Shown here one piece after another: positions 1 through 64,000 of a DNA stretch of 64,000 nt. Positions within the stretch are counted from its first letter, which is position 1. Each line of letters begins with the position of its first letter. A program made the translations under genes and the position numbers. The notes under the pieces are model-generated. The model made no database searches and was not told the origin of the DNA. It saw only the letters and a list, made by a program, of their open reading frames with translations. Where the stretch lies: assembly GCF_007860075.1 (NCBI RefSeq), contig NZ_SJPP01000002.1, forward strand, positions 1,116,001 to 1,180,000, given 5' to 3'. This stretch comes from Symmachiella macrocystis. Lineage in GTDB: Bacteria > Planctomycetota > Planctomycetia > Planctomycetales > Planctomycetaceae.

Positions 1-2
1 CG

Positions 3-287
3 AAACATGGCTATCTTGAAGGAGAGTCGTACGGCGATGTTGCAGCCCGGGTCACGCCGGTGCTCAACGGGTTGTTGGAGAAACACCGGGGCGAATCGAT
101 CGTCGTGGTGGCTCACAACGTCGTCAATCGCGTCTATCTGGCGACTCTGCTGGGCGTTCCGTTGGAACTAGCTCCCACGATTCGACAAGCGAATTGCGGC
201 GTGAACATTATCCGCCACAATCCGCAGGAGACAGTCGTCACCACGATGAACGCGGCGTTTCATCTCGATGGATTGACGGTCGGGTGA
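3..287 (+). CDS. Histidine phosphatase (phosphoglycerate mutase-like) family protein, C-terminal part
   Basis: The reading frame is open from the window edge, so the N-terminus with the RHG catalytic motif lies outside. The visible part has a GES-YGD segment followed about 30 residues later by VVAHNVVNRVYLATLLG. In the histidine phosphatase superfamily these correspond to the conserved GES region and the second catalytic histidine (xxVxHxxxxR). Members dephosphorylate small phosphorylated metabolites, for example sugar phosphates, phosphoglycerate or alpha-ribazole phosphate; the substrate cannot be told from this fragment. The gene ends convergently with the next one, separated by 67 bases. 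Family assignment is fairly secure, specific function is not. Confidence 0.75.
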   Translation, partial: KHGYLEGESYGDVAARVTPVLNGLLEKHRGESIVVVAHNVVNRVYLATLLGVPLELAPTIRQANCGVNIIRHNPQETVVTTMNAAFHLDGLTVG

Positions 288-354
288 TGCCGCCTTTTGC
301 ACGGCTTTGCTCGGAGTCGGAAAGCGATGAGCGCTTACTGCCCACCCCATCTCG

Positions 355-1434
355 CTAGTTCTGCGGTGGTTGACCGGTTTGCGGTGCGCCGGGATTGTTT
401 TGTTGTGCAGCAGCCTGTTCGGCGGCGCGGATGCGTTCTTTGTACAGTGCCGTGAGATCGACGGGAGTGGGTGTTTCCGGTGGAATGAAGGTGAATTCGC
501 TATCGTCGATTGCGCCGTTGAGTTCAATATCGCGGAACGCCAACGTAAGCATCGGCCGCGCGTGATTGCGTCCCGCCACTTTTTTCAGGTACTGGATCTT
601 CAGGGGGAAACCTGTTTGTCGGTCGAGGAACACTTTCACAAAATCGGGAACCAGCGAAGGCAACTGCTGCGCGGCCTGTTGCCCATTTTGGGGTCCGGCA
701 TTGGCTTGTTGCGGCGGGAGGAATCGACTGCGAAATTGTTGGTTCCAGGTCCCTTGAATCATCCAGACGCTCTTGTCGCCCAGCGAATCGTCTTTGAGGT
801 TGTCGAAGGTCATCGACTGTTCCATGGCAGCTAACAAGCCGGGAAGTCCTCCGAAGCCCATTTCAGCGATAAACATGTCCGCTGTGGCGACTTTGCTAGA
901 GCTGGCCGCTTCTAGGATTTCGCGCACATTGCGCCGCGTGAGTTGGACCTCTTCGCCGATGATGTGCCGGGTATGCAAAACCTCGCCATCGCAGACTTCC
1001 ATCATCGCTCCGATGGTCTGTCCGATTTGTAGATCGAATTCCAACCGCAGCTTCATTTTGCCTCGCTGCAAATAGCGACCGGTGGCTGTGAACCCGTGAG
1101 TGCCGATTTCGACCGTCTCGATGACGTTGGCACGGATCGATTGGTGTTGAGAGAGCAATTCCCGCGATTTTCTGAGGGCATCGGCCGCTGTGGCTTTGTT
1201 GCCCACCTTCTCAGGCGGTTTCTCCGCAGGAGTTTCTGCGGGTTTTTCCGCAGTCTCTTCGGGCTCGGTCTCAGCCTGAGCCAGCGTCAAATCGGCCGGC
1301 AGCTGTTGATTTTGCGGCCCAGCTGGCAAATCCGGGAGAATTGCTCGGTGCAGCTCTGGCGGTGCAGCATAGCCGTAAGCCATTGCAGCAATGAGAGTTG
1401 CAGCCACACATAAAATGGGCAAGGTTTTTGTCAT
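355..1434 (-). CDS. Secreted LolA-like protein
   Basis: A 359-residue protein with an N-terminal signal peptide (hydrophobic residues 4-23, small residues before an Ala-Pro junction). A Pro/Glu-rich linker follows (about residues 45-80), then a domain resembling LolA/outer-membrane lipoprotein-sorting proteins: a stretch about lowering antigen-like beta strands (RGKMKLRLEFDL) and a C-terminal FLDRQTGFPLKIQY ... DSEFTFIPPE pattern. The C-terminus is Gln/Pro-rich. Such proteins are frequent in planctomycetes and probably bind lipid or lipoprotein in the periplasm; this role is inferred from the fold family only. ATG start; no clear Shine-Dalgarno sequence. It is transcribed divergently from the lipoprotein cluster at 1784. 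Confidence 0.6.
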   Translation of the reverse strand: MTKTLPILCVAATLIAAMAYGYAAPPELHRAILPDLPAGPQNQQLPADLTLAQAETEPEETAEKPAETPAEKPPEKVGNKATAADALRKSRELLSQHQSIRANVIETVEIGTHGFTATGRYLQRGKMKLRLEFDLQIGQTIGAMMEVCDGEVLHTRHIIGEEVQLTRRNVREILEAASSSKVATADMFIAEMGFGGLPGLLAAMEQSMTFDNLKDDSLGDKSVWMIQGTWNQQFRSRFLPPQQANAGPQNGQQAAQQLPSLVPDFVKVFLDRQTGFPLKIQYLKKVAGRNHARPMLTLAFRDIELNGAIDDSEFTFIPPETPTPVDLTALYKERIRAAEQAAAQQNNPGAPQTGQPPQN

Positions 1435-1783
1435 GTTACGAAAATACTGAATTCACCAAAGAAACGGGGCGGGTTATTCCGAAAAAACTGATTGTAATCG
1501 CATGCCGTACGGAAATTGCCATTCGACTGCGTGAACAAAAAGGCGGTGATGCTTCCTGTTGGTAAGTATGCCGCTGCAGGGCGATCTGTTTGATGGTTTT
1601 AGTGTATTCGCTAGGCCGCAGGTAGGTCGACTGCAATCCACAAGAAAGAAATTCGGGACAACGGCGCAGGAATACGATTGGATCCGGCGCTTGAGTCGCA
1701 GCGGGAGCGGGGTGTTTAGGAGACGTTTCATCGAGATGGATCCTGTTGGCACCAGTCACATTACTTAAGTACCCGAGGGGGTT
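1435..1783. other. Intergenic region between divergent genes
   Basis: These 349 bases separate the divergently transcribed LolA-like gene and the lipoprotein gene at 1784, so promoters for both should lie here. I see no convincing -35/-10 pair and no protein-like reading frame; short open frames here show no recognisable motifs. A GAGGGGG Shine-Dalgarno-like run directly precedes the ATG at 1784. Confidence 0.4.
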
Positions 1784-3040
1784 ATGATGAGATCCTACTT
1801 TTTGGCATTAAGCACTGTGGTCGTCGTGAGCGTCGGCTGCAGCTCTTACGAGACTTGTCCAGACGACTGCAATGGCGGTGGACCTGGAGGAGCCGGCGGG
1901 TATCCTTCGGTCGATTCCAACCAATACCACGCGCCCCCGGCCCAACATTTGTTGCGTCCCGGACCCATGGTCGACGGTCCCGGCCCGGGCGTGTTGCCGA
2001 TGATGGGTGGCATGGGAGTTGGCGGACCGTTTTCGACGCAGACTTCGCAACTCCGGTTTATCGGCCCGGCCGGCATGGGCATTGGCTGGCAGATCAACGG
2101 CGGATTCGCCGAAGAGCAGTTGACGGCTCCGGGACGGTACAACTTCAATCAAGGCGCGACCTATCGCCTGAAGTTGACCAACGTTCCCGATCGCGCCGGC
2201 ATGGTGCTGTATCCCACGCTGCAAGTTTACATGTCGCAGCCGACCACCGATGCGTACTTGTCGCACAATCCGATTCCGATTCAACTCACGGACGAAGACA
2301 TCGATCAAGTCGACGCCAACAACTTCGTGACCAAAGTCATCTACTTGCCGGATGCGGAACATCAAGAACTGGCGATTGCCGGTGTGGAAACCTTGGTCTC
2401 CACGAGACTTGACCCGGGTGTTGATCCTGTCCGTGAAGCCAGCCGTCGTGGCTCGATCATGGCTGTGATTCGCATCGGTAACATGGATCTGGAAATGGCT
2501 GATGGGATGCCCGTTGCGGGTGCCAATGGTCAAGTCCTTCCCGCCTCGCACATTCGTCACATCAGCGGCAAGGACGATCAGCACGCTCCGCCGATGCCGA
2601 TTGGATACATTGGTGCCGATGGCGTGCCGACAGCGATGATGATGGGTGCCCCGCGTCCAATAGGCGGCGTTCCGGCCTACAATCCGGTCAGTGGTGTCAA
2701 CGGAACTCCGATTTGGGGTCAACCGATGACCAGCACGCCGATTGGTCTGCCCGGTCCTCCGCACCTGCCGTACGGTGGTCCTGCCGGACTGCGGTCGCAC
2801 ACGGTTCGGAACAAAACCAAAATGCACATTCCGGGACCGACGCGTGACCTGCTGATTGATGTCAAGCACAAGCCGGGTATCAACATGCCCGATCCCGTCA
2901 ACTACGTGGAGTACGAGGAACGCCACTACGGTGCGAAACCGTTCGAGCACCTCAAACAACACCGTGCGAGTCAAATCGAACTTCGTACGATCCTCGACGG
3001 CAATCAGTTGCAAAACTGCCCTCCGGGTGCCCAACAGTAA
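1784..3040 (+). CDS. Gly/Pro-rich envelope lipoprotein, paralogue of the next gene
   Basis: A 418-residue lipoprotein. The signal peptide ends in a lipobox-like VGC (Cys about residue 19), and a CPDDC motif plus a Gly-rich stretch follow. The middle (about residues 75-230) contains a domain with [15 protein letters not shown], a Tyr-Pro-Thr-Leu segment and a D[13 protein letters not shown] motif. The same order occurs in the protein at 3250 (YRFRISHMP, YPSIELL, NGRMVTKVIYLEQ, then PMAIVRLG versus IMAVIRIG), so the two are paralogues. The C-terminal third is Pro/Gly-rich and probably unstructured. A GAGGGGG sequence precedes the ATG. It is likely anchored in the envelope; no enzymatic function is recognisable. 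I know of no named family, although such genes look typical of planctomycetes. Confidence 0.7.
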
Positions 3041-3084
3041 GCACTCGGCGAGCTATGTGACGACCGCTGCCAATCTAACCGGAA

Positions 3085-3113
3085 CCGTGCCGCCAGAAAT
3101 CAGGGCGGCACGG
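3085..3113 (+). terminator. Intergenic hairpin, perfect 10-bp stem without T-run
   Basis: CCGTGCCGCC pairs perfectly with GGCGGCACGG across a 9-base loop, 45 bases after the stop of the lipoprotein gene at 1784. No uridine tract follows, so it may be a weak or Rho-assisted terminator or an mRNA-stabilising structure between two paralogous genes. Confidence 0.4.
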
Positions 3114-3249
3114 TCTCCGGCCCGCGGCGGGAACAGTATTAATTCTACGTGAGACGTCGGAACTCCCCGAGCAATAAAACGCTTGGACAGTGACGACACA
3201 CTTTTTCGGTCGCAACCACTCTTCTCTATTGCCTGGAACGTCAATCGTG

Positions 3250-4044
3250 ATGTGGCGCATTGAACAGACACGGCAAGATACGGCCAAGCTGCTCGTCGGA
3301 TTCTTCCGCCGAAACATGGCTGGCCGGTCGTTGACCATCCTTTTCGCGGGACTGGCATTATGGGCTACGGGGTCTACGGCTTGGGCACAGTCCTCGGGCC
3401 GCTATTACCCGTTGAACCAAAACACGCCACCAGGCGTCGCCGGACAATGGGCGGGCTTGATCGGCAAAGCCGACGGTCACTACTTTCAGCCGGTGCGGGT
3501 GGAACTTCCCGGAGACGGACAAGTCACCTTCTACGGTGCGGGTGGACAGGCCAACGAATACCCAGCCCCTGGACAGATCGGCATGCTTGTCGGGCATGTC
3601 TATCGCTTTCGAATCAGTCACATGCCGCAACATCCCGGAGCAGAGTTGTATCCCAGCATCGAACTGCTGGATCGTCTGCATCCTCCGCGCGGCAGAGCGG
3701 CTGACTTCCCGATCCCCATTACATTCTCCGACAAAGAAATCGAGTTGGCGCTCAATGGCCGAATGGTCACCAAAGTGATTTATCTGGAACAACCGCAATT
3801 GGCCAATCCGATCAAATTCGACGCAAAGGTCCCAGTGGAAGTTTTGGCGCCGCAACAAAATGCGCTCGCCGCCGCCGATTATTACGGACGGCCGATGGCC
3901 ATTGTCCGCCTGGGAGGTCGTATTCCCTTGATGCAAGGGAACAACGATGACTTCTTCGGCGACCATGCCCCGATTGCTGTCTCGGCCACGGCCCAACCAC
4001 CCGGTCAGGCTGCCGCCCCATCCGCACGGATGATTACCAAATAG
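3250..4044 (+). CDS. Secreted envelope protein, paralogue of the preceding gene
   Basis: The open frame begins at a GTG at 3190. ATG codons at 3250 and 3316 are both plausible starts; from 3316 the protein (242 residues) opens directly with a classical signal peptide, a Leu/Ala-rich core ending in AWAQ. The mature part is a single domain shared with the preceding lipoprotein: YRFRISHMPQHPGAELYPSI, then a TFSDKEIELALNGRMVTKVIYL segment (TKVIYL is identical in both), then MAIVRLGGRIP. Unlike its paralogue it lacks a lipobox and the Gly/Pro-rich tail, so it is probably periplasmic or surface-exposed. No catalytic motif is visible. It lies in the same orientation as its neighbours and may share a transcript up to the terminator at 5531. 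Confidence 0.65.
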   Translation: MWRIEQTRQDTAKLLVGFFRRNMAGRSLTILFAGLALWATGSTAWAQSSGRYYPLNQNTPPGVAGQWAGLIGKADGHYFQPVRVELPGDGQVTFYGAGGQANEYPAPGQIGMLVGHVYRFRISHMPQHPGAELYPSIELLDRLHPPRGRAADFPIPITFSDKEIELALNGRMVTKVIYLEQPQLANPIKFDAKVPVEVLAPQQNALAAADYYGRPMAIVRLGGRIPLMQGNNDDFFGDHAPIAVSATAQPPGQAAAPSARMITK

Positions 4045-4125
4045 ATTTTTCAACCAGCGAATCAATTCAGTCCATTGTACACACAGCGATACCACTCTCC
4101 GGGCAAAATACAGAGACACGGGAAC

Positions 4126-5478
4126 ATGACAATTCAAAAAACAGACAGCGCGGCACAGCAATGGCGACATGCGGCAATGCGTCTGGGCTATGTTCCCGCC
4201 GCACTGTTGTTATTGGGACTGTGCTCTTGTTCCAGTAGCCGGAACCAAGTCTCCGGTGATCCATTCAATACCGACACCGAGACACTCACCGTCAACGCGA
4301 TTGAAGAGACGCCCGCAGGCGTCGCAGCCCCGGTGGAATCGGCCGTGCATGTTGAATCGGCCAAAACCGAACGGGTGAATTCGCGTCGCAACTCGACAGC
4401 GGGTGAAATTGTACAACTGTCCGGCCAGAGCATGGGGACGGAGTACTGCCCTGAGGATTGCCTGGATGGAAACGCAGCCGGCGGCGTCGGCTTTGGGGGC
4501 GGGCATGCGTTGTTTCCGCCAGCGATGCCGACGATGATCACCGAGGATAACACAGCCTCGCAAGCGAAATATCCGGACGAATACATTTACGATGGCGGCG
4601 ACCGGGCCACGTCGGTGCATTACACAGGTTACGGCCTGGGCGGTTTCGATCCGGAGGATGCGATCGCTGAGTACCGCGATGAAATCGGCGAGCGGCATAT
4701 TAAAAAATCAAACCGCGTCGCTGTCTACTCGCCGCGTTTTGCAGCAGTGAGCGTCATCAGCACGCTGGGTGAAGGAACGGACATCGATCAAGCGGTCGGT
4801 TCGGAAGTTTCGGAATACGGCGTGAACTACTACAACCGCACGGCGATCGTCGAGCATCAAGAAAACCTGGGCAGCGAGCGGGTGCGGATGCGTAAGCGTG
4901 CCAGTGGCCTGGACCGCGACATGATCACGTCGTTGGTCGACAAGCCGGTGACCTTGGTCGAAAACACGAAGTTGATCAACGCCTTCGAGGATTACAAGTT
5001 TATCGTCGCCGGCGAGTTGATTCAGGACGAAGCGGCCGTGATTGGCAAAGCTGTGCAAGCAGCTGCGGTTTGGTCGCATCGCGCCTATCCGGTGCTGGCT
5101 GCCAAAACCACCGGGTCCAACGAAGTGTATTCCACCTGGACCGCGCAAGAGTTGGCCTCCACCGACGATCCCGACAAGAGCAAGGGTCAGATTCGTCTTG
5201 TGAAGTTGGCTGACAAACATGTGGCCGAAAAAGGAGAGATCGTCACCTTCACGATCCGATACGATAACATTGGCGACCTGCCGGTGAACGAAGTGGTCAT
5301 CATGGACAACCTCACCGTGCGGTTGAGCTATGTTGAAGGGACTGCGACCTCGGACCACGCCGGCAAATTTGTCACCGAAGACAACGGTGCGGGAAGTCTG
5401 ATTCTCCGCTGGGAATTGGATGAACCGCTTGCGGGAGGAGAAGGCGGCGCCGTGAAATTCGAGACACGCGTCGAATAG
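4126..5478 (+). CDS. DUF11-domain lipoprotein
   Basis: A 450-residue lipoprotein from the ATG at 4126 (the frame also has an upstream TTG at 4075). The signal sequence ends in LLLLGLCSCSS, giving a lipobox cysteine. A CPEDC motif at about residue 107, followed by a Gly-rich stretch, echoes CPDDC in the lipoprotein at 1784 although the rest differs. The middle contains alternating acidic/basic segments without recognisable motifs. The C-terminal 100 residues form a DUF11 (conserved repeat) immunoglobulin-like domain: GEIVTFTIRYDNIGDLPVNEVVIMD ... RWELDEPLAGGEGGAVKFETRVE. DUF11 domains occur in large surface proteins and are thought to be adhesive or structural. It is the last gene before a strong terminator, consistent with an envelope-protein operon from 1784. 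Confidence 0.7.
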   Translation: MTIQKTDSAAQQWRHAAMRLGYVPAALLLLGLCSCSSSRNQVSGDPFNTDTETLTVNAIEETPAGVAAPVESAVHVESAKTERVNSRRNSTAGEIVQLSGQSMGTEYCPEDCLDGNAAGGVGFGGGHALFPPAMPTMITEDNTASQAKYPDEYIYDGGDRATSVHYTGYGLGGFDPEDAIAEYRDEIGERHIKKSNRVAVYSPRFAAVSVISTLGEGTDIDQAVGSEVSEYGVNYYNRTAIVEHQENLGSERVRMRKRASGLDRDMITSLVDKPVTLVENTKLINAFEDYKFIVAGELIQDEAAVIGKAVQAAAVWSHRAYPVLAAKTTGSNEVYSTWTAQELASTDDPDKSKGQIRLVKLADKHVAEKGEIVTFTIRYDNIGDLPVNEVVIMDNLTVRLSYVEGTATSDHAGKFVTEDNGAGSLILRWELDEPLAGGEGGAVKFETRVE

Positions 5479-5530
5479 CAGACCAAGACTTTACAAGCAT
5501 GCAACGTTAAGGATTCCCGCAAGTCCGGAT

Positions 5531-5572
5531 TCCCGCCGGCTGTCCATTGGACAGCACGGCGGGATTTTTTTT
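5531..5572 (+). terminator. Strong intrinsic (Rho-independent) terminator
   Basis: TCCCGCCGGCTGTCC pairs with GGACAGC, a bulged A, and CGGCGGGA across a 3-base loop (a 15-bp stem), followed directly by eight T residues at 5565-5572. It sits 53 bases past the stop of the DUF11 gene and is by far the clearest intrinsic terminator in the window. Confidence 0.9.
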
Positions 5573-5616
5573 GCGCTGTTGGTTGATTGCGAGAGTGGCA
5601 ATTCAGTCCGGTTTAC

Positions 5617-5685
5617 GGGGTTTTCCGCGCAGCGGTAGTTCATACCCGCGTTCCGCGGGGGAAGTCCCGTGAACGGGACTCTATA
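5617..5685. repeat. Dispersed short repeat, copy 1
   Basis: The segments GGGTTTTCCGCGCAGCGGTA and CCCGTGAACGGGACTCTAT recur in the same order at 6815-6858, in both places between genes. The second segment contains a CCCGT/ACGGG hairpin. It looks like a planctomycete intergenic palindromic repeat rather than a coding sequence. Confidence 0.6.
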
Positions 5686-5756
5686 TCGAGCGCGTCCAAA
5701 AAACGTTCATTCATTTCGCGTTGCGGAGCGATCCAAAGTCATAAAATGCGCGCCGC

Positions 5757-6137
5757 TCAATTGTCATTCGGAAGTACAGTCAGATCCAAATACTGTTCCA
5801 TCTCCGGGAGCAAGAAAAGTGCAACATCGACTCGATGACCTTGCAATTCAGCAAGGGGCAATGGATTGGTTAGCAGTTGTTCGCCAATAAATGCCTTGAA
5901 CTCGCACATTGATCCCGCCGTCGTTTCGGACCTGATCAGAAACGTCACGTCTCCTGATTGGCCAACTCGGCGCTCACGCCACTCAGCAATCCAACGCAAT
6001 GCTTCCGCCCAATCCGATTTGAATTGAATAATGGATGCGCAATCGATCGAAATCGTTACAAAGTAGACCCCGCCGCCGAACCATCCCCCGCCAACTTCTT
6101 CAATGCTTAACACAGTCGCACCTAAGGCAGTCACCAT
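5757..6137 (-). CDS. Hypothetical protein, possibly immunity-type
   Basis: A 126-residue acidic protein from an ATG at 6137 (the frame extends to a TTG at 6188). Composition is protein-like: a beta-rich Gly/Trp/Phe N-terminus, SIDCASIIQFKSDWAEALRW and a LLTNPLPLAELQGHRVDVALFLLP segment. No signal peptide or membrane segment is seen. I recognise no family. Size, acidity and isolation resemble the orphan single-domain proteins in the 18-25 kb stretch, so an immunity or similar binding role is possible but speculative. No clear Shine-Dalgarno sequence is visible. Confidence 0.5.
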   Translation of the reverse strand: MVTALGATVLSIEEVGGGWFGGGVYFVTISIDCASIIQFKSDWAEALRWIAEWRERRVGQSGDVTFLIRSETTAGSMCEFKAFIGEQLLTNPLPLAELQGHRVDVALFLLPEMEQYLDLTVLPNDN

Positions 6138-6254
6138 TCTAAGTGGGACACTACAAGTAGTTTCAAAACCCTCCGACGCGTCACGCAACCACTTGTATTA
6201 TAGATTCCTGAACAGGCGCAACCGGGTTTTGAAACGGGTTCTGGCAAGACGGAA

Positions 6255-6467
6255 TCATTTAGCGTCGTTGTCCGGTTTCGTCCGCGCCTCCCGCTTCGCC
6301 ATCCAAAAGAAAAAAACGGTACCAAGACTCAACGACACATTCGTATATCCCACCATATTTCGCGCCTCTCGCGAAACAGCAGGTTCGAGATATCCCAGCA
6401 TCAACCATACGGCAGACATGATCATCAGCATGACGGTCAGGAAATTAGCGGTCGATCGTGCACTCAT
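6255..6467 (-). CDS. Small two-helix membrane protein
   Basis: A 70-residue protein with two predicted transmembrane segments (FLTVMLMIMSAVWLMLGYL and VSLSLGTVFFFWMA) and a basic, cytoplasmic-looking C-terminus (KREARTKPDNDAK). The ATG overlaps the stop codon of the upstream gene by four bases (ATGA), which implies translational coupling. Function unknown. Confidence 0.6.
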   Translation of the reverse strand: MSARSTANFLTVMLMIMSAVWLMLGYLEPAVSREARNMVGYTNVSLSLGTVFFFWMAKREARTKPDNDAK

Positions 6468-6709
6468 TGGCGCGCCTCGGCTTGCAAGATGGCGATGAAC
6501 CGATTGGCTTGCGCGTAGCCTTCATATTCGGCCCGCTCTTCGTCCGTCAGTTCACCCTCGTTCGCCTTGTGGGCAAGAACTTCAATGCGGGCCTGCATTT
6601 CGGCATCGGCGTGAAAATCAATAATTCGGTGCGCCTGGTCAGGACTGAGAATGCTCAGCAACGGATCGGTCGCTCGGTCGAGTGCAGTATTGATGGCGGT
6701 TGGATTCAT
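6464..6709 (-). CDS. Small acidic helical protein
   Basis: An 81-residue protein from an ATG at 6709 (the frame starts further up at 6745 without better support). It is mostly alpha-helical and has a typical segment ANEGELTDEERAEYEGYAQ followed by ANRFIAILQAEAR. I associate this LTxEERAEYEGY...ILQAKAR pattern with short proteins common in planctomycetes and cyanobacteria, often encoded just ahead of another small gene. It is coupled by an ATGA overlap to the two-helix membrane protein downstream. Function unknown; a toxin-antitoxin-like pairing is conceivable but not shown. Confidence 0.6.
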   Translation of the reverse strand: MNPTAINTALDRATDPLLSILSPDQAHRIIDFHADAEMQARIEVLAHKANEGELTDEERAEYEGYAQANRFIAILQAEARQ

Positions 6710-6814
6710 GCTGAAATGATAGCATACTGCGGTCCTAAGTGGCAAAGAGAATTTGACCGAAGCATTCCTCTCAACCCGATCTCCGGCTAGCGCCTTTGGC
6801 CAACCCGGTTGACC

Positions 6815-6858
6815 GGGTTTTCCGCGCAGCGGTATTAGCCCCGTGAACGGGACTCTAT
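6815..6858. repeat. Dispersed short repeat, copy 2
   Basis: The second copy of the element at 5617-5685. The two halves are the same but the spacer is shorter. It abuts the decayed LRR remnant at 6860-7013 and may mark the deletion boundary of that copy. Confidence 0.6.
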
Positions 6859-6859
6859 T

Positions 6860-7013
6860 GGTGTGCTCTGTATCTGGAATCCAGTCAGGGCGAATGATTT
6901 GTGAAACTGTTGTTCCCGGTGAGATGGCCCCATACCATTAAGGCTGCAACGCCAATCAAAAACACCAGCGTGCCTGTGCGTGGTAGGCGGCTTTTTTTGG
7001 CAAAGTCGGTCAT
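6860..7013 (-). pseudogene. Decayed leucine-rich-repeat protein gene (N-terminal remnant)
   Basis: From an ATG at 7013 the frame reads MTDFAKKSRLPRTGTLVFLI ... ALMVWGHL and stops after 42 codons at 6885. The start matches the N-termini of the intact LRR proteins (SRLPRTGTLLL ... ALMVWLPYHR). Directly after, in another frame, IRPDWIPDTE matches their conserved RPxWIPD motif. So the copy has lost the intervening 15-20 residues, is frameshifted, and lacks all repeats. It lies 32 bases downstream of an intact paralogue in the same orientation. Confidence 0.75.
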
Positions 7014-7045
7014 GGCAAACGCTCATGCGTGTCAGTGGTTTGGCG

Positions 7046-7672
7046 TTATTCCGATGGTAGTGTCCAGTTGAAGAGGCAATCAGGTAGTGCTTTTCGGAGC
7101 TTCTCAGTTCCTGCATCAGTGACTTGGGTGCCATCAAGCCATAGCACCTTAAGGTTGGTCAGCTGTAGAAGATGTTCCAGCCCTGCATCACTGATTTGAG
7201 TATTGTCGAGAGTTAATGTCCGAAGGCTTATTAGCTGGCTAATATGTTCAAGCCCCGCGTCACTGACTTGCGTATCGATAAGAGACAGGGTCCTAAGGTT
7301 GTTCAGCCTTCGGACGTACTCAAGTCCCACATCAGTGACTTGGGTTCTATCCATCCACAATTCCTCAAGGTTGGTCAGTCCTCGTAGATGCTCAAGCCCG
7401 ACGTAGCTGACTTGGGAGGCGGTTAAATCAACTACGATTACTCGCTCAAACAGCCACAAATCCTCATCATCCACCACATTCGGAATCCACGCAGGACGAA
7501 CGATCACTGATTCTGTATATCCGCCAAGTCGTTCGACCTCAGCAATCGCTGTTTGATTGCGATGATAAGGCAGCCACACCATCAACGCTCCACCGCCGAC
7601 TAGCAGGACAACGCCAAGGAGCACAATTGTCCATGTGCGTGGCAAACGCGTTTTAGGAACGGAATCGGTCAT
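7046..7672 (-). CDS. Leucine-rich-repeat membrane-anchored protein
   Basis: A 208-residue protein with an N-terminal membrane anchor (about residues 14-36), a linker with the family motif RPAWIPN, then four 24-residue leucine-rich repeats of the type LxxLTNLEELWMDRTQVTDVGL. The ATG at 7672 follows an AAGGGG sequence; an upstream ATG at 7681 is also in frame. It is one of a family of four in this window (7046, 7694, 62842 and the remnant at 6860). The repeats would sit outside the cytoplasm if the anchor is N-in, and probably mediate protein binding. It is 21 bases downstream of its paralogue, so probably co-transcribed. Confidence 0.8.
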   Translation of the reverse strand: MTDSVPKTRLPRTWTIVLLGVVLLVGGGALMVWLPYHRNQTAIAEVERLGGYTESVIVRPAWIPNVVDDEDLWLFERVIVVDLTASQVSYVGLEHLRGLTNLEELWMDRTQVTDVGLEYVRRLNNLRTLSLIDTQVSDAGLEHISQLISLRTLTLDNTQISDAGLEHLLQLTNLKVLWLDGTQVTDAGTEKLRKALPDCLFNWTLPSE

Positions 7673-7693
7673 TGAAAACACCCCTTTGGTAAA

Positions 7694-8416
7694 CTATTTC
7701 GGTGGTGCTTTCCAAATAATCCGGCTGTCCGGCAAGGCTTTTTGCAGTTTCTCAACTCCAGTCCTCGTGACATTGGTCTTACGGAGAAAGAGAAATTCAA
7801 GGTCGCTCAATCCACGCAGATGCTCAAGACCCTGATCACCGATTTTGGTGTTTTCGAGCGATAATTTTTCAAGGCTTGACAATCCTCGTAAGTGTTGAAG
7901 TCCGGCGTCACTGACTTGAGTCATATTCAGTGATAGGGTCTGCAAGTTACTCAGCGTTCCAATATGCTCCAACCCCGCGTCACTGACCAAGGGAGCGTCG
8001 AGCCACAGGACCGATAGGTTTTTCAAATCTTGGATCTGCTCAAGCCCCGCATTACTGATTTGGGCACCATCAAGCTGTAACTCTTCAAGGTTGGCAATGC
8101 TGATTGCCCCTCGCACATGCTCAAGTCCCGCGTCATCAACGGATGTGTGGCACAAATCAATGACCCGCACCCTGCTGAAGAGTTCCAAATACTCATCATC
8201 CACCGCATCGGGAATCCAAACAGGACGAACGACCTCTGACTTTGTTTCTCCGCCAAGCCGTTCGACCTCAGCAATCAGCAGTTGATCACGATGATACGGC
8301 AACCATACCATCAACGCTCCCCCGCCAACCAGCAACACCACAGCGATGAGCAGCAGTGTGCCCGTGCGTGGTAGGCGGCTTCGAGGGGGTGGAGTCGGTG
8401 ATGGGGAGCGCTCCAT
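7694..8416 (-). CDS. Leucine-rich-repeat membrane-anchored protein
   Basis: A 240-residue paralogue of the preceding entry. The N-terminus has a Pro-rich start, the SRLPRTGTLLL anchor with a GGGALMVWLPYHRDQ segment, a Leu-Gly-Gly-Glu motif and RPVWIPDAVDDEYLELF, followed by five to six LRR units (for example LRGLSSLEKLSLENTKIGDQ) and a C-terminal TRTGVEKLQKALPDSRI cap shared with its paralogues. It starts 21 bases after the end of acnA on the same strand and may be read through from it. Function is unknown; protein binding is inferred from the repeats. Confidence 0.8.
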   Translation of the reverse strand: MERSPSPTPPPRSRLPRTGTLLLIAVVLLVGGGALMVWLPYHRDQLLIAEVERLGGETKSEVVRPVWIPDAVDDEYLELFSRVRVIDLCHTSVDDAGLEHVRGAISIANLEELQLDGAQISNAGLEQIQDLKNLSVLWLDAPLVSDAGLEHIGTLSNLQTLSLNMTQVSDAGLQHLRGLSSLEKLSLENTKIGDQGLEHLRGLSDLEFLFLRKTNVTRTGVEKLQKALPDSRIIWKAPPK

Positions 8417-8437
8417 TGTGTTTGTGGTTTGGCGTGA

Positions 8438-11110
8438 TTAACTGGCGGCCAAGTCCCTGAGCACCTTGTGCAGGATTCCGCCGTTGCGGTAGTACTCGAC
8501 TTCGACCGGGGTGTCGATGCGGCAGCGGGTGGTGAAATTGATGGTGCTGCCGTCGGCTTTGGTGGCGGTGACTTCGACGTCTTGGCCCGGTTTGATGTCG
8601 TCGGTCAGGGCGATGTCGAAGGTTTCTGTGCCGTCCAGGCCCAGTGCGTCGCGGCTTTCGCCGGTTTGGAATTCCAAGGGCAATACGCCCATGCCGACGA
8701 GGTTGCTGCGGTGAATTCGCTCATAGGAAACGGCGATCACTGCGCGGATGCCGAGCAGGTAGGTTCCCTTGGCGGCCCAGTCGCGTGAAGAACCGGTGCC
8801 GTATTCCGCTCCGGCCAGAACGACCAGCGGCGTGCCGGATTCTTTGTACTTCAACGACGCATCGTAGATCGACATCTGTTCGTCGGTCGGCAGATAGGTC
8901 GTCACGCCCCCTTCGGTGCCCGGTGCGAGTTGGTTTCGCAGGCGGATGTTGGCGAATGTGCCGCGGGTCATCACACGGTCATTGCCGCGACGACTGCCGT
9001 AGCTGTTGAAGTCCTTGACGGCCACGCCTTCTGCCTGCAAATACAATCCGGCGGGCGCATCGGGTTTGATGGCACCGGCGGGGCTGATGTGGTCGGTTGT
9101 GACCGAATCGGCGACGGAGACCAGGCAGCGTGCGTTGTTGATGGAAGCAATCGGCAGCGGCTCGACCGGCATGTCGACGAAGAAGGGTGGCTCTTGGACG
9201 TAGGTGCTCTTGGCATCCCAGGCGAAGAGGTTCCCCTCAGCTCCGGAAATCGCCTGCCACTCCGGCGGTCCGTCGGCGGCATGCGCGTATTGGGTGGCGA
9301 ACATTTCGGCGTCGAGCGAACTGGCGATCGTGTCGGTGATCTCTTTTTGCGAAGGCCAAACGTCCTTGAGGAAAACGTCGTTGCCATCCGTGTCTTGCCC
9401 CAGCGGATCTTTGCTGAGATCGATGTCGGTGGTTCCGGCGATGGCATAGGCAACCACCAACGGAGGGCTGGCAAGATAGTTGGCTTTGACTTGTTGGTTG
9501 ATGCGGCCTTCGAAATTCCGGTTACCGGACAGAACGGCTGAGACGACCAAATCGCCTTCGGTGACTGCTTCGGAAACGGCCGTGGGGAGCGGGCCGCTGT
9601 TACCGATGCAAGTTGTGCAGCCATAGCCGACGGTTTGGAAGCCGAGAGCATCGAGGTCTTCATTCAGACCGGACTTTTCGAGGTATTCGGTGACCACACG
9701 GCTGCCGGGAGCGAGACTGGTTTTGACCCACGGCTGACGGTTCAGTCCCTTGGCTCGTGCCTTACGTGCCAACAAACCGGCGGCCAACATCACCGAAGGG
9801 TTGCTGGTGTTGGTGCAGGAGGTGATGGCGGAGATGACGATCGCGCCATCGGTGATTTGCGAGCTGCTGCCGTTGTCCTGGACGGTAACGGGCGCTGACG
9901 GTGCGGACTTGCCGAATGTTTCCGCCAGGTCCTTATGCCATTGCTGTTTCATGTTGGTCAGCAAGATGCGGTCCTGCGGACGTTTGGGACCGGCCATGGA
10001 ACTGACGACAGTGCTCAGGTCCAATTCCAACGTGCTGGTGAATACCGGATCAGCGGATTCGGCTGTGTGGAACATCCCCTGCTCTTTGTAGTACCGCTCG
10101 ACGAGATCGACCTCAGCGTTGGTGCGTCCGGTGCGGCGCATAAAGGCGAGTGTCTCATCGTCGACGGGGAAGAAGCCCATCGTGGCACCGTATTCGGGGG
10201 CCATGTTGGCCAAAGTGGCCCGGTCGGGGAGGCTCATTTGTTGTAGACCGGGGCCGAAGTATTCGACGAACTTGCCGACCACGCCATGCGCCCGCAACAT
10301 TTGCGTGACCGTCAGCACCAAGTCGGTGGCGGTGGTTCCCTCGGGGAGCTTTCCGGAGAGTTTGAAGCCGACAACTTCCGGCGTGAGCATGTAGATCGGT
10401 TGTCCGAGCATGACTGCCTCGGCTTCGATGCCGCCCACACCCCAACCGACGACGCCCAGGCCGTTGATCATTGTGGTGTGGCTGTCGGTGCCAACGAGGC
10501 TATCAGGGAAGGCAACGCCGTCGCGGGTGAGCACGACCTTGGCGAGGTATTCCAGATTCACCTGATGGACAATACCGGTTGCCGGCGGGATGACGCGGAA
10601 GTTCTCAAACGCTTGTTGGCCCCACCGCAAGAATTGGTACCGTTCTTGATTGCGCTCGAATTCGCGCTCGACGTTGTGCATCAGCGCGAGTGATGTGCCG
10701 AATTCGTCGACCTGCACGGAGTGGTCGATGACCAAATCGCAGGGGACGAGCGGATTGATTTTTTGTGGGTCGCCCCCCATGCGGACCATGGCACTGCGGA
10801 GTGCGGCAAGATCGACGACAGCGGGTACGCCGGTAAAGTCCTGCAATACGACGCGGCCCGGTTTGAAGGGGATTTCGTCGCGGGCGACGTTTTTGGCATC
10901 CCAGGCAGCCAATTTGGTGACGTCGCTTTCATTGACGACAAAGCCATCGACGTTGCGGAGACAGGCTTCCAGCAGGACGCGAATGGAATATGGCAGTTTT
11001 TCGATATGGCCGATTCCGTCCTCGATCAGCTTGCCCAGCCGAAAGATGGTGTACTCGCCCCCCACAGTTTTGATTTTCGTTTCTGCCCCAAACGGATTTC
11101 CGCCAGCCAT
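8438..11110 (-). CDS. acnA: Aconitate hydratase A
   Basis: An 890-residue protein of normal length for AcnA/IRP-type aconitase. It interconverts citrate and isocitrate via cis-aconitate in the TCA cycle, in the cytoplasm. The [4Fe-4S] ligands are visible in SCTNTSNP and [13 protein letters not shown]. The substrate-binding segments [19 protein letters not shown] and [12 protein letters not shown] (the swivel domain) are intact. An excellent GGGAGAGG Shine-Dalgarno sequence lies just upstream of the ATG at 11110. The gene diverges from the DUF485/symporter pair, with 277 bases between them. Two LRR genes follow on the same strand. Confidence 0.97.
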
Positions 11111-11387
11111 CGGTACCTCTCCCTGTCTACGCTATTCCGCTAAGAATCCGGTTTTTTCCCGGCCAAATAAGTCTGAAATCTGCTTTCGTGCCCCTGATGA
11201 TATTAAGGTCTTGGGAAAAAAAGAAGTGAGCGGTTGGCACGGCGGGACACACGGTTCACAGGGTCTGCTCGGTAAATCGAGCGGCTGAGGCAAGCGGCAA
11301 TACCCAGCGGACACGGTTTCGTCCGTCAACGAGGCTCGTTATCCTGGTTGTTTCTCAAATATCACAGCAACTCATGACGAGGTTGAT

Positions 11388-11633
11388 ATGCGACAACGCA
11401 ACGCACGAATCGGGATGGTGCTCTTCTGTGTGTACCTGCTGCTGTATGGCGGGTTTGTGTTTCTGAATGCCTTTGCGCCGGAAACCATGGAAGTCCTACC
11501 CTTTGCCGGGGTGAATCTGGCGATTTTGTACGGATTTGGCTTGATCATCGCTGCTGTGTTGTTGGCTTTGATCTATGGCTGGATGTGCCAACCGGACGAT
11601 GAGGATGTCGCCGTGAAAGAGGTGGAGAAATGA
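11388..11633 (+). CDS. DUF485 family inner-membrane protein
   Basis: An 81-residue protein with two transmembrane helices (IGMVLFCVYLLLYGGFVFLNAF and VNLAILYGFGLIIAAVLLALIYGWM) ending in an acidic tail. This matches the YjcH/DUF485 family, whose members are encoded next to acetate-type sodium/solute symporters. A GACGAGG sequence precedes the ATG. The stop overlaps the ATG of the symporter by four bases, so the two are translationally coupled. Confidence 0.85.
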   Translation: MRQRNARIGMVLFCVYLLLYGGFVFLNAFAPETMEVLPFAGVNLAILYGFGLIIAAVLLALIYGWMCQPDDEDVAVKEVEK

Positions 11634-13567
11634 TTTACGAACCCTCCCCCCAGGCTGTGGTCTTCTTCTTTCTATTCGTCGCCGTCACGCTGGGACTCAG
11701 TTTTTATTTAGGCAGTAAGGCGAAATCCTCGCAGGGCTATTTCACTGCCCACGGTCAGATTCCCTGGTTCGTTAACGGCATCGCCTTTGCAGGTGATTAC
11801 CTGTCGGCGGCTTCGTTTTTGGGCATCTGCGGGATGATTGCGTTCTATGGGTACGACGGGTTTTTGTACTCGATCGGCTATCTCGCCGGCTGGATTGTGG
11901 CGCTGTTTGTGATTGCCGAACCGATGAAGCGGTTGGGGCGGTTCACATTTGCCGACGCGCTGGATGCGAAGTTTGAATCGCGGGGCATTAAATTGGCCGC
12001 AGGCATCAGCACGTTGGCGGTCAGTGTGTTCTATCTGATTCCGCAAATGGTCGGCGCGGGCGTGTTGGTCCAACCGCTGCTCGGATTTCCACACTGGGTG
12101 GGAGTCGTTTTAGTGGGTGTGACGGTGATTTTGATCGTCGTTTCCGCCGGCATGGTCTCAACGACCTGGGTGCAGTTCCTCAAGGGTTCGCTGTTGGTTC
12201 TGTTCAGCGCCATTTTGACGTGGATGATTATTGAGCGTGGATTTGAGGTTAAAGCGGGTGGGGAGGATGGTTATGCGTTTCAAACTCTGGGTCCGGTGAG
12301 CACCGCGTCGGAGTTTGCCGCACTCCCTGCGCTAAAAGGGACAAGCCCGGTGCCGCCTGAGGGGCCATGGACCGACACGAAGTTTCGCCGCTATCGAAAT
12401 GACGCAACGGGGATTGTCTCGGTCTGGAGCGAAGCCGAAATCGCGCCGGGCCAATTGGTGCTGCGTGAAGCGCAGTCCGTGACCCAAAACACGGACGGGA
12501 TAACTCTCGTCAACGGCCAAGTTAAAGGCACGAAAAAGGGTGAGGCGGAATTGCATCCGGTGGGGAATGTCACGAAGTTGCCCGGTGGGGAGTCACGGAC
12601 CGGGAAGCTCGGGTTTCTTTCGTTTTTCAGCACATTGCAAAACAGCGAAGTCGTGCTGTGGGGGAATCAGAAAATCACCGAACCGGATGGAACAACGACG
12701 ACGGTCTATTACCAAAAACCGACCGCCGGCAACCAAGTGTTGCGTCCGGGCGAGCATCCCACGTTTAGCGGAATCCGCAGCACGAAGCTGCTGGACAAAT
12801 TGAATTTTCTGTCGCTGATGCTGGCACTGTTTTGCGGGACCGCTTCGTTACCGCACATTTTGATTCGTTATTACACAGTCAAAGATGCCGCCGCAGCGCG
12901 GAAGAGTACGATTGTGGGGATCGGTAGTATCGGGTTCTTTTATGTGCTCACGCTCTACATGGGATTGGGAGCGATGACCAGTGGGTCGATGGACGTTACC
13001 AATAGCAACATGGCGGCGCCGTTGTTAGCGCGGAGCATGAACGAGTGGCTGTTTGCAGCGATTTCAGCGATCGCCTTTACGACGGTGCTGGGCACGGTCA
13101 GTGGATTGATTTTGGCCTCTGCCGGAGCAGTTACGCACGACTTGGTCACACACGCGTTCGGTGTGGAGTTGAATGATGGCGAAAAAGTCCGCGTGGCAAA
13201 GATCACTTCGGTCTTTGTCGGTGCGATCGCGATTGTGTTGGGCATCGTGTTCAAAGAGATGAACGTCAGCTACCTCGTCGGCTGGGCCTTCAGTGTTGCT
13301 GCTTCGGCGAATCTGCCGGCGCTGGTGATGTTGTTGTTCTGGAAAGGGACGACACGACAAGGAATCATCGCCGCTGTGGTGGTCGGCATGACCAGTTCGC
13401 TGGGGTGGATTCTGCTGAGTGCGGATACCTACACCAAAGTCTATGGCCTGCCCGCTGGAGACGCGCTGGTGCCGTTCAGCCAACCGGGAATCGTGACGAT
13501 TCCGTTGGGATTTTTGACGTTGATTGTGGTGTCGTTGATGACGCAGCCGAAAACAGCTTCGGAGTGA
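11630..13567 (+). CDS. Sodium/solute symporter, ActP-like (acetate-type)
   Basis: A 645-residue multi-spanning carrier of the SSS family. Recognisable segments are GLSFYLGSKAKSSQGYFTA, GDYLSAASFLGI, and GTASLPHILIRYYTVKDAAA, the last close to the ActP signature. It imports a monocarboxylate or other small organic solute with Na+ across the inner membrane. About 175 residues (roughly 211-386) between membrane helices are mostly hydrophilic; long loops are known in the VC_2705-type branch of the family, and this explains the length compared with about 550 for E. coli ActP. Coupled by ATGA to the DUF485 gene. The actual substrate is not determined. Confidence 0.85.
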   Translation: MIYEPSPQAVVFFFLFVAVTLGLSFYLGSKAKSSQGYFTAHGQIPWFVNGIAFAGDYLSAASFLGICGMIAFYGYDGFLYSIGYLAGWIVALFVIAEPMKRLGRFTFADALDAKFESRGIKLAAGISTLAVSVFYLIPQMVGAGVLVQPLLGFPHWVGVVLVGVTVILIVVSAGMVSTTWVQFLKGSLLVLFSAILTWMIIERGFEVKAGGEDGYAFQTLGPVSTASEFAALPALKGTSPVPPEGPWTDTKFRRYRNDATGIVSVWSEAEIAPGQLVLREAQSVTQNTDGITLVNGQVKGTKKGEAELHPVGNVTKLPGGESRTGKLGFLSFFSTLQNSEVVLWGNQKITEPDGTTTTVYYQKPTAGNQVLRPGEHPTFSGIRSTKLLDKLNFLSLMLALFCGTASLPHILIRYYTVKDAAAARKSTIVGIGSIGFFYVLTLYMGLGAMTSGSMDVTNSNMAAPLLARSMNEWLFAAISAIAFTTVLGTVSGLILASAGAVTHDLVTHAFGVELNDGEKVRVAKITSVFVGAIAIVLGIVFKEMNVSYLVGWAFSVAASANLPALVMLLFWKGTTRQGIIAAVVVGMTSSLGWILLSADTYTKVYGLPAGDALVPFSQPGIVTIPLGFLTLIVVSLMTQPKTASE

Positions 13568-13771
13568 GTTGACGTTAAACATGGTTGGTTGGCGACCGAT
13601 GGCCCCCTGGCTAAGTCGAGAATAGTAGGGGCCTCCAGCGCGTCAAACCGTGACAGTGATGCCGACGGGATTGATATTCCCGCTGGGTGATTGCCGAAAA
13701 TGATACTAGGCACCCTGCTAAAGTAGTGAACACACGGCCACATTCCGCCGGGATAAACTGGTCAGGATGTC

Positions 13772-13800
13772 TGGGCAAAGGGTGTTCATCAGGATATACT
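13772..13800 (+). promoter_or_regulatory. Candidate sigma70-type promoter for the DUF1501 gene
   Basis: TGGGCA (13772-13777, four of six consensus bases) and TATACT (13795-13800, five of six) are 17 bases apart, 60 bases ahead of the ATG at 13861. Weak evidence; judged by eye only. Confidence 0.25.
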
Positions 13801-13860
13801 AATATCTCAATTCGTGCGGCAACTGGAGTTAGCGAAAAGACTTTGATTGAGGATTTTTGA

Positions 13861-15207
13861 ATGACCGTTTCGACCAATTGCGAAGGATTTCGACGTCGTG
13901 ACTGCCTAAAGTTGGGCCTAGGCGCGCTGTTTGGCGGGAACTTTGTTGACGCATTGCGGATGCAAGCGCACGCGAGTGATGCTGTGGCCAACGGTCGCAA
14001 GAAGGCGACGAATTGTATTTTGATTTGGATGGATGGCGGACCCACCCATTTTGAGACGTTCGATCCAAAACCGGAGGCCCCGGCGGAAATTCGCGGCGAA
14101 TTTGATCCGATTGCCACGTCCGTGCCGGGAGTTCACTTCTCAGAGCACATGACGAAACTGGCGAGCAATTTGCACCGGTTCTCGATGATTCGCTCGATTC
14201 GTCATAACCAAGGGAACCATGGCGCCGGTAACCACTACATGATGACCGGTGCGCCGCCGCGGATTCCGGTCGGTTGCGGTGCGTTTGTTAGTTTTCATCC
14301 CAGTCTGGGTTCGGTGGTTGCTCACGAATTGGGTCAACCGACTGGCTTGCCGCAATATTTTTCTATGCCGCGAATGGCGCGCTCAGGCGGACCCAACTTT
14401 TTGGGTGCCAAGTACGCCCCATTTGTCGTAGCTGATGATCCCAACAAAGAAAAATTCCGCGTCCGCGACGTTGCTCTGCCCAACGGATTGGAGACCGGAC
14501 GGTTTGCGGGACGGACCGATATCCGCGCACAGGTCGATAAGTTGCGGCGGATCGCCGACAAAGCTGCCGGTGACCCGGTCGGTGGTTATGACGAATATTT
14601 TTCGCAAGGCTACGATCTCGTTACTTCGCAGGAAGCCCAAGAGGCCTTCGATATTAGCCGCGAAACGGATGAGACGCGTGAAGCGTATGTCCGCAACGGT
14701 TTTGGACAACGCTGTCTTTTGGCCCGGCGATTGGTCGAAGCGGGTGTGCCGTTCGTGACTGTTTATGATGGTGGCTGGGACCACCATGGCAGCATCTTCC
14801 CGGCGTGTCGCAAGCGATTGCCGGAATGGGACCAAACGGTGTCGGCGCTCATTGAGGATCTCGACCAACGCGGCATGTTGGAAACGACGGTCGTTGTCGC
14901 CTTGGGCGAATTCGGCCGCACGCCGAAGATTTCCCAACTCGCGGGGCGTACCGCACCGGGCCGCGACCACTGGGCCAATGCCATGTCGGTGCTGATGGCC
15001 GGTGGCGGCACTCCTGGAAATACCGTAGTTGGGGCCACGGATCGCAAAGGCTATACGGCTATTGACCGTGTTCTTTCTCCGGAGAATTTCGTGTCGACCG
15101 TGTATTCTAAGCTGGGGATCAACCCCGACAAAATGTTTTACACACCGCAAGGCCGCCCGTCGCATCTGGTCAGCGATCCCACGCCGATCAGCGAAGTGAT
15201 GGCCTAA
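13861..15207 (+). CDS. DUF1501 family protein (Tat-exported sulfatase-like)
   Basis: A 448-residue protein. The N-terminus RRRDCLKLGLGALFGG resembles a twin-arginine signal. It is followed by NCILIWMDGGPTHFETFDPKPEAP, the hallmark opening of DUF1501 proteins, and later by NHGAGNHYMMTG, YDGGWDHHG and ALGEFGRTPKI, also typical. DUF1501 proteins belong to the alkaline phosphatase/sulfatase-like fold, are greatly expanded in planctomycetes and are usually encoded beside DUF1553/DUF1549 cytochrome-type genes, which are absent here. The substrate is unknown. A TGAGG sequence precedes the ATG. Confidence 0.9.
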   Translation: MTVSTNCEGFRRRDCLKLGLGALFGGNFVDALRMQAHASDAVANGRKKATNCILIWMDGGPTHFETFDPKPEAPAEIRGEFDPIATSVPGVHFSEHMTKLASNLHRFSMIRSIRHNQGNHGAGNHYMMTGAPPRIPVGCGAFVSFHPSLGSVVAHELGQPTGLPQYFSMPRMARSGGPNFLGAKYAPFVVADDPNKEKFRVRDVALPNGLETGRFAGRTDIRAQVDKLRRIADKAAGDPVGGYDEYFSQGYDLVTSQEAQEAFDISRETDETREAYVRNGFGQRCLLARRLVEAGVPFVTVYDGGWDHHGSIFPACRKRLPEWDQTVSALIEDLDQRGMLETTVVVALGEFGRTPKISQLAGRTAPGRDHWANAMSVLMAGGGTPGNTVVGATDRKGYTAIDRVLSPENFVSTVYSKLGINPDKMFYTPQGRPSHLVSDPTPISEVMA

Positions 15208-15322
15208 CGCTTCCGGGGATTCGCTTGCCCGAGGCTGGCGGGAATTCTACCATCCGTGTGCGCGCATGCGTTTGTGGTAAAAAACCGACATCTCTAACAC
15301 CCCCCCCCTGCCCCGCTCCGAT

Positions 15323-18136
15323 ATGCCTGATCCCACGGATAACGAACGTACGCTTAGCCGGTTTGTCGTCGGTATTGATTTGGGGACGACGAATTGTGCG
15401 GTGGCGTATGTCGACACCGACGACGAGAGCGGCACGGTTTGTACGTTTGATGTTCCGCAACTGGTCGCTGCTGGGGAGGTCGAAGCGCGCGAGACATTGC
15501 CGTCGTTTCATTACGAACCAGCCGCCGGAGAATTTGCTGCGGGTGCACTTCGGCTGCCTTGGAGCGATGAGAATTGTTCCTATATCATGGGGGCATTTGC
15601 GCGGGATCATGGCGAGACGGTTCCCGGACGTCAGATCGGTTCGGCCAAGTCGTGGTTATGCCATTCGGGAGTTGACCGCACATCGCCGCTGCTGCCTTGG
15701 CATGGGGCGGACGGTGTGGAAATGCTTTCGCCGATTGATGTCAGCAGTCGCATTCTCGCGCATATTCGCGCGGCCTGGAATCATCGGTTTCCCGAACATC
15801 CATTGGAACAACAAGACGTCGCCATCACGCTACCGGCGTCGTTTGACGAGGTAGCGCGCGAGTTGACGGTTAAGGCGGCGGCGCAAGCTCAGTTGCCGCG
15901 GATTGTGTTGCTCGAAGAACCGCAAGCGGCGTTTTATGCATGGATTTATCGGCATCGCAACGATTGGCAAAATCATGTCCAACCGGGACAGAAAATTTTG
16001 GTCTGCGACGTCGGCGGCGGAACGAGCGACTTTACCTTGATCCGCGTCCGTCCCGGTAGTGCGGGGAAGGTGCGGTTTCATCGCGTGGCGGTTGGCGATC
16101 ATTTAATTCTGGGCGGCGATAACCTGGACCTGGCGCTCGCGCATCACGTCGAAGGAAAACTGACCGCAGGCGGTAAGAAACTTTCGCCGCGCCAATGGGG
16201 GGTGCTTGTGCGAACGTGCCGCCGCGCTAAGGAAGCGCTGCTCGGTGCGAATCCGCCGGAGACGTTTGTCATCAATCTGCCCGGCGGGGGATCGAAACTG
16301 ATTGGCGGTGGATTGCAAACAGAAGTTTCCGAAGCGGATGTGCGGCGGATTTTGTTGGATGGTTTTTTGCCCGCTGTTGAACTCGATGCTCAGCCATCGC
16401 GACGCAGTTCGGGGTTTCAGGAATTCGGTTTGCCCTACGCGCCCGACCCGGCGATCACGCGTTACCTAGCGGCCTTTTTATCGGCGCATCGGCACGATGC
16501 GCGTCCCGATGAAGATGATCCGGTCGACCACGATCCGGCGCGGCCCGACATTGTGGTCTTTAATGGCGGGTTGTTTGAATCGACGACGCTGCGCGAGCGG
16601 ATGATGGATCAGTTATCGCAATGGTTTTCGCCGGGGGCGGGCTCCGATTGGCAACCGTTGGTGCTCAAGAACGACCGGCTCGATTTGGCGGTCGCGTACG
16701 GGGCGGCGTACTACGGCATGGTGCGCCGCGGGGTGGGTGAAAAGATTGCCGCCGGGTTGCCGCGGACGTATTACGTCGGGGCGGAATCGGCGGAGAACGA
16801 CGAGACGACGGCGGTTTGTCTGTTGCCGGCGGGTATTGAAGACGAACAAGGAGTGGATCTCACCGACCGCGCGTTTCATTTGCGGATCCGTGAGCCGGTT
16901 GAGTTTCCGATTTTTGTATCGAGTACGCGGCTGACCGATCAACCGGGTGATGCGGTGCCCTTTGACCGCGAACAGATGTCGGCGCTGCCGCCTATTCGGA
17001 CGGTGCTCAAGTCGCGTAGCTCCGACGGGAATATCTTGCCGGTGCATTTGCATGCACGTTTGACGGCGATCGGCACGATGGACATGTGGTGCAGTGAAGT
17101 CGACGATCCGCGGACTTGGAAATTGCAATTCGACGTCCGCGCTGCCACGCACACTGACCGTGAAGCGCACACTGGTGGCGGCGAATCGGCGGGGTTTGTG
17201 GATGAACAGACCATTGCCACCTGCCGGGCCTTGATCCAAGAGACCTTCACCGATGCGGGTGATCCCAAATCATTGGTCAAACGGCTGGCGACCGCAGCGG
17301 GGATGAGTCGGCATGAATGGCCGCCGTCGTTGTTGCGAGAGATGTGGGAATGCTTGATGGAGGTCGAAGCGGGCCGCAAGTTGAGCATGACGCACGAAGC
17401 GCGTTGGTTGAACCTGCTGGGTTATTCGTTGCGGCCCGGTTTCGGCATGGCGGTCGATGATTGGCGCGTCGCCCAGACGTGGCGGCAATTGCAGGGCAAG
17501 TTGATTCATGCCAACCCGACTTGTCAGGCGGAGTTTTGGATTTTGTGGCGGCGGATCGGCGGCGGCTTAGCGGCGGGGCAACATTGGACGTTGGCCGCTC
17601 CGTTACTCGCGGCGGTACGCAATCGTCCGAAGTCGTCAAAGAAAAAAGGCAAGCCATCCGGCGGCGCGGGGATTGTCGAAGTGCTGCGACTGCTCGGTTC
17701 GCTCGAGTCCTTAAGCCTCGATGTCAAAAAGGAACTCGGCACGGTCTTGTTAAAGATCATCAGCAACGAGGGCGCGATTGCGATTCGTGAAGCAGCCGCA
17801 TGGGCCTTGGGCCGCGCCGCTGCCCGCGCCCCCTTACACGGTCCGCTCAATTGCGTGCTGGCGCCGACGATTGTGGAAGCTTGGATCGACAAGTTGCTCA
17901 AAACCCGCGATCCCGATCCGGTCTTGGGCTTCACGCTGATGCAACTCGCCCGCAAGACCGGCGACCGCTATCGCGACATATCGGACGAGACGCGGCAGCG
18001 GGTGGTCGATTGGCTGGAAGACCACGACGCCCCGGCACACTTTGTAACGCTGGTGCGCGATGGTGGGGAGTTGGAAGCGGACGAACAAGGGATCGTGTTC
18101 GGTGAGAGCCTGCCGGCGGGGTTGCGGTTGGGGTAG
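15323..18136 (+). CDS. Hsp70-family ATPase (DnaK-like), large variant
   Basis: A 937-residue protein. The N-terminal actin-fold ATPase domain shows phosphate-1 FVVGIDLGTTNCAVAY (about residue 13), the VAITLPASFDEVAR segment, LLEEPQAAFYAW, phosphate-2 CDVGGGTSDFTLI (about residue 230), and an adenosine-type VVFNGGLFES segment. It is longer than DnaK (about 640). The substrate-binding region is not DnaK-like, and the C-terminal third (about residues 640-930) is helical with a KKKGK-rich linker and repeated ALGRAAAR/LAR patterns. Planctomycete Hsp70 homologues of this size are known as a separate group. No dnaJ or grpE is adjacent. The role is probably chaperone-like, client unknown. Confidence 0.85.
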   Translation: MPDPTDNERTLSRFVVGIDLGTTNCAVAYVDTDDESGTVCTFDVPQLVAAGEVEARETLPSFHYEPAAGEFAAGALRLPWSDENCSYIMGAFARDHGETVPGRQIGSAKSWLCHSGVDRTSPLLPWHGADGVEMLSPIDVSSRILAHIRAAWNHRFPEHPLEQQDVAITLPASFDEVARELTVKAAAQAQLPRIVLLEEPQAAFYAWIYRHRNDWQNHVQPGQKILVCDVGGGTSDFTLIRVRPGSAGKVRFHRVAVGDHLILGGDNLDLALAHHVEGKLTAGGKKLSPRQWGVLVRTCRRAKEALLGANPPETFVINLPGGGSKLIGGGLQTEVSEADVRRILLDGFLPAVELDAQPSRRSSGFQEFGLPYAPDPAITRYLAAFLSAHRHDARPDEDDPVDHDPARPDIVVFNGGLFESTTLRERMMDQLSQWFSPGAGSDWQPLVLKNDRLDLAVAYGAAYYGMVRRGVGEKIAAGLPRTYYVGAESAENDETTAVCLLPAGIEDEQGVDLTDRAFHLRIREPVEFPIFVSSTRLTDQPGDAVPFDREQMSALPPIRTVLKSRSSDGNILPVHLHARLTAIGTMDMWCSEVDDPRTWKLQFDVRAATHTDREAHTGGGESAGFVDEQTIATCRALIQETFTDAGDPKSLVKRLATAAGMSRHEWPPSLLREMWECLMEVEAGRKLSMTHEARWLNLLGYSLRPGFGMAVDDWRVAQTWRQLQGKLIHANPTCQAEFWILWRRIGGGLAAGQHWTLAAPLLAAVRNRPKSSKKKGKPSGGAGIVEVLRLLGSLESLSLDVKKELGTVLLKIISNEGAIAIREAAAWALGRAAARAPLHGPLNCVLAPTIVEAWIDKLLKTRDPDPVLGFTLMQLARKTGDRYRDISDETRQRVVDWLEDHDAPAHFVTLVRDGGELEADEQGIVFGESLPAGLRLG

Positions 18137-18240
18137 TGTGAAGGGTTATTGGCCCGTGGTGAAACTGCAGGGTTAAATATTTTCTGCCATCAAATTGCAT
18201 TCAAATCAAGACGACCATCGACACTTCCGGAGAATCGATA

Positions 18241-18888
18241 ATGCCGACTTGGGATAACTGGGTGCAGGAGTGGAAAAGAATCTGTGATTGCGTTGTGAAT
18301 CGCGGGGGAACGCTGACACACTTCGAAGTCGACCCTCCTGCACTACACTCACGGATCATTGAAGTTGAAGAACAACTTGGATATCCCATTCCATCAAGTT
18401 ACCGGGAGGTCTTGTTGAATTTCTCCCAACGGGTCTCAGTTCTCGCCAATTTACCGGACAATTCCTCCTGTAGCGAATCGTTGAAGGACGTGTTTGCTGT
18501 GTCGGTCATGTGGGATATTGAACGTCTGCCTCACTTGGAATTGCAGCGGCAAGAAATAGTCGAAGGGAACGAAGGGGATTCGTTATTCGCCCCTTGGCGA
18601 CGTGTTCTACTTGTGGAAACTAGTAGCGGTGGTGACGATATAGCGATCAATCTGGATCCAGAGAATAAGGAAGAAGTTGTTCTATTAAACCTAAAACATG
18701 TGGAAACGCATCAGTGCAAACTGGGGGACAATTTTCAACAGTTTGTTGATCGAATGACAGATATTGGCATTCCAATATGGGATTCCTGTGCAATCCGGCC
18801 TTTTGTCAATAAGCCAGCCTGGCACCTTGATTCTGAATGTGAAAATGCGAAGGCGTGGAGAGAGTGGTTGGGCTACAGCCGAATGTAG
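18241..18888 (+). CDS. SUKH (SMI1/KNR4) family protein, tandem copy 1
   Basis: A 215-residue protein. The pattern IIEVEEQLGYPIPSSYREVLLNFS near residues 40-60 is the SMI1/KNR4 (SUKH) signature: an amphipathic helix, then P-LP-sYr-hl. SUKH domains are a known immunity family of bacterial polymorphic toxin systems. The C-terminus ends with a W-HLDSECENAKAWREWLGY segment repeated in its neighbour. No toxin gene is visible nearby. The leader CCGGAGAATCGATAATG is almost identical to that of copy 2, so the duplication included the ribosome-binding site. Confidence 0.8.
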   Translation: MPTWDNWVQEWKRICDCVVNRGGTLTHFEVDPPALHSRIIEVEEQLGYPIPSSYREVLLNFSQRVSVLANLPDNSSCSESLKDVFAVSVMWDIERLPHLELQRQEIVEGNEGDSLFAPWRRVLLVETSSGGDDIAINLDPENKEEVVLLNLKHVETHQCKLGDNFQQFVDRMTDIGIPIWDSCAIRPFVNKPAWHLDSECENAKAWREWLGYSRM

Positions 18889-18929
18889 CTGAAACGCGAA
18901 TGTCGCAAACGTTTGCCGGAGAATCGCTA

Positions 18930-19592
18930 ATGGCTGCATGGGATACGTGGGTTAAAGATTGGGAAACGGCTCGAGATCTATTGGTTGCAAAAGGTGGTCG
19001 TGTCGTTCACTTTGAGGTGGCACCACCTGCTACCGCCAAAGAAGTACTTGAAGTGGAAAAGACGATTGGCAAGCCTCTACCTGCTAGCTTTAAACGGGTC
19101 GTTACACAATTTTCGAAAGAAGTAAACATCCACGTACGCTCCGTGGACAAATCGATTATCCCTCAAACTCTAAGGACGCTTTTTTTCCGAGGAGAAATGT
19201 TTCTGATTTGGAGTTTGGAAGAAGTTGTATATCTTGAGCAAGAGCGTCAAACAATGCTCGAACGCTCTGAAGGGGAAAGATTACTAGATCCGTGGCGGCA
19301 CGTTTGTATTTTACAGACATGCGCAAATGGCGACGATTTGGTGTTTGATGAATCGTCTTGCTGCCCAGAAGCCATTCGGTTTTTGAGCATCAAACACGCG
19401 AAAGGCAACGGTTATCTCCTTGCGGAGAATTTCGAAGACCTAATTCACCGAATGACCTTGCTTGCGCTGCCCGGCTACGATGATAATTGCTGGCTACCGT
19501 TCGCGAAAGATTCTACGTCGATGCTAGACCCACATTGCGAGAATGCAAGAATCTGGCGAGAATGGCTCGGATTCCAACCGAGCACCAAGTAG
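18930..19592 (+). CDS. SUKH (SMI1/KNR4) family protein, tandem copy 2
   Basis: A 220-residue paralogue of the preceding protein, from the ATG at 18930. The open frame extends upstream to 18855 and would overlap the previous stop, but both the conserved leader CCGGAGAATCGCTAATG and alignment of MAAWDTWVKDWETARDL with MPTWDNWVQEWKRICD in copy 1 support 18930. The SUKH signature is VLEVEKTIGKPLPASFKRVVTQFS, and the C-terminal CENARIWREWLGF is shared. Overall divergence between the copies is large, so the duplication is old or the copies were selected to bind different partners. As in copy 1, immunity is the family precedent and not demonstrated here. Confidence 0.8.
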   Translation: MAAWDTWVKDWETARDLLVAKGGRVVHFEVAPPATAKEVLEVEKTIGKPLPASFKRVVTQFSKEVNIHVRSVDKSIIPQTLRTLFFRGEMFLIWSLEEVVYLEQERQTMLERSEGERLLDPWRHVCILQTCANGDDLVFDESSCCPEAIRFLSIKHAKGNGYLLAENFEDLIHRMTLLALPGYDDNCWLPFAKDSTSMLDPHCENARIWREWLGFQPSTK

Positions 19593-19654
19593 CAAGGGAT
19601 GCTAGAAATCCGGTCTGCCCGGCGCCCGTTTGGTGGGGTTGAAATCGAACGTGA

Positions 19655-19687
19655 GTCTCGTCAGGCGGCTGCCTGACCTACCGGGCT
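19655..19687. repeat. Dispersed palindromic repeat (GTCAGGC type)
   Basis: GTCAGGCGGCTGCCTGACCT is a near-palindrome (GTCAGGC / GCCTGAC). The same core occurs at 21931-21952 and, as an inverted pair, at 24731-24806. All copies are intergenic, so this is a REP-like family. Confidence 0.65.
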
Positions 19688-19831
19688 CCTGCAAATCGCG
19701 AGCTTCTCGCGTATACGGCAACAGCACTCTGCTTGGTATCCTGCATTGACGCATTCTTGCATTTGATTTATAGCGTTTTGCCGCTCCAGAAGGCACATTT
19801 CCCGCAACTGGCCGTCAACGAGGACACCGCC

Positions 19832-21067
19832 ATGCAACGGTCTATTCTGTTTGCTCTTGTGGTTCAGCTTTCGTGTGTGGCATCGGTGTTTGGGTGGGAA
19901 GACCCGGTGGCTGCCCGCAAGCCTCTTAAATACTGGGTCGATCGGTTAAATGACTCCGACGCGGAGGTCCGCGAACAGGCAGCGAGCTTTGTGGAAAACG
20001 AGCTAACTGAGTTTTCGCCCTGGGATTGGGCTTGGGAAGGAGGAAGTTATTCTGATCCCGATGGACGCAAGAAACGCGCCGCCTTCCGACAGGAAGCAAA
20101 TCCGCTGATTCCCGAACTGCTCAAGGCGCTGAAGAACAAGGACGAAAGTGTTGTCAGTGCGGCAGCCGAAGTGCTGATGGCCATGGGACCGGAAGCGCAG
20201 ACAGCATTGCCCGATCTGGAACGAATCATACTCAGCAAATCATCTACCGCATCCACGCGAATGACGATGTTCTACGTGCTGCTGTCCGCCACGCCGGAGG
20301 ACAAACCTGTTGGGCCGATTTTGCTTAAGCTGCTGAACTCCTTGCCATGGGAAACGTATGAAAACGTATTGAATGAGTCGTACCGCAGTCTTCCTACCGA
20401 CGACGAAGACCAACAATCTGAGAACGCACAGAAGCAGCGCGGGACCATGGTCGCTTTGTCCATTCCTGCCTACCTTATGCCGATGATCTCTTCTGGTCAT
20501 ACGAAGATTGAAGTGCCTTATCTTGTAAAGATTGCATCGGGAGAATACCCAGCAACCGTCCGAGCAATGGCAATCGGAATTCTGGGAGGGTTGGAATTCG
20601 ATGCGAAGTCTGCCGTACCAGCGCTACGCAAGCTGCTGAAGGATGAGGACCGCTTCGTCCGCAGCTGGGCAGTCAATGCGCTGAGCGATATTGAACCGGA
20701 CCCACAGCTCGTTCCCGAGTTGATCGAAGCACTCGGATTGAAAGGTGAGAAGCGAGACGAGGCTGAGCAAGGGATGCGCGAGTGGTTTAAGCAACAAGAA
20801 CAGGAAAGAGAAAGCTTGCGGGAACTCTTTGAAGATGAAGACGATCTGATGGTTCACTTCCAGACGTTAAACCAGATGATTAAGCATGGAAGCGGTTTCC
20901 AACGCCGCCAGGCCATTCAACATCTGGGTCAGATCGGGCCGGCCGCGAAATCCATGATTCCGGAACTTCGCAAAGCACTGCTGGACCCCGACGAAGATAC
21001 CCGCCGGATGGCCGCCGAGGCGATCAAGCAGATCGAGACGACAGCGCCGACATCTAACAACAATTGA
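19832..21067 (+). CDS. Secreted HEAT-repeat protein
   Basis: A 411-residue protein from the ATG at 19832 (the open frame reaches further upstream). The N-terminal MQRSILFALVVQLSCVASVF is a signal peptide. Thereafter come HEAT/PBS-lyase-type repeats: LKYWVDRLNDSDAEVREQAA, LLKALKNKDESVVSAAAEVL, ALRKLLKDEDRFVRSWAVNAL, ELRKALLDPDEDTRRMAAEAI. A GAGG precedes the start. Such secreted HEAT proteins are abundant in planctomycetes and probably act as protein-interaction scaffolds in the periplasm. No catalytic motif is seen. Confidence 0.8.
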   Translation: MQRSILFALVVQLSCVASVFGWEDPVAARKPLKYWVDRLNDSDAEVREQAASFVENELTEFSPWDWAWEGGSYSDPDGRKKRAAFRQEANPLIPELLKALKNKDESVVSAAAEVLMAMGPEAQTALPDLERIILSKSSTASTRMTMFYVLLSATPEDKPVGPILLKLLNSLPWETYENVLNESYRSLPTDDEDQQSENAQKQRGTMVALSIPAYLMPMISSGHTKIEVPYLVKIASGEYPATVRAMAIGILGGLEFDAKSAVPALRKLLKDEDRFVRSWAVNALSDIEPDPQLVPELIEALGLKGEKRDEAEQGMREWFKQQEQERESLRELFEDEDDLMVHFQTLNQMIKHGSGFQRRQAIQHLGQIGPAAKSMIPELRKALLDPDEDTRRMAAEAIKQIETTAPTSNNN

Positions 21068-21086
21068 GGCTGCTGCCCCCGCAGGT

Positions 21087-21111
21087 GGCCCAGATCGTTT
21101 CTATCTGGGCC
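21087..21111 (+). terminator. Intergenic hairpin, perfect 9-bp stem without T-run
   Basis: GGCCCAGAT pairs perfectly with ATCTGGGCC over a 7-base loop, 20 bases after the stop of the HEAT gene. Without a T-run, intrinsic termination is uncertain. Confidence 0.4.
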
Positions 21112-21361
21112 GACGAAGTTGGCAAGAGCTTTGCCGCAGAGTTGCTGACGATTCGCAACCCTCTCCTGCGGCTGCGCCGCCCCAAAAGGATCTTTCGGGG
21201 CCACCCGCGGTTGGGATAGTGTGATGGGCATTCGCCGACGACAATGTTAGAAGCGTCAGAAATGGTACCCGCACACCTTCACTAGAAGGCCTTTCTTTCG
21301 CTGCTGCCAATGAGTACGCTGGCTTTTCAACCAACTTCGAATCGCAGCCAGGAAGCAACGA

Positions 21362-21838
21362 ATGAATATCCATCAATCGTCTGAATCCACCTTTCCGGAT
21401 ACTCTGTTGCCGCAACAGGTTGACCTGCACGAGCTAAAACGGCGTATGCTGATTACCACTGGCAAGGTCTGCGTGTATTATGCCGGGCTGCACTTTCTAT
21501 GTTGGTTCTTAGCGTTTGCGATCGAACCGTTTCGTTTTACATTCTATACATACCATTCGTTGGTAGCGTTGTTGATCGCATTGGTGAGGCTTACGCCGGT
21601 CAACAGTCTCTTTACATACGGGTTGGTCACTCTTCCAGTTGTGACTGGATGCGTACACATGTTGGTGGTCGGCGCAGGAGGTCTGCTGGGGGGACGGTAC
21701 GCGTTGCGGCATGATCCCTCACGCGTGACCCGCGGCGTCTATCGTGGAGGAATCGCTGCTCTGGCAATACTTGTGCTGGTCAATGCCCTGACGAGCTTTT
21801 GCTTATGGTACTTTCACATCAACTTGACCGATTTGTGA
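21362..21838 (+). CDS. Integral membrane protein of unknown function
   Basis: A 158-residue protein with a cytoplasmic N-terminus (about 35 residues) and about four transmembrane segments (VYYAGLHFLCWFLAFAI, SLVALLIALVRL, LVTLPVVTGCVHMLVVGAGGLLGG and GIAALAILVLVNALTSFCLWYF). I recognise no family. It stands alone between the HEAT gene and the zinc-ribbon gene, with palindromic repeats downstream. Confidence 0.6.
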   Translation: MNIHQSSESTFPDTLLPQQVDLHELKRRMLITTGKVCVYYAGLHFLCWFLAFAIEPFRFTFYTYHSLVALLIALVRLTPVNSLFTYGLVTLPVVTGCVHMLVVGAGGLLGGRYALRHDPSRVTRGVYRGGIAALAILVLVNALTSFCLWYFHINLTDL

Positions 21839-22190
21839 AGGCAACCCCATTTTCAATCCCAGACCATATAAGACGCGGCTCCGGGCAACGGCAGGAAGAC
21901 TTGTGGCGTTGATTATCGAAGGTGAATCCCGTCAGGCGGGAGCCTGACCTACGGGGCTGCGTTGTTTTTGGGGGTAGGCAAATCTACCGTACTACGCGAG
22001 AAAGGTGAGTCGCGACGCACCCTACGGGCACAGTAGTTGGGGCGAAGTTTTCGATTTGACGGCGGTGTCTTTATTGGGATATGGTAGGCGTTTCTAGCGG
22101 CCCCAGTCTGTGGCCCTGGCATTTCTTCTGAATACGTTTGTATTCACCTACTGACTTACCCTGAGACGAACTCCTCGAAGGAATCAGGCG
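21839..22190. other. Intergenic region with two palindromic repeats
   Basis: 352 bases without a supported gene. It holds a GTCAGGC-type copy (about 21931-21955, CGTCAGGCGGGAGCCTGACC) and GGTGAGTCGCGACGCACC (22004-22021), a one-mismatch version of the perfect palindrome at 50963-50980. The promoter of the next gene is expected near its 3' end but no clear motif is seen. Confidence 0.5.
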
Positions 22191-24119
22191 ATGGCCATTG
22201 TTGCGGAATGCTTTACGTGCGGGCAGACGTATAAGCTCTCGGATGACAAAGCGGGGCGGACGTTTCGTTGTCGTGGTTGCAGTGCGACCGTTGAAGCTCC
22301 CGGTAACCGAAGTGGTGCGGCGGGCAGTTCGCGACAACGGTCGTCATCCGGTGGCGGAGCGAACCTCGACAAGCGGGTTTTGTTGATCGGCGGTATCGTG
22401 GGCGGCTTTGTGCTTCTGTTGGGCATTGGCACGATCATCGGCATGGTTGTCTCTTCGCGGAATCGAGCTGAAGAGCGAATTGCCGATGAGGGTGAACCAG
22501 GCCAATCGAATGAAGGCGTCGCTGCAGAAGACTTGAGCGAAGGGGAAAAAGCGAAGCGACAAGAAACGTATCAGGCGAGCCTGAAAAAGAGACGCCAGGC
22601 ACGCGGTGATCGTGACAAAGAGGCGCTCCTTTCCAATTTTGGTAAGGAGAAAGTGGCGACGGTTGTGATCAATAACGTCGTGGGGGACACAGCCGCTGCG
22701 AACCGCTATCTGAATCGAAAAATCTTCCGCGCCGCTTACAGCATCTATGCGGGGGCACAGGAGCGCGCGTCGCAACAAACCAAACAGAACAAAGACGCCG
22801 CTGCACAAAAAGCGTTGCAAGAACACAAAAAGCAGTGGGGCAAAGCGGGTCCCGGATTTGTCCGCTTTGAATACAAGGTGATCCGCTCGGACTTGCCTTA
22901 CCCACGCGTCCTCAATATGGGGCGGCAGGACAATACGTTTACGTTTCTCGTCGGCCCGGCGATCAATCTTCGCGAATTTGCTGAACAAATTGGTGTGGGA
23001 TCCGTGTCGGACGTGCAGGGTCGCGAGATCCAAATCCGCGCGCAATTGCCGACGCCGATTCCGGATCCCGATATTGAAGAACTGGTGCTCCAGCATGGCG
23101 ACGAGAAAGTGGTGCGTGTCGAAGTCCACGGCGCTGAGGGAAGCCCGGAGTTGGTGCAACTGTATCTGCAAAATCAAACCGAAGCGCTCGACAACGGCGG
23201 AAATAAACTTTCACTCGTCGCCATGGAGGCTTTGGGGAACGGCCAGTATCAGTTTGTGGTAGCACCGGTTGAGAATGCACAAGTGTTTGCCGAAAGCCTG
23301 GATTGGGGGCAACCGGAAAACGTCGATGCGGATGCAGGGTTGGTGACCATAGCCGCCCAATTGCCGGAGCACCTGCCCAGCCGAGCCGAACTACGAGCGG
23401 CCGAGGAAAAACTGCGGGCGGAGGAAAGAAAACGACAAGCGGACGAAAACGCCATTCGCAGCGCCGACATTTCCGGAAAAGCTCGTCCGGGTGAAGCGGA
23501 ATTAGACTGGGCCCTTCGCGATCTGCAAGAGGAAAACGCCAGCCGTCCCGAAAAGGCTCTCAAAGCATTGGCTCGGATGGATGTGGATGACGAGCGGCGC
23601 GAGGAGGTTGCCAAGGTGTTGCAACAAACCATCGGCAAGCCCTTCTTTCGTCTGAAGGATCAGATCCCGGCGATCCTGCATTGGAAAACAGACGACACCG
23701 AACAAATGATTCTGCAAATGGGCGGGAAACATCACTCGCCTGACGATGGCGCCGCCTTGATGCAGGCCCTTGTCGAGTTAAACACGCCCACCACCGCGCG
23801 TGCGCTCGCCACCGCACTGACGGACTTCTTTTCCGGTGATGATTCGGTGCGGTATCTGATTCAAATGGGACCGCTCGCCGAAGGTCCGGTGTTGCCCTAT
23901 CTAAAACATAAAGACGCACGCATCCGCCGACGGGTCTACGCCGTCCTCATCGAAATCGGCGGCCGCAAATCAATGGGCAGCGTGCGCTCCAACGTGAAGT
24001 TGGAAAAGGATCCCGTGATGAAAGCTCTTGCGGAGGGGTGCGATACGGAGATCCGAGCGCGGGTGGCTGCGGCGGAGGAAGCGGAGAAGGCGGGTGCGGA
24101 GGGGGGAGATGGGGAGTGA
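22191..24119 (+). CDS. Zinc-ribbon, membrane-anchored HEAT-like protein with a duplicated domain
   Basis: A 642-residue protein. Residues 4-35 form a zinc ribbon with two CxxC pairs (CFTCG and CRGC). Residues about 62-84 form a transmembrane segment (LIGGIVGGFVLLLGIGTIIGM). A charged linker follows, then two related domains: VVINNV ... FTFLVGPAINLREFAEQIG ... IQIRAQLPTPIP and RVEVHG ... YQFVVAPVENAQVFAESLDW ... VTIAAQLPEHLP. After a Lys/Arg/Glu helix comes a C-terminal HEAT-like region (VLPYLKHKDARIRRRVYAVL). The layout suggests a cytoplasmic zinc ribbon and an external repeat domain. The zinc ribbon with an anchor is a common planctomycete architecture; no specific function is known to me. 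Confidence 0.75.
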   Translation: MAIVAECFTCGQTYKLSDDKAGRTFRCRGCSATVEAPGNRSGAAGSSRQRSSSGGGANLDKRVLLIGGIVGGFVLLLGIGTIIGMVVSSRNRAEERIADEGEPGQSNEGVAAEDLSEGEKAKRQETYQASLKKRRQARGDRDKEALLSNFGKEKVATVVINNVVGDTAAANRYLNRKIFRAAYSIYAGAQERASQQTKQNKDAAAQKALQEHKKQWGKAGPGFVRFEYKVIRSDLPYPRVLNMGRQDNTFTFLVGPAINLREFAEQIGVGSVSDVQGREIQIRAQLPTPIPDPDIEELVLQHGDEKVVRVEVHGAEGSPELVQLYLQNQTEALDNGGNKLSLVAMEALGNGQYQFVVAPVENAQVFAESLDWGQPENVDADAGLVTIAAQLPEHLPSRAELRAAEEKLRAEERKRQADENAIRSADISGKARPGEAELDWALRDLQEENASRPEKALKALARMDVDDERREEVAKVLQQTIGKPFFRLKDQIPAILHWKTDDTEQMILQMGGKHHSPDDGAALMQALVELNTPTTARALATALTDFFSGDDSVRYLIQMGPLAEGPVLPYLKHKDARIRRRVYAVLIEIGGRKSMGSVRSNVKLEKDPVMKALAEGCDTEIRARVAAAEEAEKAGAEGGDGE

Positions 24120-24164
24120 TTGGGCGTTGTTGTTACGCGATTCAAGCGTTGTAGGGTGAATTAG

Positions 24165-24314
24165 GGGAAACACTGCTGGGCAAGTCAGTATTGGCACCCG
24201 GAGGACGTTTCGCTGCAGAAAGGCTACCGGCCGCGTATTGACATTCATGGCAACCGCATCTTAAACCACAACACTAACGAGTTCCGTTCTCCAATTTCTG
24301 GTTTCGGAGAGTAG
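24165..24314 (+). pseudogene. Protein-like frame without a start codon (possible truncated C-terminus)
   Basis: Following a TAG at 24162, the frame reads GKHCWASQYW, HPEDVSLQKGYRPRIDIHGN and FRSPISGFGE, and ends at TAG 24312-24314, two bases before the TTG of the next gene. There is no ATG, GTG or TTG in it. The text is protein-like rather than random, so it may be the C-terminal tail of a gene whose front has been lost. Possible identity: a toxin C-terminus, because a small orphan gene follows directly. No family was recognised. Confidence 0.35.
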
Positions 24315-24316
24315 CA

Positions 24317-24688
24317 TTGGCTAACGATGGGCATCTTGAAGTAGTTGATATCAATGGCATCGTGTTCACGGAGGAGGGTAGATCGTTGTGTCTAGAATTT
24401 GTGGAAACGATTCCACCATATGGAACGTTTTTCGTTACTTTTAGTAACGTGCTAGTCACAAAACTTTTCCGAGATGGTCGTGATGAATTTCCGCTAACTG
24501 TAATTGACTTGAAATGGCAGCCGATTCCTAACGCAGAGATAAAAGCAGTCTTGTTTGCACACGGTTCCCCATTCCTTGACTCTTTTGGAAATCCAAGGGT
24601 ACCCAGTACGCCTTTGGTGATTGCACATCTCGAAGGTGATCTAGTGGGCGATGTCATTGCAGAAGATGTTGTTGTCGAACCTGCCTAA
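24317..24688 (+). CDS. Hypothetical small protein, possible orphan immunity protein
   Basis: A 123-residue acidic, beta-rich protein starting at a TTG with GGAGAG (24305-24310) at correct spacing. Segments: LEVVDINGIVFTEEGRSLCL, VETIPPYGTFFVTFSNVLV, and PLTVIDLKWQPIPNAEIK. No signal peptide, no membrane helix, no known motif. Directly preceded by a truncated protein-like frame (24165-24314), which is the layout expected of a toxin C-terminus followed by its immunity gene; this reading is speculative. Confidence 0.55.
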   Translation: MANDGHLEVVDINGIVFTEEGRSLCLEFVETIPPYGTFFVTFSNVLVTKLFRDGRDEFPLTVIDLKWQPIPNAEIKAVLFAHGSPFLDSFGNPRVPSTPLVIAHLEGDLVGDVIAEDVVVEPA

Positions 24689-24730
24689 CATCCCCTTGAA
24701 AAACCCTCACTTAACACACATGTTAGAGAG

Positions 24731-24806
24731 ACGCAGGTCATGCAGCCGCCTGACGGGAATCACGCGGGGCATTCAACCGCGCGTCAGGCGGCTGCCTGAC
24801 CTACCG
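24731..24806. repeat. Inverted pair of the GTCAGGC palindromic repeat
   Basis: GCAGCCGCCTGACG (24742-24755) and CGTCAGGCGGCTGC (24782-24795) are perfect inverted copies 26 bases apart, and the similarity continues a further ten bases outwards (about 22 of 25 matches). The pair sits between the convergent genes ending at 24688 and 24809 and could fold into a strong bidirectional hairpin. Confidence 0.7.
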
Positions 24807-24808
24807 CT

Positions 24809-25111
24809 CTACAGTGTCGGCAAAAAACCACAGCTACCAGTGTCATCATCGATGAAGATTGTAATGCTATTATTATCGGACACCATTTCAACCTCTTCTG
24901 AGCCAAACCATTCGGTATGTGACCGTTGTGCACGGCGAAAATTGACCTGCCACACTTTGTTGAGTGGTCCATTGATGGTCGGCGTTGTGATGTTTCTTAC
25001 CGTGGGTGTTTCGCGCTCATCCAAACACCGTACTAAAGATAAGGTATCGTACTCTATCCCTTGTTCGCCAAGAAATCTTTTAGCGTGGTGAATTGCATCG
25101 TCTTTAGTCAT
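24809..25111 (-). CDS. Hypothetical small protein
   Basis: A 100-residue protein starting at the ATG at 25111, preceded by GGAG at good spacing; an in-frame ATG at 25126 lacks a Shine-Dalgarno sequence. Recognisable features: an amphipathic N-terminal helix (DDAIHHAKRFLGEQGIEYD), then PLNKVWQVNFRR and a C-terminal strand-rich part (EVEMVSDNNSITIFIDDDTG). No signal peptide or membrane segment. Family not recognised. It is convergent with the gene at 24317 and preceded on its own strand by another protein-like tail (25134-25238). Confidence 0.55.
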   Translation of the reverse strand: MTKDDAIHHAKRFLGEQGIEYDTLSLVRCLDERETPTVRNITTPTINGPLNKVWQVNFRRAQRSHTEWFGSEEVEMVSDNNSITIFIDDDTGSCGFLPTL

Positions 25112-25133
25112 CGGTACCGACTCCATTGCCCGG

Positions 25134-25238
25134 TTACGAAGAAAAGTTCAATGCCACCCTTTGGTGGTGGTTCAAGTCGCCGGCTTCGCGGATAGCCCGC
25201 AGATATGCGTCGGTGAATTCAAATCCGAAAAGCAGCAC
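25134..25238 (-). pseudogene. Protein-like tail upstream of the small gene at 24809
   Basis: On the minus strand the frame from a GTG at 25238 reads LLFGFEFTDAYLRAIREAGD and ends in VALNFSS at TAA 25134. It is only 35 codons and lies just 22 bases upstream of the ATG at 25111. The wording is protein-like (amphipathic helix), and together with 24165-24314 this is the second case of an apparent C-terminal fragment ahead of a small orphan gene. It could also be a genuine tiny gene or chance. Confidence 0.3.
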
Positions 25239-25427
25239 GCCTCACATCATATAATAACAGATCGAGGGGCGTGCGGAGGATTAAACATTTCCTCGGTTGA
25301 TATCCGAATTGCTGCCGTGCTTCCCCACTGATGTCCGAACGACTTGGCATTCGCGACGCGGCGCGGTTCAATGGAGGCTTACATATCCTGCCGCCAAGAA
25401 CTCACGAAGCGCATCGAGGAGCTGACT
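25239..25427. other. Intergenic stretch upstream of the dehydratase gene
   Basis: No gene supported. The frame of the next gene extends upstream to 25344 but without a signal peptide or Shine-Dalgarno sequence. CGAGGAGC (25415-25422) is the ribosome-binding site of the ATG at 25428. Confidence 0.4.
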
Positions 25428-26636
25428 ATGACCTCACCATCCCATGAGACACACATTCCGCGACGCACATTGCTCGGATCAATGGGGGCAGCCGCCGGGA
25501 CGGCGTTGTTTGCTGGGGATGCTCTTGCGGCGGATCCGGCGGGGGCGGTTTTGGATCGGACTTCGTCGATTCGGATTACGCGGTTGACGCCCAACATTTG
25601 TCGGGATCGGGTGTACGTTAAGATCGACACGAATCATGGCATTAGTGGGTGGGGGGAGATCAAGGGGGTTGTGCCAACGGTGGCGGCGGCGTTGGCGGCT
25701 TCGATGTTTGAGATGTTGGACGGGCAGAATCCGACGCGGATTGAGCATTTGTGGCAGGTGCTGTATCGGGCGGAGCGGAATCAGCGCGGCGGGGCGTTTA
25801 TGCTGCACACGATTGCCGGGATCGATATGGCGCTGTGGGATATCACCGGGCAGTTGTGGGGCGTGCCGGTGTATCGCCTATTGGGGGGGCCGCTACGGGA
25901 GAAGATTCGCGTTTATCCCACGGACAAGGCGATCAAGGTCGGCAGCGGGCCGCAACCGCAGTCGGGCAATCCCGATCAGATTGAACGCATGGTGCAGTCG
26001 GTCCGCGCTGCTCGCGAAAAGGTCGGCCCCGATGGCACGGTGATGTTCGATGCGCACAGCGCCGTGCCGCCGGCGATGCTGATTCAATTCGCCGCCGCCA
26101 TCGAACCGTACAACCTGTTGTTTCTGGAAGAGCCGGCGGTGCCGGGAAATATTGAGGTCTTCAAACGGCTGAAACAACAAATCCGCATTCCGCTCGCCGC
26201 CGGGGAACGGGACCGCACGATTTGGGGCATCCTGCCGTATCTGGCGGAAAAGGTGCTGGACATCGTACAGCCCGATTGCGGCTATACGGGAGGCATCAGC
26301 CAGATGAAAAAGATCGCCACGCTGGCCGAGGCCTACATGACGCCCATCGCGCCGCACTGCACGCAATCGTATTTGGGCATGACAGCCAGTTTCCACGTCG
26401 CCGCCTCGGTACCGTTGTTTTTGATCCACGAAGCGTACGACGATGAACTGCTAGGGACAATCGTCAAGCCGCATTGGCAGCGGACCGACGACGGGCACGT
26501 GACCTTGCCGGAGGGGACGGGGCTGTGTGTAGATATTGACGAAACCGCGCTGGCCAAGGTGGCGGCGGATCCGAATTACAAATACCGCTGGCGGGGTCCG
26601 AAATTGGATGCGGATGGTGGAGTCGTGGATTATTGA
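25428..26636 (+). CDS. Mandelate racemase/enolase-superfamily dehydratase, Tat-exported
   Basis: A 402-residue protein from the ATG at 25428, which has a strong GAGGAG 6-10 bases upstream. The N-terminus IPRRTLLGSMGAAAGTALFA is a twin-arginine-type signal. The body is the enolase-superfamily barrel: GWGEIKGVVPT, DMALWDITGQLWGVPVYRLLGG, the metal-ligand region MFDAHSAVPP (D-x-H), the acid LFLEEPAVPGN, AAGERDRT and IAPHCTQSYLG. The D-x-H arrangement resembles D-galactonate/mannonate-type sugar acid dehydratases rather than mandelate racemase. The reaction is probably dehydration of a sugar acid; substrate unknown. A Tat-type signal is unusual for this normally cytoplasmic family but frequent in planctomycete copies. 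Confidence 0.85.
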   Translation: MTSPSHETHIPRRTLLGSMGAAAGTALFAGDALAADPAGAVLDRTSSIRITRLTPNICRDRVYVKIDTNHGISGWGEIKGVVPTVAAALAASMFEMLDGQNPTRIEHLWQVLYRAERNQRGGAFMLHTIAGIDMALWDITGQLWGVPVYRLLGGPLREKIRVYPTDKAIKVGSGPQPQSGNPDQIERMVQSVRAAREKVGPDGTVMFDAHSAVPPAMLIQFAAAIEPYNLLFLEEPAVPGNIEVFKRLKQQIRIPLAAGERDRTIWGILPYLAEKVLDIVQPDCGYTGGISQMKKIATLAEAYMTPIAPHCTQSYLGMTASFHVAASVPLFLIHEAYDDELLGTIVKPHWQRTDDGHVTLPEGTGLCVDIDETALAKVAADPNYKYRWRGPKLDADGGVVDY

Positions 26637-26644
26637 AGCCCCAC

Positions 26645-26671
26645 CGGGAGGGCGAAGCTCCTGCTGAGCCG
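26645..26671. repeat. Dispersed repeat (GGGAGGGCGAAGCTC type), copy 1
   Basis: CGGGAGGGCGAAGCTCCTGC followed by TGAGCCGC. Other copies lie at 51111-51137 (inverted), 57110-57138 and 57200-57226 (inverted). All are intergenic and contain a GAGC/GCTC stem. Confidence 0.7.
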
Positions 26672-26725
26672 CATCGATGCGCTGGGCGTGGCAATGAAGT
26701 GCCCAATAGAGGCGCTGAATGAAAG

Positions 26726-27193
26726 TTATTTGCCAAACTCGATTGTCTGAAAAATGGTCTCACCAATTTCTGGAGGAGCGCCGTTTAATTTGGCAATCAT
26801 AGTCAGTTTGGTAGTCATAGGTTGTTTCGGCCCCCCGTTGACATCCGGAAAGTGGACTCCGATGAGTTCCTCGTTTCGAGCGATACGAGCACGACGTCCG
26901 TCAATCGTGGTCCAGAATCCTTCGAACCCCTCCCTGTCGAGCGGATCAGAGTAAGCTCCATAGTCAAAAGATAATGTTAGTGTTGGACTGACGAATTCTC
27001 CGACCAATGAATCGAATCCCTGTACGTCTTGTTTTTGTAGGTTGGACGGCGCACGGAATCGAAAATAATTGTCAGCTTTTACCGTCTCCCAATCCGCGGG
27101 AACTTTATGGGCTAGTTCTTTGGTCGGCACGGACTCTCCGCAACCCAGAATAGCGGCCACGCTGAGCAGAATCGAAAGTCGCAAGACGGACAT
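26726..27193 (-). CDS. Lipoprotein of unknown function
   Basis: A 155-residue protein from the ATG at 27193, preceded by an AGGAG. The N-terminus MSVLRLSILLSVAAILGCGE is a lipoprotein signal (lipobox LGC). The mature domain begins with VPADWETVKADNYFRFRAPSNL and later GFDSLVGEFVSPTLTLSFDYGAYSD, a pattern typical of small planctomycete lipoproteins that share a photosystem-reaction-like PsbP/MOG1 beta sheet; that resemblance is loose. The open frame extends to 27352 without a signal. Function unknown. Confidence 0.65.
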   Translation of the reverse strand: MSVLRLSILLSVAAILGCGESVPTKELAHKVPADWETVKADNYFRFRAPSNLQKQDVQGFDSLVGEFVSPTLTLSFDYGAYSDPLDREGFEGFWTTIDGRRARIARNEELIGVHFPDVNGGPKQPMTTKLTMIAKLNGAPPEIGETIFQTIEFGK

Positions 27194-27521
27194 AGAGAAA
27201 CTCCTGAATCTGTGCTCATTGAGATCTTCTATTCGCTGTACGCGAATCCGCGCCAGGCCTGGGTTGTTGCCCGTCGCACTACCTGATGAAGACGACCCAT
27301 TCCTCGGATTGGTTCCCGAATTCATTCCAATTCGGCAAAAAAAGTTCGTCAATTTGATGCATCGCCGTCAGTTGTAGGAAAGTCCGAATGGAGGGTGACG
27401 GATTATTGAGGTGGGGGGCGGCAATTTTTGGTAACATCGATTTGACGATTCCGAACAGAGGCCTTCTCCTTTTTTACATGCCACGCGAATATTCGGACTT
27501 TACTTTTCCCGGAGAAACTCG
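27194..27521. other. Intergenic region between divergent lipoprotein and secreted-protein genes
   Basis: 328 bases; both flanking genes read away from it, so their promoters must lie here. I could not identify convincing -35/-10 elements, hairpins or a protein-like frame. Confidence 0.4.
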
Positions 27522-28508
27522 ATGAAATGGCTCTCGGTCGTGAAGGTTAACTTAATCTGCTTTTGTCTAGTGAGTGGGCTTCTGTTTTCTGTGAACGTTG
27601 GGCATTGCGATGATTTGTCGGCAGGCACAGGAGAGATAGTTGCAGGTGCCGAAAAAGCGATCACGAACCGAGAGTTGTTCGTAAAATGGAATCGGGAGCT
27701 TTGGAGTTGTTCAGAGAATGATTTACGTCTGTTGACGATGGACGACAACGATACGGTAAGCCTCTCAGCGGCATTCGAATTGCTTGTCGTGAGGCCGGCT
27801 CAGAAAAGAACCAACCGCGATGAACTTCGGACGCCAGAAACCACAGGGCTCCCCGCCAAAAGAGATTATCAAATTGATAGGGCTGATGCGGCGAGGTTTG
27901 TGGGATTCTGCGAGGGGCGTCTTAAGATTCCGTTGCCTGATTGGTATTTGGCCGTGCTGGAATTTGGATCTGTGCGTCACGACAGAGCTTCAACGTATTT
28001 TGTGTTTCGCGACGGCATGCACGGTCTGGCCATTCAAAAACAGCACGTAACAATCAAAGGCGACGATAATACGGAACTTGACTGGACGGTGCTTAGTAAC
28101 GCCCCCAATGAAGTCACGGTCTCCGGAGACAATGTTGTACTAGATGGCACATCCGCAGAGTTGGTGATTCCTCTGAGTTCCGTGAAAACTAGAGGCGCTC
28201 TCCAGAAAGGTTTTGCGTTCACAAATGATGAGCGTCGCTTTTGGGTGACGATTTATGATCGCAGCATACTTAGCGAAGACGATTTACTGAGATTCTATGT
28301 TGGAGATAAAGTTCGGTGGGAAGCCGATGTATGGGGAACGATTCCTCCGTCTTCTATGAGTCTGCCCTTGGGCAATCACTATGTGTCCGTTGTACGCAAT
28401 GACAACTTAGTATATGTCGTCGGTGCGGGAAATTGTGGAGCCTACATCGAAGGATTTGACGCTGAGAGTGGAAAGGTTGTCATGCGATTCACAGCATTGA
28501 GCTTCTGA
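27522..28508 (+). CDS. Secreted protein of unknown function
   Basis: A 328-residue protein with a signal peptide (MKWLSVVKVNLICFCLVSGL, cleavage probably after GHC). A GGAGAA sequence lies nine bases before the ATG. Mature segments include PAKRDYQIDRADAARFVGFC, PLPDWYLAVLEFG, and a C-terminal beta-rich half (LPLGNHYVSVVRNDNLVYVV, GNCGAYIEGFDAESGKVVM) resembling a beta-propeller or immunoglobulin-like blade. No family recognised. Base composition is somewhat more A/T-rich than its neighbours, as for the SUKH genes, which fits recent acquisition but was not measured. Confidence 0.65.
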   Translation: MKWLSVVKVNLICFCLVSGLLFSVNVGHCDDLSAGTGEIVAGAEKAITNRELFVKWNRELWSCSENDLRLLTMDDNDTVSLSAAFELLVVRPAQKRTNRDELRTPETTGLPAKRDYQIDRADAARFVGFCEGRLKIPLPDWYLAVLEFGSVRHDRASTYFVFRDGMHGLAIQKQHVTIKGDDNTELDWTVLSNAPNEVTVSGDNVVLDGTSAELVIPLSSVKTRGALQKGFAFTNDERRFWVTIYDRSILSEDDLLRFYVGDKVRWEADVWGTIPPSSMSLPLGNHYVSVVRNDNLVYVVGAGNCGAYIEGFDAESGKVVMRFTALSF

Positions 28509-28521
28509 TCGGAAGTGTCTG

Positions 28522-29544
28522 CTAGTCGATCCCCAACAGTTGCCGCATTCCTTCCAACGGTTGGATGTAGGTCAGAAACGGCAGGCCGTCGACGGTTGGT
28601 TCTTGGCGGCGGGTGACGCCGTCGACTGCGGGGCCGTGTAGGACGAATTGCTCGAGCACGTGGAACTGCTGGGCGGAGTCGTAGGGGGCGAGGTGCTGCG
28701 GGGCGTCATTTAGATGGGCGATGGCGGCGGCGAGGGCGTAGCCGCCCCAGTTGCTGGTGCCGGTGACGATGGTCCAGTCGGTGGCGATGCGACAGGGAAC
28801 GCGGCCGGCGTGGTCTCCTTCCAGTCGCCGATGCAGGTTTTCCCAGGGGATGCTCCCCATGCCGATTTCGTTGGCGCCGTCGCCGATGCCAATCGTTTTG
28901 ATATCGGATCGTGATTGGGCGACGAATTCGAAGAGGCGATGGAGATTCCCGGAATAGGCGTCTATCGCTTCGCCCCGCATGTTGTGGCAGCGGTCATGGG
29001 CGGCCGGCGGTACGTGTTGCTGGAATTCCTTGAGCGGAACCGTCCCGCCGCGGAGCTGAATGGTGAGCGAATCAGCGGTGTGACAGGGGCCGACCCGTTC
29101 GAGGGCGATCAGGTGCGTCAGTTGTTTACCGGGGGCGGATTGGAAAAACGTCTCGCCGGTGTCGTTGTCGTCGATCACGGTTTGATACACGCGATCGCTG
29201 GGGAACTCCATGGCTCGTGCGGCAGCGCACAGGGCCGTATGACAGCGACTGTCGGTGATGACGTGGGTCTCGACTCCCAACTTTTCCAGAATCGCTGCTA
29301 AAAACAAGGAGCCAAGCGGTCCGTCGGTCTCAGCGGCTGGAGGTTGGCCGCCGGGAATAAAAAAGCCGGTGACGATCCCCACCGAACGGGCATTTTCGGC
29401 GAGTTCGGCGGCAGCGGCGGCGAGATGCCCGGGGCACAATGCGCCAAATTCTCGCTCGGTTCCGATCAACCCGCGCTGTGCGGGATCCCGACGAATGAGT
29501 TCATCGAGTTGAGCGATCAATGGCGATGGTGGGGTGGAGGGCAT
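28522..29544 (-). CDS. D-glutamate cyclase-like protein (DUF4392)
   Basis: A 340-residue protein from the ATG at 29544; the frame opens further upstream at 29685 without a better start. Motifs: SVGIVTGFFIPGG, PAAETDGPLGSLFLAAILEK, CHNMRGEAIDAYS, IGIGDGANEIGMGSIPW, and a C-terminal ASNWGGYALAAAIA-like segment (TGTSNWGGYALAA). These match the C-terminal domain of D-glutamate cyclase (DUF4392), the enzyme converting D-glutamate to 5-oxo-D-proline in mammals. Whether it uses D-glutamate in this bacterium is not known. It stands alone between the secreted protein and the respiratory cluster. Confidence 0.85.
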   Translation of the reverse strand: MPSTPPSPLIAQLDELIRRDPAQRGLIGTEREFGALCPGHLAAAAAELAENARSVGIVTGFFIPGGQPPAAETDGPLGSLFLAAILEKLGVETHVITDSRCHTALCAAARAMEFPSDRVYQTVIDDNDTGETFFQSAPGKQLTHLIALERVGPCHTADSLTIQLRGGTVPLKEFQQHVPPAAHDRCHNMRGEAIDAYSGNLHRLFEFVAQSRSDIKTIGIGDGANEIGMGSIPWENLHRRLEGDHAGRVPCRIATDWTIVTGTSNWGGYALAAAIAHLNDAPQHLAPYDSAQQFHVLEQFVLHGPAVDGVTRRQEPTVDGLPFLTYIQPLEGMRQLLGID

Positions 29545-30086
29545 GTTCCTTATTGTGTATGGAATTGCGGAACGATTCAATTCGGTCGATGCGTCTCGGA
29601 GGCCTGAATCGACGCATTGGAGGGCGTGAAATCCCTCATGGCGCGTGGGGTTGGCGGGCAGTTTTTCGGTGGTTTTGGAGTGCAATCAGATGCTGGATCG
29701 AATATTCGGCGCTGTGGGTTGCTGCATGCTTCTCGTGCCTGGGAAACGACTTGAGTGGCATTCCTGGAACTGAGAAAACGGTCCGGAAACGGAGCTTCTC
29801 GGTTGTCAGCTGGGTTTCTTCATGCCAAAATCCTTTACTTATCGAAGAAGACCCGTCAATCAGGAATTCTTACAGTCGCAGTCAGCGCCGGTTGTGAGAA
29901 TACGTTGAGGCTCCTCAAATCATTGTGAATGATCCGGCATTTCATCGATGCGGAAATCACGATGCGCCTGAACCATCGAGTCGAATTTTCAAGCAATTGT
30001 CAGCGATTGGCACAATCAACGAGCGATAAGGTATCGCCCTGAATTGGTTGCGTCTCGTCTGCCTTTAGGGATTGGTTTGGAACCGC
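29545..30086. other. Long intergenic region upstream of the respiratory cluster
   Basis: 542 bases between the divergent DUF4392 gene and the Rieske gene; the longest gene-poor stretch of the window. A 125-codon frame (29520-29897) is not protein-like and is judged a chance opening. TTGAGGCTCCTCAA (29905-29918) has six-base inverted arms, and GCGATA/TATCGC lies at 30023-30037. The promoter(s) of the 21-kb respiratory cluster are expected here. Confidence 0.5.
30023..30037 (+). promoter_or_regulatory. Candidate operator upstream of the respiratory cluster
   Basis: GCGATAaggTATCGC is a perfect 6-bp inverted repeat around a 3-base spacer, ending 49 bases before the Rieske ATG. This is the size and position of a regulator-binding site or a short 5'-leader hairpin. 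No regulator is identified. Confidence 0.3.
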
Positions 30087-31220
30087 ATGGCAAAGATTCC
30101 AGACAGGAAGAACATGACCACCGCGGACATCTTGGCGTTTTGTCGCGCCGAGGCATCCGCCGGATCTTCATCGGACGCTCCGGCTGAGGAGGTTGTCGAG
30201 GCCCCTGCTCCGGAAGAAACAACCGCCGAAACACCTGCAGAGGAAGCACCCGCCGCAGAGTCCGCGCCGGCAGCTCCAGCTAAGAAGCCGACGTCGACGA
30301 AAGATATTCTGGCGGCGGCACGCGCAGCAGCGGCAGCAGGTGGTGAGAAAGCAGCGGCTCCTCCTGCGGCTGAGAAGCCCAAGGCAAAGGCCGCCTCCGG
30401 CGCCAAACCGACATCCACCAAAGATATACTAGCGGCCGCCCGCGCCCAAAAGGCGAGTGGTGGCGGGGCAGGTTCTGCAGCCCCGGCGAAGAAAAAAGAA
30501 GCTCCAGCTAAAGCGGCAACGACCGCCAGCGGCGACAAACCGTCGGTCAAGGAAATGCTGGCCGCGTTTCGCAACGAGAAACAAGCAGCGGGTGAGAAGG
30601 CGGCTCCTGCCGCGACCGACGCGGACGGCAAGAAGATGCCGCCCAAAATGCCGGTCCCGCCCCGTAAGCCCAAAGCCAAGCCAGTTCCGGCAGCAGTGGA
30701 TGAGAATCGCCGCAGCTTTTTGGCCGCACTGCTAGTCGTGCCGTCGGCTTTCGCCGCAGCATGGGTCATGCTGGCTGGCTCAGCGAGCGCGTGGTTGTTG
30801 GCACTGGTTCGCTTCGGTTTGCCCAATGTGTTGGTCGAGCCACCGAGCAAATTCAAGATCGGCTCGCCGGGAGATTACGACTTCGGCACGGTCTCGACAA
30901 AATGGAAAGCGGAACGTGGCATCTGGGTGGTGCACACGGATCGCTACAAAGGACAAAACGTGATCGTCGCCTTGTCGACGGTTTGCACACACTTGGGCTG
31001 CACGCCGAACTGGTTGGAAGGGGAACAAAAATTCAAATGCCCCTGTCACGGTTCGGGATTTTACATCGATGGAGTCAACTTCGAAGGTCCCGCGCCGCGA
31101 CCGTTGGAGCGACATGGTATCGTCGTCGCCGCTGACGGCATGCTGGAGGTCGACAAAGGCCTGAAGTTCCAAGAAGAGATGGGGCAATGGGAAGATCCCA
31201 AGTCCTTCGTTGGTGCCTAA
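30087..31220 (+). CDS. Rieske iron-sulfur protein with a repetitive N-terminal extension
   Basis: The Rieske [2Fe-2S] subunit of a bc-type quinol oxidoreductase, 377 residues (family norm about 180). CTHLGC (about residue 308) and CPCHGSGF (about residue 327) provide the two Cys and two His cluster ligands. A Tat-like anchor ENRRSFLAALLVVPSAFAAA precedes them (about residue 207). The first 200 residues are Ala/Pro/Lys-rich and carry four copies of a (S/T)xK(D/E)(I/M)LAAxR motif (about residues 11-26, 69-84, 109-124, 153-168) separated by low-complexity linkers. ATG codons at 30087 and 30114 are both possible starts; the latter follows AGGAAG. The extension would lie in the cytoplasm. First gene of the cluster. 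Confidence 0.92.
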   Translation: MAKIPDRKNMTTADILAFCRAEASAGSSSDAPAEEVVEAPAPEETTAETPAEEAPAAESAPAAPAKKPTSTKDILAAARAAAAAGGEKAAAPPAAEKPKAKAASGAKPTSTKDILAAARAQKASGGGAGSAAPAKKKEAPAKAATTASGDKPSVKEMLAAFRNEKQAAGEKAAPAATDADGKKMPPKMPVPPRKPKAKPVPAAVDENRRSFLAALLVVPSAFAAAWVMLAGSASAWLLALVRFGLPNVLVEPPSKFKIGSPGDYDFGTVSTKWKAERGIWVVHTDRYKGQNVIVALSTVCTHLGCTPNWLEGEQKFKCPCHGSGFYIDGVNFEGPAPRPLERHGIVVAADGMLEVDKGLKFQEEMGQWEDPKSFVGA

Positions 31221-31305
31221 GACGGGGCTGACGGCAATAGTTTTTAAAGGTCACGGCAGTAGAGTTGAGTTTCACTAATTCACTACGGCGCAATCGAGGT
31301 CACCG

Positions 31306-32079
31306 ATGAAAATCGGCGAATATATTCGCGAGTCGCAAATTTGGAAGAGCGTTTTTCGGCATCCGGCGCCGTACGACCGTCGCAACCGCGTGGTGGTGAT
31401 GCTGACCAACTTCTTCCTGCATCTCCATCCGGTTTCGATCAAAAAACAGGGGATCGCCCTGTCTTACACCTGGTGCATGGGAGGGATTACCTTCTTCCTA
31501 TTCCTGGTGGAAACGGTCACCGGCGTGTTGCTGATGTTCTACTATAGACCCACGCTCGAACACGCATTCAACGACATACTCGCGCTGCGGGATGTGGCGA
31601 CGCTGGGCATCATGCGGGAAATTCACCGCTGGGGCGCCCACGGAATGGTGATTACGGTGTGGCTGCATATGTACCGCGTCTTTCTGACCGGCAGTTATAA
31701 ACCTCCACGCGAATTCAACTGGGTGGTCGGCGTGTTGCTGCTGGTGCTGACCCTCCTGCTATCGTTTACCGGCTATCTGTTGCCTTGGGACCAATTGGCC
31801 ATTTGGGCTATTACAGTCGGTTCCAACATGGCCCGCGCGACTCCGTTTTTGGGGAGTGAAGGTCCAGGTGCTCAGATTTTGAATATTGGCGGTTTCGACC
31901 TGATTACCTCCGGCAGTGACGCACGGTTTGTGTTGCTGGGCGGTCGTTTTGTCGGTGAAGCCACCTTGAATCGTTTCTACATTTTGCACTGCGTCTTCAT
32001 TCCGTTGGTTGTGGCGACATTGATTGCCATCCACTTCTGGCGTGTTCGCAAAGACGGCGGCATCAGCCAACCGCTGTAA
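31306..32079 (+). CDS. Cytochrome b, N-terminal (b6-type) subunit
   Basis: A 257-residue membrane protein with the four-helix cytochrome b core, carrying two haem b groups. Haem ligands are visible as His pairs: HRWGAHGMVITVWLHMYR on one helix and HCVFIPLVVATLIAIHFW on the other. GSYKPPREFNWVVGV and LPWDQLAIWAITVGSNM are typical quinone-site neighbours. It forms, with the next protein, a split cytochrome b as in b6f and some Gram-positive bc complexes. An 85-base gap separates it from the Rieske gene. It oxidises quinol together with the Rieske protein in the inner membrane. Confidence 0.95.
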   Translation: MKIGEYIRESQIWKSVFRHPAPYDRRNRVVVMLTNFFLHLHPVSIKKQGIALSYTWCMGGITFFLFLVETVTGVLLMFYYRPTLEHAFNDILALRDVATLGIMREIHRWGAHGMVITVWLHMYRVFLTGSYKPPREFNWVVGVLLLVLTLLLSFTGYLLPWDQLAIWAITVGSNMARATPFLGSEGPGAQILNIGGFDLITSGSDARFVLLGGRFVGEATLNRFYILHCVFIPLVVATLIAIHFWRVRKDGGISQPL

Positions 32080-32165
32080 CGGCGTCACCGAGTCGTGTTA
32101 GGCGGCGTATTGCGTTGCAGTGAAATTTAAGTCACACAACTGGTTTGCTTGCGAGTTAATCGTCG

Positions 32166-33557
32166 ATGCATCATCCCGATCTCACGTCCGAAGTGATCTT
32201 TGGTCTCGGCTGGCTGTATTTGTTGCTATTTGCAATGAATGCGGCTTGGGCCTTTCGCGCTTATGTCGAAGGTCCCGGCAAGCATGACCACGAAAGCGGC
32301 GACAAAGGTCATGAAGGAGAGCATTGGTCAGACGGGCCCAGTTTGGCCTATACGACGACCTGGGCGATCATCTCCATGGGCTTCTTTTTGTTGGCCGTCA
32401 CGCACTTCACGGGAACAAGCGATCCCAGTGCGTTTTTGATTCGTATGCCGCAGTTTGTCAAAACGGGCATCGACGCGTTGGCCAATCCGGTGTTGTACTT
32501 CTTCGGCACAGTCGGCCTGTTCGTCTTGATGATCCTGCTCAGGCGAGTGCTGGCCAACGTCACCGTTGCCTGGGTGTTGCTGAATGTGACGATCGTGTTC
32601 ATCGCTTTGAGCATGACCGATTACGACTTCCGTCAAATCGTGGGCAAACCGGACAACGTGCCGATTGTCTCAATGTTATTTATCGTGGGATACTTCACTT
32701 GGCTGTATTTCCGCAAAGCCAATGACAACGACGATCGCATTGCCGCCGGCAAGCCGCTCTACGGAGAAGATGATAACGAGAAGGTTTTGGTCTGGCCGGA
32801 TCTGGTTTATACCGAATTGATCTGCATGGTGGCCTTAACCGCCCTGTTGGTGCTGTGGGGATGCGTCTTGCAAGCCCCGCTGGAAGAACCGGCCTCAGCG
32901 GTCAAGACTCCCAACCCCTCGAAAGCGCCGTGGTATTTTCTGGGTTTGCAGGAAATGCTGGTTTATTACGACCCCTGGATGGCCGGTGTGGTGCTGCCGT
33001 CTGTGATTCTGGTGGGTCTGATGGCGTTGCCCTACATCGATTTCAATAAACGGGGCAACGGTTATTACTCGTTCAATGAACGAAAATTCGCGATTCTGAC
33101 CTTCATGTTCGGCTTTTTGCCGTTGTGGATTGGGCTGATCGTGTTGGGGACGTTTTTGCGAGGTCCCAACTGGAACTTTTTCGGCATTTATGAGCCTTGG
33201 GACCCCCACAAGTTGGAGGTGCTCAACAACGTGAACTTGTCGGAGTATTTTTGGGCTTGGATGGGTCGGACTCCTCCCATTGCTGCCCCAGGCTCAAGTG
33301 GATTTGAGCAGTTTGTCATGATCCTGTTGCGGGAATCAGTGGGTCTGATATTGGTGGGCGCCTATTTGCTGGTGCTGCCGCCGTTGATGGCGGTGACAAT
33401 TTTTCGCAAGTTTTTCCGACACATGGGTTTCATCCGCTACTTCGTGTTGGCAAACCTGTTTTTGTTCATGGCCTGTTTGCCAATCAAAATGTTGTTGCGT
33501 TGGACCTTCAACCTGAAATATATCGTCGCGATCCCGGAATACTTCTTCAACATTTAG
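32166..33557 (+). CDS. Cytochrome b, C-terminal subunit (extended subunit IV)
   Basis: A 463-residue membrane protein, far longer than b6f subunit IV (about 160). The N-terminal 200 residues hold several extra transmembrane helices and a His/Asp/Glu-rich loop (GKHDHESGDKGHEG). The conserved C-terminal cytochrome b part begins at KAPWYFLGLQEMLVYYDPWM (about residue 253). The canonical PEWY quinol-site motif reads APWY here; this variant is known from some split cytochromes b. Further helices end in the C-terminal IVAIPEYFFNI. It pairs with the b6-type subunit upstream. Confidence 0.9.
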   Translation: MHHPDLTSEVIFGLGWLYLLLFAMNAAWAFRAYVEGPGKHDHESGDKGHEGEHWSDGPSLAYTTTWAIISMGFFLLAVTHFTGTSDPSAFLIRMPQFVKTGIDALANPVLYFFGTVGLFVLMILLRRVLANVTVAWVLLNVTIVFIALSMTDYDFRQIVGKPDNVPIVSMLFIVGYFTWLYFRKANDNDDRIAAGKPLYGEDDNEKVLVWPDLVYTELICMVALTALLVLWGCVLQAPLEEPASAVKTPNPSKAPWYFLGLQEMLVYYDPWMAGVVLPSVILVGLMALPYIDFNKRGNGYYSFNERKFAILTFMFGFLPLWIGLIVLGTFLRGPNWNFFGIYEPWDPHKLEVLNNVNLSEYFWAWMGRTPPIAAPGSSGFEQFVMILLRESVGLILVGAYLLVLPPLMAVTIFRKFFRHMGFIRYFVLANLFLFMACLPIKMLLRWTFNLKYIVAIPEYFFNI

Positions 33558-33685
33558 GCCCGTTGGGCAAGTTGATGATTCACTGTCCGTCGTGATAGTT
33601 GTTGCTTTGAAAACGACATGAGGTATCCGCAGCGCCGCATTTGAAGCGGACTGTCGGATTGTTGAAAACGAAAGTCTGGAAGACC

Positions 33686-36600
33686 ATGCCGGCTAACGAA
33701 GAATTCTGGCGACGTCCGAGTCGAATGCACGTGGTGTTTGCCATCAGCGCGCTTGTGCTCACGTTCGCAACGGTATTGATGCTCGTCAAAGATTACGACG
33801 ACGAGTGGAGGGTCTATCAACGCGAATTCTCCAAGAAAGACGCCGAGCGCGCCGAGCGTGAAGAAAAGGCGATTGCCGATAAGGCTTACTTGGAAACCGA
33901 AGCGAATTTGAAAGGCAAACTCAAAGACGCCGAGGACGACGTAAAGAGTCGGCAGGCAGAAGTGGACGAGATTGAAAAAGAGATCGCCGAACTCTCGACC
34001 GTCACATTGGCTTTGAATCGTTCTGTAAAATTTAAACGGGCGGAGCGTGACAAAGCGCGGGCCGATTATGATTTAGCAATCAGCAAGGATGCCCCCAAAG
34101 CCCGTCAGGACCAATTGAAGGAAATCTTTGACAGCAAACAGGCCATCGTCTCCGACATGGAGCAAGAGCTCGACGAGCAAACGGCGGCCTTGAACAATAA
34201 TGCTGAAGTCTTGAAGGAACTCCGCTCCGCCCAGTCGGCAGCAAAGGAAGAACTCAAGGACCACACCGAGGACTTTGTCCGTATTCAGGGTGACCGGCTG
34301 GCCAAAGAGCCAGAGTCTTGGGTGGCCATTACCAAAAAGACGTTCGTGAATGTTCCGCTGCTGGACCTCAACCCCACAAACAAGATCCAACAAATTTGGC
34401 TACCGGATTTGACGATCAACCTGGGAGGAATGAAGGACGTTCCTCGGTTTGACCGTTGTATCACCTGCCATCTGGCGACAGATCGTGTGGGGGCTGGAAA
34501 CGTTCCCGATTTTCCCGAAAGCGAATACCCCCATCCATTCGCCACGCATCCCCGGACCGATTTATTTATCACGGCATCCAGTCCGCACTCGCAGGCGAAA
34601 TTCGGCTGTACGATTTGCCATGATGGTCAAGGCTCGGGAACCAGTTTTCACAATGCCTCACATACCCCCAACGATCCGGTCATTGCCGCAGAGTGGAAGA
34701 AGGAATACGAGTACTTCCACAACCATTTTTGGGAAAACCCGATGTATCCCGATCGCTTCAAGGAGTCGACCTGCTTGAAGTGCCACCATGGCGTGACAGA
34801 ATTGGCTGAACATCCCAAGTTCGGAGCCAGTGCTCCTAAAGTGGTTGACGGTTGGGAAACGGTCGAAAAATTCGGTTGCTTTGGCTGCCACGAAATTCGC
34901 GGCTATGACGGTTTGAAATCCATTGGACCGGATTTGCGTCTGGAACCCAGCACCCCCGAACAAGCGGCCAAGATTGCTGAAGACCCCAACGCGATTCCCG
35001 GCAAGCTGCGTAAGGTCGGTCCTTCGTTGCGGCACATCAAGTCGAAAGTGACAACCGGATGGACGCAAGTGTGGGTCGAAGAACCCAAAAGCTTCCGTCC
35101 TTCGACGCGGATGCCGCAGTTCTTCCATCTGTCGAACCAACAAGATGAAGTTGCCAAGAAATACAGTCCTGTCGAAATTGCCGGAACGGTTGCTTACTTA
35201 ATGAGCCGTTCTGAAGCATTTGACGAATTGTCACCCGAGGAAGGCTATACGCCGGAAGCCGAACGGGGCAAACAGACATTCGCCACGCGGGGATGTTTGA
35301 ATTGCCACAATCACGCTGATTTCCCGGAGAGCCAGTCCGACTTCGGTCCGGACCTGACAAAAGTGCATGAAAAATTGCTCCCCGGTGAAGCGGGATTCCG
35401 CTGGTTGTATACCTGGATTCGCGAGCCCAGCCGTTACCATGCCCGCACAAAGATGCCTGATCTGTTTTTGGATCCGGAAGTCAAAGACGGAGTGACCATT
35501 GACCCGGCAGCGGACATTGCTGCTTACCTGCAACAAGGGGGCTCGAAGAACTTCGGCATGCTTGAGTGGAACGGTCCGGGTGTGGAAGCGGATAAATCAG
35601 CACTGGATGAGATGGTGCAAATGTTCCTGGCCAAGGCCATTTCTCTGCGGTCGGCCAAGCAAGCCATGATTGATGGTAAGCTTCCCGAAAATATGACGGA
35701 AGAGACCATCAAGGGGGATGAAATTGAATTGTTCGGCGAGACGATCACCGAAGAAATGAAGCTGCGTTACATCGGCCGTCGCACGATTTCGCGCTATGGC
35801 TGTTACGGTTGCCATGACATTCCTGGCTTTGAAGACGCTCGTCCGATCGGAACCGCGCTACAAGACTGGGGACGCAAGGATCCCTCGAAATTGGCATTTG
35901 AACACATTGGGGAATATCTGCACCACTTCGGTGAACCCAACGGTTCCAGTACGGCGGAACGGGCCAAATTGGCCGTTATGAATGCGGAGAACGAAAGCTT
36001 TCCCGCTGATGAAAACCCTGAAACGGAACTGGCGGTCGCCTATTTCTACGACCAAATCAATCACCACGGCCGCCCAGGTTTTGCGTGGCAAAAGCTGCGT
36101 GCTCCGCGGAGTTATGATTATCGCAAGATCGAAACCAAGGGTTACGACGAGCGATTGCGGATGCCGAAATTCCCCTTCAGTGAAGAGGAAAACGAAGCGG
36201 TCGTCACCTTTGTGTTGGGCTTAACGGCTGATCCACCCGAGTCGGAGTATGTGTATACGCCGACCGGGCCGGACAAGGACCGCCTAGAGGGCGAGAAGCT
36301 GCTGAAGAAGTACAATTGCACCGGTTGTCACATGGTCGACATGCCGGAGATTCTTGCGGCGATCGACCCGGAAGAGTTGCTGGCCACCGATACCAGCGGC
36401 GAATATCCGGAGGCACTTGAACTGCTTTATAAATTGAAGCCCATTCATCAAGGAGAAACCGGCGAGACGATGCATCTGCCGGCCACGGAGTACGACGAGG
36501 CTCGGGATCTGCCGGTGATCAGTTTCCACGGCATGGCCACAGCAACTCCCGATCCCGATGACGCCATCGAAGATCAAGAGTATTCATTCCAGCTTTGGGA

Positions 36601-37396
36601 ACCGCTTCAAGTCGGCGAAACATTGATGCTTCCTTCTGAACCGATGTTAGTCCCAGCTCAACAGTTGGTGTCCAACAACAAGGGTCGCGGCGGAGAGTTC
36701 GCAAGATTCTTGGTGAAATATTTGGTCGAACAGGACAGCCAATTGCAATCGGGCGATGCGTGGCAAATGTCACCACCGCCGCTGTACCAGGAAGGGATCA
36801 AGGTCCAAACGCCTTGGCTGTATAAATTCCTCAAAAACCCGGACCGATTGCGTTTCTCAACAGTGTTGCGGATGCCCAAGTTCAATATGAGCGATGAGGA
36901 GGCCCTGGTCCTGGCCAACTATTTTGCCGCCGTCAACGGGGCGGAGTATCCGTATCAGGACATCCCGCAGCGCGAACCGGAGTACCTGTCGATACAAAAT
37001 GCGAAGTATCCGCATTATCTCGAGGAGTCCTGGAAGCTGTTCAACATTCCTCGTCCGGATGGTTTGTGCGTGAAGTGTCACCAATTCGGCGGCATGGAAT
37101 ACACATCGACCGACCCCAAAGACAAACGGGGACCCAACCTGAACCGGGTCGAATCACGATTGCGACCTGATTGGACGTTGTTGTGGATTTCAAATCCGAA
37201 ATGGATCACGCCCTACACAGCGATGCCGCAAAACTTCAAGAAGGCCACTCCCCAGTTTCCGCAGTTTTTCGGAGGCGAAGGGGATGTCCAGACGCGGGCC
37301 ATCCGCGATGCGTTGATGAATTATCACCGCATGATGGAACAGAACGAAAAAGTCGCCGGCAGCGAAACCGCTCCGGGTCAGGCGGGAGGCCAGTAA
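33686..37396 (+). CDS. Membrane-anchored octahaem cytochrome c
   Basis: A 1236-residue protein from the ATG at 33686 (a TTG at 33641 is also in frame). An N-terminal transmembrane helix (HVVFAISALVLTFATVLMLV) is followed by about 190 residues of charged coiled coil. Then come eight CxxCH haem c motifs: CITCH (residue 258), CTICH (308), CLKCH (363), CFGCH (398), CLNCH (537), CYGCH (706), CTGCH (878) and CVKCH (1128). Repeated cytochrome c-type segments (GPDLTKVHEKLLPGEAGFRW, RMPKF) suggest fused cytochrome c modules. Its place directly after cytochrome b suggests it replaces cytochrome c1 and carries electrons away from the Rieske protein. It faces the periplasm or paryphoplasm. Confidence 0.93.
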   Translation: MPANEEFWRRPSRMHVVFAISALVLTFATVLMLVKDYDDEWRVYQREFSKKDAERAEREEKAIADKAYLETEANLKGKLKDAEDDVKSRQAEVDEIEKEIAELSTVTLALNRSVKFKRAERDKARADYDLAISKDAPKARQDQLKEIFDSKQAIVSDMEQELDEQTAALNNNAEVLKELRSAQSAAKEELKDHTEDFVRIQGDRLAKEPESWVAITKKTFVNVPLLDLNPTNKIQQIWLPDLTINLGGMKDVPRFDRCITCHLATDRVGAGNVPDFPESEYPHPFATHPRTDLFITASSPHSQAKFGCTICHDGQGSGTSFHNASHTPNDPVIAAEWKKEYEYFHNHFWENPMYPDRFKESTCLKCHHGVTELAEHPKFGASAPKVVDGWETVEKFGCFGCHEIRGYDGLKSIGPDLRLEPSTPEQAAKIAEDPNAIPGKLRKVGPSLRHIKSKVTTGWTQVWVEEPKSFRPSTRMPQFFHLSNQQDEVAKKYSPVEIAGTVAYLMSRSEAFDELSPEEGYTPEAERGKQTFATRGCLNCHNHADFPESQSDFGPDLTKVHEKLLPGEAGFRWLYTWIREPSRYHARTKMPDLFLDPEVKDGVTIDPAADIAAYLQQGGSKNFGMLEWNGPGVEADKSALDEMVQMFLAKAISLRSAKQAMIDGKLPENMTEETIKGDEIELFGETITEEMKLRYIGRRTISRYGCYGCHDIPGFEDARPIGTALQDWGRKDPSKLAFEHIGEYLHHFGEPNGSSTAERAKLAVMNAENESFPADENPETELAVAYFYDQINHHGRPGFAWQKLRAPRSYDYRKIETKGYDERLRMPKFPFSEEENEAVVTFVLGLTADPPESEYVYTPTGPDKDRLEGEKLLKKYNCTGCHMVDMPEILAAIDPEELLATDTSGEYPEALELLYKLKPIHQGETGETMHLPATEYDEARDLPVISFHGMATATPDPDDAIEDQEYSFQLWEPLQVGETLMLPSEPMLVPAQQLVSNNKGRGGEFARFLVKYLVEQDSQLQSGDAWQMSPPPLYQEGIKVQTPWLYKFLKNPDRLRFSTVLRMPKFNMSDEEALVLANYFAAVNGAEYPYQDIPQREPEYLSIQNAKYPHYLEESWKLFNIPRPDGLCVKCHQFGGMEYTSTDPKDKRGPNLNRVESRLRPDWTLLWISNPKWITPYTAMPQNFKKATPQFPQFFGGEGDVQTRAIRDALMNYHRMMEQNEKVAGSETAPGQAGGQ

Positions 37397-37397
37397 T

Positions 37398-38288
37398 ATG
37401 TTGATGTGCAACCGTTTCTCATTTCGAACGCGGACGCTGTGGAGCCTGAGCTTGCTGGGGGCTTTGGTCCTTTCGGGCTGCAAGTTCCCCTCACCGCCGG
37501 TCGTCAGTGTGACGATTAAGTCCGCCGGGGGCGAAGACGAAGGCACCGCCGATGTGGATGCGGAAGAGTCTGAGGTCGCCGGTTATGGAAATCTCACCGG
37601 TCAGATCACGCTGAATGGCACAGCGCCGACCTTAATGCCGCTGGTCAATGCGGGTGACGCCGGCGTTAAAGATGCATCGGTTTGCTCCATCGAAGCGGTC
37701 CCGAACGAAGCTTTGGAAGTCGATCCAGCGACTAAGGGAATCGGCAATGTGGTTATTTATTTGGCGAAAGCTCCCAAACACATCAATCCCGATCTCGCCT
37801 CGAGCGACACTGATGTCAATCCAGCGGTGTTTGACCAAAAGGGGTGTAAGTTCTTCCCACACATTTTGCCAGTCCGTGTCGATTTGGACCAACCGTTGGT
37901 CATCAAAAGCGACGACGCAATTGCACACAACACACATACGTACCCACAACGCAATTCGCAATTCAACCAAGCGGTCAAAGCCAATGACCGTGAGGGGATT
38001 ACGGTGAAGTATTCCCGTGCGGAGAGTGAACCGATCCGCGTGACGTGCGACTATCACAGTTGGATGAAGGCCTACCATTTCCCGATCGACCATCCCTACT
38101 TTGCGATCACAAATCCGGACGGCACGTTTACGATCGAAGGTCTGCCAGCAGGTAAACATGAATTCAAAGTTTGGCAAGAAAGTGGTGGACTGCTGGATCG
38201 AAAACTGGAAGTCACGATCAGTCCAGATGAAACCACTTCGGTCGATCCGGCAAAAACCACCTATTCAGCTGACAAGTTCAAGCTATAA
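37398..38288 (+). CDS. Cupredoxin-like lipoprotein, copy A
   Basis: A 296-residue lipoprotein (signal ending in LSGCKF), starting one base after the stop of the octahaem gene, with GGGAGG upstream. The N-terminal part is a short beta domain (GYGNLTGQITLNG). The core has DAIAHNTHTY, later VTCDYHSWMKAYH and a C-terminal carboxypeptidase-regulatory-like strand set (DGTFTIEGLPAGKHEFKVW). The order His ... Cys-x2-His-x2-Met is that of a type 1 (blue) copper site. Similar proteins are annotated in methylamine-utilisation and planctomycete gene clusters. Likely a copper electron carrier between the octahaem protein and the oxidase; this is inferred. Confidence 0.8.
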   Translation: MLMCNRFSFRTRTLWSLSLLGALVLSGCKFPSPPVVSVTIKSAGGEDEGTADVDAEESEVAGYGNLTGQITLNGTAPTLMPLVNAGDAGVKDASVCSIEAVPNEALEVDPATKGIGNVVIYLAKAPKHINPDLASSDTDVNPAVFDQKGCKFFPHILPVRVDLDQPLVIKSDDAIAHNTHTYPQRNSQFNQAVKANDREGITVKYSRAESEPIRVTCDYHSWMKAYHFPIDHPYFAITNPDGTFTIEGLPAGKHEFKVWQESGGLLDRKLEVTISPDETTSVDPAKTTYSADKFKL

Positions 38289-38360
38289 ATCTGAAGAGCC
38301 ATCCGTCGCTGCTCCTAAACGAGCGGCAATGACAAACGTGCAAATCACAGGAGTCTGAAC

Positions 38361-39656
38361 ATGACAATGAACCTCCACCGACAGATTCGTACTCTACGAT
38401 TATTCGCCGTCTGCGCCATTTTGATGAGCAGCCTGTGCATGATCGGCGGCTGCAATTCGAATGAATCGGGCGGTCAACATATGGTGCTGACCGACTTTGG
38501 AACCGGTCAAGAATCGACGGCACTGTTCCCGCGGCGGGATGTCGGCCCGGAATCCACCGTCGCTGTGAGCACTCCGGCCGCCAAGGCTCCCGAAGTCAAA
38601 AGACCGGCTCCTAAGAAGCCTGCCGCTGAAAAACCGATGACAAAAGTGGCGGCTGTTGCTAAGCCCGCAGTCAAATCGCCGGTTCCCGAGAAGCCTGTTG
38701 TGAAAACGCCAGTCGTGAAAACACCAGTCGTGAAAACACCAGTCGTGAAAACACCAGTCGCGAAGAAGCCAACCGCAGAAAAACCAGTTGCGAAGAAACC
38801 AGCCGTCAAAAAACTGGCCCCTAAGAAGCCTGCTCCCAAAACCGAGGTGGCATTGGCTCCCAAGCCGAAACCAACGCCCGCTCCCGCCGCTGAAGCCGGC
38901 GATGTCGATGCCAAGGGACGTCCCGCATTGGCTGATGGCACTGGAGGGTTCTCAGGGGTCATCACATTCGATGGCAAAGCTCCGGAACCCAAGAATTTGT
39001 ACGCCAAAGGAGGAGCTCCGAAGGACCCTGAAGTGTGTGGTCTGGAAGCGATTCCCGATCAATCGCTGATCGTCAACCAAGAGAATAATGGCGTGAAAAA
39101 TGTGTTCGTCTATCTCCGCAAAAAACCCCGAGGGTTCAAGCCCAAACCGCCGAAAGATGCGTTGGTGTTTGACCAAAAATATTGTGTTTTCCTGCCGCAC
39201 AACCTGATCGTCTATGCAGGCCAAGAAGTGTTAGTCAAAAATGGCGACCCGATCGTGCACAATACGCATACCAACCCGGTCCGTAATCCCGGGTTCAACT
39301 CGGCGATTGGTGCGGACGATCGCGTGGGCGTCAAACTGCTCTATCGCCGTCCCGAGAGCCTACCGGTCAAAGTGGTGTGCGACTTGCACGCCTGGATGTC
39401 GGCTTATCATTCGGTGTTGGACCATCCGTTTTGTGCTTCCACTGATGAGAACGGGAAGTTTGCAATCCCCAACCTTCCGCCGGGAAAATATGTTTTCACC
39501 GTGTGGCAAGAGAAACCGGGTTACTTGACGAAGTCCTTGAAAGTCACGGTGAAGGCGGGCGAATACACTGAAGAACCGCTGAAGTATGCGGCCAAAGACT
39601 TCGCTCAGCACAATGGTCCGACGGCCAAGGTCTTGGTGTTGAACACCGGTCGTTAA
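38361..39656 (+). CDS. Cupredoxin-like lipoprotein with a Lys/Pro/Val repeat linker, copy B
   Basis: A 431-residue lipoprotein. Its signal ends in MIGGCNS, and AGGAG precedes the ATG. Residues about 65-180 form a Lys/Pro/Ala/Val linker with repeats PVVKT (four exact 15-bp DNA units at 38697-38756) and AKKPTAEKP. The C-terminal 240 residues repeat the domain of copy A: PIVHNTHTNPVRNPGFN, VVCDLHAWMSAYH, GKFAIPNLPPGKYVFTVW. All proposed type 1 copper ligands are conserved. The long linker may span the periplasm or cell wall so the copper domain reaches its partner. The gene follows copy A by 72 bases. Confidence 0.8.
   Translation: MTMNLHRQIRTLRLFAVCAILMSSLCMIGGCNSNESGGQHMVLTDFGTGQESTALFPRRDVGPESTVAVSTPAAKAPEVKRPAPKKPAAEKPMTKVAAVAKPAVKSPVPEKPVVKTPVVKTPVVKTPVVKTPVAKKPTAEKPVAKKPAVKKLAPKKPAPKTEVALAPKPKPTPAPAAEAGDVDAKGRPALADGTGGFSGVITFDGKAPEPKNLYAKGGAPKDPEVCGLEAIPDQSLIVNQENNGVKNVFVYLRKKPRGFKPKPPKDALVFDQKYCVFLPHNLIVYAGQEVLVKNGDPIVHNTHTNPVRNPGFNSAIGADDRVGVKLLYRRPESLPVKVVCDLHAWMSAYHSVLDHPFCASTDENGKFAIPNLPPGKYVFTVWQEKPGYLTKSLKVTVKAGEYTEEPLKYAAKDFAQHNGPTAKVLVLNTGR
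38697..38756 (+). repeat. Four tandem 15-bp units inside the copy B gene
   Basis: Units of GTCGTGAAAACACCA type; the first differs at two positions and the last three are identical. They encode VVKTP repeats. Exact identity at the DNA level suggests recent slippage and possible length variation between strains. Confidence 0.85.
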
Positions 39657-39735
39657 CGGTATGAATTACGTTCTGTTTTGTAAGGCGATGGATTTGGTCC
39701 ATCGCCGGGCAATTAGTTTTTTTGAGGTTGTTGTC

Positions 39736-41148
39736 GTGAAACCCCGATTCGTTATTCTCTCGGCTGCCTCGCTGCTGGCTGTGACCCTCGCCGGTTGTGG
39801 CGACTTTAAGTCCGTGTTTTCGTACAACAAAACAACGGACGAGTTGATCAAACCGGCGCAAAGGGTCGTAAAAACCGAACTCAAAGAGAATTTCGGAACA
39901 CCTGAAGCGTTGGTCGCCTGGCTGAAATTCCAGTTCGACTTCGGCGCCGAAGAGTCTGTAACGGTCAAAGTCAATTCCTTTGATACGGCCGCGAAGGGAG
40001 TCGTTGTTTTGGACAACACCGACGACCTGGGAGTGGACTTGGAGGGAGCAACGCTCAAACTGTCCACCGACGCCGTTCACGACATTGTCAGCTATGACTC
40101 AGAGTCGGGACAATTGCATGTCACGCCCCCGATCGCAACGGAATTGACCGACGACGACAGTGTGACGATCGTAACTAAGCCTCATGGCTGGAAACTGGTC
40201 CGCGGTCGCAATTTGTATATGATTCATTGCGTGCACTGCCACGGAGTCAGCGGCGACGGCGCCGGACCGACAGCGCAATATCTCAATCCGCTTCCGCGCG
40301 ATTATCGTCAAGGCAAGTTTAAGTTCACCTCCACGATTTCGACTGAAAAAGCAGCACATCGCGATTTTCGACAGACTCTGTACGAGGGGATTCAAGGCAC
40401 GAGCATGCCTTCCTTCAAATTAAAATTGATTGGCGACGACATGGATGCAATCATCGCCTATGTGTTGTTCCTGTCTTCACGGGGTGAATACGAGATTAAT
40501 CTTGGCAACGAAATGAAAGTGCTTGGTGGCGGTAAACAAGAAGTCCAAGATCGCCTACGTGACGAGCAGGGACTCACTCGGCAGCAAGTTTTCAAAGAAT
40601 TCCAAGAGCAAGAAGAACTCAGTACCGGTTTGACGGAACTTTCCGACGAAGTGGGGATGATTCTGGCTGAGGACTGGGAACGGGCCAATTCGCCGGAAGT
40701 GGAAGTCTTTCCTAAAAAGCCTCGTCCGGAACCAACGGCTGAATCGATTGCCCGCGGCCGCGCGTTGTTCATTTCCAAGGATGCCAAATGTTCGGACTGC
40801 CATGGCATGCAAGGCAATGGGAACGGCCCGCAAACAGAGGCTTATCAACAACTTCCCGGTTCTTCGCTGACGTACGACAAGCCGGGGCTGTACGACGATT
40901 GGGGACACCCGATCAAACCTCGGAATCTACACACCGGTATTTATCGTGGCGGACGACGTCCGTTGGACATCTACCGTCGGATCAGCGCCGGGATTAAAGG
41001 CGCGTTGATGCCCGGCTTTGGGACATCATTGAGTGATGATCAGATTTGGGATCTGGTGAATTACGTCATGAGCATCCCTTACGAGAATAATTTGTCCCCC
41101 GAGTCGGTGCCGGCTGAAAAAACTGTTGCCGAACATATTACAAAATAA
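39736..41148 (+). CDS. Dihaem cytochrome c lipoprotein
   Basis: A 470-residue lipoprotein. The frame opens at an ATG at 39661, but the GTG at 39736 follows a TGAGG and opens directly with a lipoprotein signal (KPRFVILSAASLLAVTLAGC). Two CxxCH motifs are present: CVHCHG (residue 165) and CSDCHG (residue 352), each followed by cytochrome c module signatures (GIQGTSMPSFK; ISAGIKGALMPGFGTS). The N-terminal 160 residues are not haem-binding. It is probably the electron carrier delivering to the oxidase, encoded just before subunit II, which itself lacks a haem c domain. Confidence 0.9.
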   Translation: MKPRFVILSAASLLAVTLAGCGDFKSVFSYNKTTDELIKPAQRVVKTELKENFGTPEALVAWLKFQFDFGAEESVTVKVNSFDTAAKGVVVLDNTDDLGVDLEGATLKLSTDAVHDIVSYDSESGQLHVTPPIATELTDDDSVTIVTKPHGWKLVRGRNLYMIHCVHCHGVSGDGAGPTAQYLNPLPRDYRQGKFKFTSTISTEKAAHRDFRQTLYEGIQGTSMPSFKLKLIGDDMDAIIAYVLFLSSRGEYEINLGNEMKVLGGGKQEVQDRLRDEQGLTRQQVFKEFQEQEELSTGLTELSDEVGMILAEDWERANSPEVEVFPKKPRPEPTAESIARGRALFISKDAKCSDCHGMQGNGNGPQTEAYQQLPGSSLTYDKPGLYDDWGHPIKPRNLHTGIYRGGRRPLDIYRRISAGIKGALMPGFGTSLSDDQIWDLVNYVMSIPYENNLSPESVPAEKTVAEHITK

Positions 41149-41235
41149 TTGTTAGCGGCCTGCCCGCTTTCGGAAAATGATCGTTTGGCAATTCGCCATG
41201 ATCGGACTGGGCCCCCCAGTCAGGGAGCATGAGAC

Positions 41236-42054
41236 GTGAGAAAGTTTTGGTGCCTATTTTTTATGTTCTGGCCGATGTTGGCCATCGCCGTGTGCGTGGT
41301 TGCCCCCACGAATGGTTGGTGGTTTCCCAGCGTCGCTCCGTGGGAACTGGGCCAACAGATCGACGATTTGTTCAATCTGTTGCTGATCATCACAACAGTC
41401 GTGTTTATCGGCACGCAAGTCGCGCTGGGTTATGTGCTCTGGAAAGGGACGACCGTCAAAACGGGCGGTGCTTGGTTCAGCCATGGCAGCCACAACCTAG
41501 AAGTGATTTGGACGATTCTGCCGGCGATCATTCTGTTGTTCATTTCGTTGTACCAGATGGATGTCTTGGCGCGGATTCGCGTGATGAGTCAGTTTCCCGA
41601 ACAAGCGCGCGATGCTCCGGTTGCGGAGGTTTCCGCTCGGCAGTTTGAATGGCGGATTCGTTATCCGGCGCCGGGCAAGAAACTGATGCCGCAACCGCAA
41701 CCGACAGATCTGTATACTGTCAACGATTTGCACGTGCCGGTCGGTAAACCGGTCATGATTCGCCTTCGCAGTGAAGACGTCCAACACAGTTTCGGCCTTC
41801 CAGAATTACGATTGATGCAGGATGCGGTGCCCGGACTCGTGATTCCCGTCTGGTTCCAATCCAACACAACTGGCAAGTATGACATTGTGTGCAAGGAACT
41901 TTGCGGTTGGGGGCACTACAAAATGCAGGGCGAACTGACGGTTGAGTTGCAAGAAGAATACGACGCTTACCTGCAAGCCCTGCAGGCAAAAATGAACGAC
42001 GACGGCTTTTCGGCCGAAGCGAACAATGCTGTGGCCCAAAGCAATGAGGATTGA
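41236..42054 (+). CDS. ctaC: Cytochrome c oxidase subunit II
   Basis: A 272-residue protein with GTG start preceded by AGGGAG. An N-terminal hydrophobic segment and two transmembrane helices (about residues 45-65 and 90-110) are followed by the cupredoxin domain. The CuA ligands are visible: His in EDVQHSF and the cluster CKELCGWGHYKM. ARQFEWRIRYPAPG is typical. It receives electrons from a c-type cytochrome. There is no fused cytochrome c domain, unlike caa3 subunit II. It is followed by subunit I after three bases. Confidence 0.96.
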   Translation: MRKFWCLFFMFWPMLAIAVCVVAPTNGWWFPSVAPWELGQQIDDLFNLLLIITTVVFIGTQVALGYVLWKGTTVKTGGAWFSHGSHNLEVIWTILPAIILLFISLYQMDVLARIRVMSQFPEQARDAPVAEVSARQFEWRIRYPAPGKKLMPQPQPTDLYTVNDLHVPVGKPVMIRLRSEDVQHSFGLPELRLMQDAVPGLVIPVWFQSNTTGKYDIVCKELCGWGHYKMQGELTVELQEEYDAYLQALQAKMNDDGFSAEANNAVAQSNED

Positions 42055-42057
42055 TTC

Positions 42058-43872
42058 ATGAGTATCGCGACGCACGACACGGCCGGCGCCCATTCGCACG
42101 ACGACCACGCACATGGGGGTCATCCCGAGATCGGCTTTGTCCGTAAATATATCTTCTCGACAGACCATAAGGTCATCGGCATTCAGTTTTTGATCACCAC
42201 ATTACTGATGCTGATGGTTGGGGGTGCGTTAGCGCTGGCGGTCCGTTGGCAACTGGCGTTTCCCTGGCAGTGGATGCCGATCGCCGGCGACTTGGAGGTG
42301 TTCAAAGATCAAGGAGGGATCATCTCTCCCGAGTTTTATACGATGCTCTTCACCATGCACGCCACGGTGATGATCTTTTTGGTCATCATTCCCGTGCTGG
42401 CAGGAGCGTTTGGTAACTTTTTGATTCCGCTACAAATCGGTGCCGATGATATGGCGTTTCCGACGCTGAACATGCTGAGCTATTGGTTTATGTGGCCGGC
42501 GATTGTTCTGTTTGGAATCAGTTTTGTCATCGGCGGTGTCACGGCTGGCCCCGCCGCGGGTTGGACTTCTTATCCAGTGCTCTCTGCCATCGCTTCGGCT
42601 GCTCCCGGTTCCGGGGCGGCTCAGACGTTTTGGTTGTTGGCGGTCACCTGCGTCGGTGTTTCCTCCATGATGGGTTCGGTCAACTACATGACCACCATCA
42701 TCAACATGCGGGCTCCGGGAATGACATTGTTCCGCATGCCGATGACGATTTGGGGAATGTTCATCACTGCTATTTTGCAATCCTTCGCTCTGCCGGTGTT
42801 GACGGCTGCGGGTTTCATGGTGCTTTTTGACCGGACCATGGGAACCTGCTTTTTTGTGCCGGCGGGACTTGTCGTGAATAATGCCGACCCCACGATTGGT
42901 GGTGGCCAACCGCTGTTGTGGCAACATCTGTTTTGGTTCTATTCACACCCAGCTGTGTACATCATGTTGCTGCCGGCGATGGGCATGGTCTCGGACATTT
43001 TGTGTGCATTCGCCCGCAAACCGCTGTTCGGTTACAAGCCGATGGTGTATTCGCTGGCGGCCATTGCCGGGCTGGGCTTTATTGTGTGGGGCCACCATAT
43101 GTTTACCTCCGGTATGAATCCCGCCTTGGGCATGACATTCATGGTTTCGACGATGATGATCGCCCTCCCCTCAGCTGTGAAAACGTTCAACTGGATTGGA
43201 ACGTTGTGGGGCGGCAATTTGATCTTTACGACGCCGATGTTGAATTCCGTAGCATTCATCTCGATGTTCATCGTCGGGGGCTTGAGCGGAATTTTCATGG
43301 CAGCGGTGCCTGTCGACCTGTATATCCACGACAGTTATTTCATCGTGGCTCACTTCCATTATGTGTTGTTTGGAGCCACGCTGTTTGGTGTGTTTGGTGC
43401 GATTCACTTTTGGTTCCCCAAAATGTTCGGTCGCATGATGAACGACAATGTGGGCAAACTTCACTTTGTGTTGACGTTCATCGGATTCAACGGCACGTTT
43501 TTCACCATGCATCTGTTGGGTGTGGCCGGTATGCCGCGTCGGTTGGCCGATCCGTTTAACTACCCCTACTTGGAACATTTGTTGCCGTTGAATCAGTTCA
43601 TGACCTATTCGGCCATGCTGATGGGATTTGCGCAATTCCTGTTGCTGGGCAACTTCTTCTATAGCATGTTCTGGGGGCCGAAATGCGGTCGCAATCCTTG
43701 GAATGCCAACGGGCTGGAATGGGATGCTCCCTCGCCGCCGCCGCACGGTAACTTTGATTCGATCCCGGTCGTCTACCGCGGACCGTACGAGTACTCCTCG
43801 CCGCTAACCGACAAGGATTACCTGCCGCAGACGGAATACATTCCGCCGCGCCCGCAGCCTGGAACCACTTAG
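42058..43872 (+). CDS. ctaD: Cytochrome c oxidase subunit I (A2-type haem-copper oxidase)
   Basis: A 604-residue catalytic subunit with 12 transmembrane helices; reduces O2 to water at a haem a3-CuB centre. Haem a ligand: FTMHATVMIFL. CuB and the Tyr cross-link lie in FWFYSHPAVYIM, further CuB histidines in WGHHMFTSGM, and haem ligands in IVAHFHYVLFG. The Glu of the A1 D-channel (HPEVY) is replaced by HPAVY with a preceding YS: the A2 subtype, as in Thermus caa3. A His-rich N-terminus (HSHDDHAHGGH) may bind metal. The start is three bases after the subunit II stop. Confidence 0.97.
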   Translation: MSIATHDTAGAHSHDDHAHGGHPEIGFVRKYIFSTDHKVIGIQFLITTLLMLMVGGALALAVRWQLAFPWQWMPIAGDLEVFKDQGGIISPEFYTMLFTMHATVMIFLVIIPVLAGAFGNFLIPLQIGADDMAFPTLNMLSYWFMWPAIVLFGISFVIGGVTAGPAAGWTSYPVLSAIASAAPGSGAAQTFWLLAVTCVGVSSMMGSVNYMTTIINMRAPGMTLFRMPMTIWGMFITAILQSFALPVLTAAGFMVLFDRTMGTCFFVPAGLVVNNADPTIGGGQPLLWQHLFWFYSHPAVYIMLLPAMGMVSDILCAFARKPLFGYKPMVYSLAAIAGLGFIVWGHHMFTSGMNPALGMTFMVSTMMIALPSAVKTFNWIGTLWGGNLIFTTPMLNSVAFISMFIVGGLSGIFMAAVPVDLYIHDSYFIVAHFHYVLFGATLFGVFGAIHFWFPKMFGRMMNDNVGKLHFVLTFIGFNGTFFTMHLLGVAGMPRRLADPFNYPYLEHLLPLNQFMTYSAMLMGFAQFLLLGNFFYSMFWGPKCGRNPWNANGLEWDAPSPPPHGNFDSIPVVYRGPYEYSSPLTDKDYLPQTEYIPPRPQPGTT

Positions 43873-43944
43873 ATCGATTCGTCCGCCGTTTATGAACCTT
43901 CCGTTGGCAATTTTGATTCGCGACAACCAAATCGTCACAGCACC

Positions 43945-44910
43945 ATGAAACCAACCGTCTATCAACCTTGGGTCTTTCGATTCGCCGTGTTTACGGCGTG
44001 CGTAGCCCTTTTGCCGATTGTGATGGGCGGGTTGGTGACCACGATGAAAGCTGGCATGGCGTTCGCCGATTGGCCTTCGTCGGATGGGCACGGCATGTTC
44101 GCCTATCCTTGGCTGCAATCGGCCGGGGACAAATTCTTCGAACATGGACACCGCTTAGCGGGGATGTTGATTGGCTTTGTCAGCATTGCGCTGGCAGCCA
44201 TCCTGTGGGTGTTTGAAAAACGTACCTGGGTTCGTTGGTGCGGAGTGGCTGTGCTGTTGTGCGTGATCGCCCAAGGCTTGTTGGGTGGCCAGCGCGTCTT
44301 GCTGGACCAACTCGGGCTGGCATTTTTGCACGGCGGATTTGCGAATCTGGTCTTTGCGTTTATGGCGGCAGTGGCGCTGTTCACCAGCCGTGGTTGGCTG
44401 AACGCCGCAGAAAAGACCGTCCCCAACAACATCCGCCGCATCCGCACATTCGCAGCGGCTAGTACGGCTGTGTTATTTGTACAATACATACTGGGCGGGC
44501 TACTGCGACATCTGGGTTGGTGGCCGCACCAACATCTGGGTTTTGCGGTGGTCGTTTTCGTTGTGGTCTCGATGACCGTTTGGGTTTCACGGACCGACAA
44601 ACAGCCTTGGATTTGGAAACCGGCACACTGGCTGGCTATGATGTTAGTCGTACAGATCGCCTTGGGCCTTGGAGCCTGGCTGACGAAATTCGGCTTTGGC
44701 AACTATTTGGTTGTTGAAGGATCCCTGTCGCAGGTGATCTTTCGCACAGCGCATTTCGTCGTCGGTTTGCTGACGTTTATGGTTTCGGTGAATCTTCTGC
44801 TCCGTGCTGCACGCCTGTGTGCGGTAGCCGGTTCGCTGAACAACGCACCGGTCTTGGAAAGTTCCTTTGTTTCGCCCCATCCTTTCGGTTTGCAAGGAGG
44901 CGCCCGATGA
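43945..44910 (+). CDS. ctaA: Haem A synthase
   Basis: A 321-residue, eight-helix membrane protein converting haem O to haem A for the oxidase. Conserved histidines are in FEHGHRLAGMLIGF, FLHGGFANL, WPHQHLGFAVV and RTAHFVVGLL. The N-terminal segment MGGLVTTMKAGMAFADWPSS is the family signature region. The stop overlaps the ctaB start by four bases (ATGA), so both are translationally coupled. Confidence 0.95.
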   Translation: MKPTVYQPWVFRFAVFTACVALLPIVMGGLVTTMKAGMAFADWPSSDGHGMFAYPWLQSAGDKFFEHGHRLAGMLIGFVSIALAAILWVFEKRTWVRWCGVAVLLCVIAQGLLGGQRVLLDQLGLAFLHGGFANLVFAFMAAVALFTSRGWLNAAEKTVPNNIRRIRTFAAASTAVLFVQYILGGLLRHLGWWPHQHLGFAVVVFVVVSMTVWVSRTDKQPWIWKPAHWLAMMLVVQIALGLGAWLTKFGFGNYLVVEGSLSQVIFRTAHFVVGLLTFMVSVNLLLRAARLCAVAGSLNNAPVLESSFVSPHPFGLQGGAR

Positions 44911-45848
44911 GAAGCTCCACCGCTCAAGCTTCGACCTATGCCTCCACGGAGACAGTCGCAATTCCGTTACGCCGACATTGGACCGATCGTATTGCGGATT
45001 ACGTCGAAATCTCCAAACCGCGGATCTCATTTTTCGTTTTGATCTCCGTAGCTGCCGGGTTTCTGCTGGGCGGCAGCGGCGAGTTTCAAGTCTGGACCCT
45101 CGCGAATGCGTTGCTGGGAATCGCCCTGGTGGCGACCGGCTCCAGCGCTTTGAATCAGTACTACGAGCGGGACACCGATGCCCGTATGGAACGGACGCTT
45201 TCCCGCCCCATTCCCTCAGGACGCTTGTCCGCGGGAGAAGTTTTGACGATGGGGCTGGTCAGCGGAATCGTGGGTTGCGTTTATTTGGCACTGTTCGTCA
45301 ACCTGCTGACCGCCGCTTTGGCAGCAGCGACCTACCTGGCCTACACGCTGATTTATACGCCGCTGAAACGGATCTCGACGGTTAACACCGCCGTGGGAGC
45401 TGTGCCGGGCGCACTGCCGCCGGTACTGGGTTGGACGGCAGCCGGCGGAAGTTTAGATTTCAACGCATTTATGATGTTTTCGATTTTGTATTTATGGCAA
45501 TTCCCGCACTTCATGGCAATTGCCTGGTTGTACCGCGATGATTATCGCCGTGCTGGTTTGAAGATGATTCCCGCAGTCGAAGACCGCAAACAGGTCACTG
45601 GATTTGTAGCGGTTGGCTACGCCTTGGCGCTGTTGCCGGTCAGTCTGTTGCCGGGACAAATGGGACTGGCGGGTGATATTTACTTTGTGGTCGCATTGGT
45701 TTTTGGTGTGATCTATCTCTGGACGGCCGTTCGATTCTGCAAAACCGAATCGGTCCGCACAGCCCGACAGTTGCTACTGGCTTCGCTGGCGTATTTGCCG
45801 GCAGTCTGGTTGGCGATGGTGGGCGAACACCTGCATTTATTGAATTGA
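44907..45848 (+). CDS. ctaB: Protoheme IX farnesyltransferase (haem O synthase)
   Basis: A 313-residue UbiA-type prenyltransferase converting protohaem to haem O. The first Asp-rich motif is NQYYERDTDARMERTLSRPI; the second is YRDDYRRAGLKMIP. VEISKPRISFFVLISVAAG opens the first helix. The ATG at 44907 overlaps the ctaA stop (ATGA) and is preceded by AAGGAGG, an ideal Shine-Dalgarno sequence; the frame reaches upstream to 44817 inside ctaA, which is not used. Confidence 0.95.
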   Translation: MRSSTAQASTYASTETVAIPLRRHWTDRIADYVEISKPRISFFVLISVAAGFLLGGSGEFQVWTLANALLGIALVATGSSALNQYYERDTDARMERTLSRPIPSGRLSAGEVLTMGLVSGIVGCVYLALFVNLLTAALAAATYLAYTLIYTPLKRISTVNTAVGAVPGALPPVLGWTAAGGSLDFNAFMMFSILYLWQFPHFMAIAWLYRDDYRRAGLKMIPAVEDRKQVTGFVAVGYALALLPVSLLPGQMGLAGDIYFVVALVFGVIYLWTAVRFCKTESVRTARQLLLASLAYLPAVWLAMVGEHLHLLN

Positions 45849-45978
45849 GAGAACGGTGCCGCCACGACATTGGTAGCACACATTTGCCGTCCCTACATCG
45901 TGTTTGTTCAACGCAATAATTTTTGAGAAACCGTAGGGGTTTTTGGAAACAGTTCAGAACGGTTTAGAAGAAGAACTC

Positions 45979-47016
45979 ATGTCGCATCAATCCGGACACC
46001 CACCATTGAAGATGGGGATCGACATTCCTAATGGAAAATTGGGAATGTGGTTGTTTCTGGGTACGGAAATCATGTTTTTCACGGCCTTCATCGGCAGCTA
46101 CATCGTGCTGCGGATTGGATCCGATGGCTGGCCAACTGATGTGGATGTCACGCACATCCGCATCTGGGCGGGAGGCACGAATACGTTTGTGCTGATCTGT
46201 TCCAGCGTGGCGGTGGTATTCGCCTTAGAAGGCATGCGGAGCAAGGATTTCCAACTCGCCCGCAAATGGCTGTTCGTCACCTTAATACTTTCGTTCGTGT
46301 TTTTAGGCATCAAAAGCTACGAATACTACGGAAAATTCGACCACAACATTCTGCCGGGACAGATCCCCGAGACCAACAGCCAGGCCTTGGCCTTTACTGC
46401 TCGCGACCTCCGCGCTGCGACGGGAATTGATCCTCAAACAGAAAAACTGAAGCGGATGGAAACGCAGATGGCTGAATTGCAAAAGAAGGGGCGTAGCACC
46501 GAGTCGCTGCAGAAACGCATCGACGCGCAAAAAAAAGTCGTCGAAGAGATCACACCGATCGCCAACAAAGTCGTGGCGATCAACGACCGCGTGAAGGCGG
46601 GCACCATCGAACTCGGAGTGGCCGCGGAGCATGGCAAAGATGCGCCGCCAGGACATTCTGCCGCCGAGACCGCGACCACTGAAAAACCGGCAGCCGAACA
46701 TCCTGTCGAAGAGGCGGGCAAATCGACCATGGTTTCCGAAGTCGCCCGACTTCATAAAGAAAACCCAGAGGTGTTTGGCTCAGTTCAAGTACCGCATCCC
46801 ATTAAGTTCGGCAACCTATTCGCATCCTGTTATTTCATCATGACCGGTTTCCATGCGATCCACGTGTTGGTCGGCATGGCCATGTTTATTATGCTGTTGG
46901 CCTACGGCAGCAAATTGGGCTCGCAACATGAAGTGTTTGTCGAGAATGCGGGGCTGTATTGGCACTTTGTCGACTTGGTCTGGATCTTCTTGTTCCCGCT
47001 GCTTTATATTATCTAG
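45979..47016 (+). CDS. ctaE: Cytochrome c oxidase subunit III with a large internal insertion
   Basis: A 345-residue protein from the ATG at 45979 (a TTG at 45943 is in frame). Typical N-terminal helices: GMWLFLGTEIMFFTAFIGSY, TFVLICSSVAVVFAL, WLFVTLILSFVFLGIKSYEY. The C-terminal helices are SCYFIMTGFHAIHVLVGM and WHFVDLVWIFLFPLLYI. Between them, about 140 residues (roughly 132-272) are hydrophilic, with a coiled-coil-like segment and a His/Ala/Glu/Pro-rich stretch; ordinary subunit III has only a short loop here. It stabilises subunit I and O2 access. The insertion would be on the outer side if topology is canonical. Confidence 0.92.
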   Translation: MSHQSGHPPLKMGIDIPNGKLGMWLFLGTEIMFFTAFIGSYIVLRIGSDGWPTDVDVTHIRIWAGGTNTFVLICSSVAVVFALEGMRSKDFQLARKWLFVTLILSFVFLGIKSYEYYGKFDHNILPGQIPETNSQALAFTARDLRAATGIDPQTEKLKRMETQMAELQKKGRSTESLQKRIDAQKKVVEEITPIANKVVAINDRVKAGTIELGVAAEHGKDAPPGHSAAETATTEKPAAEHPVEEAGKSTMVSEVARLHKENPEVFGSVQVPHPIKFGNLFASCYFIMTGFHAIHVLVGMAMFIMLLAYGSKLGSQHEVFVENAGLYWHFVDLVWIFLFPLLYII

Positions 47017-47087
47017 CCCTCCCGTCGCTAATTGATTGACGACTTCAAAACGGACACCTTGGCGGATAATGGCGCGTTTCGCCTCTG

Positions 47088-47531
47088 ATGTCGAAAGAAA
47101 CCAAAGTTATGACCGACGAACATAATGACCATCCTCACGTCCCTTACTGGCGGATATTTGGTTACCTGTGCATCTTCACGGTCGCATCGGTGATTGCCGA
47201 CGTTATGGACTTGAAGGCAATGTACAACATCTACGTGCTCTCCGCTGTGGTGTTGCTCATCTCCTGCTTCAAGGCGTCGTACGTGATGCGGTATTTTATG
47301 CACCTGAAATTCGAAGGGGGTTGGAAATACATCATCCTGCTCCCGACCGTGGTGCTGGCATTGGCGATTCCGTTTGCGCTGGCTTCGGATATCGGCATTC
47401 ACTACTACGATGTCGAGGTGCCGCAGCAAAACACGTTGCTTGAAAAAGAAATCGAGCAGATCGCCAAACAAAAAGCTGAAGAGGAGCACCATCACGGCGA
47501 CGAACCAGCGGAGCATGGCGGCGGTCACTGA
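47088..47531 (+). CDS. ctaF: Cytochrome c oxidase subunit IV family protein
   Basis: A 147-residue protein with three transmembrane segments (YLCIFTVASVIADVM, NIYVLSAVVLLISCFKASYV, YIILLPTVVLALAIPFAL). The motif CFKASYVMRYFMHLKFEGGW is typical of prokaryotic subunit IV. The C-terminal tail is charged and His-rich (EEEHHHGDEPAEHGGGH). ATG at 47088 or 47109; the overlap at the end is TGATG with the ABC gene. Confidence 0.88.
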   Translation: MSKETKVMTDEHNDHPHVPYWRIFGYLCIFTVASVIADVMDLKAMYNIYVLSAVVLLISCFKASYVMRYFMHLKFEGGWKYIILLPTVVLALAIPFALASDIGIHYYDVEVPQQNTLLEKEIEQIAKQKAEEEHHHGDEPAEHGGGH

Positions 47532-48469
47532 TGTCGCATCACTCGGCGGTTGAGATCCACGGATTGGCCCATCGGTATGGAGACCACGCGGCGCTAAGCG
47601 ACGTTTCGTTTTCAGTGGCCGAACAAGAGATCTTTGGCTTGCTCGGCCCCAATGGCGGCGGCAAGACCACACTGTTCCGTCTGCTCTCCACATTGCTGCC
47701 GATTCAAACCGGCACCGTGAATATCTTAGGCGCCGACGTCGCCACGCGGCAAAGCGAAGTCCGCACGCAAATCGGTGTGGTCTTTCAATCCCCTAGCCTC
47801 GACCGCATGCTCACCGTCAGCGAAAACCTGAAACATCAGGGGCACCTGTACGGGCTGCGCGGGTCGGAGTTGCGGCAACGGATTGAGTTGCTGTTAGAAC
47901 GACTGGGCATTGCCAACCGCGCGCGTGACCGCATTGCCTCGCTGTCGGGCGGTTTGCAACGTCGCGTGGAAATCGCCAAAGGACTGTTACATCGCCCGCG
48001 GTTATTACTGCTTGACGAACCAAGTACCGGACTCGACCCAGGGGCCCGCGATGATTTGTGGCGATATTTGCGAGACTTGCGGGACAGCGACGGTGTAACG
48101 GCGGTCGTAACCACACATCTGATGGAAGAAGCCGAACATTGCGATCGCTTGGCGATTCTTGACGAAGGCCGATTGGTCGCCACGGGACGACCAGCCGAAT
48201 TGCGGGCGCATGTTGGCGGCGATTGCATCACGATCACTTCCGCTACACCGGCCGCGCTGGCAGAAACTATAACGGCGCAATTCGACCTGGATGCTGCGGT
48301 CGTGGGCGGGAATGTGCGAATCGAACGGACTGGTGGACATGAATTGGTGCGGGAACTGGTTGAGGCCTTCCCGACAGAGATCAACACCATCACGCTGGGC
48401 AAACCGACGCTGCAGGATGCGTTTATTCACCTGACAGGACATCAATTTTGGGCCAAGGAGGACGCATGA
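47531..48469 (+). CDS. ABC transporter ATP-binding protein (ABC-2 exporter type)
   Basis: A 312-residue ATPase: Walker A LLGPNGGGKTTLFR, Q-loop VFQSPSLD, signature LSGGLQRRVEIAKGLLHRPR, Walker B LLLLDEPSTGLDPG and the switch His TTHLMEEAEH. It belongs to the DrrA/NatA/CcmA-like branch. Start overlaps the subunit IV stop (TGATG); the end overlaps the permease start by four bases. Embedded between oxidase subunit and Sco genes, it may export or insert a cofactor, such as copper or haem, or a lipid for oxidase assembly; substrate unknown. Confidence 0.9.
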   Translation: MSHHSAVEIHGLAHRYGDHAALSDVSFSVAEQEIFGLLGPNGGGKTTLFRLLSTLLPIQTGTVNILGADVATRQSEVRTQIGVVFQSPSLDRMLTVSENLKHQGHLYGLRGSELRQRIELLLERLGIANRARDRIASLSGGLQRRVEIAKGLLHRPRLLLLDEPSTGLDPGARDDLWRYLRDLRDSDGVTAVVTTHLMEEAEHCDRLAILDEGRLVATGRPAELRAHVGGDCITITSATPAALAETITAQFDLDAAVVGGNVRIERTGGHELVRELVEAFPTEINTITLGKPTLQDAFIHLTGHQFWAKEDA

Positions 48470-49326
48470 GCACATCGATTAAGGCGGTCGCCCCCTCCCC
48501 TGCTTCGCCCAAGCTCAACGCGCAGCCGCGCGCGAACTTTTGGCTGCCGATCCTCACGTTGACGCAACGGGAATTGGTCCGTTTTTTTCGGCAACGTACA
48601 CGTGTGATCGGTGCGCTGGTACAGCCGCTCCTGTTTTGGATTCTGTTCGGAGCGGGCCTGAAAGGCTCTTTCCAGGCGCCGCGTTGGGCGACTTGGGAGA
48701 TGAGTTATCAGGAATACTTTTTCCCCGGCGTCGCGGTGATGATTGTGATGTTCACAGCCATCTTCTCCACGATCTCCATCATCGAAGACCGTCGCGAAGG
48801 TTTTCTGCAGGGTGTGCTTGTCGCTCCGATTTCGCGTCTATCATTAGTAATAGGCAAACTGTGCGGTGGGACGGTGTTGGCTGTGTTGCAAGCGGCGCTG
48901 TTTTTGTTATTAGCGCCGACGATGGGAATCGCGTTGTCCCCCACGTTGGCGATTTGCACACTGGCTTGGTTGACGTTGTTGTCGTTTACGCTCACGGCGC
49001 TGGGATTTATCATCGCTTGGCCGATGGAATCGACACAGGGATTCCATGCGATCATGAGCGTGTTTTTGATGCCGATGTGGTTGCTGTCGGGCGCATTTTT
49101 TCCCGCCGGCGAATCGGGTTGGCTCTCCTGGATCATCGCCGCCAATCCGCTGACTTACGGGGTCGCTGGTTTGCGGCGATTGTTGTACTTTAACCGCGAG
49201 ATCCCCGCAGGTAACGGACTGCCCGGTCTCGGCATATCGCTGGCGGTCACTTGTTTATTTTGCGTGGTCTGCGTGGGACTGTCGGTCTATTTGGCAAGTC
49301 GTCGGGTCTCTAAGGATGCCCGGTGA
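48466..49326 (+). CDS. ABC-2 type transporter permease
   Basis: A 286-residue permease with six transmembrane helices (for example VAVMIVMFTAIFSTISIIED, VFLMPMWLLSGAFFPAGE). The segment LVRFFRQRTRVIGALVQPLLFW is the usual N-terminal amphipathic region of the family. ATG at 48466 overlaps the ATPase stop (ATGA). It forms the membrane part of the exporter with the preceding ATPase. Confidence 0.9.
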   Translation: MSTSIKAVAPSPASPKLNAQPRANFWLPILTLTQRELVRFFRQRTRVIGALVQPLLFWILFGAGLKGSFQAPRWATWEMSYQEYFFPGVAVMIVMFTAIFSTISIIEDRREGFLQGVLVAPISRLSLVIGKLCGGTVLAVLQAALFLLLAPTMGIALSPTLAICTLAWLTLLSFTLTALGFIIAWPMESTQGFHAIMSVFLMPMWLLSGAFFPAGESGWLSWIIAANPLTYGVAGLRRLLYFNREIPAGNGLPGLGISLAVTCLFCVVCVGLSVYLASRRVSKDAR

Positions 49327-49363
49327 TTGGTTTACGACTTTTCGAGAAACGTACGGTTTTGCC

Positions 49364-50587
49364 ATGATTTTTGCTCATCAAAAAACGGTTCGCGGAATAG
49401 CGAAGTTCCGCCGGTCGCTGTGGCTGGGACTGACGGCTGCGATGATGCTCTGTGCCTCGATGCCACGCGCCGGTGCGCAGGATGTCGATGTGGAAGTCAT
49501 CGCTCCGGAATCCCCAGGCGACGAGGAAACGATCGTCGAGGACTTCACCTTCACTGAACGGAGTGGCCGGACGGTGACGCGGGCGGATCTGTTAGGAAAA
49601 CCGTGGCTGGCTTGTTTTGTGTTCACGCGCTGTGCCTCAACCTGCCCCAGGGTGACTGCAGCCATGGCCGAGTTGAGCCGCGCGGTCAAGGACACGGACG
49701 TGCAGTTGGTCACGATCACCGTCGACCCCGACCATGATACGCCCGAGGTACTCTCTCGATATGCCGAACAATTCCGCGCCGACCCCGACCGCTGGTGGTT
49801 CGTAACTGGCGATAAAGCGGATACATTTCATCTGCTGCATAACAGTTTCGGCGTGGCCGCTGCCGACAATCCGGACGGCCCACCCGGCTTTCAAGTGATT
49901 CACAGCAACAACATCATGCACGTCGACGCCGAGGGAGAAGTGATCGGCAAATACAACGCCGTGGTGCCTGACGATGTCGTTGCATTGCGGCGCGTGCTGG
50001 TCAACGGAATGGAAACTCCGGAAAATCATCGTTTCGTCAAACCGAAAGCCGGCATTCGGATTGGAGAAGAACCGATGGCGGAAGATTTGGCGACAACCAA
50101 GCCCCCCGCAGCGGAACCATCAGAGGAGCCGGCGGCAGACGAGGAGGACGCGGTTGCCGATATCCCCGATTGGGTCAAGTCGTTGCCGGAAGTGAACGCC
50201 AGCCTGAACAGCTTGGCGACGGTCCTGCTGTTGCTCGGCTACGGTCTGATTCGTGCTCGAAAAATCACCGCCCATCGCAACGTCATGCTCGCGGCGTTTA
50301 GCGTCTCGGTGGCCTTTTTGACCTGTTATCTGATTTACCATTACCACCATCTTTCCAAACCGTTTGGAGGGACCGGCCCGATCCGTACGGTCTATTTCGC
50401 GATCTTGATTACGCATATTTTCCTCGCCGTCCCGGTCCCGTTTCTTGCGGGAATCACTATTTACCGTGGATTGGCTGGTCAGGTCGAAAAACACCGCCGT
50501 ATCGCGAAGATCACCTTTCCGATTTGGCTTTACGTCTCGATCACCGGCGTGATAATATATGTGATGCTGTACCAATGGCCGGTTTGA
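49364..50587 (+). CDS. Sco1/SenC copper chaperone fused to a DUF420 membrane domain
   Basis: A 407-residue protein from the ATG at 49364 (an ATG at 49316 overlaps the permease). Signal peptide (LWLGLTAAMMLCASMPRAGA). The Sco domain (about residues 45-210) has the copper motif CASTCPRV and the third ligand His in VIHSNNIMHVDAEG. An acidic/Pro linker follows. The C-terminal about 140 residues are a DUF420 four-helix domain (LNSLATVLLLLGYGLIRARK, LIYHYHHLSKPFGG, ILITHIFLAVPVPFLAGITI). DUF420 proteins often accompany oxidase assembly genes, but here fused to Sco. The predicted job is delivery of Cu to CuA. Confidence 0.92.
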   Translation: MIFAHQKTVRGIAKFRRSLWLGLTAAMMLCASMPRAGAQDVDVEVIAPESPGDEETIVEDFTFTERSGRTVTRADLLGKPWLACFVFTRCASTCPRVTAAMAELSRAVKDTDVQLVTITVDPDHDTPEVLSRYAEQFRADPDRWWFVTGDKADTFHLLHNSFGVAAADNPDGPPGFQVIHSNNIMHVDAEGEVIGKYNAVVPDDVVALRRVLVNGMETPENHRFVKPKAGIRIGEEPMAEDLATTKPPAAEPSEEPAADEEDAVADIPDWVKSLPEVNASLNSLATVLLLLGYGLIRARKITAHRNVMLAAFSVSVAFLTCYLIYHYHHLSKPFGGTGPIRTVYFAILITHIFLAVPVPFLAGITIYRGLAGQVEKHRRIAKITFPIWLYVSITGVIIYVMLYQWPV

Positions 50588-50619
50588 TTTTCCGGTCGTT
50601 TTTTGAGAAAGAGAATCCC

Positions 50620-50931
50620 ATGTTTCGCAGAATGTCATTCATCGGCCTGTTCGTACTGGCTGCGCTGTTCGCCGGTCCAGTCGTCGAGTCCGCCCAAGCT
50701 TGCCCCAATTGCAAGGAAGGGATCAAGTCCGACGACCAAATGCCGCGCGCCTACCAGTACAGCATTATCTTCATGTTGACCGTCCCGGCGACGATCTTCA
50801 CGGGATTCAGCTACACGTTCTACCGCCTCAGCCAACAAAATGCCGCCAAGCAACAAAGCCTGGATCCGGAAGTTCTGGCGCAGTACGACGAGCGCGTGAT
50901 CACCGCCCTGAAGCAGAATGACCAAGAATAG
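50620..50931 (+). CDS. Small secreted/membrane CxxC protein, last gene of the respiratory cluster
   Basis: A 103-residue protein from the ATG at 50620 preceded by GAGAAAGAG. Signal peptide (FIGLFVLAALFAGPVVESAQ), then CPNCKEG right after the predicted cleavage site, then a transmembrane helix (YSIIFMLTVPATIFTGFSYTF) and a short charged tail. It could bind copper or form a thiol pair during oxidase assembly; inferred from CxxC and context only. 32 bases after the Sco gene. Confidence 0.7.
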   Translation: MFRRMSFIGLFVLAALFAGPVVESAQACPNCKEGIKSDDQMPRAYQYSIIFMLTVPATIFTGFSYTFYRLSQQNAAKQQSLDPEVLAQYDERVITALKQNDQE

Positions 50932-50962
50932 TGCCCAAGCCTGTTTGCTATTCGAGGGGTGC

Positions 50963-50980
50963 GGTGCGTCGCGACGCACC
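50963..50980. repeat. Perfect 18-bp palindrome
   Basis: GGTGCGTCGCGACGCACC is a perfect 18-bp palindrome 31 bases after the last gene of the respiratory cluster. A copy with one mismatch occurs at 22004-22021. In the mRNA it would form a hairpin, but without a T-run. It is also a repeated element of the genome. Confidence 0.7.
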
Positions 50981-51110
50981 TTTCGAGGTAGGACGAGAGA
51001 TTCGCAACACCAGTTTTGGCATCGCCAAAGATATCGCCCGCTTTTGGTACACAAAGCCGATGGGTCCGCTGGGCATCCCCACACACCATTAGACGTCTCA
51101 TGGACAAGCG

Positions 51111-51137
51111 CGGCTCAGCAGGAGCTTCGCCCTCCCG
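51111..51137. repeat. Dispersed repeat (GGGAGGGCGAAGCTC type), copy 2, inverted
   Basis: CGGCTCAGCAGGAGCTTCGC followed by CCTCCCG: the reverse complement of the element at 26645-26671, between convergent genes. Confidence 0.7.
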
Positions 51138-51207
51138 TTTCGCCTAATGGTACAACGCCGCGCGAATCGTGAGCCGAGACGCGTAATTCCACCAGAGACG
51201 GGTCGCC

Positions 51208-52449
51208 CTATTTTTCGGCGATGTCGATTGAGTGTGAAAAGTTACGCAGTCCGAGGACCATTACAAACCCTACCGCCATGATCCCTGCAGCGACAGCGTA
51301 GGGGATGAACATGTCGTCGAGAAAGAGCGAGATGCCGAGCCAGGGGCCGAAGATGCGGGCCAGAGCGGAGAGGCTTTGCCCCAATCCTAATATACCCCCC
51401 TGCTGCGAGGCGGACGTGCCTCGCGATAGCAACGACTGCAGCGACGGCGTGAGTGCCGAGAATCCCACGACGCTCACCGGGAGCACGGCAAACAGCATGC
51501 CGGTCGAACCTTGTTGCCCAGCCAGACCGACCAACAGCAGACCGACGGTCATCAGGATAGCGCCGGCGACGCTCATGCGATATTCGCCCATTCGCGGTAA
51601 CAAGCGGCGGACTAAGACACCCTGGGCGATGGTGAGCACCAAGCCGACATAGGCGAAGATCCAAAAGTTACTGCGCGGCGACATGCCCAGGTTTCTCGTC
51701 AGCAGCGACAAGGTCGATTCAAATTGGGCGAACGCAAACGTGGTGATGAAAATCGTCAGCAGAATCATGCTGATCTTTGGCTGCGATAAGGCGTTTCTTA
51801 AACTGGAGCGATCAAACCAGTGATGCCGGATCGGCGTATTTCCAGGCTCAAGCGATTCTTTCAGCCAAAAGATCGCCGACAACAGTGCCAAGCCCGACAT
51901 CACCGCTGCGACATATCCCGGCGCCGCACTGGGCGGGGCGTTTACCTGATCCGAGACAAACCCGGCGCCAATCAAAGGACCGAACGTAAAGCCAATGCCA
52001 AACGCGGCTCCGATCAGGGCCATTCCCCGCGCCCGTTGTTCCGGACCGGTGACGTCGGCGATGTAGGCCTGAGCTGTGGGTATTGTGGCACCGGCGATTC
52101 CTGCCCCGATTCGCGAGATAAATAACCAGGCCAGCACGCCCAGCCCCAGCAGCGTATCGTCTTTTCCCAACGACGTGGCGTAGCCGAACATGAAATATGA
52201 AATCGTCGATCCGGCCAGCCCTACGATCAAAACCGGGCGACGTCCGATGCGATCGGAGAGGCGGCCCCAGGCGGGGGCGAACAGAAATTGCATCGCCGAA
52301 AACGACGCCATCAAAGGACCAAGCAGATGATCCGCTTCAAAGAACTTGCCGTAACGCGGTAACAACGGCAGCACAATCCCGAAGCCAAGTAGGTCGATAA
52401 AGACTGTGACAAAAATGACACCCAGAGATGCCTTGGAGTGTTTCGACAA
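51208..52449 (-). CDS. MFS transporter, TetA/TCR-type
   Basis: A 413-residue, 12-helix transporter. FVTVFIDLLGFGIVLPLLPRYG and GRLSDRIGRRPVLIVGL (the MFS loop 2-3 motif) are classical for the drug:H+ antiporter-1 (tetracycline resistance) branch. ERARGMALIGAAFGIGFTFGPLIG is the family segment after helix 4. Members export drugs or metabolites; substrate unknown and resistance should not be assumed. Convergent with the respiratory cluster. Confidence 0.88.
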   Translation of the reverse strand: MSKHSKASLGVIFVTVFIDLLGFGIVLPLLPRYGKFFEADHLLGPLMASFSAMQFLFAPAWGRLSDRIGRRPVLIVGLAGSTISYFMFGYATSLGKDDTLLGLGVLAWLFISRIGAGIAGATIPTAQAYIADVTGPEQRARGMALIGAAFGIGFTFGPLIGAGFVSDQVNAPPSAAPGYVAAVMSGLALLSAIFWLKESLEPGNTPIRHHWFDRSSLRNALSQPKISMILLTIFITTFAFAQFESTLSLLTRNLGMSPRSNFWIFAYVGLVLTIAQGVLVRRLLPRMGEYRMSVAGAILMTVGLLLVGLAGQQGSTGMLFAVLPVSVVGFSALTPSLQSLLSRGTSASQQGGILGLGQSLSALARIFGPWLGISLFLDDMFIPYAVAAGIMAVGFVMVLGLRNFSHSIDIAEK

Positions 52450-52623
52450 CGTTTCGCCTCGTGCGAAGGGGGATATTTTTTCACCACGGAGGCTGAAACA
52501 AGGCTGTAGACTCTAGAGATTAGACTGCAGAAATCGTGTTGGTAGCCCAACCCTAAAGCCTACGGTCTATAGCCTACAGCCTTTTTCCTTCACCGTGGTG
52601 AATTATAAAAACAGCTGGCAATC
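52450..52623. other. Intergenic region with repeated CCTA-rich text
   Basis: Contains the low-complexity stretch AAGCCTACGGTCTATAGCC with repeats of GCCTA (52557-52580) and TTCACC/GGTGAA inverted arms at 52589-52602. No protein-like frame apart from the small gene at 52624. Confidence 0.35.
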
Positions 52624-52731
52624 CTAGCCGCCGACGTACCAGACCGCTAGCCAGCATAGTAGGGGAAAGATGACCACGATCAGTATTACTGTGGTGATCG
52701 TGGCGCGGGGATTGTCGGGCCAGCGTGCCAT
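52624..52731 (-). CDS. Small single-helix membrane peptide, 35 residues
   Basis: From the ATG at 52731: MARWPDNPRA, then a strongly hydrophobic stretch TVILIVVIFPLLCWLAVWYV and two glycines before TAG. Positively charged N-terminus and one transmembrane segment. Short and without a clear Shine-Dalgarno sequence, but the pattern is not what random sequence gives. Lies downstream of a terminator-type hairpin on the same strand as the oxidoreductase gene. Confidence 0.45.
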   Translation of the reverse strand: MARWPDNPRATITTVILIVVIFPLLCWLAVWYVGG

Positions 52732-52764
52732 GGGATTCGAATAATCCAGCGGGTGAAAGCAAAT

Positions 52765-52796
52765 GGACCGGGATACCAACGGCGATATCCCGGTCC
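52765..52796 (-). terminator. Terminator-like hairpin, perfect 11-bp stem
   Basis: GGACCGGGATA pairs perfectly with TATCCCGGTCC over a 10-base loop, 24 bases after the stop of the oxidoreductase gene (minus strand). On the minus strand ATTTGCTTTC follows; on the plus strand TTTA. The stem is strong, the T-run poor. Confidence 0.55.
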
Positions 52797-52820
52797 TTTA
52801 AGCCATAAACGTATTTTTGA

Positions 52821-54392
52821 TTAGCCGATGATGTCCGGATCGGTTTCCGGCACGGCATCGCTATTGGGGTCGAACCATTCCTCTTTGAAGACGATCCGCT
52901 TTTTGTGCTTCATCGCCAAGTTGGCCGTGAGGGCCATAATCGCATCCTGCATGGCGACCACGCCGTTACAACGCAGTCCGCCTTCTTCACGCGGCTTGTT
53001 GATGTTGTTGCGGACACAATAGGCGAAATGCTCCATCTCTTCGGTGTAACCGCGGCTCACCTCGCCAATGTCGGCCGTTGCCGCTTTGGCGCTGGGGGCC
53101 ATGCTGGCACTGGCATCCATGACTGGGCCGCCCCCTTTGTTGAGGACTTGCAGTCGCTGCTCTGCTCCACCGCCGCCGGTCGCTCCACCCGCTTCTTTGA
53201 AGAGCATGACGTCTTGTTCCAACTCCACGATCATCGTGCCGCGGCTGCCGAAGATTGTTTCGCCGTACGGCTCCATGCGATTCGTGTTGATCGAGGAGTA
53301 GGTCACGATCACGACGTCGTTTTCGTCTTCGGCGTAGTTTGGACCAGGGAACTCGAAGGTGACGTAGACGTGATCATCGATCTCGCGATTGTCGTTTTGT
53401 TTATCCTTCGAACCGACCCCTTTGACACCGTAGAAATTACGGCCGCCGTATCCCTGCACGGCGATTGGCCGCACCTTACCCAGAAAGATACTCGCGGCAT
53501 CCAACTGGTGACTTCCCAATTCGGCCATCAGCCCGCCGCCGGTGCTGTTGTACAACCGCCAACGACACAGCTCTTCGACCGAATCGTAGCCGTATTTTGT
53601 CACCGACTCCTTCAACTCGACTTCGTCCTCGCTGGGAATCGGCTTGTGCCAGCTATCTTTGTTGGGAAAGCTGTTGTTGCGATGCCATTGGGCGCGGATG
53701 AATTTGATGTCACCCAACAGGCCCTCTTTGATCAGCTCATAGGCATTTTCATAGAGCACGTTGTAATGCCGTTGATGGCCGACGGCGTAGAGCAAACCTT
53801 TTTCGTTGGCTTTACGGATCAGGTTTTTGCACTCTGTAATATTGTGCGCCATCAGCTTTTCGCTGAGCACGTGCTTACCGGCCTCGAGTGCTGCGATGGC
53901 CAACGGCTCGTGCTGGTTGAGCGGAACGGCAATCACGACTGCTTCGACGTCCGGATCGGCCAGCAATTCGGTGTGGTCGTTGTAGACCTTGATCGATTCG
54001 CACTTTTCGCGGCCCAGTTTTTTGTACAAGCCGACGCGATGATCGTTTCCATCGCCGGTGAAGGCCCGTTTGCGGTTGCTGGGACGAATGTCGGCGATTG
54101 CGACGATGTCCATGTACTCCGGGGGATGTTGCGTGAGCAATACGCTCCCCTCGTCACCGGTGCCGATGAATCCGACTTTGACCCGATCAGCGCCGGAGAG
54201 CTCATCGTAGCCGTAGACGGCCGCTCCGAGGCCCATACCGGTGATTGCCGCCGCTTTGATGGCATCGCGACGTGTGAGTCCTGCGTCATCGCCCGATTTT
54301 TTGGCTTTATCTTTTTGCAACAACTGCACATCGGCCGAGGCTTCGTGAAAATTGTCCTTGCCGATTTGTTTCTCTTCAGGAGTCATTTGCAT
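52821..54392 (-). CDS. Gfo/Idh/MocA family oxidoreductase, Tat-exported
   Basis: A 523-residue protein from the ATG at 54392, preceded by GTGAGG (a TTG at 54398 is also in frame). The N-terminus carries a twin-arginine segment [20 protein letters not shown] at about residue 40. A Rossmann NAD(P) motif, [15 protein letters not shown], follows. [15 protein letters not shown] is the EKP-type catalytic-lysine region of the family. Such exported oxidoreductases are very numerous in planctomycetes and act on sugars; some belong to glycosidase-type NAD enzymes. Substrate unknown. Shares orientation with the DoxX-like gene upstream (95 bases apart). Confidence 0.88.
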
Positions 54393-54487
54393 GACCAAAC
54401 CTCACATAAAAAGCGGTATCAACCGGGAAATTGCGATTCGACTACTACTGTACATACGTCAAACAAAGGGAAATTGACGGCGCAAAC

Positions 54488-55843
54488 TTAGTCTTTCTTG
54501 CGGAGAATCACGCGGCGAAAGAACCCATCCACACCAAACCAACGTCCCGTTGGTAGACTAGCCAACGCCAACAGGGCGATGACTTCGATTAGGTTTTTAT
54601 TGACAATCAAAGTATGTTCCGGCCCCGGAGCGGGCGGGACACCTGGTAGGGGCGGCATTGCGAAGTAGAACGACAACAACAGCAACGCAGCACCGAAAGC
54701 CGATACGCGGCTAAAGAGGCCCAAAATCAGCAACGCGCCCAAGATCAACAGCGCCCAGATGGTGCGCTGATTTGTCACATCGGTCTGCGTGACTTGCATG
54801 GGAACGCCGCCACTGGTGAGTTGTTCCGGGGTGAGCATTTCCTCCCCATAGCGGATGAGTTCTGCGGTCCAGGCATTGACCGGGCCGACCAGTTCGCCCC
54901 TTTTTTGTTGGAGTTCCGTCCACTGTTTGGAGAGGTGCTCCTGCGCGAAATCCGGGGCACCGTTTTGGGTCACATTTTGGAGTTTCTCTTCGTACCGTGC
55001 CAAGGCATTGCGGTAGAGTTCAATATCCCCCGGACGATGTTCGTCGAGTGTGCCGACCACATCGGGATAAAGCTTCTTTTGATTCTCTTCGGTGATCGTC
55101 ACGCCGGCGCGGTCTTTGTCCCACAACAGCGAAACCTCAAGTTGTTCCTTCAGGCTCAATCGACTGCAGACCAACCCCAGTTCTTTGACCGATTTTTGAT
55201 AAGCCTTAGCCAGATCATTTGCCGGTCTTTCTTCTTCGGTCGGATCCTTTTTGACCTCCACCAAGGCCAACAGTTTGTTGACTTCACGAGGCAGTAAGCG
55301 TCGCGTGGTCACGAGCCGCTTTTTCTCGGGATCGTAGGTCACGAATTTGTAGGTCGCCGTCACATCCACGCCGGGCGGCAATTCGGCCAAATTCCGCGTC
55401 CATTGTTGTGGCTCGGGGCCGTTGAGGAAGACGTGTAGTTTTTTCTTATCACCATCGCTCAGATCAGAATGTTTGGCGACGAACCGTTTTTCCCAATCGT
55501 CCCACATGGCGGCGACTTTGTCGTAATCCAGTTTTTCTAAGTCATCCGGATCGTGGACCAGACTGCGATAGTGGTCCCGGAACGGGCCTTTGGCATTTTT
55601 CAAATAGCCGGCAGCGGACCACGGTTTTCCCGTGAATTGCGATTTGTACTTGTACATTCCCTCGTACAGGAACTGCCATCCGATGGCGACGCGCAGTGTC
55701 ACGAGGAACAGGCAGGCGAAGAATGTGACTTTACGAATTTGGGATGCGGACACGCTCAGTTTACCTTCTGCTATGAAAATCGGCTCGGAATCCGGTTCAG
55801 TTCGCGACCTCGGTTGGCCACCGGCATGTGATTCACCATGCAA
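54488..55843 (-). CDS. DoxX-like membrane protein with a large internal domain
   Basis: A 451-residue protein. The N-terminal helix TFFACLFLVTLRVAIGWQFLYEG and the C-terminal helices (TIWALLILGALLILGLFSRV, LLLLSFYFAMPPLPG, KNLIEVIALLALAS) together match the DoxX four-helix family (RVxxGxxFlxeG; lNKNLIEVIALLALA). About 290 hydrophilic, helical residues (roughly 65-355) are inserted between helix 1 and helix 2. Ordinary DoxX proteins have about 140 residues. The role is unclear; DoxX relatives are quinone-linked in thiosulfate:quinone oxidoreductase. Probably in one operon with the oxidoreductase gene downstream. Confidence 0.8.
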   Translation of the reverse strand: MHGESHAGGQPRSRTEPDSEPIFIAEGKLSVSASQIRKVTFFACLFLVTLRVAIGWQFLYEGMYKYKSQFTGKPWSAAGYLKNAKGPFRDHYRSLVHDPDDLEKLDYDKVAAMWDDWEKRFVAKHSDLSDGDKKKLHVFLNGPEPQQWTRNLAELPPGVDVTATYKFVTYDPEKKRLVTTRRLLPREVNKLLALVEVKKDPTEEERPANDLAKAYQKSVKELGLVCSRLSLKEQLEVSLLWDKDRAGVTITEENQKKLYPDVVGTLDEHRPGDIELYRNALARYEEKLQNVTQNGAPDFAQEHLSKQWTELQQKRGELVGPVNAWTAELIRYGEEMLTPEQLTSGGVPMQVTQTDVTNQRTIWALLILGALLILGLFSRVSAFGAALLLLSFYFAMPPLPGVPPAPGPEHTLIVNKNLIEVIALLALASLPTGRWFGVDGFFRRVILRKKD

Positions 55844-55896
55844 TTTATGCGGACGAAGCTGACGGAACGCGAAACGCTCCGCAGTCTCAGACGATG

Positions 55897-56997
55897 TCAG
55901 GCGGGATTATCTTCTGGGGTGAGAAACAGGATGTCATCGTCCATACCGATATTGACCGGCTCCAGACGGCGGCCATGGGCCGGCGGGGGAATCAGTAAAG
56001 CACTGACACCAGTCTCATTATGGCAATATTGGGCGGCCTTTTCGAGTCCGACAACGAAAAATGCCGTCGAAAGTGCGTCCGCCAGTGCCGCTGTGGGGGC
56101 TAAAACCGTCACAGAAAGCATAGATTCCACCGGCCATCCGCTCCGAGGGTCCAGAATATGGCCGTAGCGTTTTCCACCATGCCGAAAATACTGGACACCT
56201 GATCCGCTACTGGACATTCCGCTATCTTTGAGCAAAATCGTCCCCAGTCGCTGATCGGGAAACAGTGGATTGCGAATTCCCACCGGCCACCCCCCTAGCT
56301 CGCCGTGAGACCCACGTGCTAACAGGCTGCTGTGACCGCCGTGAAACAACCAATCCTCGACCCCGTTTTCCGTGAGGACTTCCGCCGCCTTGTCCAAGGC
56401 GTAGCCTTTGCCGATAGAGTTCAGATTCACCTCCACGCCTGGTTTGGAAAAGCGGACGGTTCGCTGCTCATCGTCGAAGTTCACATATTGCAGTCCGACA
56501 ATATCGAGCGCTGTCTGAACTTCAGATTCCGTCGGTGCGCGGCCCTCGGCTTTACACCGCCGCCACAAATCGACGATCGGCCCCGCTGTGGGATCGAACC
56601 CACTCTCGGTCTGACGCGCAATGGTTTCCGCGCGCCGCAACAAGGCATACAACTCCGCTTCGACCTCGACCGGTTCGTCGGCAGCGCGGCGATTGAGCTG
56701 CGACAATTCACTGTGATCGCGATAAACACTCATTTGATCTTCGAGCAGATCGATGACATCCAAAGCATCGGAAGCGGGTCGGATGGCGCCCGGTTGACCG
56801 GGGTTGAGGATCACATCAAAGTCACACGCCATCGCCTGTTTGCCCAGCTGCACGGTCTCGCTCGCGACGGGGGCTTGTCGCGCAGTGTCATCGACCAACT
56901 CGTCGGCGATACGTTCTCCGACCTGTTCCACCGAGCGTTGAACCGCGCGGCCGGTGAGGAAATCGCGTCGAGAACTTCCAGCAGCCTCATCTGACAT
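55897..56997 (-). CDS. apbE: FAD:protein FMN transferase
   Basis: A 366-residue protein. N-terminal SSRRDFLTG recalls a Tat-type start but lacks a clear hydrophobic core. The ApbE core: LEDQMSVYRDHSELSQLNR, ETESGFDPTAGPIVDLWRR-like segment (TESGFDPTAGPIVDLW), VNLNSIGKGYALDKAAEVL, WLFHGGHSSLLARG, YGHILDPRSGWPVE and ADALSTAFFVVG. It covalently attaches FMN to target flavoproteins (for example RnfG/NqrC-type subunits), which are not encoded in this window. Convergent/divergent neighbours suggest an independent transcript. Confidence 0.92.
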   Translation of the reverse strand: MSDEAAGSSRRDFLTGRAVQRSVEQVGERIADELVDDTARQAPVASETVQLGKQAMACDFDVILNPGQPGAIRPASDALDVIDLLEDQMSVYRDHSELSQLNRRAADEPVEVEAELYALLRRAETIARQTESGFDPTAGPIVDLWRRCKAEGRAPTESEVQTALDIVGLQYVNFDDEQRTVRFSKPGVEVNLNSIGKGYALDKAAEVLTENGVEDWLFHGGHSSLLARGSHGELGGWPVGIRNPLFPDQRLGTILLKDSGMSSSGSGVQYFRHGGKRYGHILDPRSGWPVESMLSVTVLAPTAALADALSTAFFVVGLEKAAQYCHNETGVSALLIPPPAHGRRLEPVNIGMDDDILFLTPEDNPA

Positions 56998-57109
56998 CAG
57001 CGTTTATCCCGAATGGATTGCGGTGATACGTGTCCGCAGGAAATCATATCGGGAATGGCAAGCGTACGCCAAGGGCGGATGGGAAGAGACATCGTCACCA
57101 GCAGCGAAC

Positions 57110-57226
57110 CGGGAGGGCGAAGCTCCTGCTGAGCCGCGCTGCCACGCTGTGCGTGGATGTCAAAAATCGCGTTGCGCGATGACGTGTTTTGGTCGCGCGC
57201 GGCTCGGCGGGAGCCTCGCCCTCCCG
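57110..57226. repeat. Dispersed repeat (GGGAGGGCGAAGCTC type), inverted pair
   Basis: A direct copy at 57110-57138 and a diverged inverted copy at 57200-57226 (GGCTCGGCGGGAGCCTCGCC) flank about 60 bases between apbE and the glycosyltransferase gene. Together they could form a long hairpin. Confidence 0.7.
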
Positions 57227-57245
57227 GGGCGTTTGTTTGCAATTT

Positions 57246-58316
57246 TTATGCGGCGGGGCGGACGGTTTCTTGGGGTGGGAGGGTGATTGTCGTGGGTTCG
57301 TCGAGAATGCGATTGAGGACGTAATCGCTGCCGGTGTGCATCCAAGAAAGCAGCGGATGATCGGCAGCCGGTGCGGGGGTTTCTAGAAGCTTGTCGAAAT
57401 CCCAATCGGGTGCCGAGCAGGCGATCTTGGCTTCGTGCAGTTGGAACGCATTGACGGTTTGTTCCCATTGACGCGGGATCGGCACGACGACGAGCGGTTT
57501 GCGGAGTAGAAAGGCTTCGATGGGCGTCGACAGACCGGCGGTCGTGATCACGCCCCGCGATGTGGCCATGTCCTCCAAAAACTGGCCGGGATTGGGGCGG
57601 CGGAATGACACGAACCGTTCCCTCTCGATGGCGCATTCGGGAGCGAAGCCGTAGGCGATCACGCGTTGCCGGTTTTTTCGTGCCCAGGCGACGACATCGG
57701 CCGGCTGTGGTTGGAAGGAGGGCAGTCCGCTATAGAGTAAAACATGCTCACCCATTTCCGGTCGCCGTTGTTTGGCTGCGGCGCGAATCAACGGCGGCAC
57801 ACAACGAAACGATGCAGGTTCGTAGTGGTAACCGTACTTGCGATCCGCTCCGCAGGTGAAAACGCGAATTACCGAACGGGTCATCTTACGGTCAAATCCG
57901 CCCACCGGGGGCATCGGTACATCGGGATCAAGCAACGAGACTTGTCGGCTGATGGAAACGACCTCGCACCCCGGCTCGACGAGCGGGCTGGCAGTCATCG
58001 GTTCAAAATCGCTGATCACCAACTCGGGCTGAAATTCGCGTGCAATCCCGCGGATTGCCCAAATCCCTTGAAACAACGTGGGCAGGCGGCGACTCCATTG
58101 TTGGAAGGAGGCCAGATAGTCGGTCCGGCCGTTTTTTGCGACGTAGGAAATGCCGGGAAAATGGCGGTGCCAGTTGAACTGGTAACAGCTCGTGGGAGGC
58201 GGACCGGAGGTGATCACGCGGACCTCGTGCCCACGGGCTTCCAGCAGTGGAACCAGGACCGACGCTTTTGAGAGATGCCCGTTTCCCTGGGAGAACGCGC
58301 CGTAGAGAATCCGCAT
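57246..58316 (-). CDS. Glycosyltransferase family protein (GT-B fold, MurG/MGT-like)
   Basis: A 356-residue protein from the ATG at 58316, preceded by AGGAAAG; the frame extends to 58430 without support. It opens with MRILYGAFSQGNGHLSKASV (a GT-B-type nucleotide-sugar acceptor domain with GNGH). The second half has HVLLYSGLPSFQ and the sugar-nucleotide segment SRGVITTAGLSTPIEAFLLR, then KPLVVVPIPRQWEQTVNA. This pattern matches the family of glycosyltransferases annotated as teichoic-acid-type or MJ1255/VC2487-like. It probably transfers a sugar in cell-surface or lipid glycosylation; donor and acceptor unknown. Confidence 0.82.
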   Translation of the reverse strand: MRILYGAFSQGNGHLSKASVLVPLLEARGHEVRVITSGPPPTSCYQFNWHRHFPGISYVAKNGRTDYLASFQQWSRRLPTLFQGIWAIRGIAREFQPELVISDFEPMTASPLVEPGCEVVSISRQVSLLDPDVPMPPVGGFDRKMTRSVIRVFTCGADRKYGYHYEPASFRCVPPLIRAAAKQRRPEMGEHVLLYSGLPSFQPQPADVVAWARKNRQRVIAYGFAPECAIERERFVSFRRPNPGQFLEDMATSRGVITTAGLSTPIEAFLLRKPLVVVPIPRQWEQTVNAFQLHEAKIACSAPDWDFDKLLETPAPAADHPLLSWMHTGSDYVLNRILDEPTTITLPPQETVRPAA

Positions 58317-58489
58317 TGCCGATATGCTTTCCTGCTCGCGATTTCGGTCCGCGCAAGAAAATTCGAGCCGTGGCGGGTCACGCGGAACACCGTCACGGCT
58401 CGATTGATATCGTCGCAATGCGTGAAACAACTACACCCCAAGCCATCAGCCTGAGCACGTTGTTTCACGGAATCCTACTGTCCGGCATC

Positions 58490-59800
58490 TTAATACCGGT
58501 AGTAATCCGGCTTGTACGGGCCGTCGACCGGAATGCCGAGGTAGTCGGCCTGTTTTTGAGACAGTTTCGTGAGTTTGACACCCAACTTGTCGAGGTGCAA
58601 GCGGGCGACCTCTTCGTCCAGTTCTTTGGGCAGCATGTGCACACCGACTTCGAAGTCGGCTTTCTCGTCCCACAGCGCCATTTGTGCCAGGACTTGGTTG
58701 GTGAAGCTGGCGGACATGACAAACGACGGGTGGCCTGTCGCGCATCCGAGATTCACCAACCGTCCGCGCGCCAACACAATGATCGCTTTGCCGTCGGGAT
58801 AGACGAACTTGTCGACCTGCGGCTTGATATTGATCTCTTCAATATCGTCGCGGCCTTCGAGGTAGGCGATCTCGATTTCTGAATCGAAGTGGCCGATGTT
58901 GCAGACGATGGCTTCGTGCTTCATCGCATCCAGATGCTTACCGCAAATGATATCGCAGCAGCCGGTGGTGGTCACGAAGATGTCTCCCAGCGGAGCAGCT
59001 TCTTCCATCGTGACGACCTGATAACCTTCCATGGCGGCTTGCAGGGCGATGATGGGATCGATTTCAGTGACGATCACGCGGGCACCCAGGCCCTTCATCG
59101 CAGCGGCACAGCCTTTACCAACGTCGCCGTAACCGCCGACCACAACCACCTTGCCGGCAATCATGATGTCAGTGGCGCGTTTGATGCCATCGGCCAGCGA
59201 TTCGCGACAGCCGTAGAGGTTGTCGAATTTGCTTTTGGTCACCGAGTCATTGACGTTGATCGCGGGAATGGGCAACTTGCCTTCTTCGTGCATCCGCTCC
59301 AGACGACGCACGCCGGTGGTGGTCTCTTCGCTGATGCCGCGAATGTCTTTGACCAATTCCGGGAACCGCTCCAAGACCATGGCGGTTAAGTCGCCACCAT
59401 CGTCAAGAATGATGTTCAGCGGTTGTCCGTCGGGCCAGAAGATCGTTTGCTCGATGCACCAATCGAACTCTTCCTCACTCATGCCCTTCCAGGCGAAAAC
59501 CGCGACGCCGGTTGCGGCGATGGCCGCGGCGGCGTGATCTTGGGTCGAGAAGATGTTGCAACTGGACCAACGGACCTCGGCCCCCAGTGCGGTCAAGGTT
59601 TCGATCAGCACGGCGGTCTGAATGGTCATGTGCAGACAACCGGCGATGCGTGCCCCTTTGAGCGGTTGACTCGCACCATACTTCTCCCGCAGCGCCATCA
59701 AACCGGGCATTTCGGTTTCGGCGAGTTCAATTTCCTTACGGCCCCAATCGGCCAATTCCATGTCCGCAACTTTGTATGGTAGTGCCGCAGCGGTCGACAT
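58490..59800 (-). CDS. ahcY: Adenosylhomocysteinase (SAH hydrolase)
   Basis: A 436-residue cytoplasmic enzyme hydrolysing S-adenosylhomocysteine to adenosine and homocysteine in the methyl cycle. NAD-binding [19 protein letters not shown]; catalytic segment [40 protein letters not shown]-like ([20 protein letters not shown]) near the C-terminus, and the C-terminal YKPDYYRY tail that reaches the NAD of the neighbouring subunit. AGGAGAG lies 5 bases before the ATG. I looked for the SAH riboswitch core upstream and did not see it. Confidence 0.97.
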
Positions 59801-59951
59801 TTATCTCTCCTGAAGTGACGCAAAGAGTATGGGTAATTTGTTCCGGTATTCAATTTGTAGACAGCAGTGCCGGGTAGGATAGGACATTTGTCGCAGGCAA
59901 ACAAGATTGCCGGGATTTGTCCGCTATAACAGACAGGGAAGCCGCTAGTTT

Positions 59952-60614
59952 CTAGCCCAGACGGTCAAGAACCCACGGATCGTCTAAACGCTCGGCCACG
60001 TAGTGTGCACGGCTGAAATCGTGGCTGCGGCTGTGTTGGTGCGGAACGGAGACAATCACCGCCTCGGCGCTGGCAGCGGCGTTTGTTCCCGCTTCGGAAT
60101 CCTCTAAAACCAGCATTTCCGACGGGTGGATGCCCAATCGCTGGGCAGCGGCCAAATAGATCTCCGGATGGGGTTTGCCGTGCGTGACATCCTCGGCAGT
60201 CAACGTAACGTGGAACCGCTCCAGCAATTCGTGCCGCGAGAGCAAGTCCTCCAAATAGGACCGTGATGACGAAGTCGCCACCCCTTTGGGTAAATCCCGC
60301 GATTCGAGGTGTTCGAGCAATTCGTGCAATCCGGGCATCGGCTGCAGCATGCCGGGAATCAAATCCGAGAAAATGACGCGAGATTCCTCCAGCAGGTCGG
60401 GAATCGGCTCGGTCAAGCCGTGCATGTCGACCATGAACTGAAAGGCTTCCATGGGACGGCGGCCCATCATGGTGCTCAACAGTTGCGGCGTCATCTCCAG
60501 CCCGCGCCGCGCGAGCAATTCTCTCCCGGCCGCTTCGAAAATGTCCTCGGTATTGAACATCAGCCCGTCGAAGTCAAACACGACAGCCTTGATGGGGGGT
60601 TGGTGGAGGGTCAT
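59952..60614 (-). CDS. HAD-family hydrolase, beta-phosphoglucomutase-like
   Basis: A 220-residue HAD subfamily IA protein. Motif I VVFDFDGLMFNTEDIF; motif II VATSSSRSY; Lys region THGKPHPEIYLAAAQRLG; motif IV LVLEDSEAGTNAAASA. The MGRRPMEAFQFMVD cap resembles sugar-phosphatase/beta-phosphoglucomutase members. It hydrolyses or isomerises a phosphorylated small molecule; substrate unknown. It is followed by ahcY in the same orientation, separated by 150 bases. Confidence 0.88.
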   Translation of the reverse strand: MTLHQPPIKAVVFDFDGLMFNTEDIFEAAGRELLARRGLEMTPQLLSTMMGRRPMEAFQFMVDMHGLTEPIPDLLEESRVIFSDLIPGMLQPMPGLHELLEHLESRDLPKGVATSSSRSYLEDLLSRHELLERFHVTLTAEDVTHGKPHPEIYLAAAQRLGIHPSEMLVLEDSEAGTNAAASAEAVIVSVPHQHSRSHDFSRAHYVAERLDDPWVLDRLG

Positions 60615-60677
60615 GGTGTTTTGATTTGTGGGGATTGGTGAAACTCTCCAGCAAAGCCAAAGGAGAACCTTAAATTG

Positions 60678-62018
60678 TCACAAAGTCGGGGAGACTTCGC
60701 GATAGCTACAATCCAACAGGTCCATTGGATGCACCACGGCGATTTCTTGTCCTGCTTGCCGCATCTCTGACTGGATCTGTAAGAGACACCCCGCGTTGCC
60801 GGTGATCACGGCGTCGGGCCGTGTGGTCATGATGTTGTCGTATTTACGTTTGGCGAGCCGGTCGGACATTTCCGGCTGCGTGAGATTGTAACTTCCAGCG
60901 GCGCCGCAACAAATTTCCGACTCGGGCAGCGGTACCAATTCCAACCCGGGAATTAGACTCAACAGGTCGCGCGGTTGCGCGCGAATCTGTTGTGCGTGGC
61001 AGAGGTGGCAGGCGTCGTGGTAGGTCGCTCGTAGTTTGATTTCGCCCTGCGGGGCAATCGGGCCCAATTCAGCGAGGAATTCAGAGATGTCTTTGATCTT
61101 CGCAGTCAGTTTTTCTAACGTCCCTCGCAAAGCATGGTCCTCGGACGCGACTTCGTGCGCGATCTCTGGATAATCCTTGAGCATCGCCCCACAGCCGGCC
61201 ACGTTCACAATCACCGCGTCGAGTTGATCGAGATCAAATGCCGCCGCGTTTTGCGTTGCCATTTCCATGGCCGGTTCACCGGCGCCGCTGTGATAGTGCA
61301 TTGCGCCGCAACAACCCTGACTGCGGGGAATGAAGACCTCGCAGCCGTTGTGTTGCAAGACCCGCGCGGTCGCCCAGTGTGTTTGCCGAAACATGGCATC
61401 GGCCACGCACCCCAGAAATAGTCCCACCTTGGCCCGTGGCGGACCGATTGCCGGCAGGTGCTCCGGAAGAGCCGGCAGGTTGGACTGGAGTCGGGGCAGT
61501 TGTTTGAACATCCGCTGCAATTTGCCCGGCAACAGTTTCGTCAGGCCGACGGCTTCCATGGCTGTATCAAGCCGCAAGGCCTGCATGATCCGTGCGGGAA
61601 AGAGTGCGATACGGGTTTTGCTGCGACTGGTCAGCAAGCCGTAGAGCACATACTTGTGAAACCAGGATTGCGACGCATCCGCCCCCGCAGCAGCGTCGGC
61701 ATGTTCCATGTCCATGCGAAACGGTTCGATCAACCGACCGTATTGCACGCCGGAGGGACAGGCGGTTTCGCAGGAGCGGCAATCGAGGCAGGTATCGAGG
61801 TTTTCGCGAACGTCGTCGGTCAGTTCCAAACGCCCGTCGGTGACGGCCCGCATCAGGTAAATACGTCCACGGGGGCTTTTGTTTTCATCCCCGGTTTCCA
61901 AATAGGTTGGACAGGCTGCCGTACACAAGCCGCAATGCACGCAGTCAAGGTACTTGCCGTATTCGATATTGGACCCGAGGTTTTCGGTCGTCGTCGTTGT
62001 TGTCACGTTGTTATCCAT
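60678..62018 (-). CDS. glcF: Glycolate oxidase iron-sulfur subunit
   Basis: A 446-residue protein with two [4Fe-4S] clusters of ferredoxin type: CVHCGLCTAACPTYLETGDE and CLDCRSCETACPSGVQYG. Two CCG domains follow (GCCGAMHYHSG; CCGAAGSYNLTQ). This is the layout of GlcF, the electron-transfer subunit of glycolate oxidase that feeds electrons to quinone. GlcD and GlcE are not in this window; an LldE/GlcF-like paralogue is therefore not excluded. ATG at 62018. Confidence 0.88.
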   Translation of the reverse strand: MDNNVTTTTTTENLGSNIEYGKYLDCVHCGLCTAACPTYLETGDENKSPRGRIYLMRAVTDGRLELTDDVRENLDTCLDCRSCETACPSGVQYGRLIEPFRMDMEHADAAAGADASQSWFHKYVLYGLLTSRSKTRIALFPARIMQALRLDTAMEAVGLTKLLPGKLQRMFKQLPRLQSNLPALPEHLPAIGPPRAKVGLFLGCVADAMFRQTHWATARVLQHNGCEVFIPRSQGCCGAMHYHSGAGEPAMEMATQNAAAFDLDQLDAVIVNVAGCGAMLKDYPEIAHEVASEDHALRGTLEKLTAKIKDISEFLAELGPIAPQGEIKLRATYHDACHLCHAQQIRAQPRDLLSLIPGLELVPLPESEICCGAAGSYNLTQPEMSDRLAKRKYDNIMTTRPDAVITGNAGCLLQIQSEMRQAGQEIAVVHPMDLLDCSYREVSPTL

Positions 62019-62078
62019 GCAGGCAATCTTCGGCGTTCGCGGCGAAAAATCAATCGAACTAGCAAATTAAAAGAAGCC

Positions 62079-62104
62079 TCGCGCAGAGACGCGAAGACGC
62101 AAAG
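62079..62104. repeat. Short low-complexity repeat (CGCAGAGACGCGAAG)
   Basis: CGCAGAGACGCGAAGACGCA followed by AAGAGG. I have the impression that such text is a common intergenic repeat of planctomycetes and other bacteria; no second copy was found in this window. Confidence 0.35.
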
Positions 62105-62147
62105 AGGTACAGATTCTGCCTTTTTGTCTGTTTTGCGAACTTTCCCT

Positions 62148-62261
62148 GGTTCCCGAACTCCGTTTGGGAACCCACTTTTCCGAAGCTCTGCTTCGGTCGG
62201 TCGCCATGGGCAAGCGAAGCAGAGCTTCGCGACAGGCCGTTCCCAAACGGAGTTTGGGAAC
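62148..62261. repeat. Cluster of GTTCCCAAAC-type and CGAAGC-type inverted repeats
   Basis: The perfect inverted arms GTTCCCAAAC / GTTTGGGAAC lie at 62239-62261; a one-mismatch copy with the same spacing lies at 62149-62171. Between them are CGAAGCTCTGCTTCG (62181-62195) and its near-inverse CGAAGCAGAGCTTCG (62215-62229). The whole 114-base region is therefore one nested inverted repeat that could form a large cruciform or RNA hairpin between glcF and the thioesterase gene. Confidence 0.7.
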
Positions 62262-62270
62262 GAGTACGAT

Positions 62271-62756
62271 TCATGGGCGCATTATACCACAGAGGGGGGG
62301 ATCCCAATCAAGTTGGTTGTGCTGGGCTAATATGGCGTCGAACGGTTCCGTTACGATCGGGGGAATGGGGGAAGTTCTACGGCGGGTCATGTCGATGTGT
62401 GCGCCGACGAATTCCGCCGTGGCGGCGATGCGGCCGTCTTCTTCAATCACCATAAAATGCATGAAATGCCACCGTTTTTCGGAGCGGCCGACCAGCCGGC
62501 TATGAATCCGCACCGTCTTGCCGACCCGCACCTCAGCCAGATACCGCAAATGGCATTCCAGCGCAAACGCCCCGGAATTGGTGCGAACGCAATAGTCATC
62601 CGACAGCCCAAACAGGTCAAACATCTTGCCGGTGGCATTGCTGAACAGATGCGTATACCACATCACGTTCATGTGGCCCATCTCGTCGAGATAGTCCTCG
62701 GGAATGGTTTTATTGCCGGTGATGGGGAGTGGTTGGAGGTCTTCTGGGGTGATCAC
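62271..62756 (-). CDS. Thioesterase family protein (hot-dog fold)
   Basis: A 161-residue protein. IPEDYLDEMGHMNVMWYTHLFS carries the 4HBT-type motif (D-x-MGHMNxxxY) around residue 25; ECHLRYLAEVRVGKTVRIHSRLVG and KRWHFMHFMVIEEDGRIAATAEF continue the hot-dog sheet. It likely hydrolyses an acyl-CoA thioester in the cytoplasm; substrate unknown. The C-terminal part (CGIMRP) lies against the inverted-repeat cluster. Confidence 0.85.
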   Translation of the reverse strand: MITPEDLQPLPITGNKTIPEDYLDEMGHMNVMWYTHLFSNATGKMFDLFGLSDDYCVRTNSGAFALECHLRYLAEVRVGKTVRIHSRLVGRSEKRWHFMHFMVIEEDGRIAATAEFVGAHIDMTRRRTSPIPPIVTEPFDAILAQHNQLDWDPPLCGIMRP

Positions 62757-62841
62757 GGTTTGTGCGTGTCCGTTGTGTGTAAATTGTTTTGTTTTGCTCG
62801 AAGCCCAACGGAAAAGGTCGTTGGGATCTTGGGAGTGACTG

Positions 62842-63612
62842 TTATGTCGACGGGGGCGTCCAACTAATTTTGCAATCAGGTAGGGCTTTCTGGAGTTTTT
62901 CGACTCCAGTTTTCGTAACTTGGGTATCTGTGAGATGCAGCCGTTGAAGGTTGGTCATTCCTCTGAGATACCCGAGTCCAGTGTCGCTGGTTTGAGTGTC
63001 GTTTAGCATTAGGTTCCGAAGTTTGGTTAAGCCTTGGAGATTTTCTAGGCCAGCATCACTGACTTTCGTGTTGTTGAAAGACAGGTACTCAAGTGTGGAC
63101 AGCCCTGGGAGATGCTCAAGCCCAGCGTCGCTGACTTGAGTGTCGTTGAGGGCTAGGTACCGAAGGTTGGTCATCCCTCGGAGATGCTCTAATCCAACGT
63201 CACTGACTTGGGTGTTATAGAGGAACAGCAATCGAAGGTTAGTTAGCCCTCGAAGATGTTTAAGGCCTGCATCGCTGACTTGGGTGTTATTGAACGACAG
63301 GTACTCAAGTGTGGTCAGCCCTTGTAGATGCTCAAAATCCGCATCAACGACTTGGGTATCACTCAAACGAACGACATTTACCCGCCTAAACAGCCACAGA
63401 TACTCATCATCGATTGCGTCTGGAATCCAGAAAGGACGAACGATTCTTGTTTTGGTTCGTCCACCAAGTTCTTCAACCTCAGCCATCGCCGTTTGATTGC
63501 GATGATACGGCCACCACACCATCAACGCTCCAACGCTAATGAGCAACACCGCTGCGATGAGCAACAGCGTGACCGTGCGCGGCAGACGGCTTTTGGGGGT
63601 GGGTTCGGTCAT
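62842..63612 (-). CDS. Leucine-rich-repeat membrane-anchored protein
   Basis: A 256-residue protein, the most complete LRR family member here. Start MTEPTPKSRLPRTVTLLLIA, a GALMVWWPYHRNQ segment, an LGGRTKTRIVRPFWIPDAIDDEYLWLF linker, then about seven 24-residue repeats (LRGLTNLRLLFLYNTQVSDVG; LPGLSTLEYLSFNNTKVSDAG) and the C-terminal TKTGVEKLQKALPDCKISW cap that matches the copies at 7046 and 7694. It lies 55 kb from its paralogues and 26 bases downstream of the next gene on the same strand, so it may share that transcript. Confidence 0.85.
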   Translation of the reverse strand: MTEPTPKSRLPRTVTLLLIAAVLLISVGALMVWWPYHRNQTAMAEVEELGGRTKTRIVRPFWIPDAIDDEYLWLFRRVNVVRLSDTQVVDADFEHLQGLTTLEYLSFNNTQVSDAGLKHLRGLTNLRLLFLYNTQVSDVGLEHLRGMTNLRYLALNDTQVSDAGLEHLPGLSTLEYLSFNNTKVSDAGLENLQGLTKLRNLMLNDTQTSDTGLGYLRGMTNLQRLHLTDTQVTKTGVEKLQKALPDCKISWTPPST

Positions 63613-63638
63613 AGGGTATGCTCAATTCCTCGTCGCGG

Positions 63639-63974
63639 TCACGACTCCGGGAAGTTCAATTCAAACCATTCCGTGGCTGACGCGGCGCGGTGGTTTCCGA
63701 ATGCTTTCGCTTCTATCCTCTTTTGCATCGCCTTGATGCGTTTACTGACCAACGGACTGCTGATCGCCTCGTCTTGTTTCATTCCCATCTGTTCCAGCAT
63801 CGGTTCCAGCCAGGCGCCGGTGAAACGTTTGACCAGTGGGTCCTGCAGGGATTGATGATAGGCCACGCGGCAGCGGCAGGGTAGTTCCCCGGCGAATTGT
63901 AGGAGTTCGCCGTCGACGGACCACAGCGGATGCCGGTCCGCCACGATCAGGTCGATTGTTGCTGTCTGTTCCAT
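63639..63974 (-). CDS. Hypothetical protein, possibly continuing past the window edge
   Basis: A 111-residue protein from the ATG at 63974. The same frame is open to the window end (upstream residues TDIAIRWR), so the real start may lie outside. Segments: ATIDLIVADRHPLWSVDGEL, PCRCRVAYHQSLQD and a Lys/Arg helix KRIKAMQKRIEAKAFG. No known motif. The ORF is not clearly coding by recognisable family; it is kept because of its protein-like composition and its position 26 bases ahead of the LRR gene. Confidence 0.45.
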   Translation of the reverse strand: MEQTATIDLIVADRHPLWSVDGELLQFAGELPCRCRVAYHQSLQDPLVKRFTGAWLEPMLEQMGMKQDEAISSPLVSKRIKAMQKRIEAKAFGNHRAASATEWFELNFPES

Positions 63975-64000
63975 TCTCCAACGAATGGCGATATCGGTCG

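Follow-up and report, generated by a model that had tools for sequence, protein, structure and literature searches.

A short peptide motif occurs four times in a tail of about 205 residues at the N-terminus of a Rieske protein from Symmachiella macrocystis. This repeat is real, conserved and under selection. The same motif or a similar one is carried by other proteins, among them a protein with an SH3-like barrel, and the tail is read here, with slightly better than an even chance, as a multivalent docking array on the cytoplasmic membrane face for which the SH3-like protein is the candidate organiser.

Rieske protein and gene neighbourhood

Features of the window (the whole stretch of DNA that was analysed, 64,000 nucleotides) are listed in Table 1. 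The PF00355 match covers residues 286-341 of the Rieske protein (E 6.4e-8, 32.9 bits against a cut-off of 20.3). Membership as a bc1/b6f-type subunit was assessed from the ligands, which follow the pattern C-x-H ... C-x-x-H, and from cytochrome b, which is encoded by the next two genes (PF00033 and PF00032). The closest solved relative is PDB 9rk3 (E 1.4e-34). The best NCBIfam scores were 58.8 of 250 bits (b6f) and 54.9 of 97.4 bits (bc1), both below cut-off, which places the protein in the same superfamily and in none of the modelled subgroups. It resembles the Rieske proteins of bc1 and b6f complexes (QcrA/PetC) in its ligand motifs, in the hydrophobic anchor behind a twin arginine and in the position of the gene beside a split cytochrome b, but differs from them by the long tail with its four motif copies. 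Neither Pfam nor NCBIfam placed a model in this tail.

The twin arginine and the hydrophobic stretch behind it begin at residue 208, which sets the length of the tail. RR was found 55-150 residues ahead of the HLGC motif in all 51 Rieske ORFs tested. Judging from the sequence, the tail should therefore remain cytoplasmic. It had been suggested from the DNA alone that a cytoplasmic partner docks on the tail and feeds electrons to the Rieske protein. The one point in favour is that the tail sits on a redox protein. As the cluster domain is located past the membrane anchor, and should thus face the side of the membrane opposite to the tail, electron feeding from the tail side is extremely improbable and the suggestion was not borne out; tails also occur without any Rieske domain.

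An antisense ORF of 263 codons (30065-30856, minus strand) spans the whole tail and is probably a shadow of its Ala/Pro codons. The multihaem cytochrome c downstream has a long charged N-terminal part, possibly a coiled coil. Elsewhere in the window, three small proteins with a hydrophobic stretch (SRLPRT...GALMVW.PYHR) were found similar by eye (7046-7681, 7694-8416 and 62842-63612, minus strand). Two adjacent proteins, at 18241-18888 and 18855-19592 (plus strand), are similar to each other; we presume that they may be SMI1/KNR4-like.

Table 1. Features of the Rieske gene region, with positions in the window
Feature	Positions	Strand	Remarks
D-glutamate cyclase-like gene, divergent upstream neighbour of the Rieske gene	28522..29685	-	Synteny marker
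Rieske protein, bc/b6f-type complex, 377 aa, about 205-aa N-terminal tail	30087..31220	+	Translation from ATG 30087; PF00355
Motif copy 1, aa 10-23, contains TTADILAFCRA	30114..30155	+	Least typical copy
Linker 1, acidic, net -8, Ala/Pro/Glu-rich	30156..30287	+	
Motif copy 2, aa 68-80, PTSTKDILAAARA	30288..30326	+	E 6.7e-6 to A1 (A1 includes copy 2)
Linker 2, net +3	30327..30407	+	
Motif copy 3, aa 108-120, 13 residues as copy 2	30408..30446	+	E 1.6e-7 to A1 (A1 includes copy 3)
Linker 3, net +3	30447..30536	+	
Motif copy 4, aa 151-164, contains SVKEMLAAFRN, membrane-nearest copy	30537..30578	+	E 0.00135 to A1
Pro/Lys-rich stretch before the membrane anchor, net +4	30579..30707	+	
Twin arginine (30708-30713) and hydrophobic anchor	30708..30815	+	By eye; end approximate
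Rieske [2Fe-2S] domain	30942..31109	+	CTHLGC at 30984, CPCH at 31038
Cytochrome b, N-terminal part	31306..32079	+	PF00033, E 1.7e-41
Cytochrome b, C-terminal part, own separate gene	32166..33557	+	PF00032, E 3.1e-5
Multihaem cytochrome c, 8 CxxCH	33641..37396	+	Pfam, CxxCH count
Dihaem cytochrome c	39661..41148	+	Homologue adjoins free-standing tail in G009, G084 and G015
Cytochrome c oxidase cluster: COX2, COX1, CtaA, UbiA-type (CtaB-like), COX3, COX4	41236..47528	+	

Motif copies and linkers

The segment TTADILAFCRA begins at residue 11, STKDILAAARA at residues 70 and 110, and SVKEMLAAFRN at residue 153. In relatives, the usual form of the motif is [ST]-x-x-[DE]-[IM]-[LM]-A-x-[AILV]-R. Against profile A1, which was made from Rieske tails of relatives, copy 1 reached only E 0.39 in its own genome; it is nonetheless kept in G002, a genome of the same genus.

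The first 205 residues contain 30% Ala, 13% Lys and 12% Pro. The best 15-residue self-match within them has a score of 65; 2,000 shuffles of the same residues gave a mean of 34.2 (sd 3.6) and a maximum of 52. After removal of the two exact copies, copies 1 and 4 still matched the core better than all 5,000 shuffles of the remainder. Copies 2 and 3 are identical in all 13 residues and differ in 8 of 13 codons, all synonymously, which rules out a recent DNA duplication.

Selection on motif and linkers

Copies within the same protein were compared in 149 pairs from 55 distinct Rieske ORFs. Amino-acid identity was 0.72, with motif positions 4, 7 and 10 restricted by the search pattern, so that the constancy of these three positions is partly by construction. 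Four-fold degenerate third bases differed in 0.68 of cases in the same pairs, where random codon choice would give 0.71. Between the window and G002, pN/pS was 0.05 for the motifs, 0.10 for the anchor and Rieske domain and 0.37 for the linkers. Six of seven orthologue pairs had a motif identity of 0.80-1.00 against a linker identity of 0.42-0.59; in the seventh, formed by the window genome and the near-identical G001, the values were 0.95 and 0.94. Silent sites have thus been randomised while the peptide was retained, and together with the pN/pS contrast this means that selection keeps the motif peptide while the linkers drift.

That the repeat is functionless low-complexity drift is therefore hardly credible. 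Its Ala/Pro/Lys-rich composition would fit such an origin, and the linkers do drift, but the shuffle tests, the randomised silent sites under a kept peptide and the low pN/pS of the motifs argue against it, as does the presence of the motif in many genera and in other proteins (below). The preliminary description of this DNA had reported four repeated segments, which were recovered to within one residue, and had named a lack of conservation in orthologues as its refutation; this was looked for and not found, as orthologues keep the motif.

Distribution of the Rieske tail

This type of Rieske protein is present in 64 of 81 family genomes, own genome included (E <= 1e-20), and the motif in 65 of the 81, representing 47 of 58 genera (profile A1, E <= 0.003). 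Both searches were positive in 62 of the 64 Rieske genomes; this is a tally per genome, and the motif need not be located in the Rieske gene. The two remaining genomes are G065, with the variant DILASIKGGG, and G077, with a Rieske protein that has no tail. Among the 17 family genomes without this Rieske protein, G009, G023 and G084 pass the motif threshold and G015 just misses it (E 0.005). In a draw of 149 genomes from the phylum, own genome included, the identical six have the motif and the SH3-like protein and 143 have neither (thresholds 3e-4 and 1e-3).

In a scan with A1 at a cut-off of 8 bits, 45 of 52 distinct Rieske ORFs carried at least two motif copies and 40 at least three, A1 having been built partly from the same proteins. 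The scan omits fetched Rieske loci, including L008, L018, L025 and L129, that were missed by the ligand pattern. One of the scanned loci, L028, is truncated by a contig end; L036, L037, L038 and L039 score zero copies, and a single copy is scored in each of L031 and L120. A more distant family (L031, L032, L035 and L038) has a related repeat, of which LTLKEKLAAAR is an example, and three further families of the class, represented by one Rieske protein each (L036, L037 and L039), gave no motif copy. Thalassoglobus neptunius and Blastopirellula marina are among the named organisms with the Rieske tail.

Other carriers and free-standing tails

The motif might have been a feature of Rieske proteins only, a question raised when it was first noticed; this was rejected, as it is also present in the SH3-like protein, in nitrite-reductase fusions and in free-standing tails. 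Fusions of nitrite/sulphite reductase with Rieske and FAD domains, identified in G006 by Pfam and in G002 by eye, contain one motif copy, located in the linker that joins the Rieske part to the FAD part (loci L095 and L096, E 3e-5 and 0.0016). At both loci, a single ORF of 968-996 residues joins nitrite/sulphite reductase, rubredoxin-like, Rieske and FAD/NAD domains.

Two membrane proteins, L100 (2498-4948) and L118 (2199-4445) in G008 and G012, have a shorter form of the motif. They are cytochrome-b-like by eye and have no informative Pfam match. Their neighbours are, according to Pfam for L118, a cNMP-binding/ferredoxin gene and, by eye, a gene containing several haem motifs. The shorter-motif repeats are numerous, with GGSPLDAIKAGGAKKP in L100, and the L118 protein has a second repeated hairpin, TTLLTDKYGYGEKLASEIA. 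One copy was found in a cytochrome-c-assembly (CcsA-like) protein, L097, in G042 (E 0.006). Two small proteins have one N-terminal copy each, L116 (E 1.6e-5) and, weakly, L102 of the window genome (E 0.035); the latter, at 1590-2486, starts with MAKKRTTAEIIAAARN and is a possible single-copy carrier. The redox theme among the carriers is incomplete, L116 and L102 being small, uncharacterised proteins and L100 and L118 lacking an informative Pfam match. Matches in an alanyl-tRNA synthetase of G050 (L098) and in a methyltransferase of G047 (L109) were taken as chance. These genomes may hold further carriers.

Four genomes without this Rieske protein, namely G015, G023 and the congeneric G009 and G084, have an ORF of 262-367 residues that is composed of motif copies and linkers. 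In G009, G084 and G015, this free-standing tail lies just upstream of a homologue of the dihaem cytochrome c gene of the window, which is followed by COX2 and COX1 in G009 and by CtaA and a UbiA-type gene in G015. In G023 it adjoins a glutamate-cyclase-like gene, the upstream neighbour of the Rieske gene in the window. Inspection by eye showed the dihaem cytochrome gene of G061 and G098 to come after the glutamate-cyclase-like gene; the interval holds no ORF of at least 100 residues.

Comparison of the free-standing tails of G009 and G084 gave a pN/pS of 0.31 for the motifs and 0.60 for the linkers; the two share the C-terminus GGWFARLFE(S/T)R. In view of this contrast and the kept C-terminus, the free-standing tail does not look like a decaying remnant. 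From their composition, our guess is that the aromatic C-termini hold these tails to the membrane. The motifs themselves are very unlikely to be amphipathic helices lying on the membrane surface. The aromatic ends could do so, and two of seven motif strings exceed the lipid-binding discriminant of 0.68, through charge, but the motif has a low hydrophobic moment and few bulky residues.

SH3-like protein as second carrier

The SH3-like protein is encoded in the window genome at G000:C3:594202 and consists of a barrel of about 75 residues followed by repeats on Ala/Pro/Lys linkers. Its repeats here have the shorter form, SPLERARMEGAAG; those of B. marina and genomes like it read STADILAAARAKK, close to the Rieske tail. 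Both forms occur within one protein in some cases, e.g. L188, and it is argued that they do the same job.

Of 75 SH3-like tails, 21 matched profile A1, made from Rieske tails only, with at least 12 bits, and none of 1,500 shuffles did so; in 20 of these 21 tails the match lies elsewhere than the shorter-form copies. Profile A2 matched 62 of the 75 and either profile 73, again with no match of either among 1,500 shuffles, but the A1 figure alone is independent since A2 was itself derived from tails of SH3-like proteins, some of them in the same genomes. The 75 tails derive from 80 named loci, of which five had no ATG by the rule applied; some loci are truncated at contig ends. Two to four copies are present in 58 of the 75 tails, overlaps being counted once.

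The protein is present in 73 of the 81 family genomes. Among the best 80 of 188 loci in the public genome collection, all titles are planctomycete except three that read 'bacterium'. Genomes with both the Rieske and the SH3-like protein, with Rieske only, with SH3-like only and with neither number 62, 2, 11 and 6, respectively (Fisher p 8e-4, uncorrected for kinship). Since 11 of 81 genomes encode the SH3-like protein but not this Rieske protein, an obligate partnership with the Rieske tail is unsupported. The two Rieske genomes without the SH3-like protein, G018 and G064, are assemblies in about 1,200 and 590 contigs. In G046, which has a variant tail, no SH3-like match was obtained at E up to 1. 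Six neighbourhoods of the SH3-like gene, inspected by eye, had no common neighbour, and operon context gave no clue.

No Pfam family recognises the SH3-like protein. Scattered, weak Pfam matches on 40 of these proteins (Mersacidin being the commonest, in 5 proteins, E 0.0022) were not taken as real. In L261 (G065) and L262 (G007), the SH3-like protein has an extra C-terminal domain that looks like a helix-hairpin-helix; L261 matches PF14520 (E 2.2e-5, 25.3 bits against a cut-off of 27), and the likeness of L262 was judged by eye.

Rieske proteins are Tat substrates, and the tail directly precedes the twin-arginine anchor. It might for this reason act in assembly, by binding a chaperone or a proofreading factor up to the point of cluster insertion and Tat export. 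Such a role is decidedly unlikely, as the motif is also found C-terminal on the SH3-like protein, with no export signal in evidence there, and inside nitrite-reductase fusions and free-standing proteins without a Rieske domain.

Predicted structure of the SH3-like protein

For two SH3-like proteins, AF2 models built on 40 and 26 sequences gave a confident barrel, with ten-residue pLDDT means of 80-96. Each model has four short helices, which fall on four of four motif copies in the first protein and on four of six in the second, with pLDDT means of about 58 to 86, the last copy being best. The two non-helical copies of the second model count against the helix reading.

By Foldseek and VIA-align, the barrel falls among small barrels of the SH3-like/KOW type. 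The highest VIA Z scores were obtained for 6khi_S (8.2) and 6hum_S (8.1), both chain S of cyanobacterial complex I, and 3c4s (Ssl0352, 7.8); all three are presumably NdhS. Further matches were 7c2b_B (FTR complex, 7.6), 2n5u (PetP, 7.1) and 6a7k (titled NdhS, 6.9). KOW domains of transcription factors, at Z 7.5, are tied with these PetP/NdhS-like matches, and the best match by Foldseek is the KOW-bearing Spt5 (E 7.7e-4). Against PDB sequences, profile A3 of the SH3-like protein gave nothing significant (best E 0.5), and the motif profile gave no match up to E 10.

Excerpts of one article place PetP on the cytoplasmic face of cytochrome b6f and describe its fold as common to NdhS, PsaE and the FTR subunit (PMC9342900). 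The likeness to PetP of cytochrome b6f, NdhS of NDH-1 and the FTR subunit concerns the fold of the SH3-like carrier, not the window Rieske protein; the carrier differs by its lack of a PDB sequence match and by the tie with KOW domains in Z. SH3-like barrels are common and a Z near 8 is not decisive, so a kinship of the modelled barrel with PetP/NdhS is a lead, not an assignment.

Proposed function

Under the docking reading, each copy would form a short helix with an N-terminal capping pattern (S/T, then D/E three residues on), an Ile-Leu pair and an Arg; one helix per copy is the prediction, modelled in the two SH3-like relatives. The linkers would give the helices reach. The copies would bind one common partner, each weakly and together strongly, and the bc complex would thereby be tethered close to other carriers. 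A variable copy number is expected if avidity matters. The SH3-like protein, commonly with two to four copies, would be the best candidate organiser, in the role of partner or of cross-linker. In genomes that are missing this Rieske protein, the tail could persist alone, perhaps held at the membrane by its short aromatic C-terminus.

That a bc subunit, other redox proteins and the SH3-like protein all bear the same or a similar plug suggests that they share a partner, or cross-link one another, at the cytoplasmic face. Binding, docking and a network of tails are what we infer; no partner of the tail was found in this computational analysis, which counts against docking. Of the docking motifs proposed in the preliminary description, the repeated and conserved motif, the flexible linkers and the predicted cytoplasmic side thus stand, docking itself is a deduction, and the supply of electrons to the Rieske protein has been dropped.

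Alternatively, the helices could associate with themselves, so that the carriers form one weak homotypic network beneath the membrane and no receptor is needed. This would fit the recurrence of the motif, or of one like it, in several proteins, the variable copy number, the low-complexity linkers and the fact that no receptor was found, and one-copy proteins could be clients. Nevertheless, such a network is rather unlikely: the computed hydrophobic moments of the motif copies are low (0.09-0.34), which leaves little surface for self-association, and one-copy carriers would contribute little.

The docking array can be extended to a wider picture, which is more tentative and on the doubtful side. 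One capped-helix motif might be the common plug of the respiratory chain of Planctomycetia, borne on floppy arms by nitrite reductase and ferredoxin-linked membrane proteins as well as by the bc complex and free-standing, membrane-tethered tails, and gathered into an array or condensate by a PetP/NdhS-like SH3 protein with similar arms. The tail would then outlive the complex in some lineages because it serves the network rather than the complex.

The pyrenoid linkers EPYC1 and CsLinker would be alike by mechanism, with short helices (here predicted) on disordered linkers, and no sequence relation is claimed. The likeness rests on repeats and linkers; the present array differs in being fused to a subunit of a membrane complex. 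In the excerpted text on CsLinker, a single helix binds Rubisco without demixing it (PMC11570498).

A second possible likeness is to the E2 component of 2-oxoacid dehydrogenases, in which peripheral subunit-binding domains are carried on Ala/Pro linkers. These are small helical binding modules, as is proposed for the motif copies; the motif of the window is much shorter. Pfam detected no such domain in the window Rieske protein or in the SH3-like protein, although a diverged short fragment could escape such a search.

Among the open-access papers listed, no title or opening of an abstract indicated the repeat motif. We know of no account of what tethers the respiratory complexes of planctomycetes to one another at the cytoplasmic face. 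A motif common to a subunit of the bc complex and to several unrelated proteins would offer a handle on this cytoplasmic organisation. If the proposal is true, it would extend the helix-and-linker principle of pyrenoid scaffolds to bacterial respiration.
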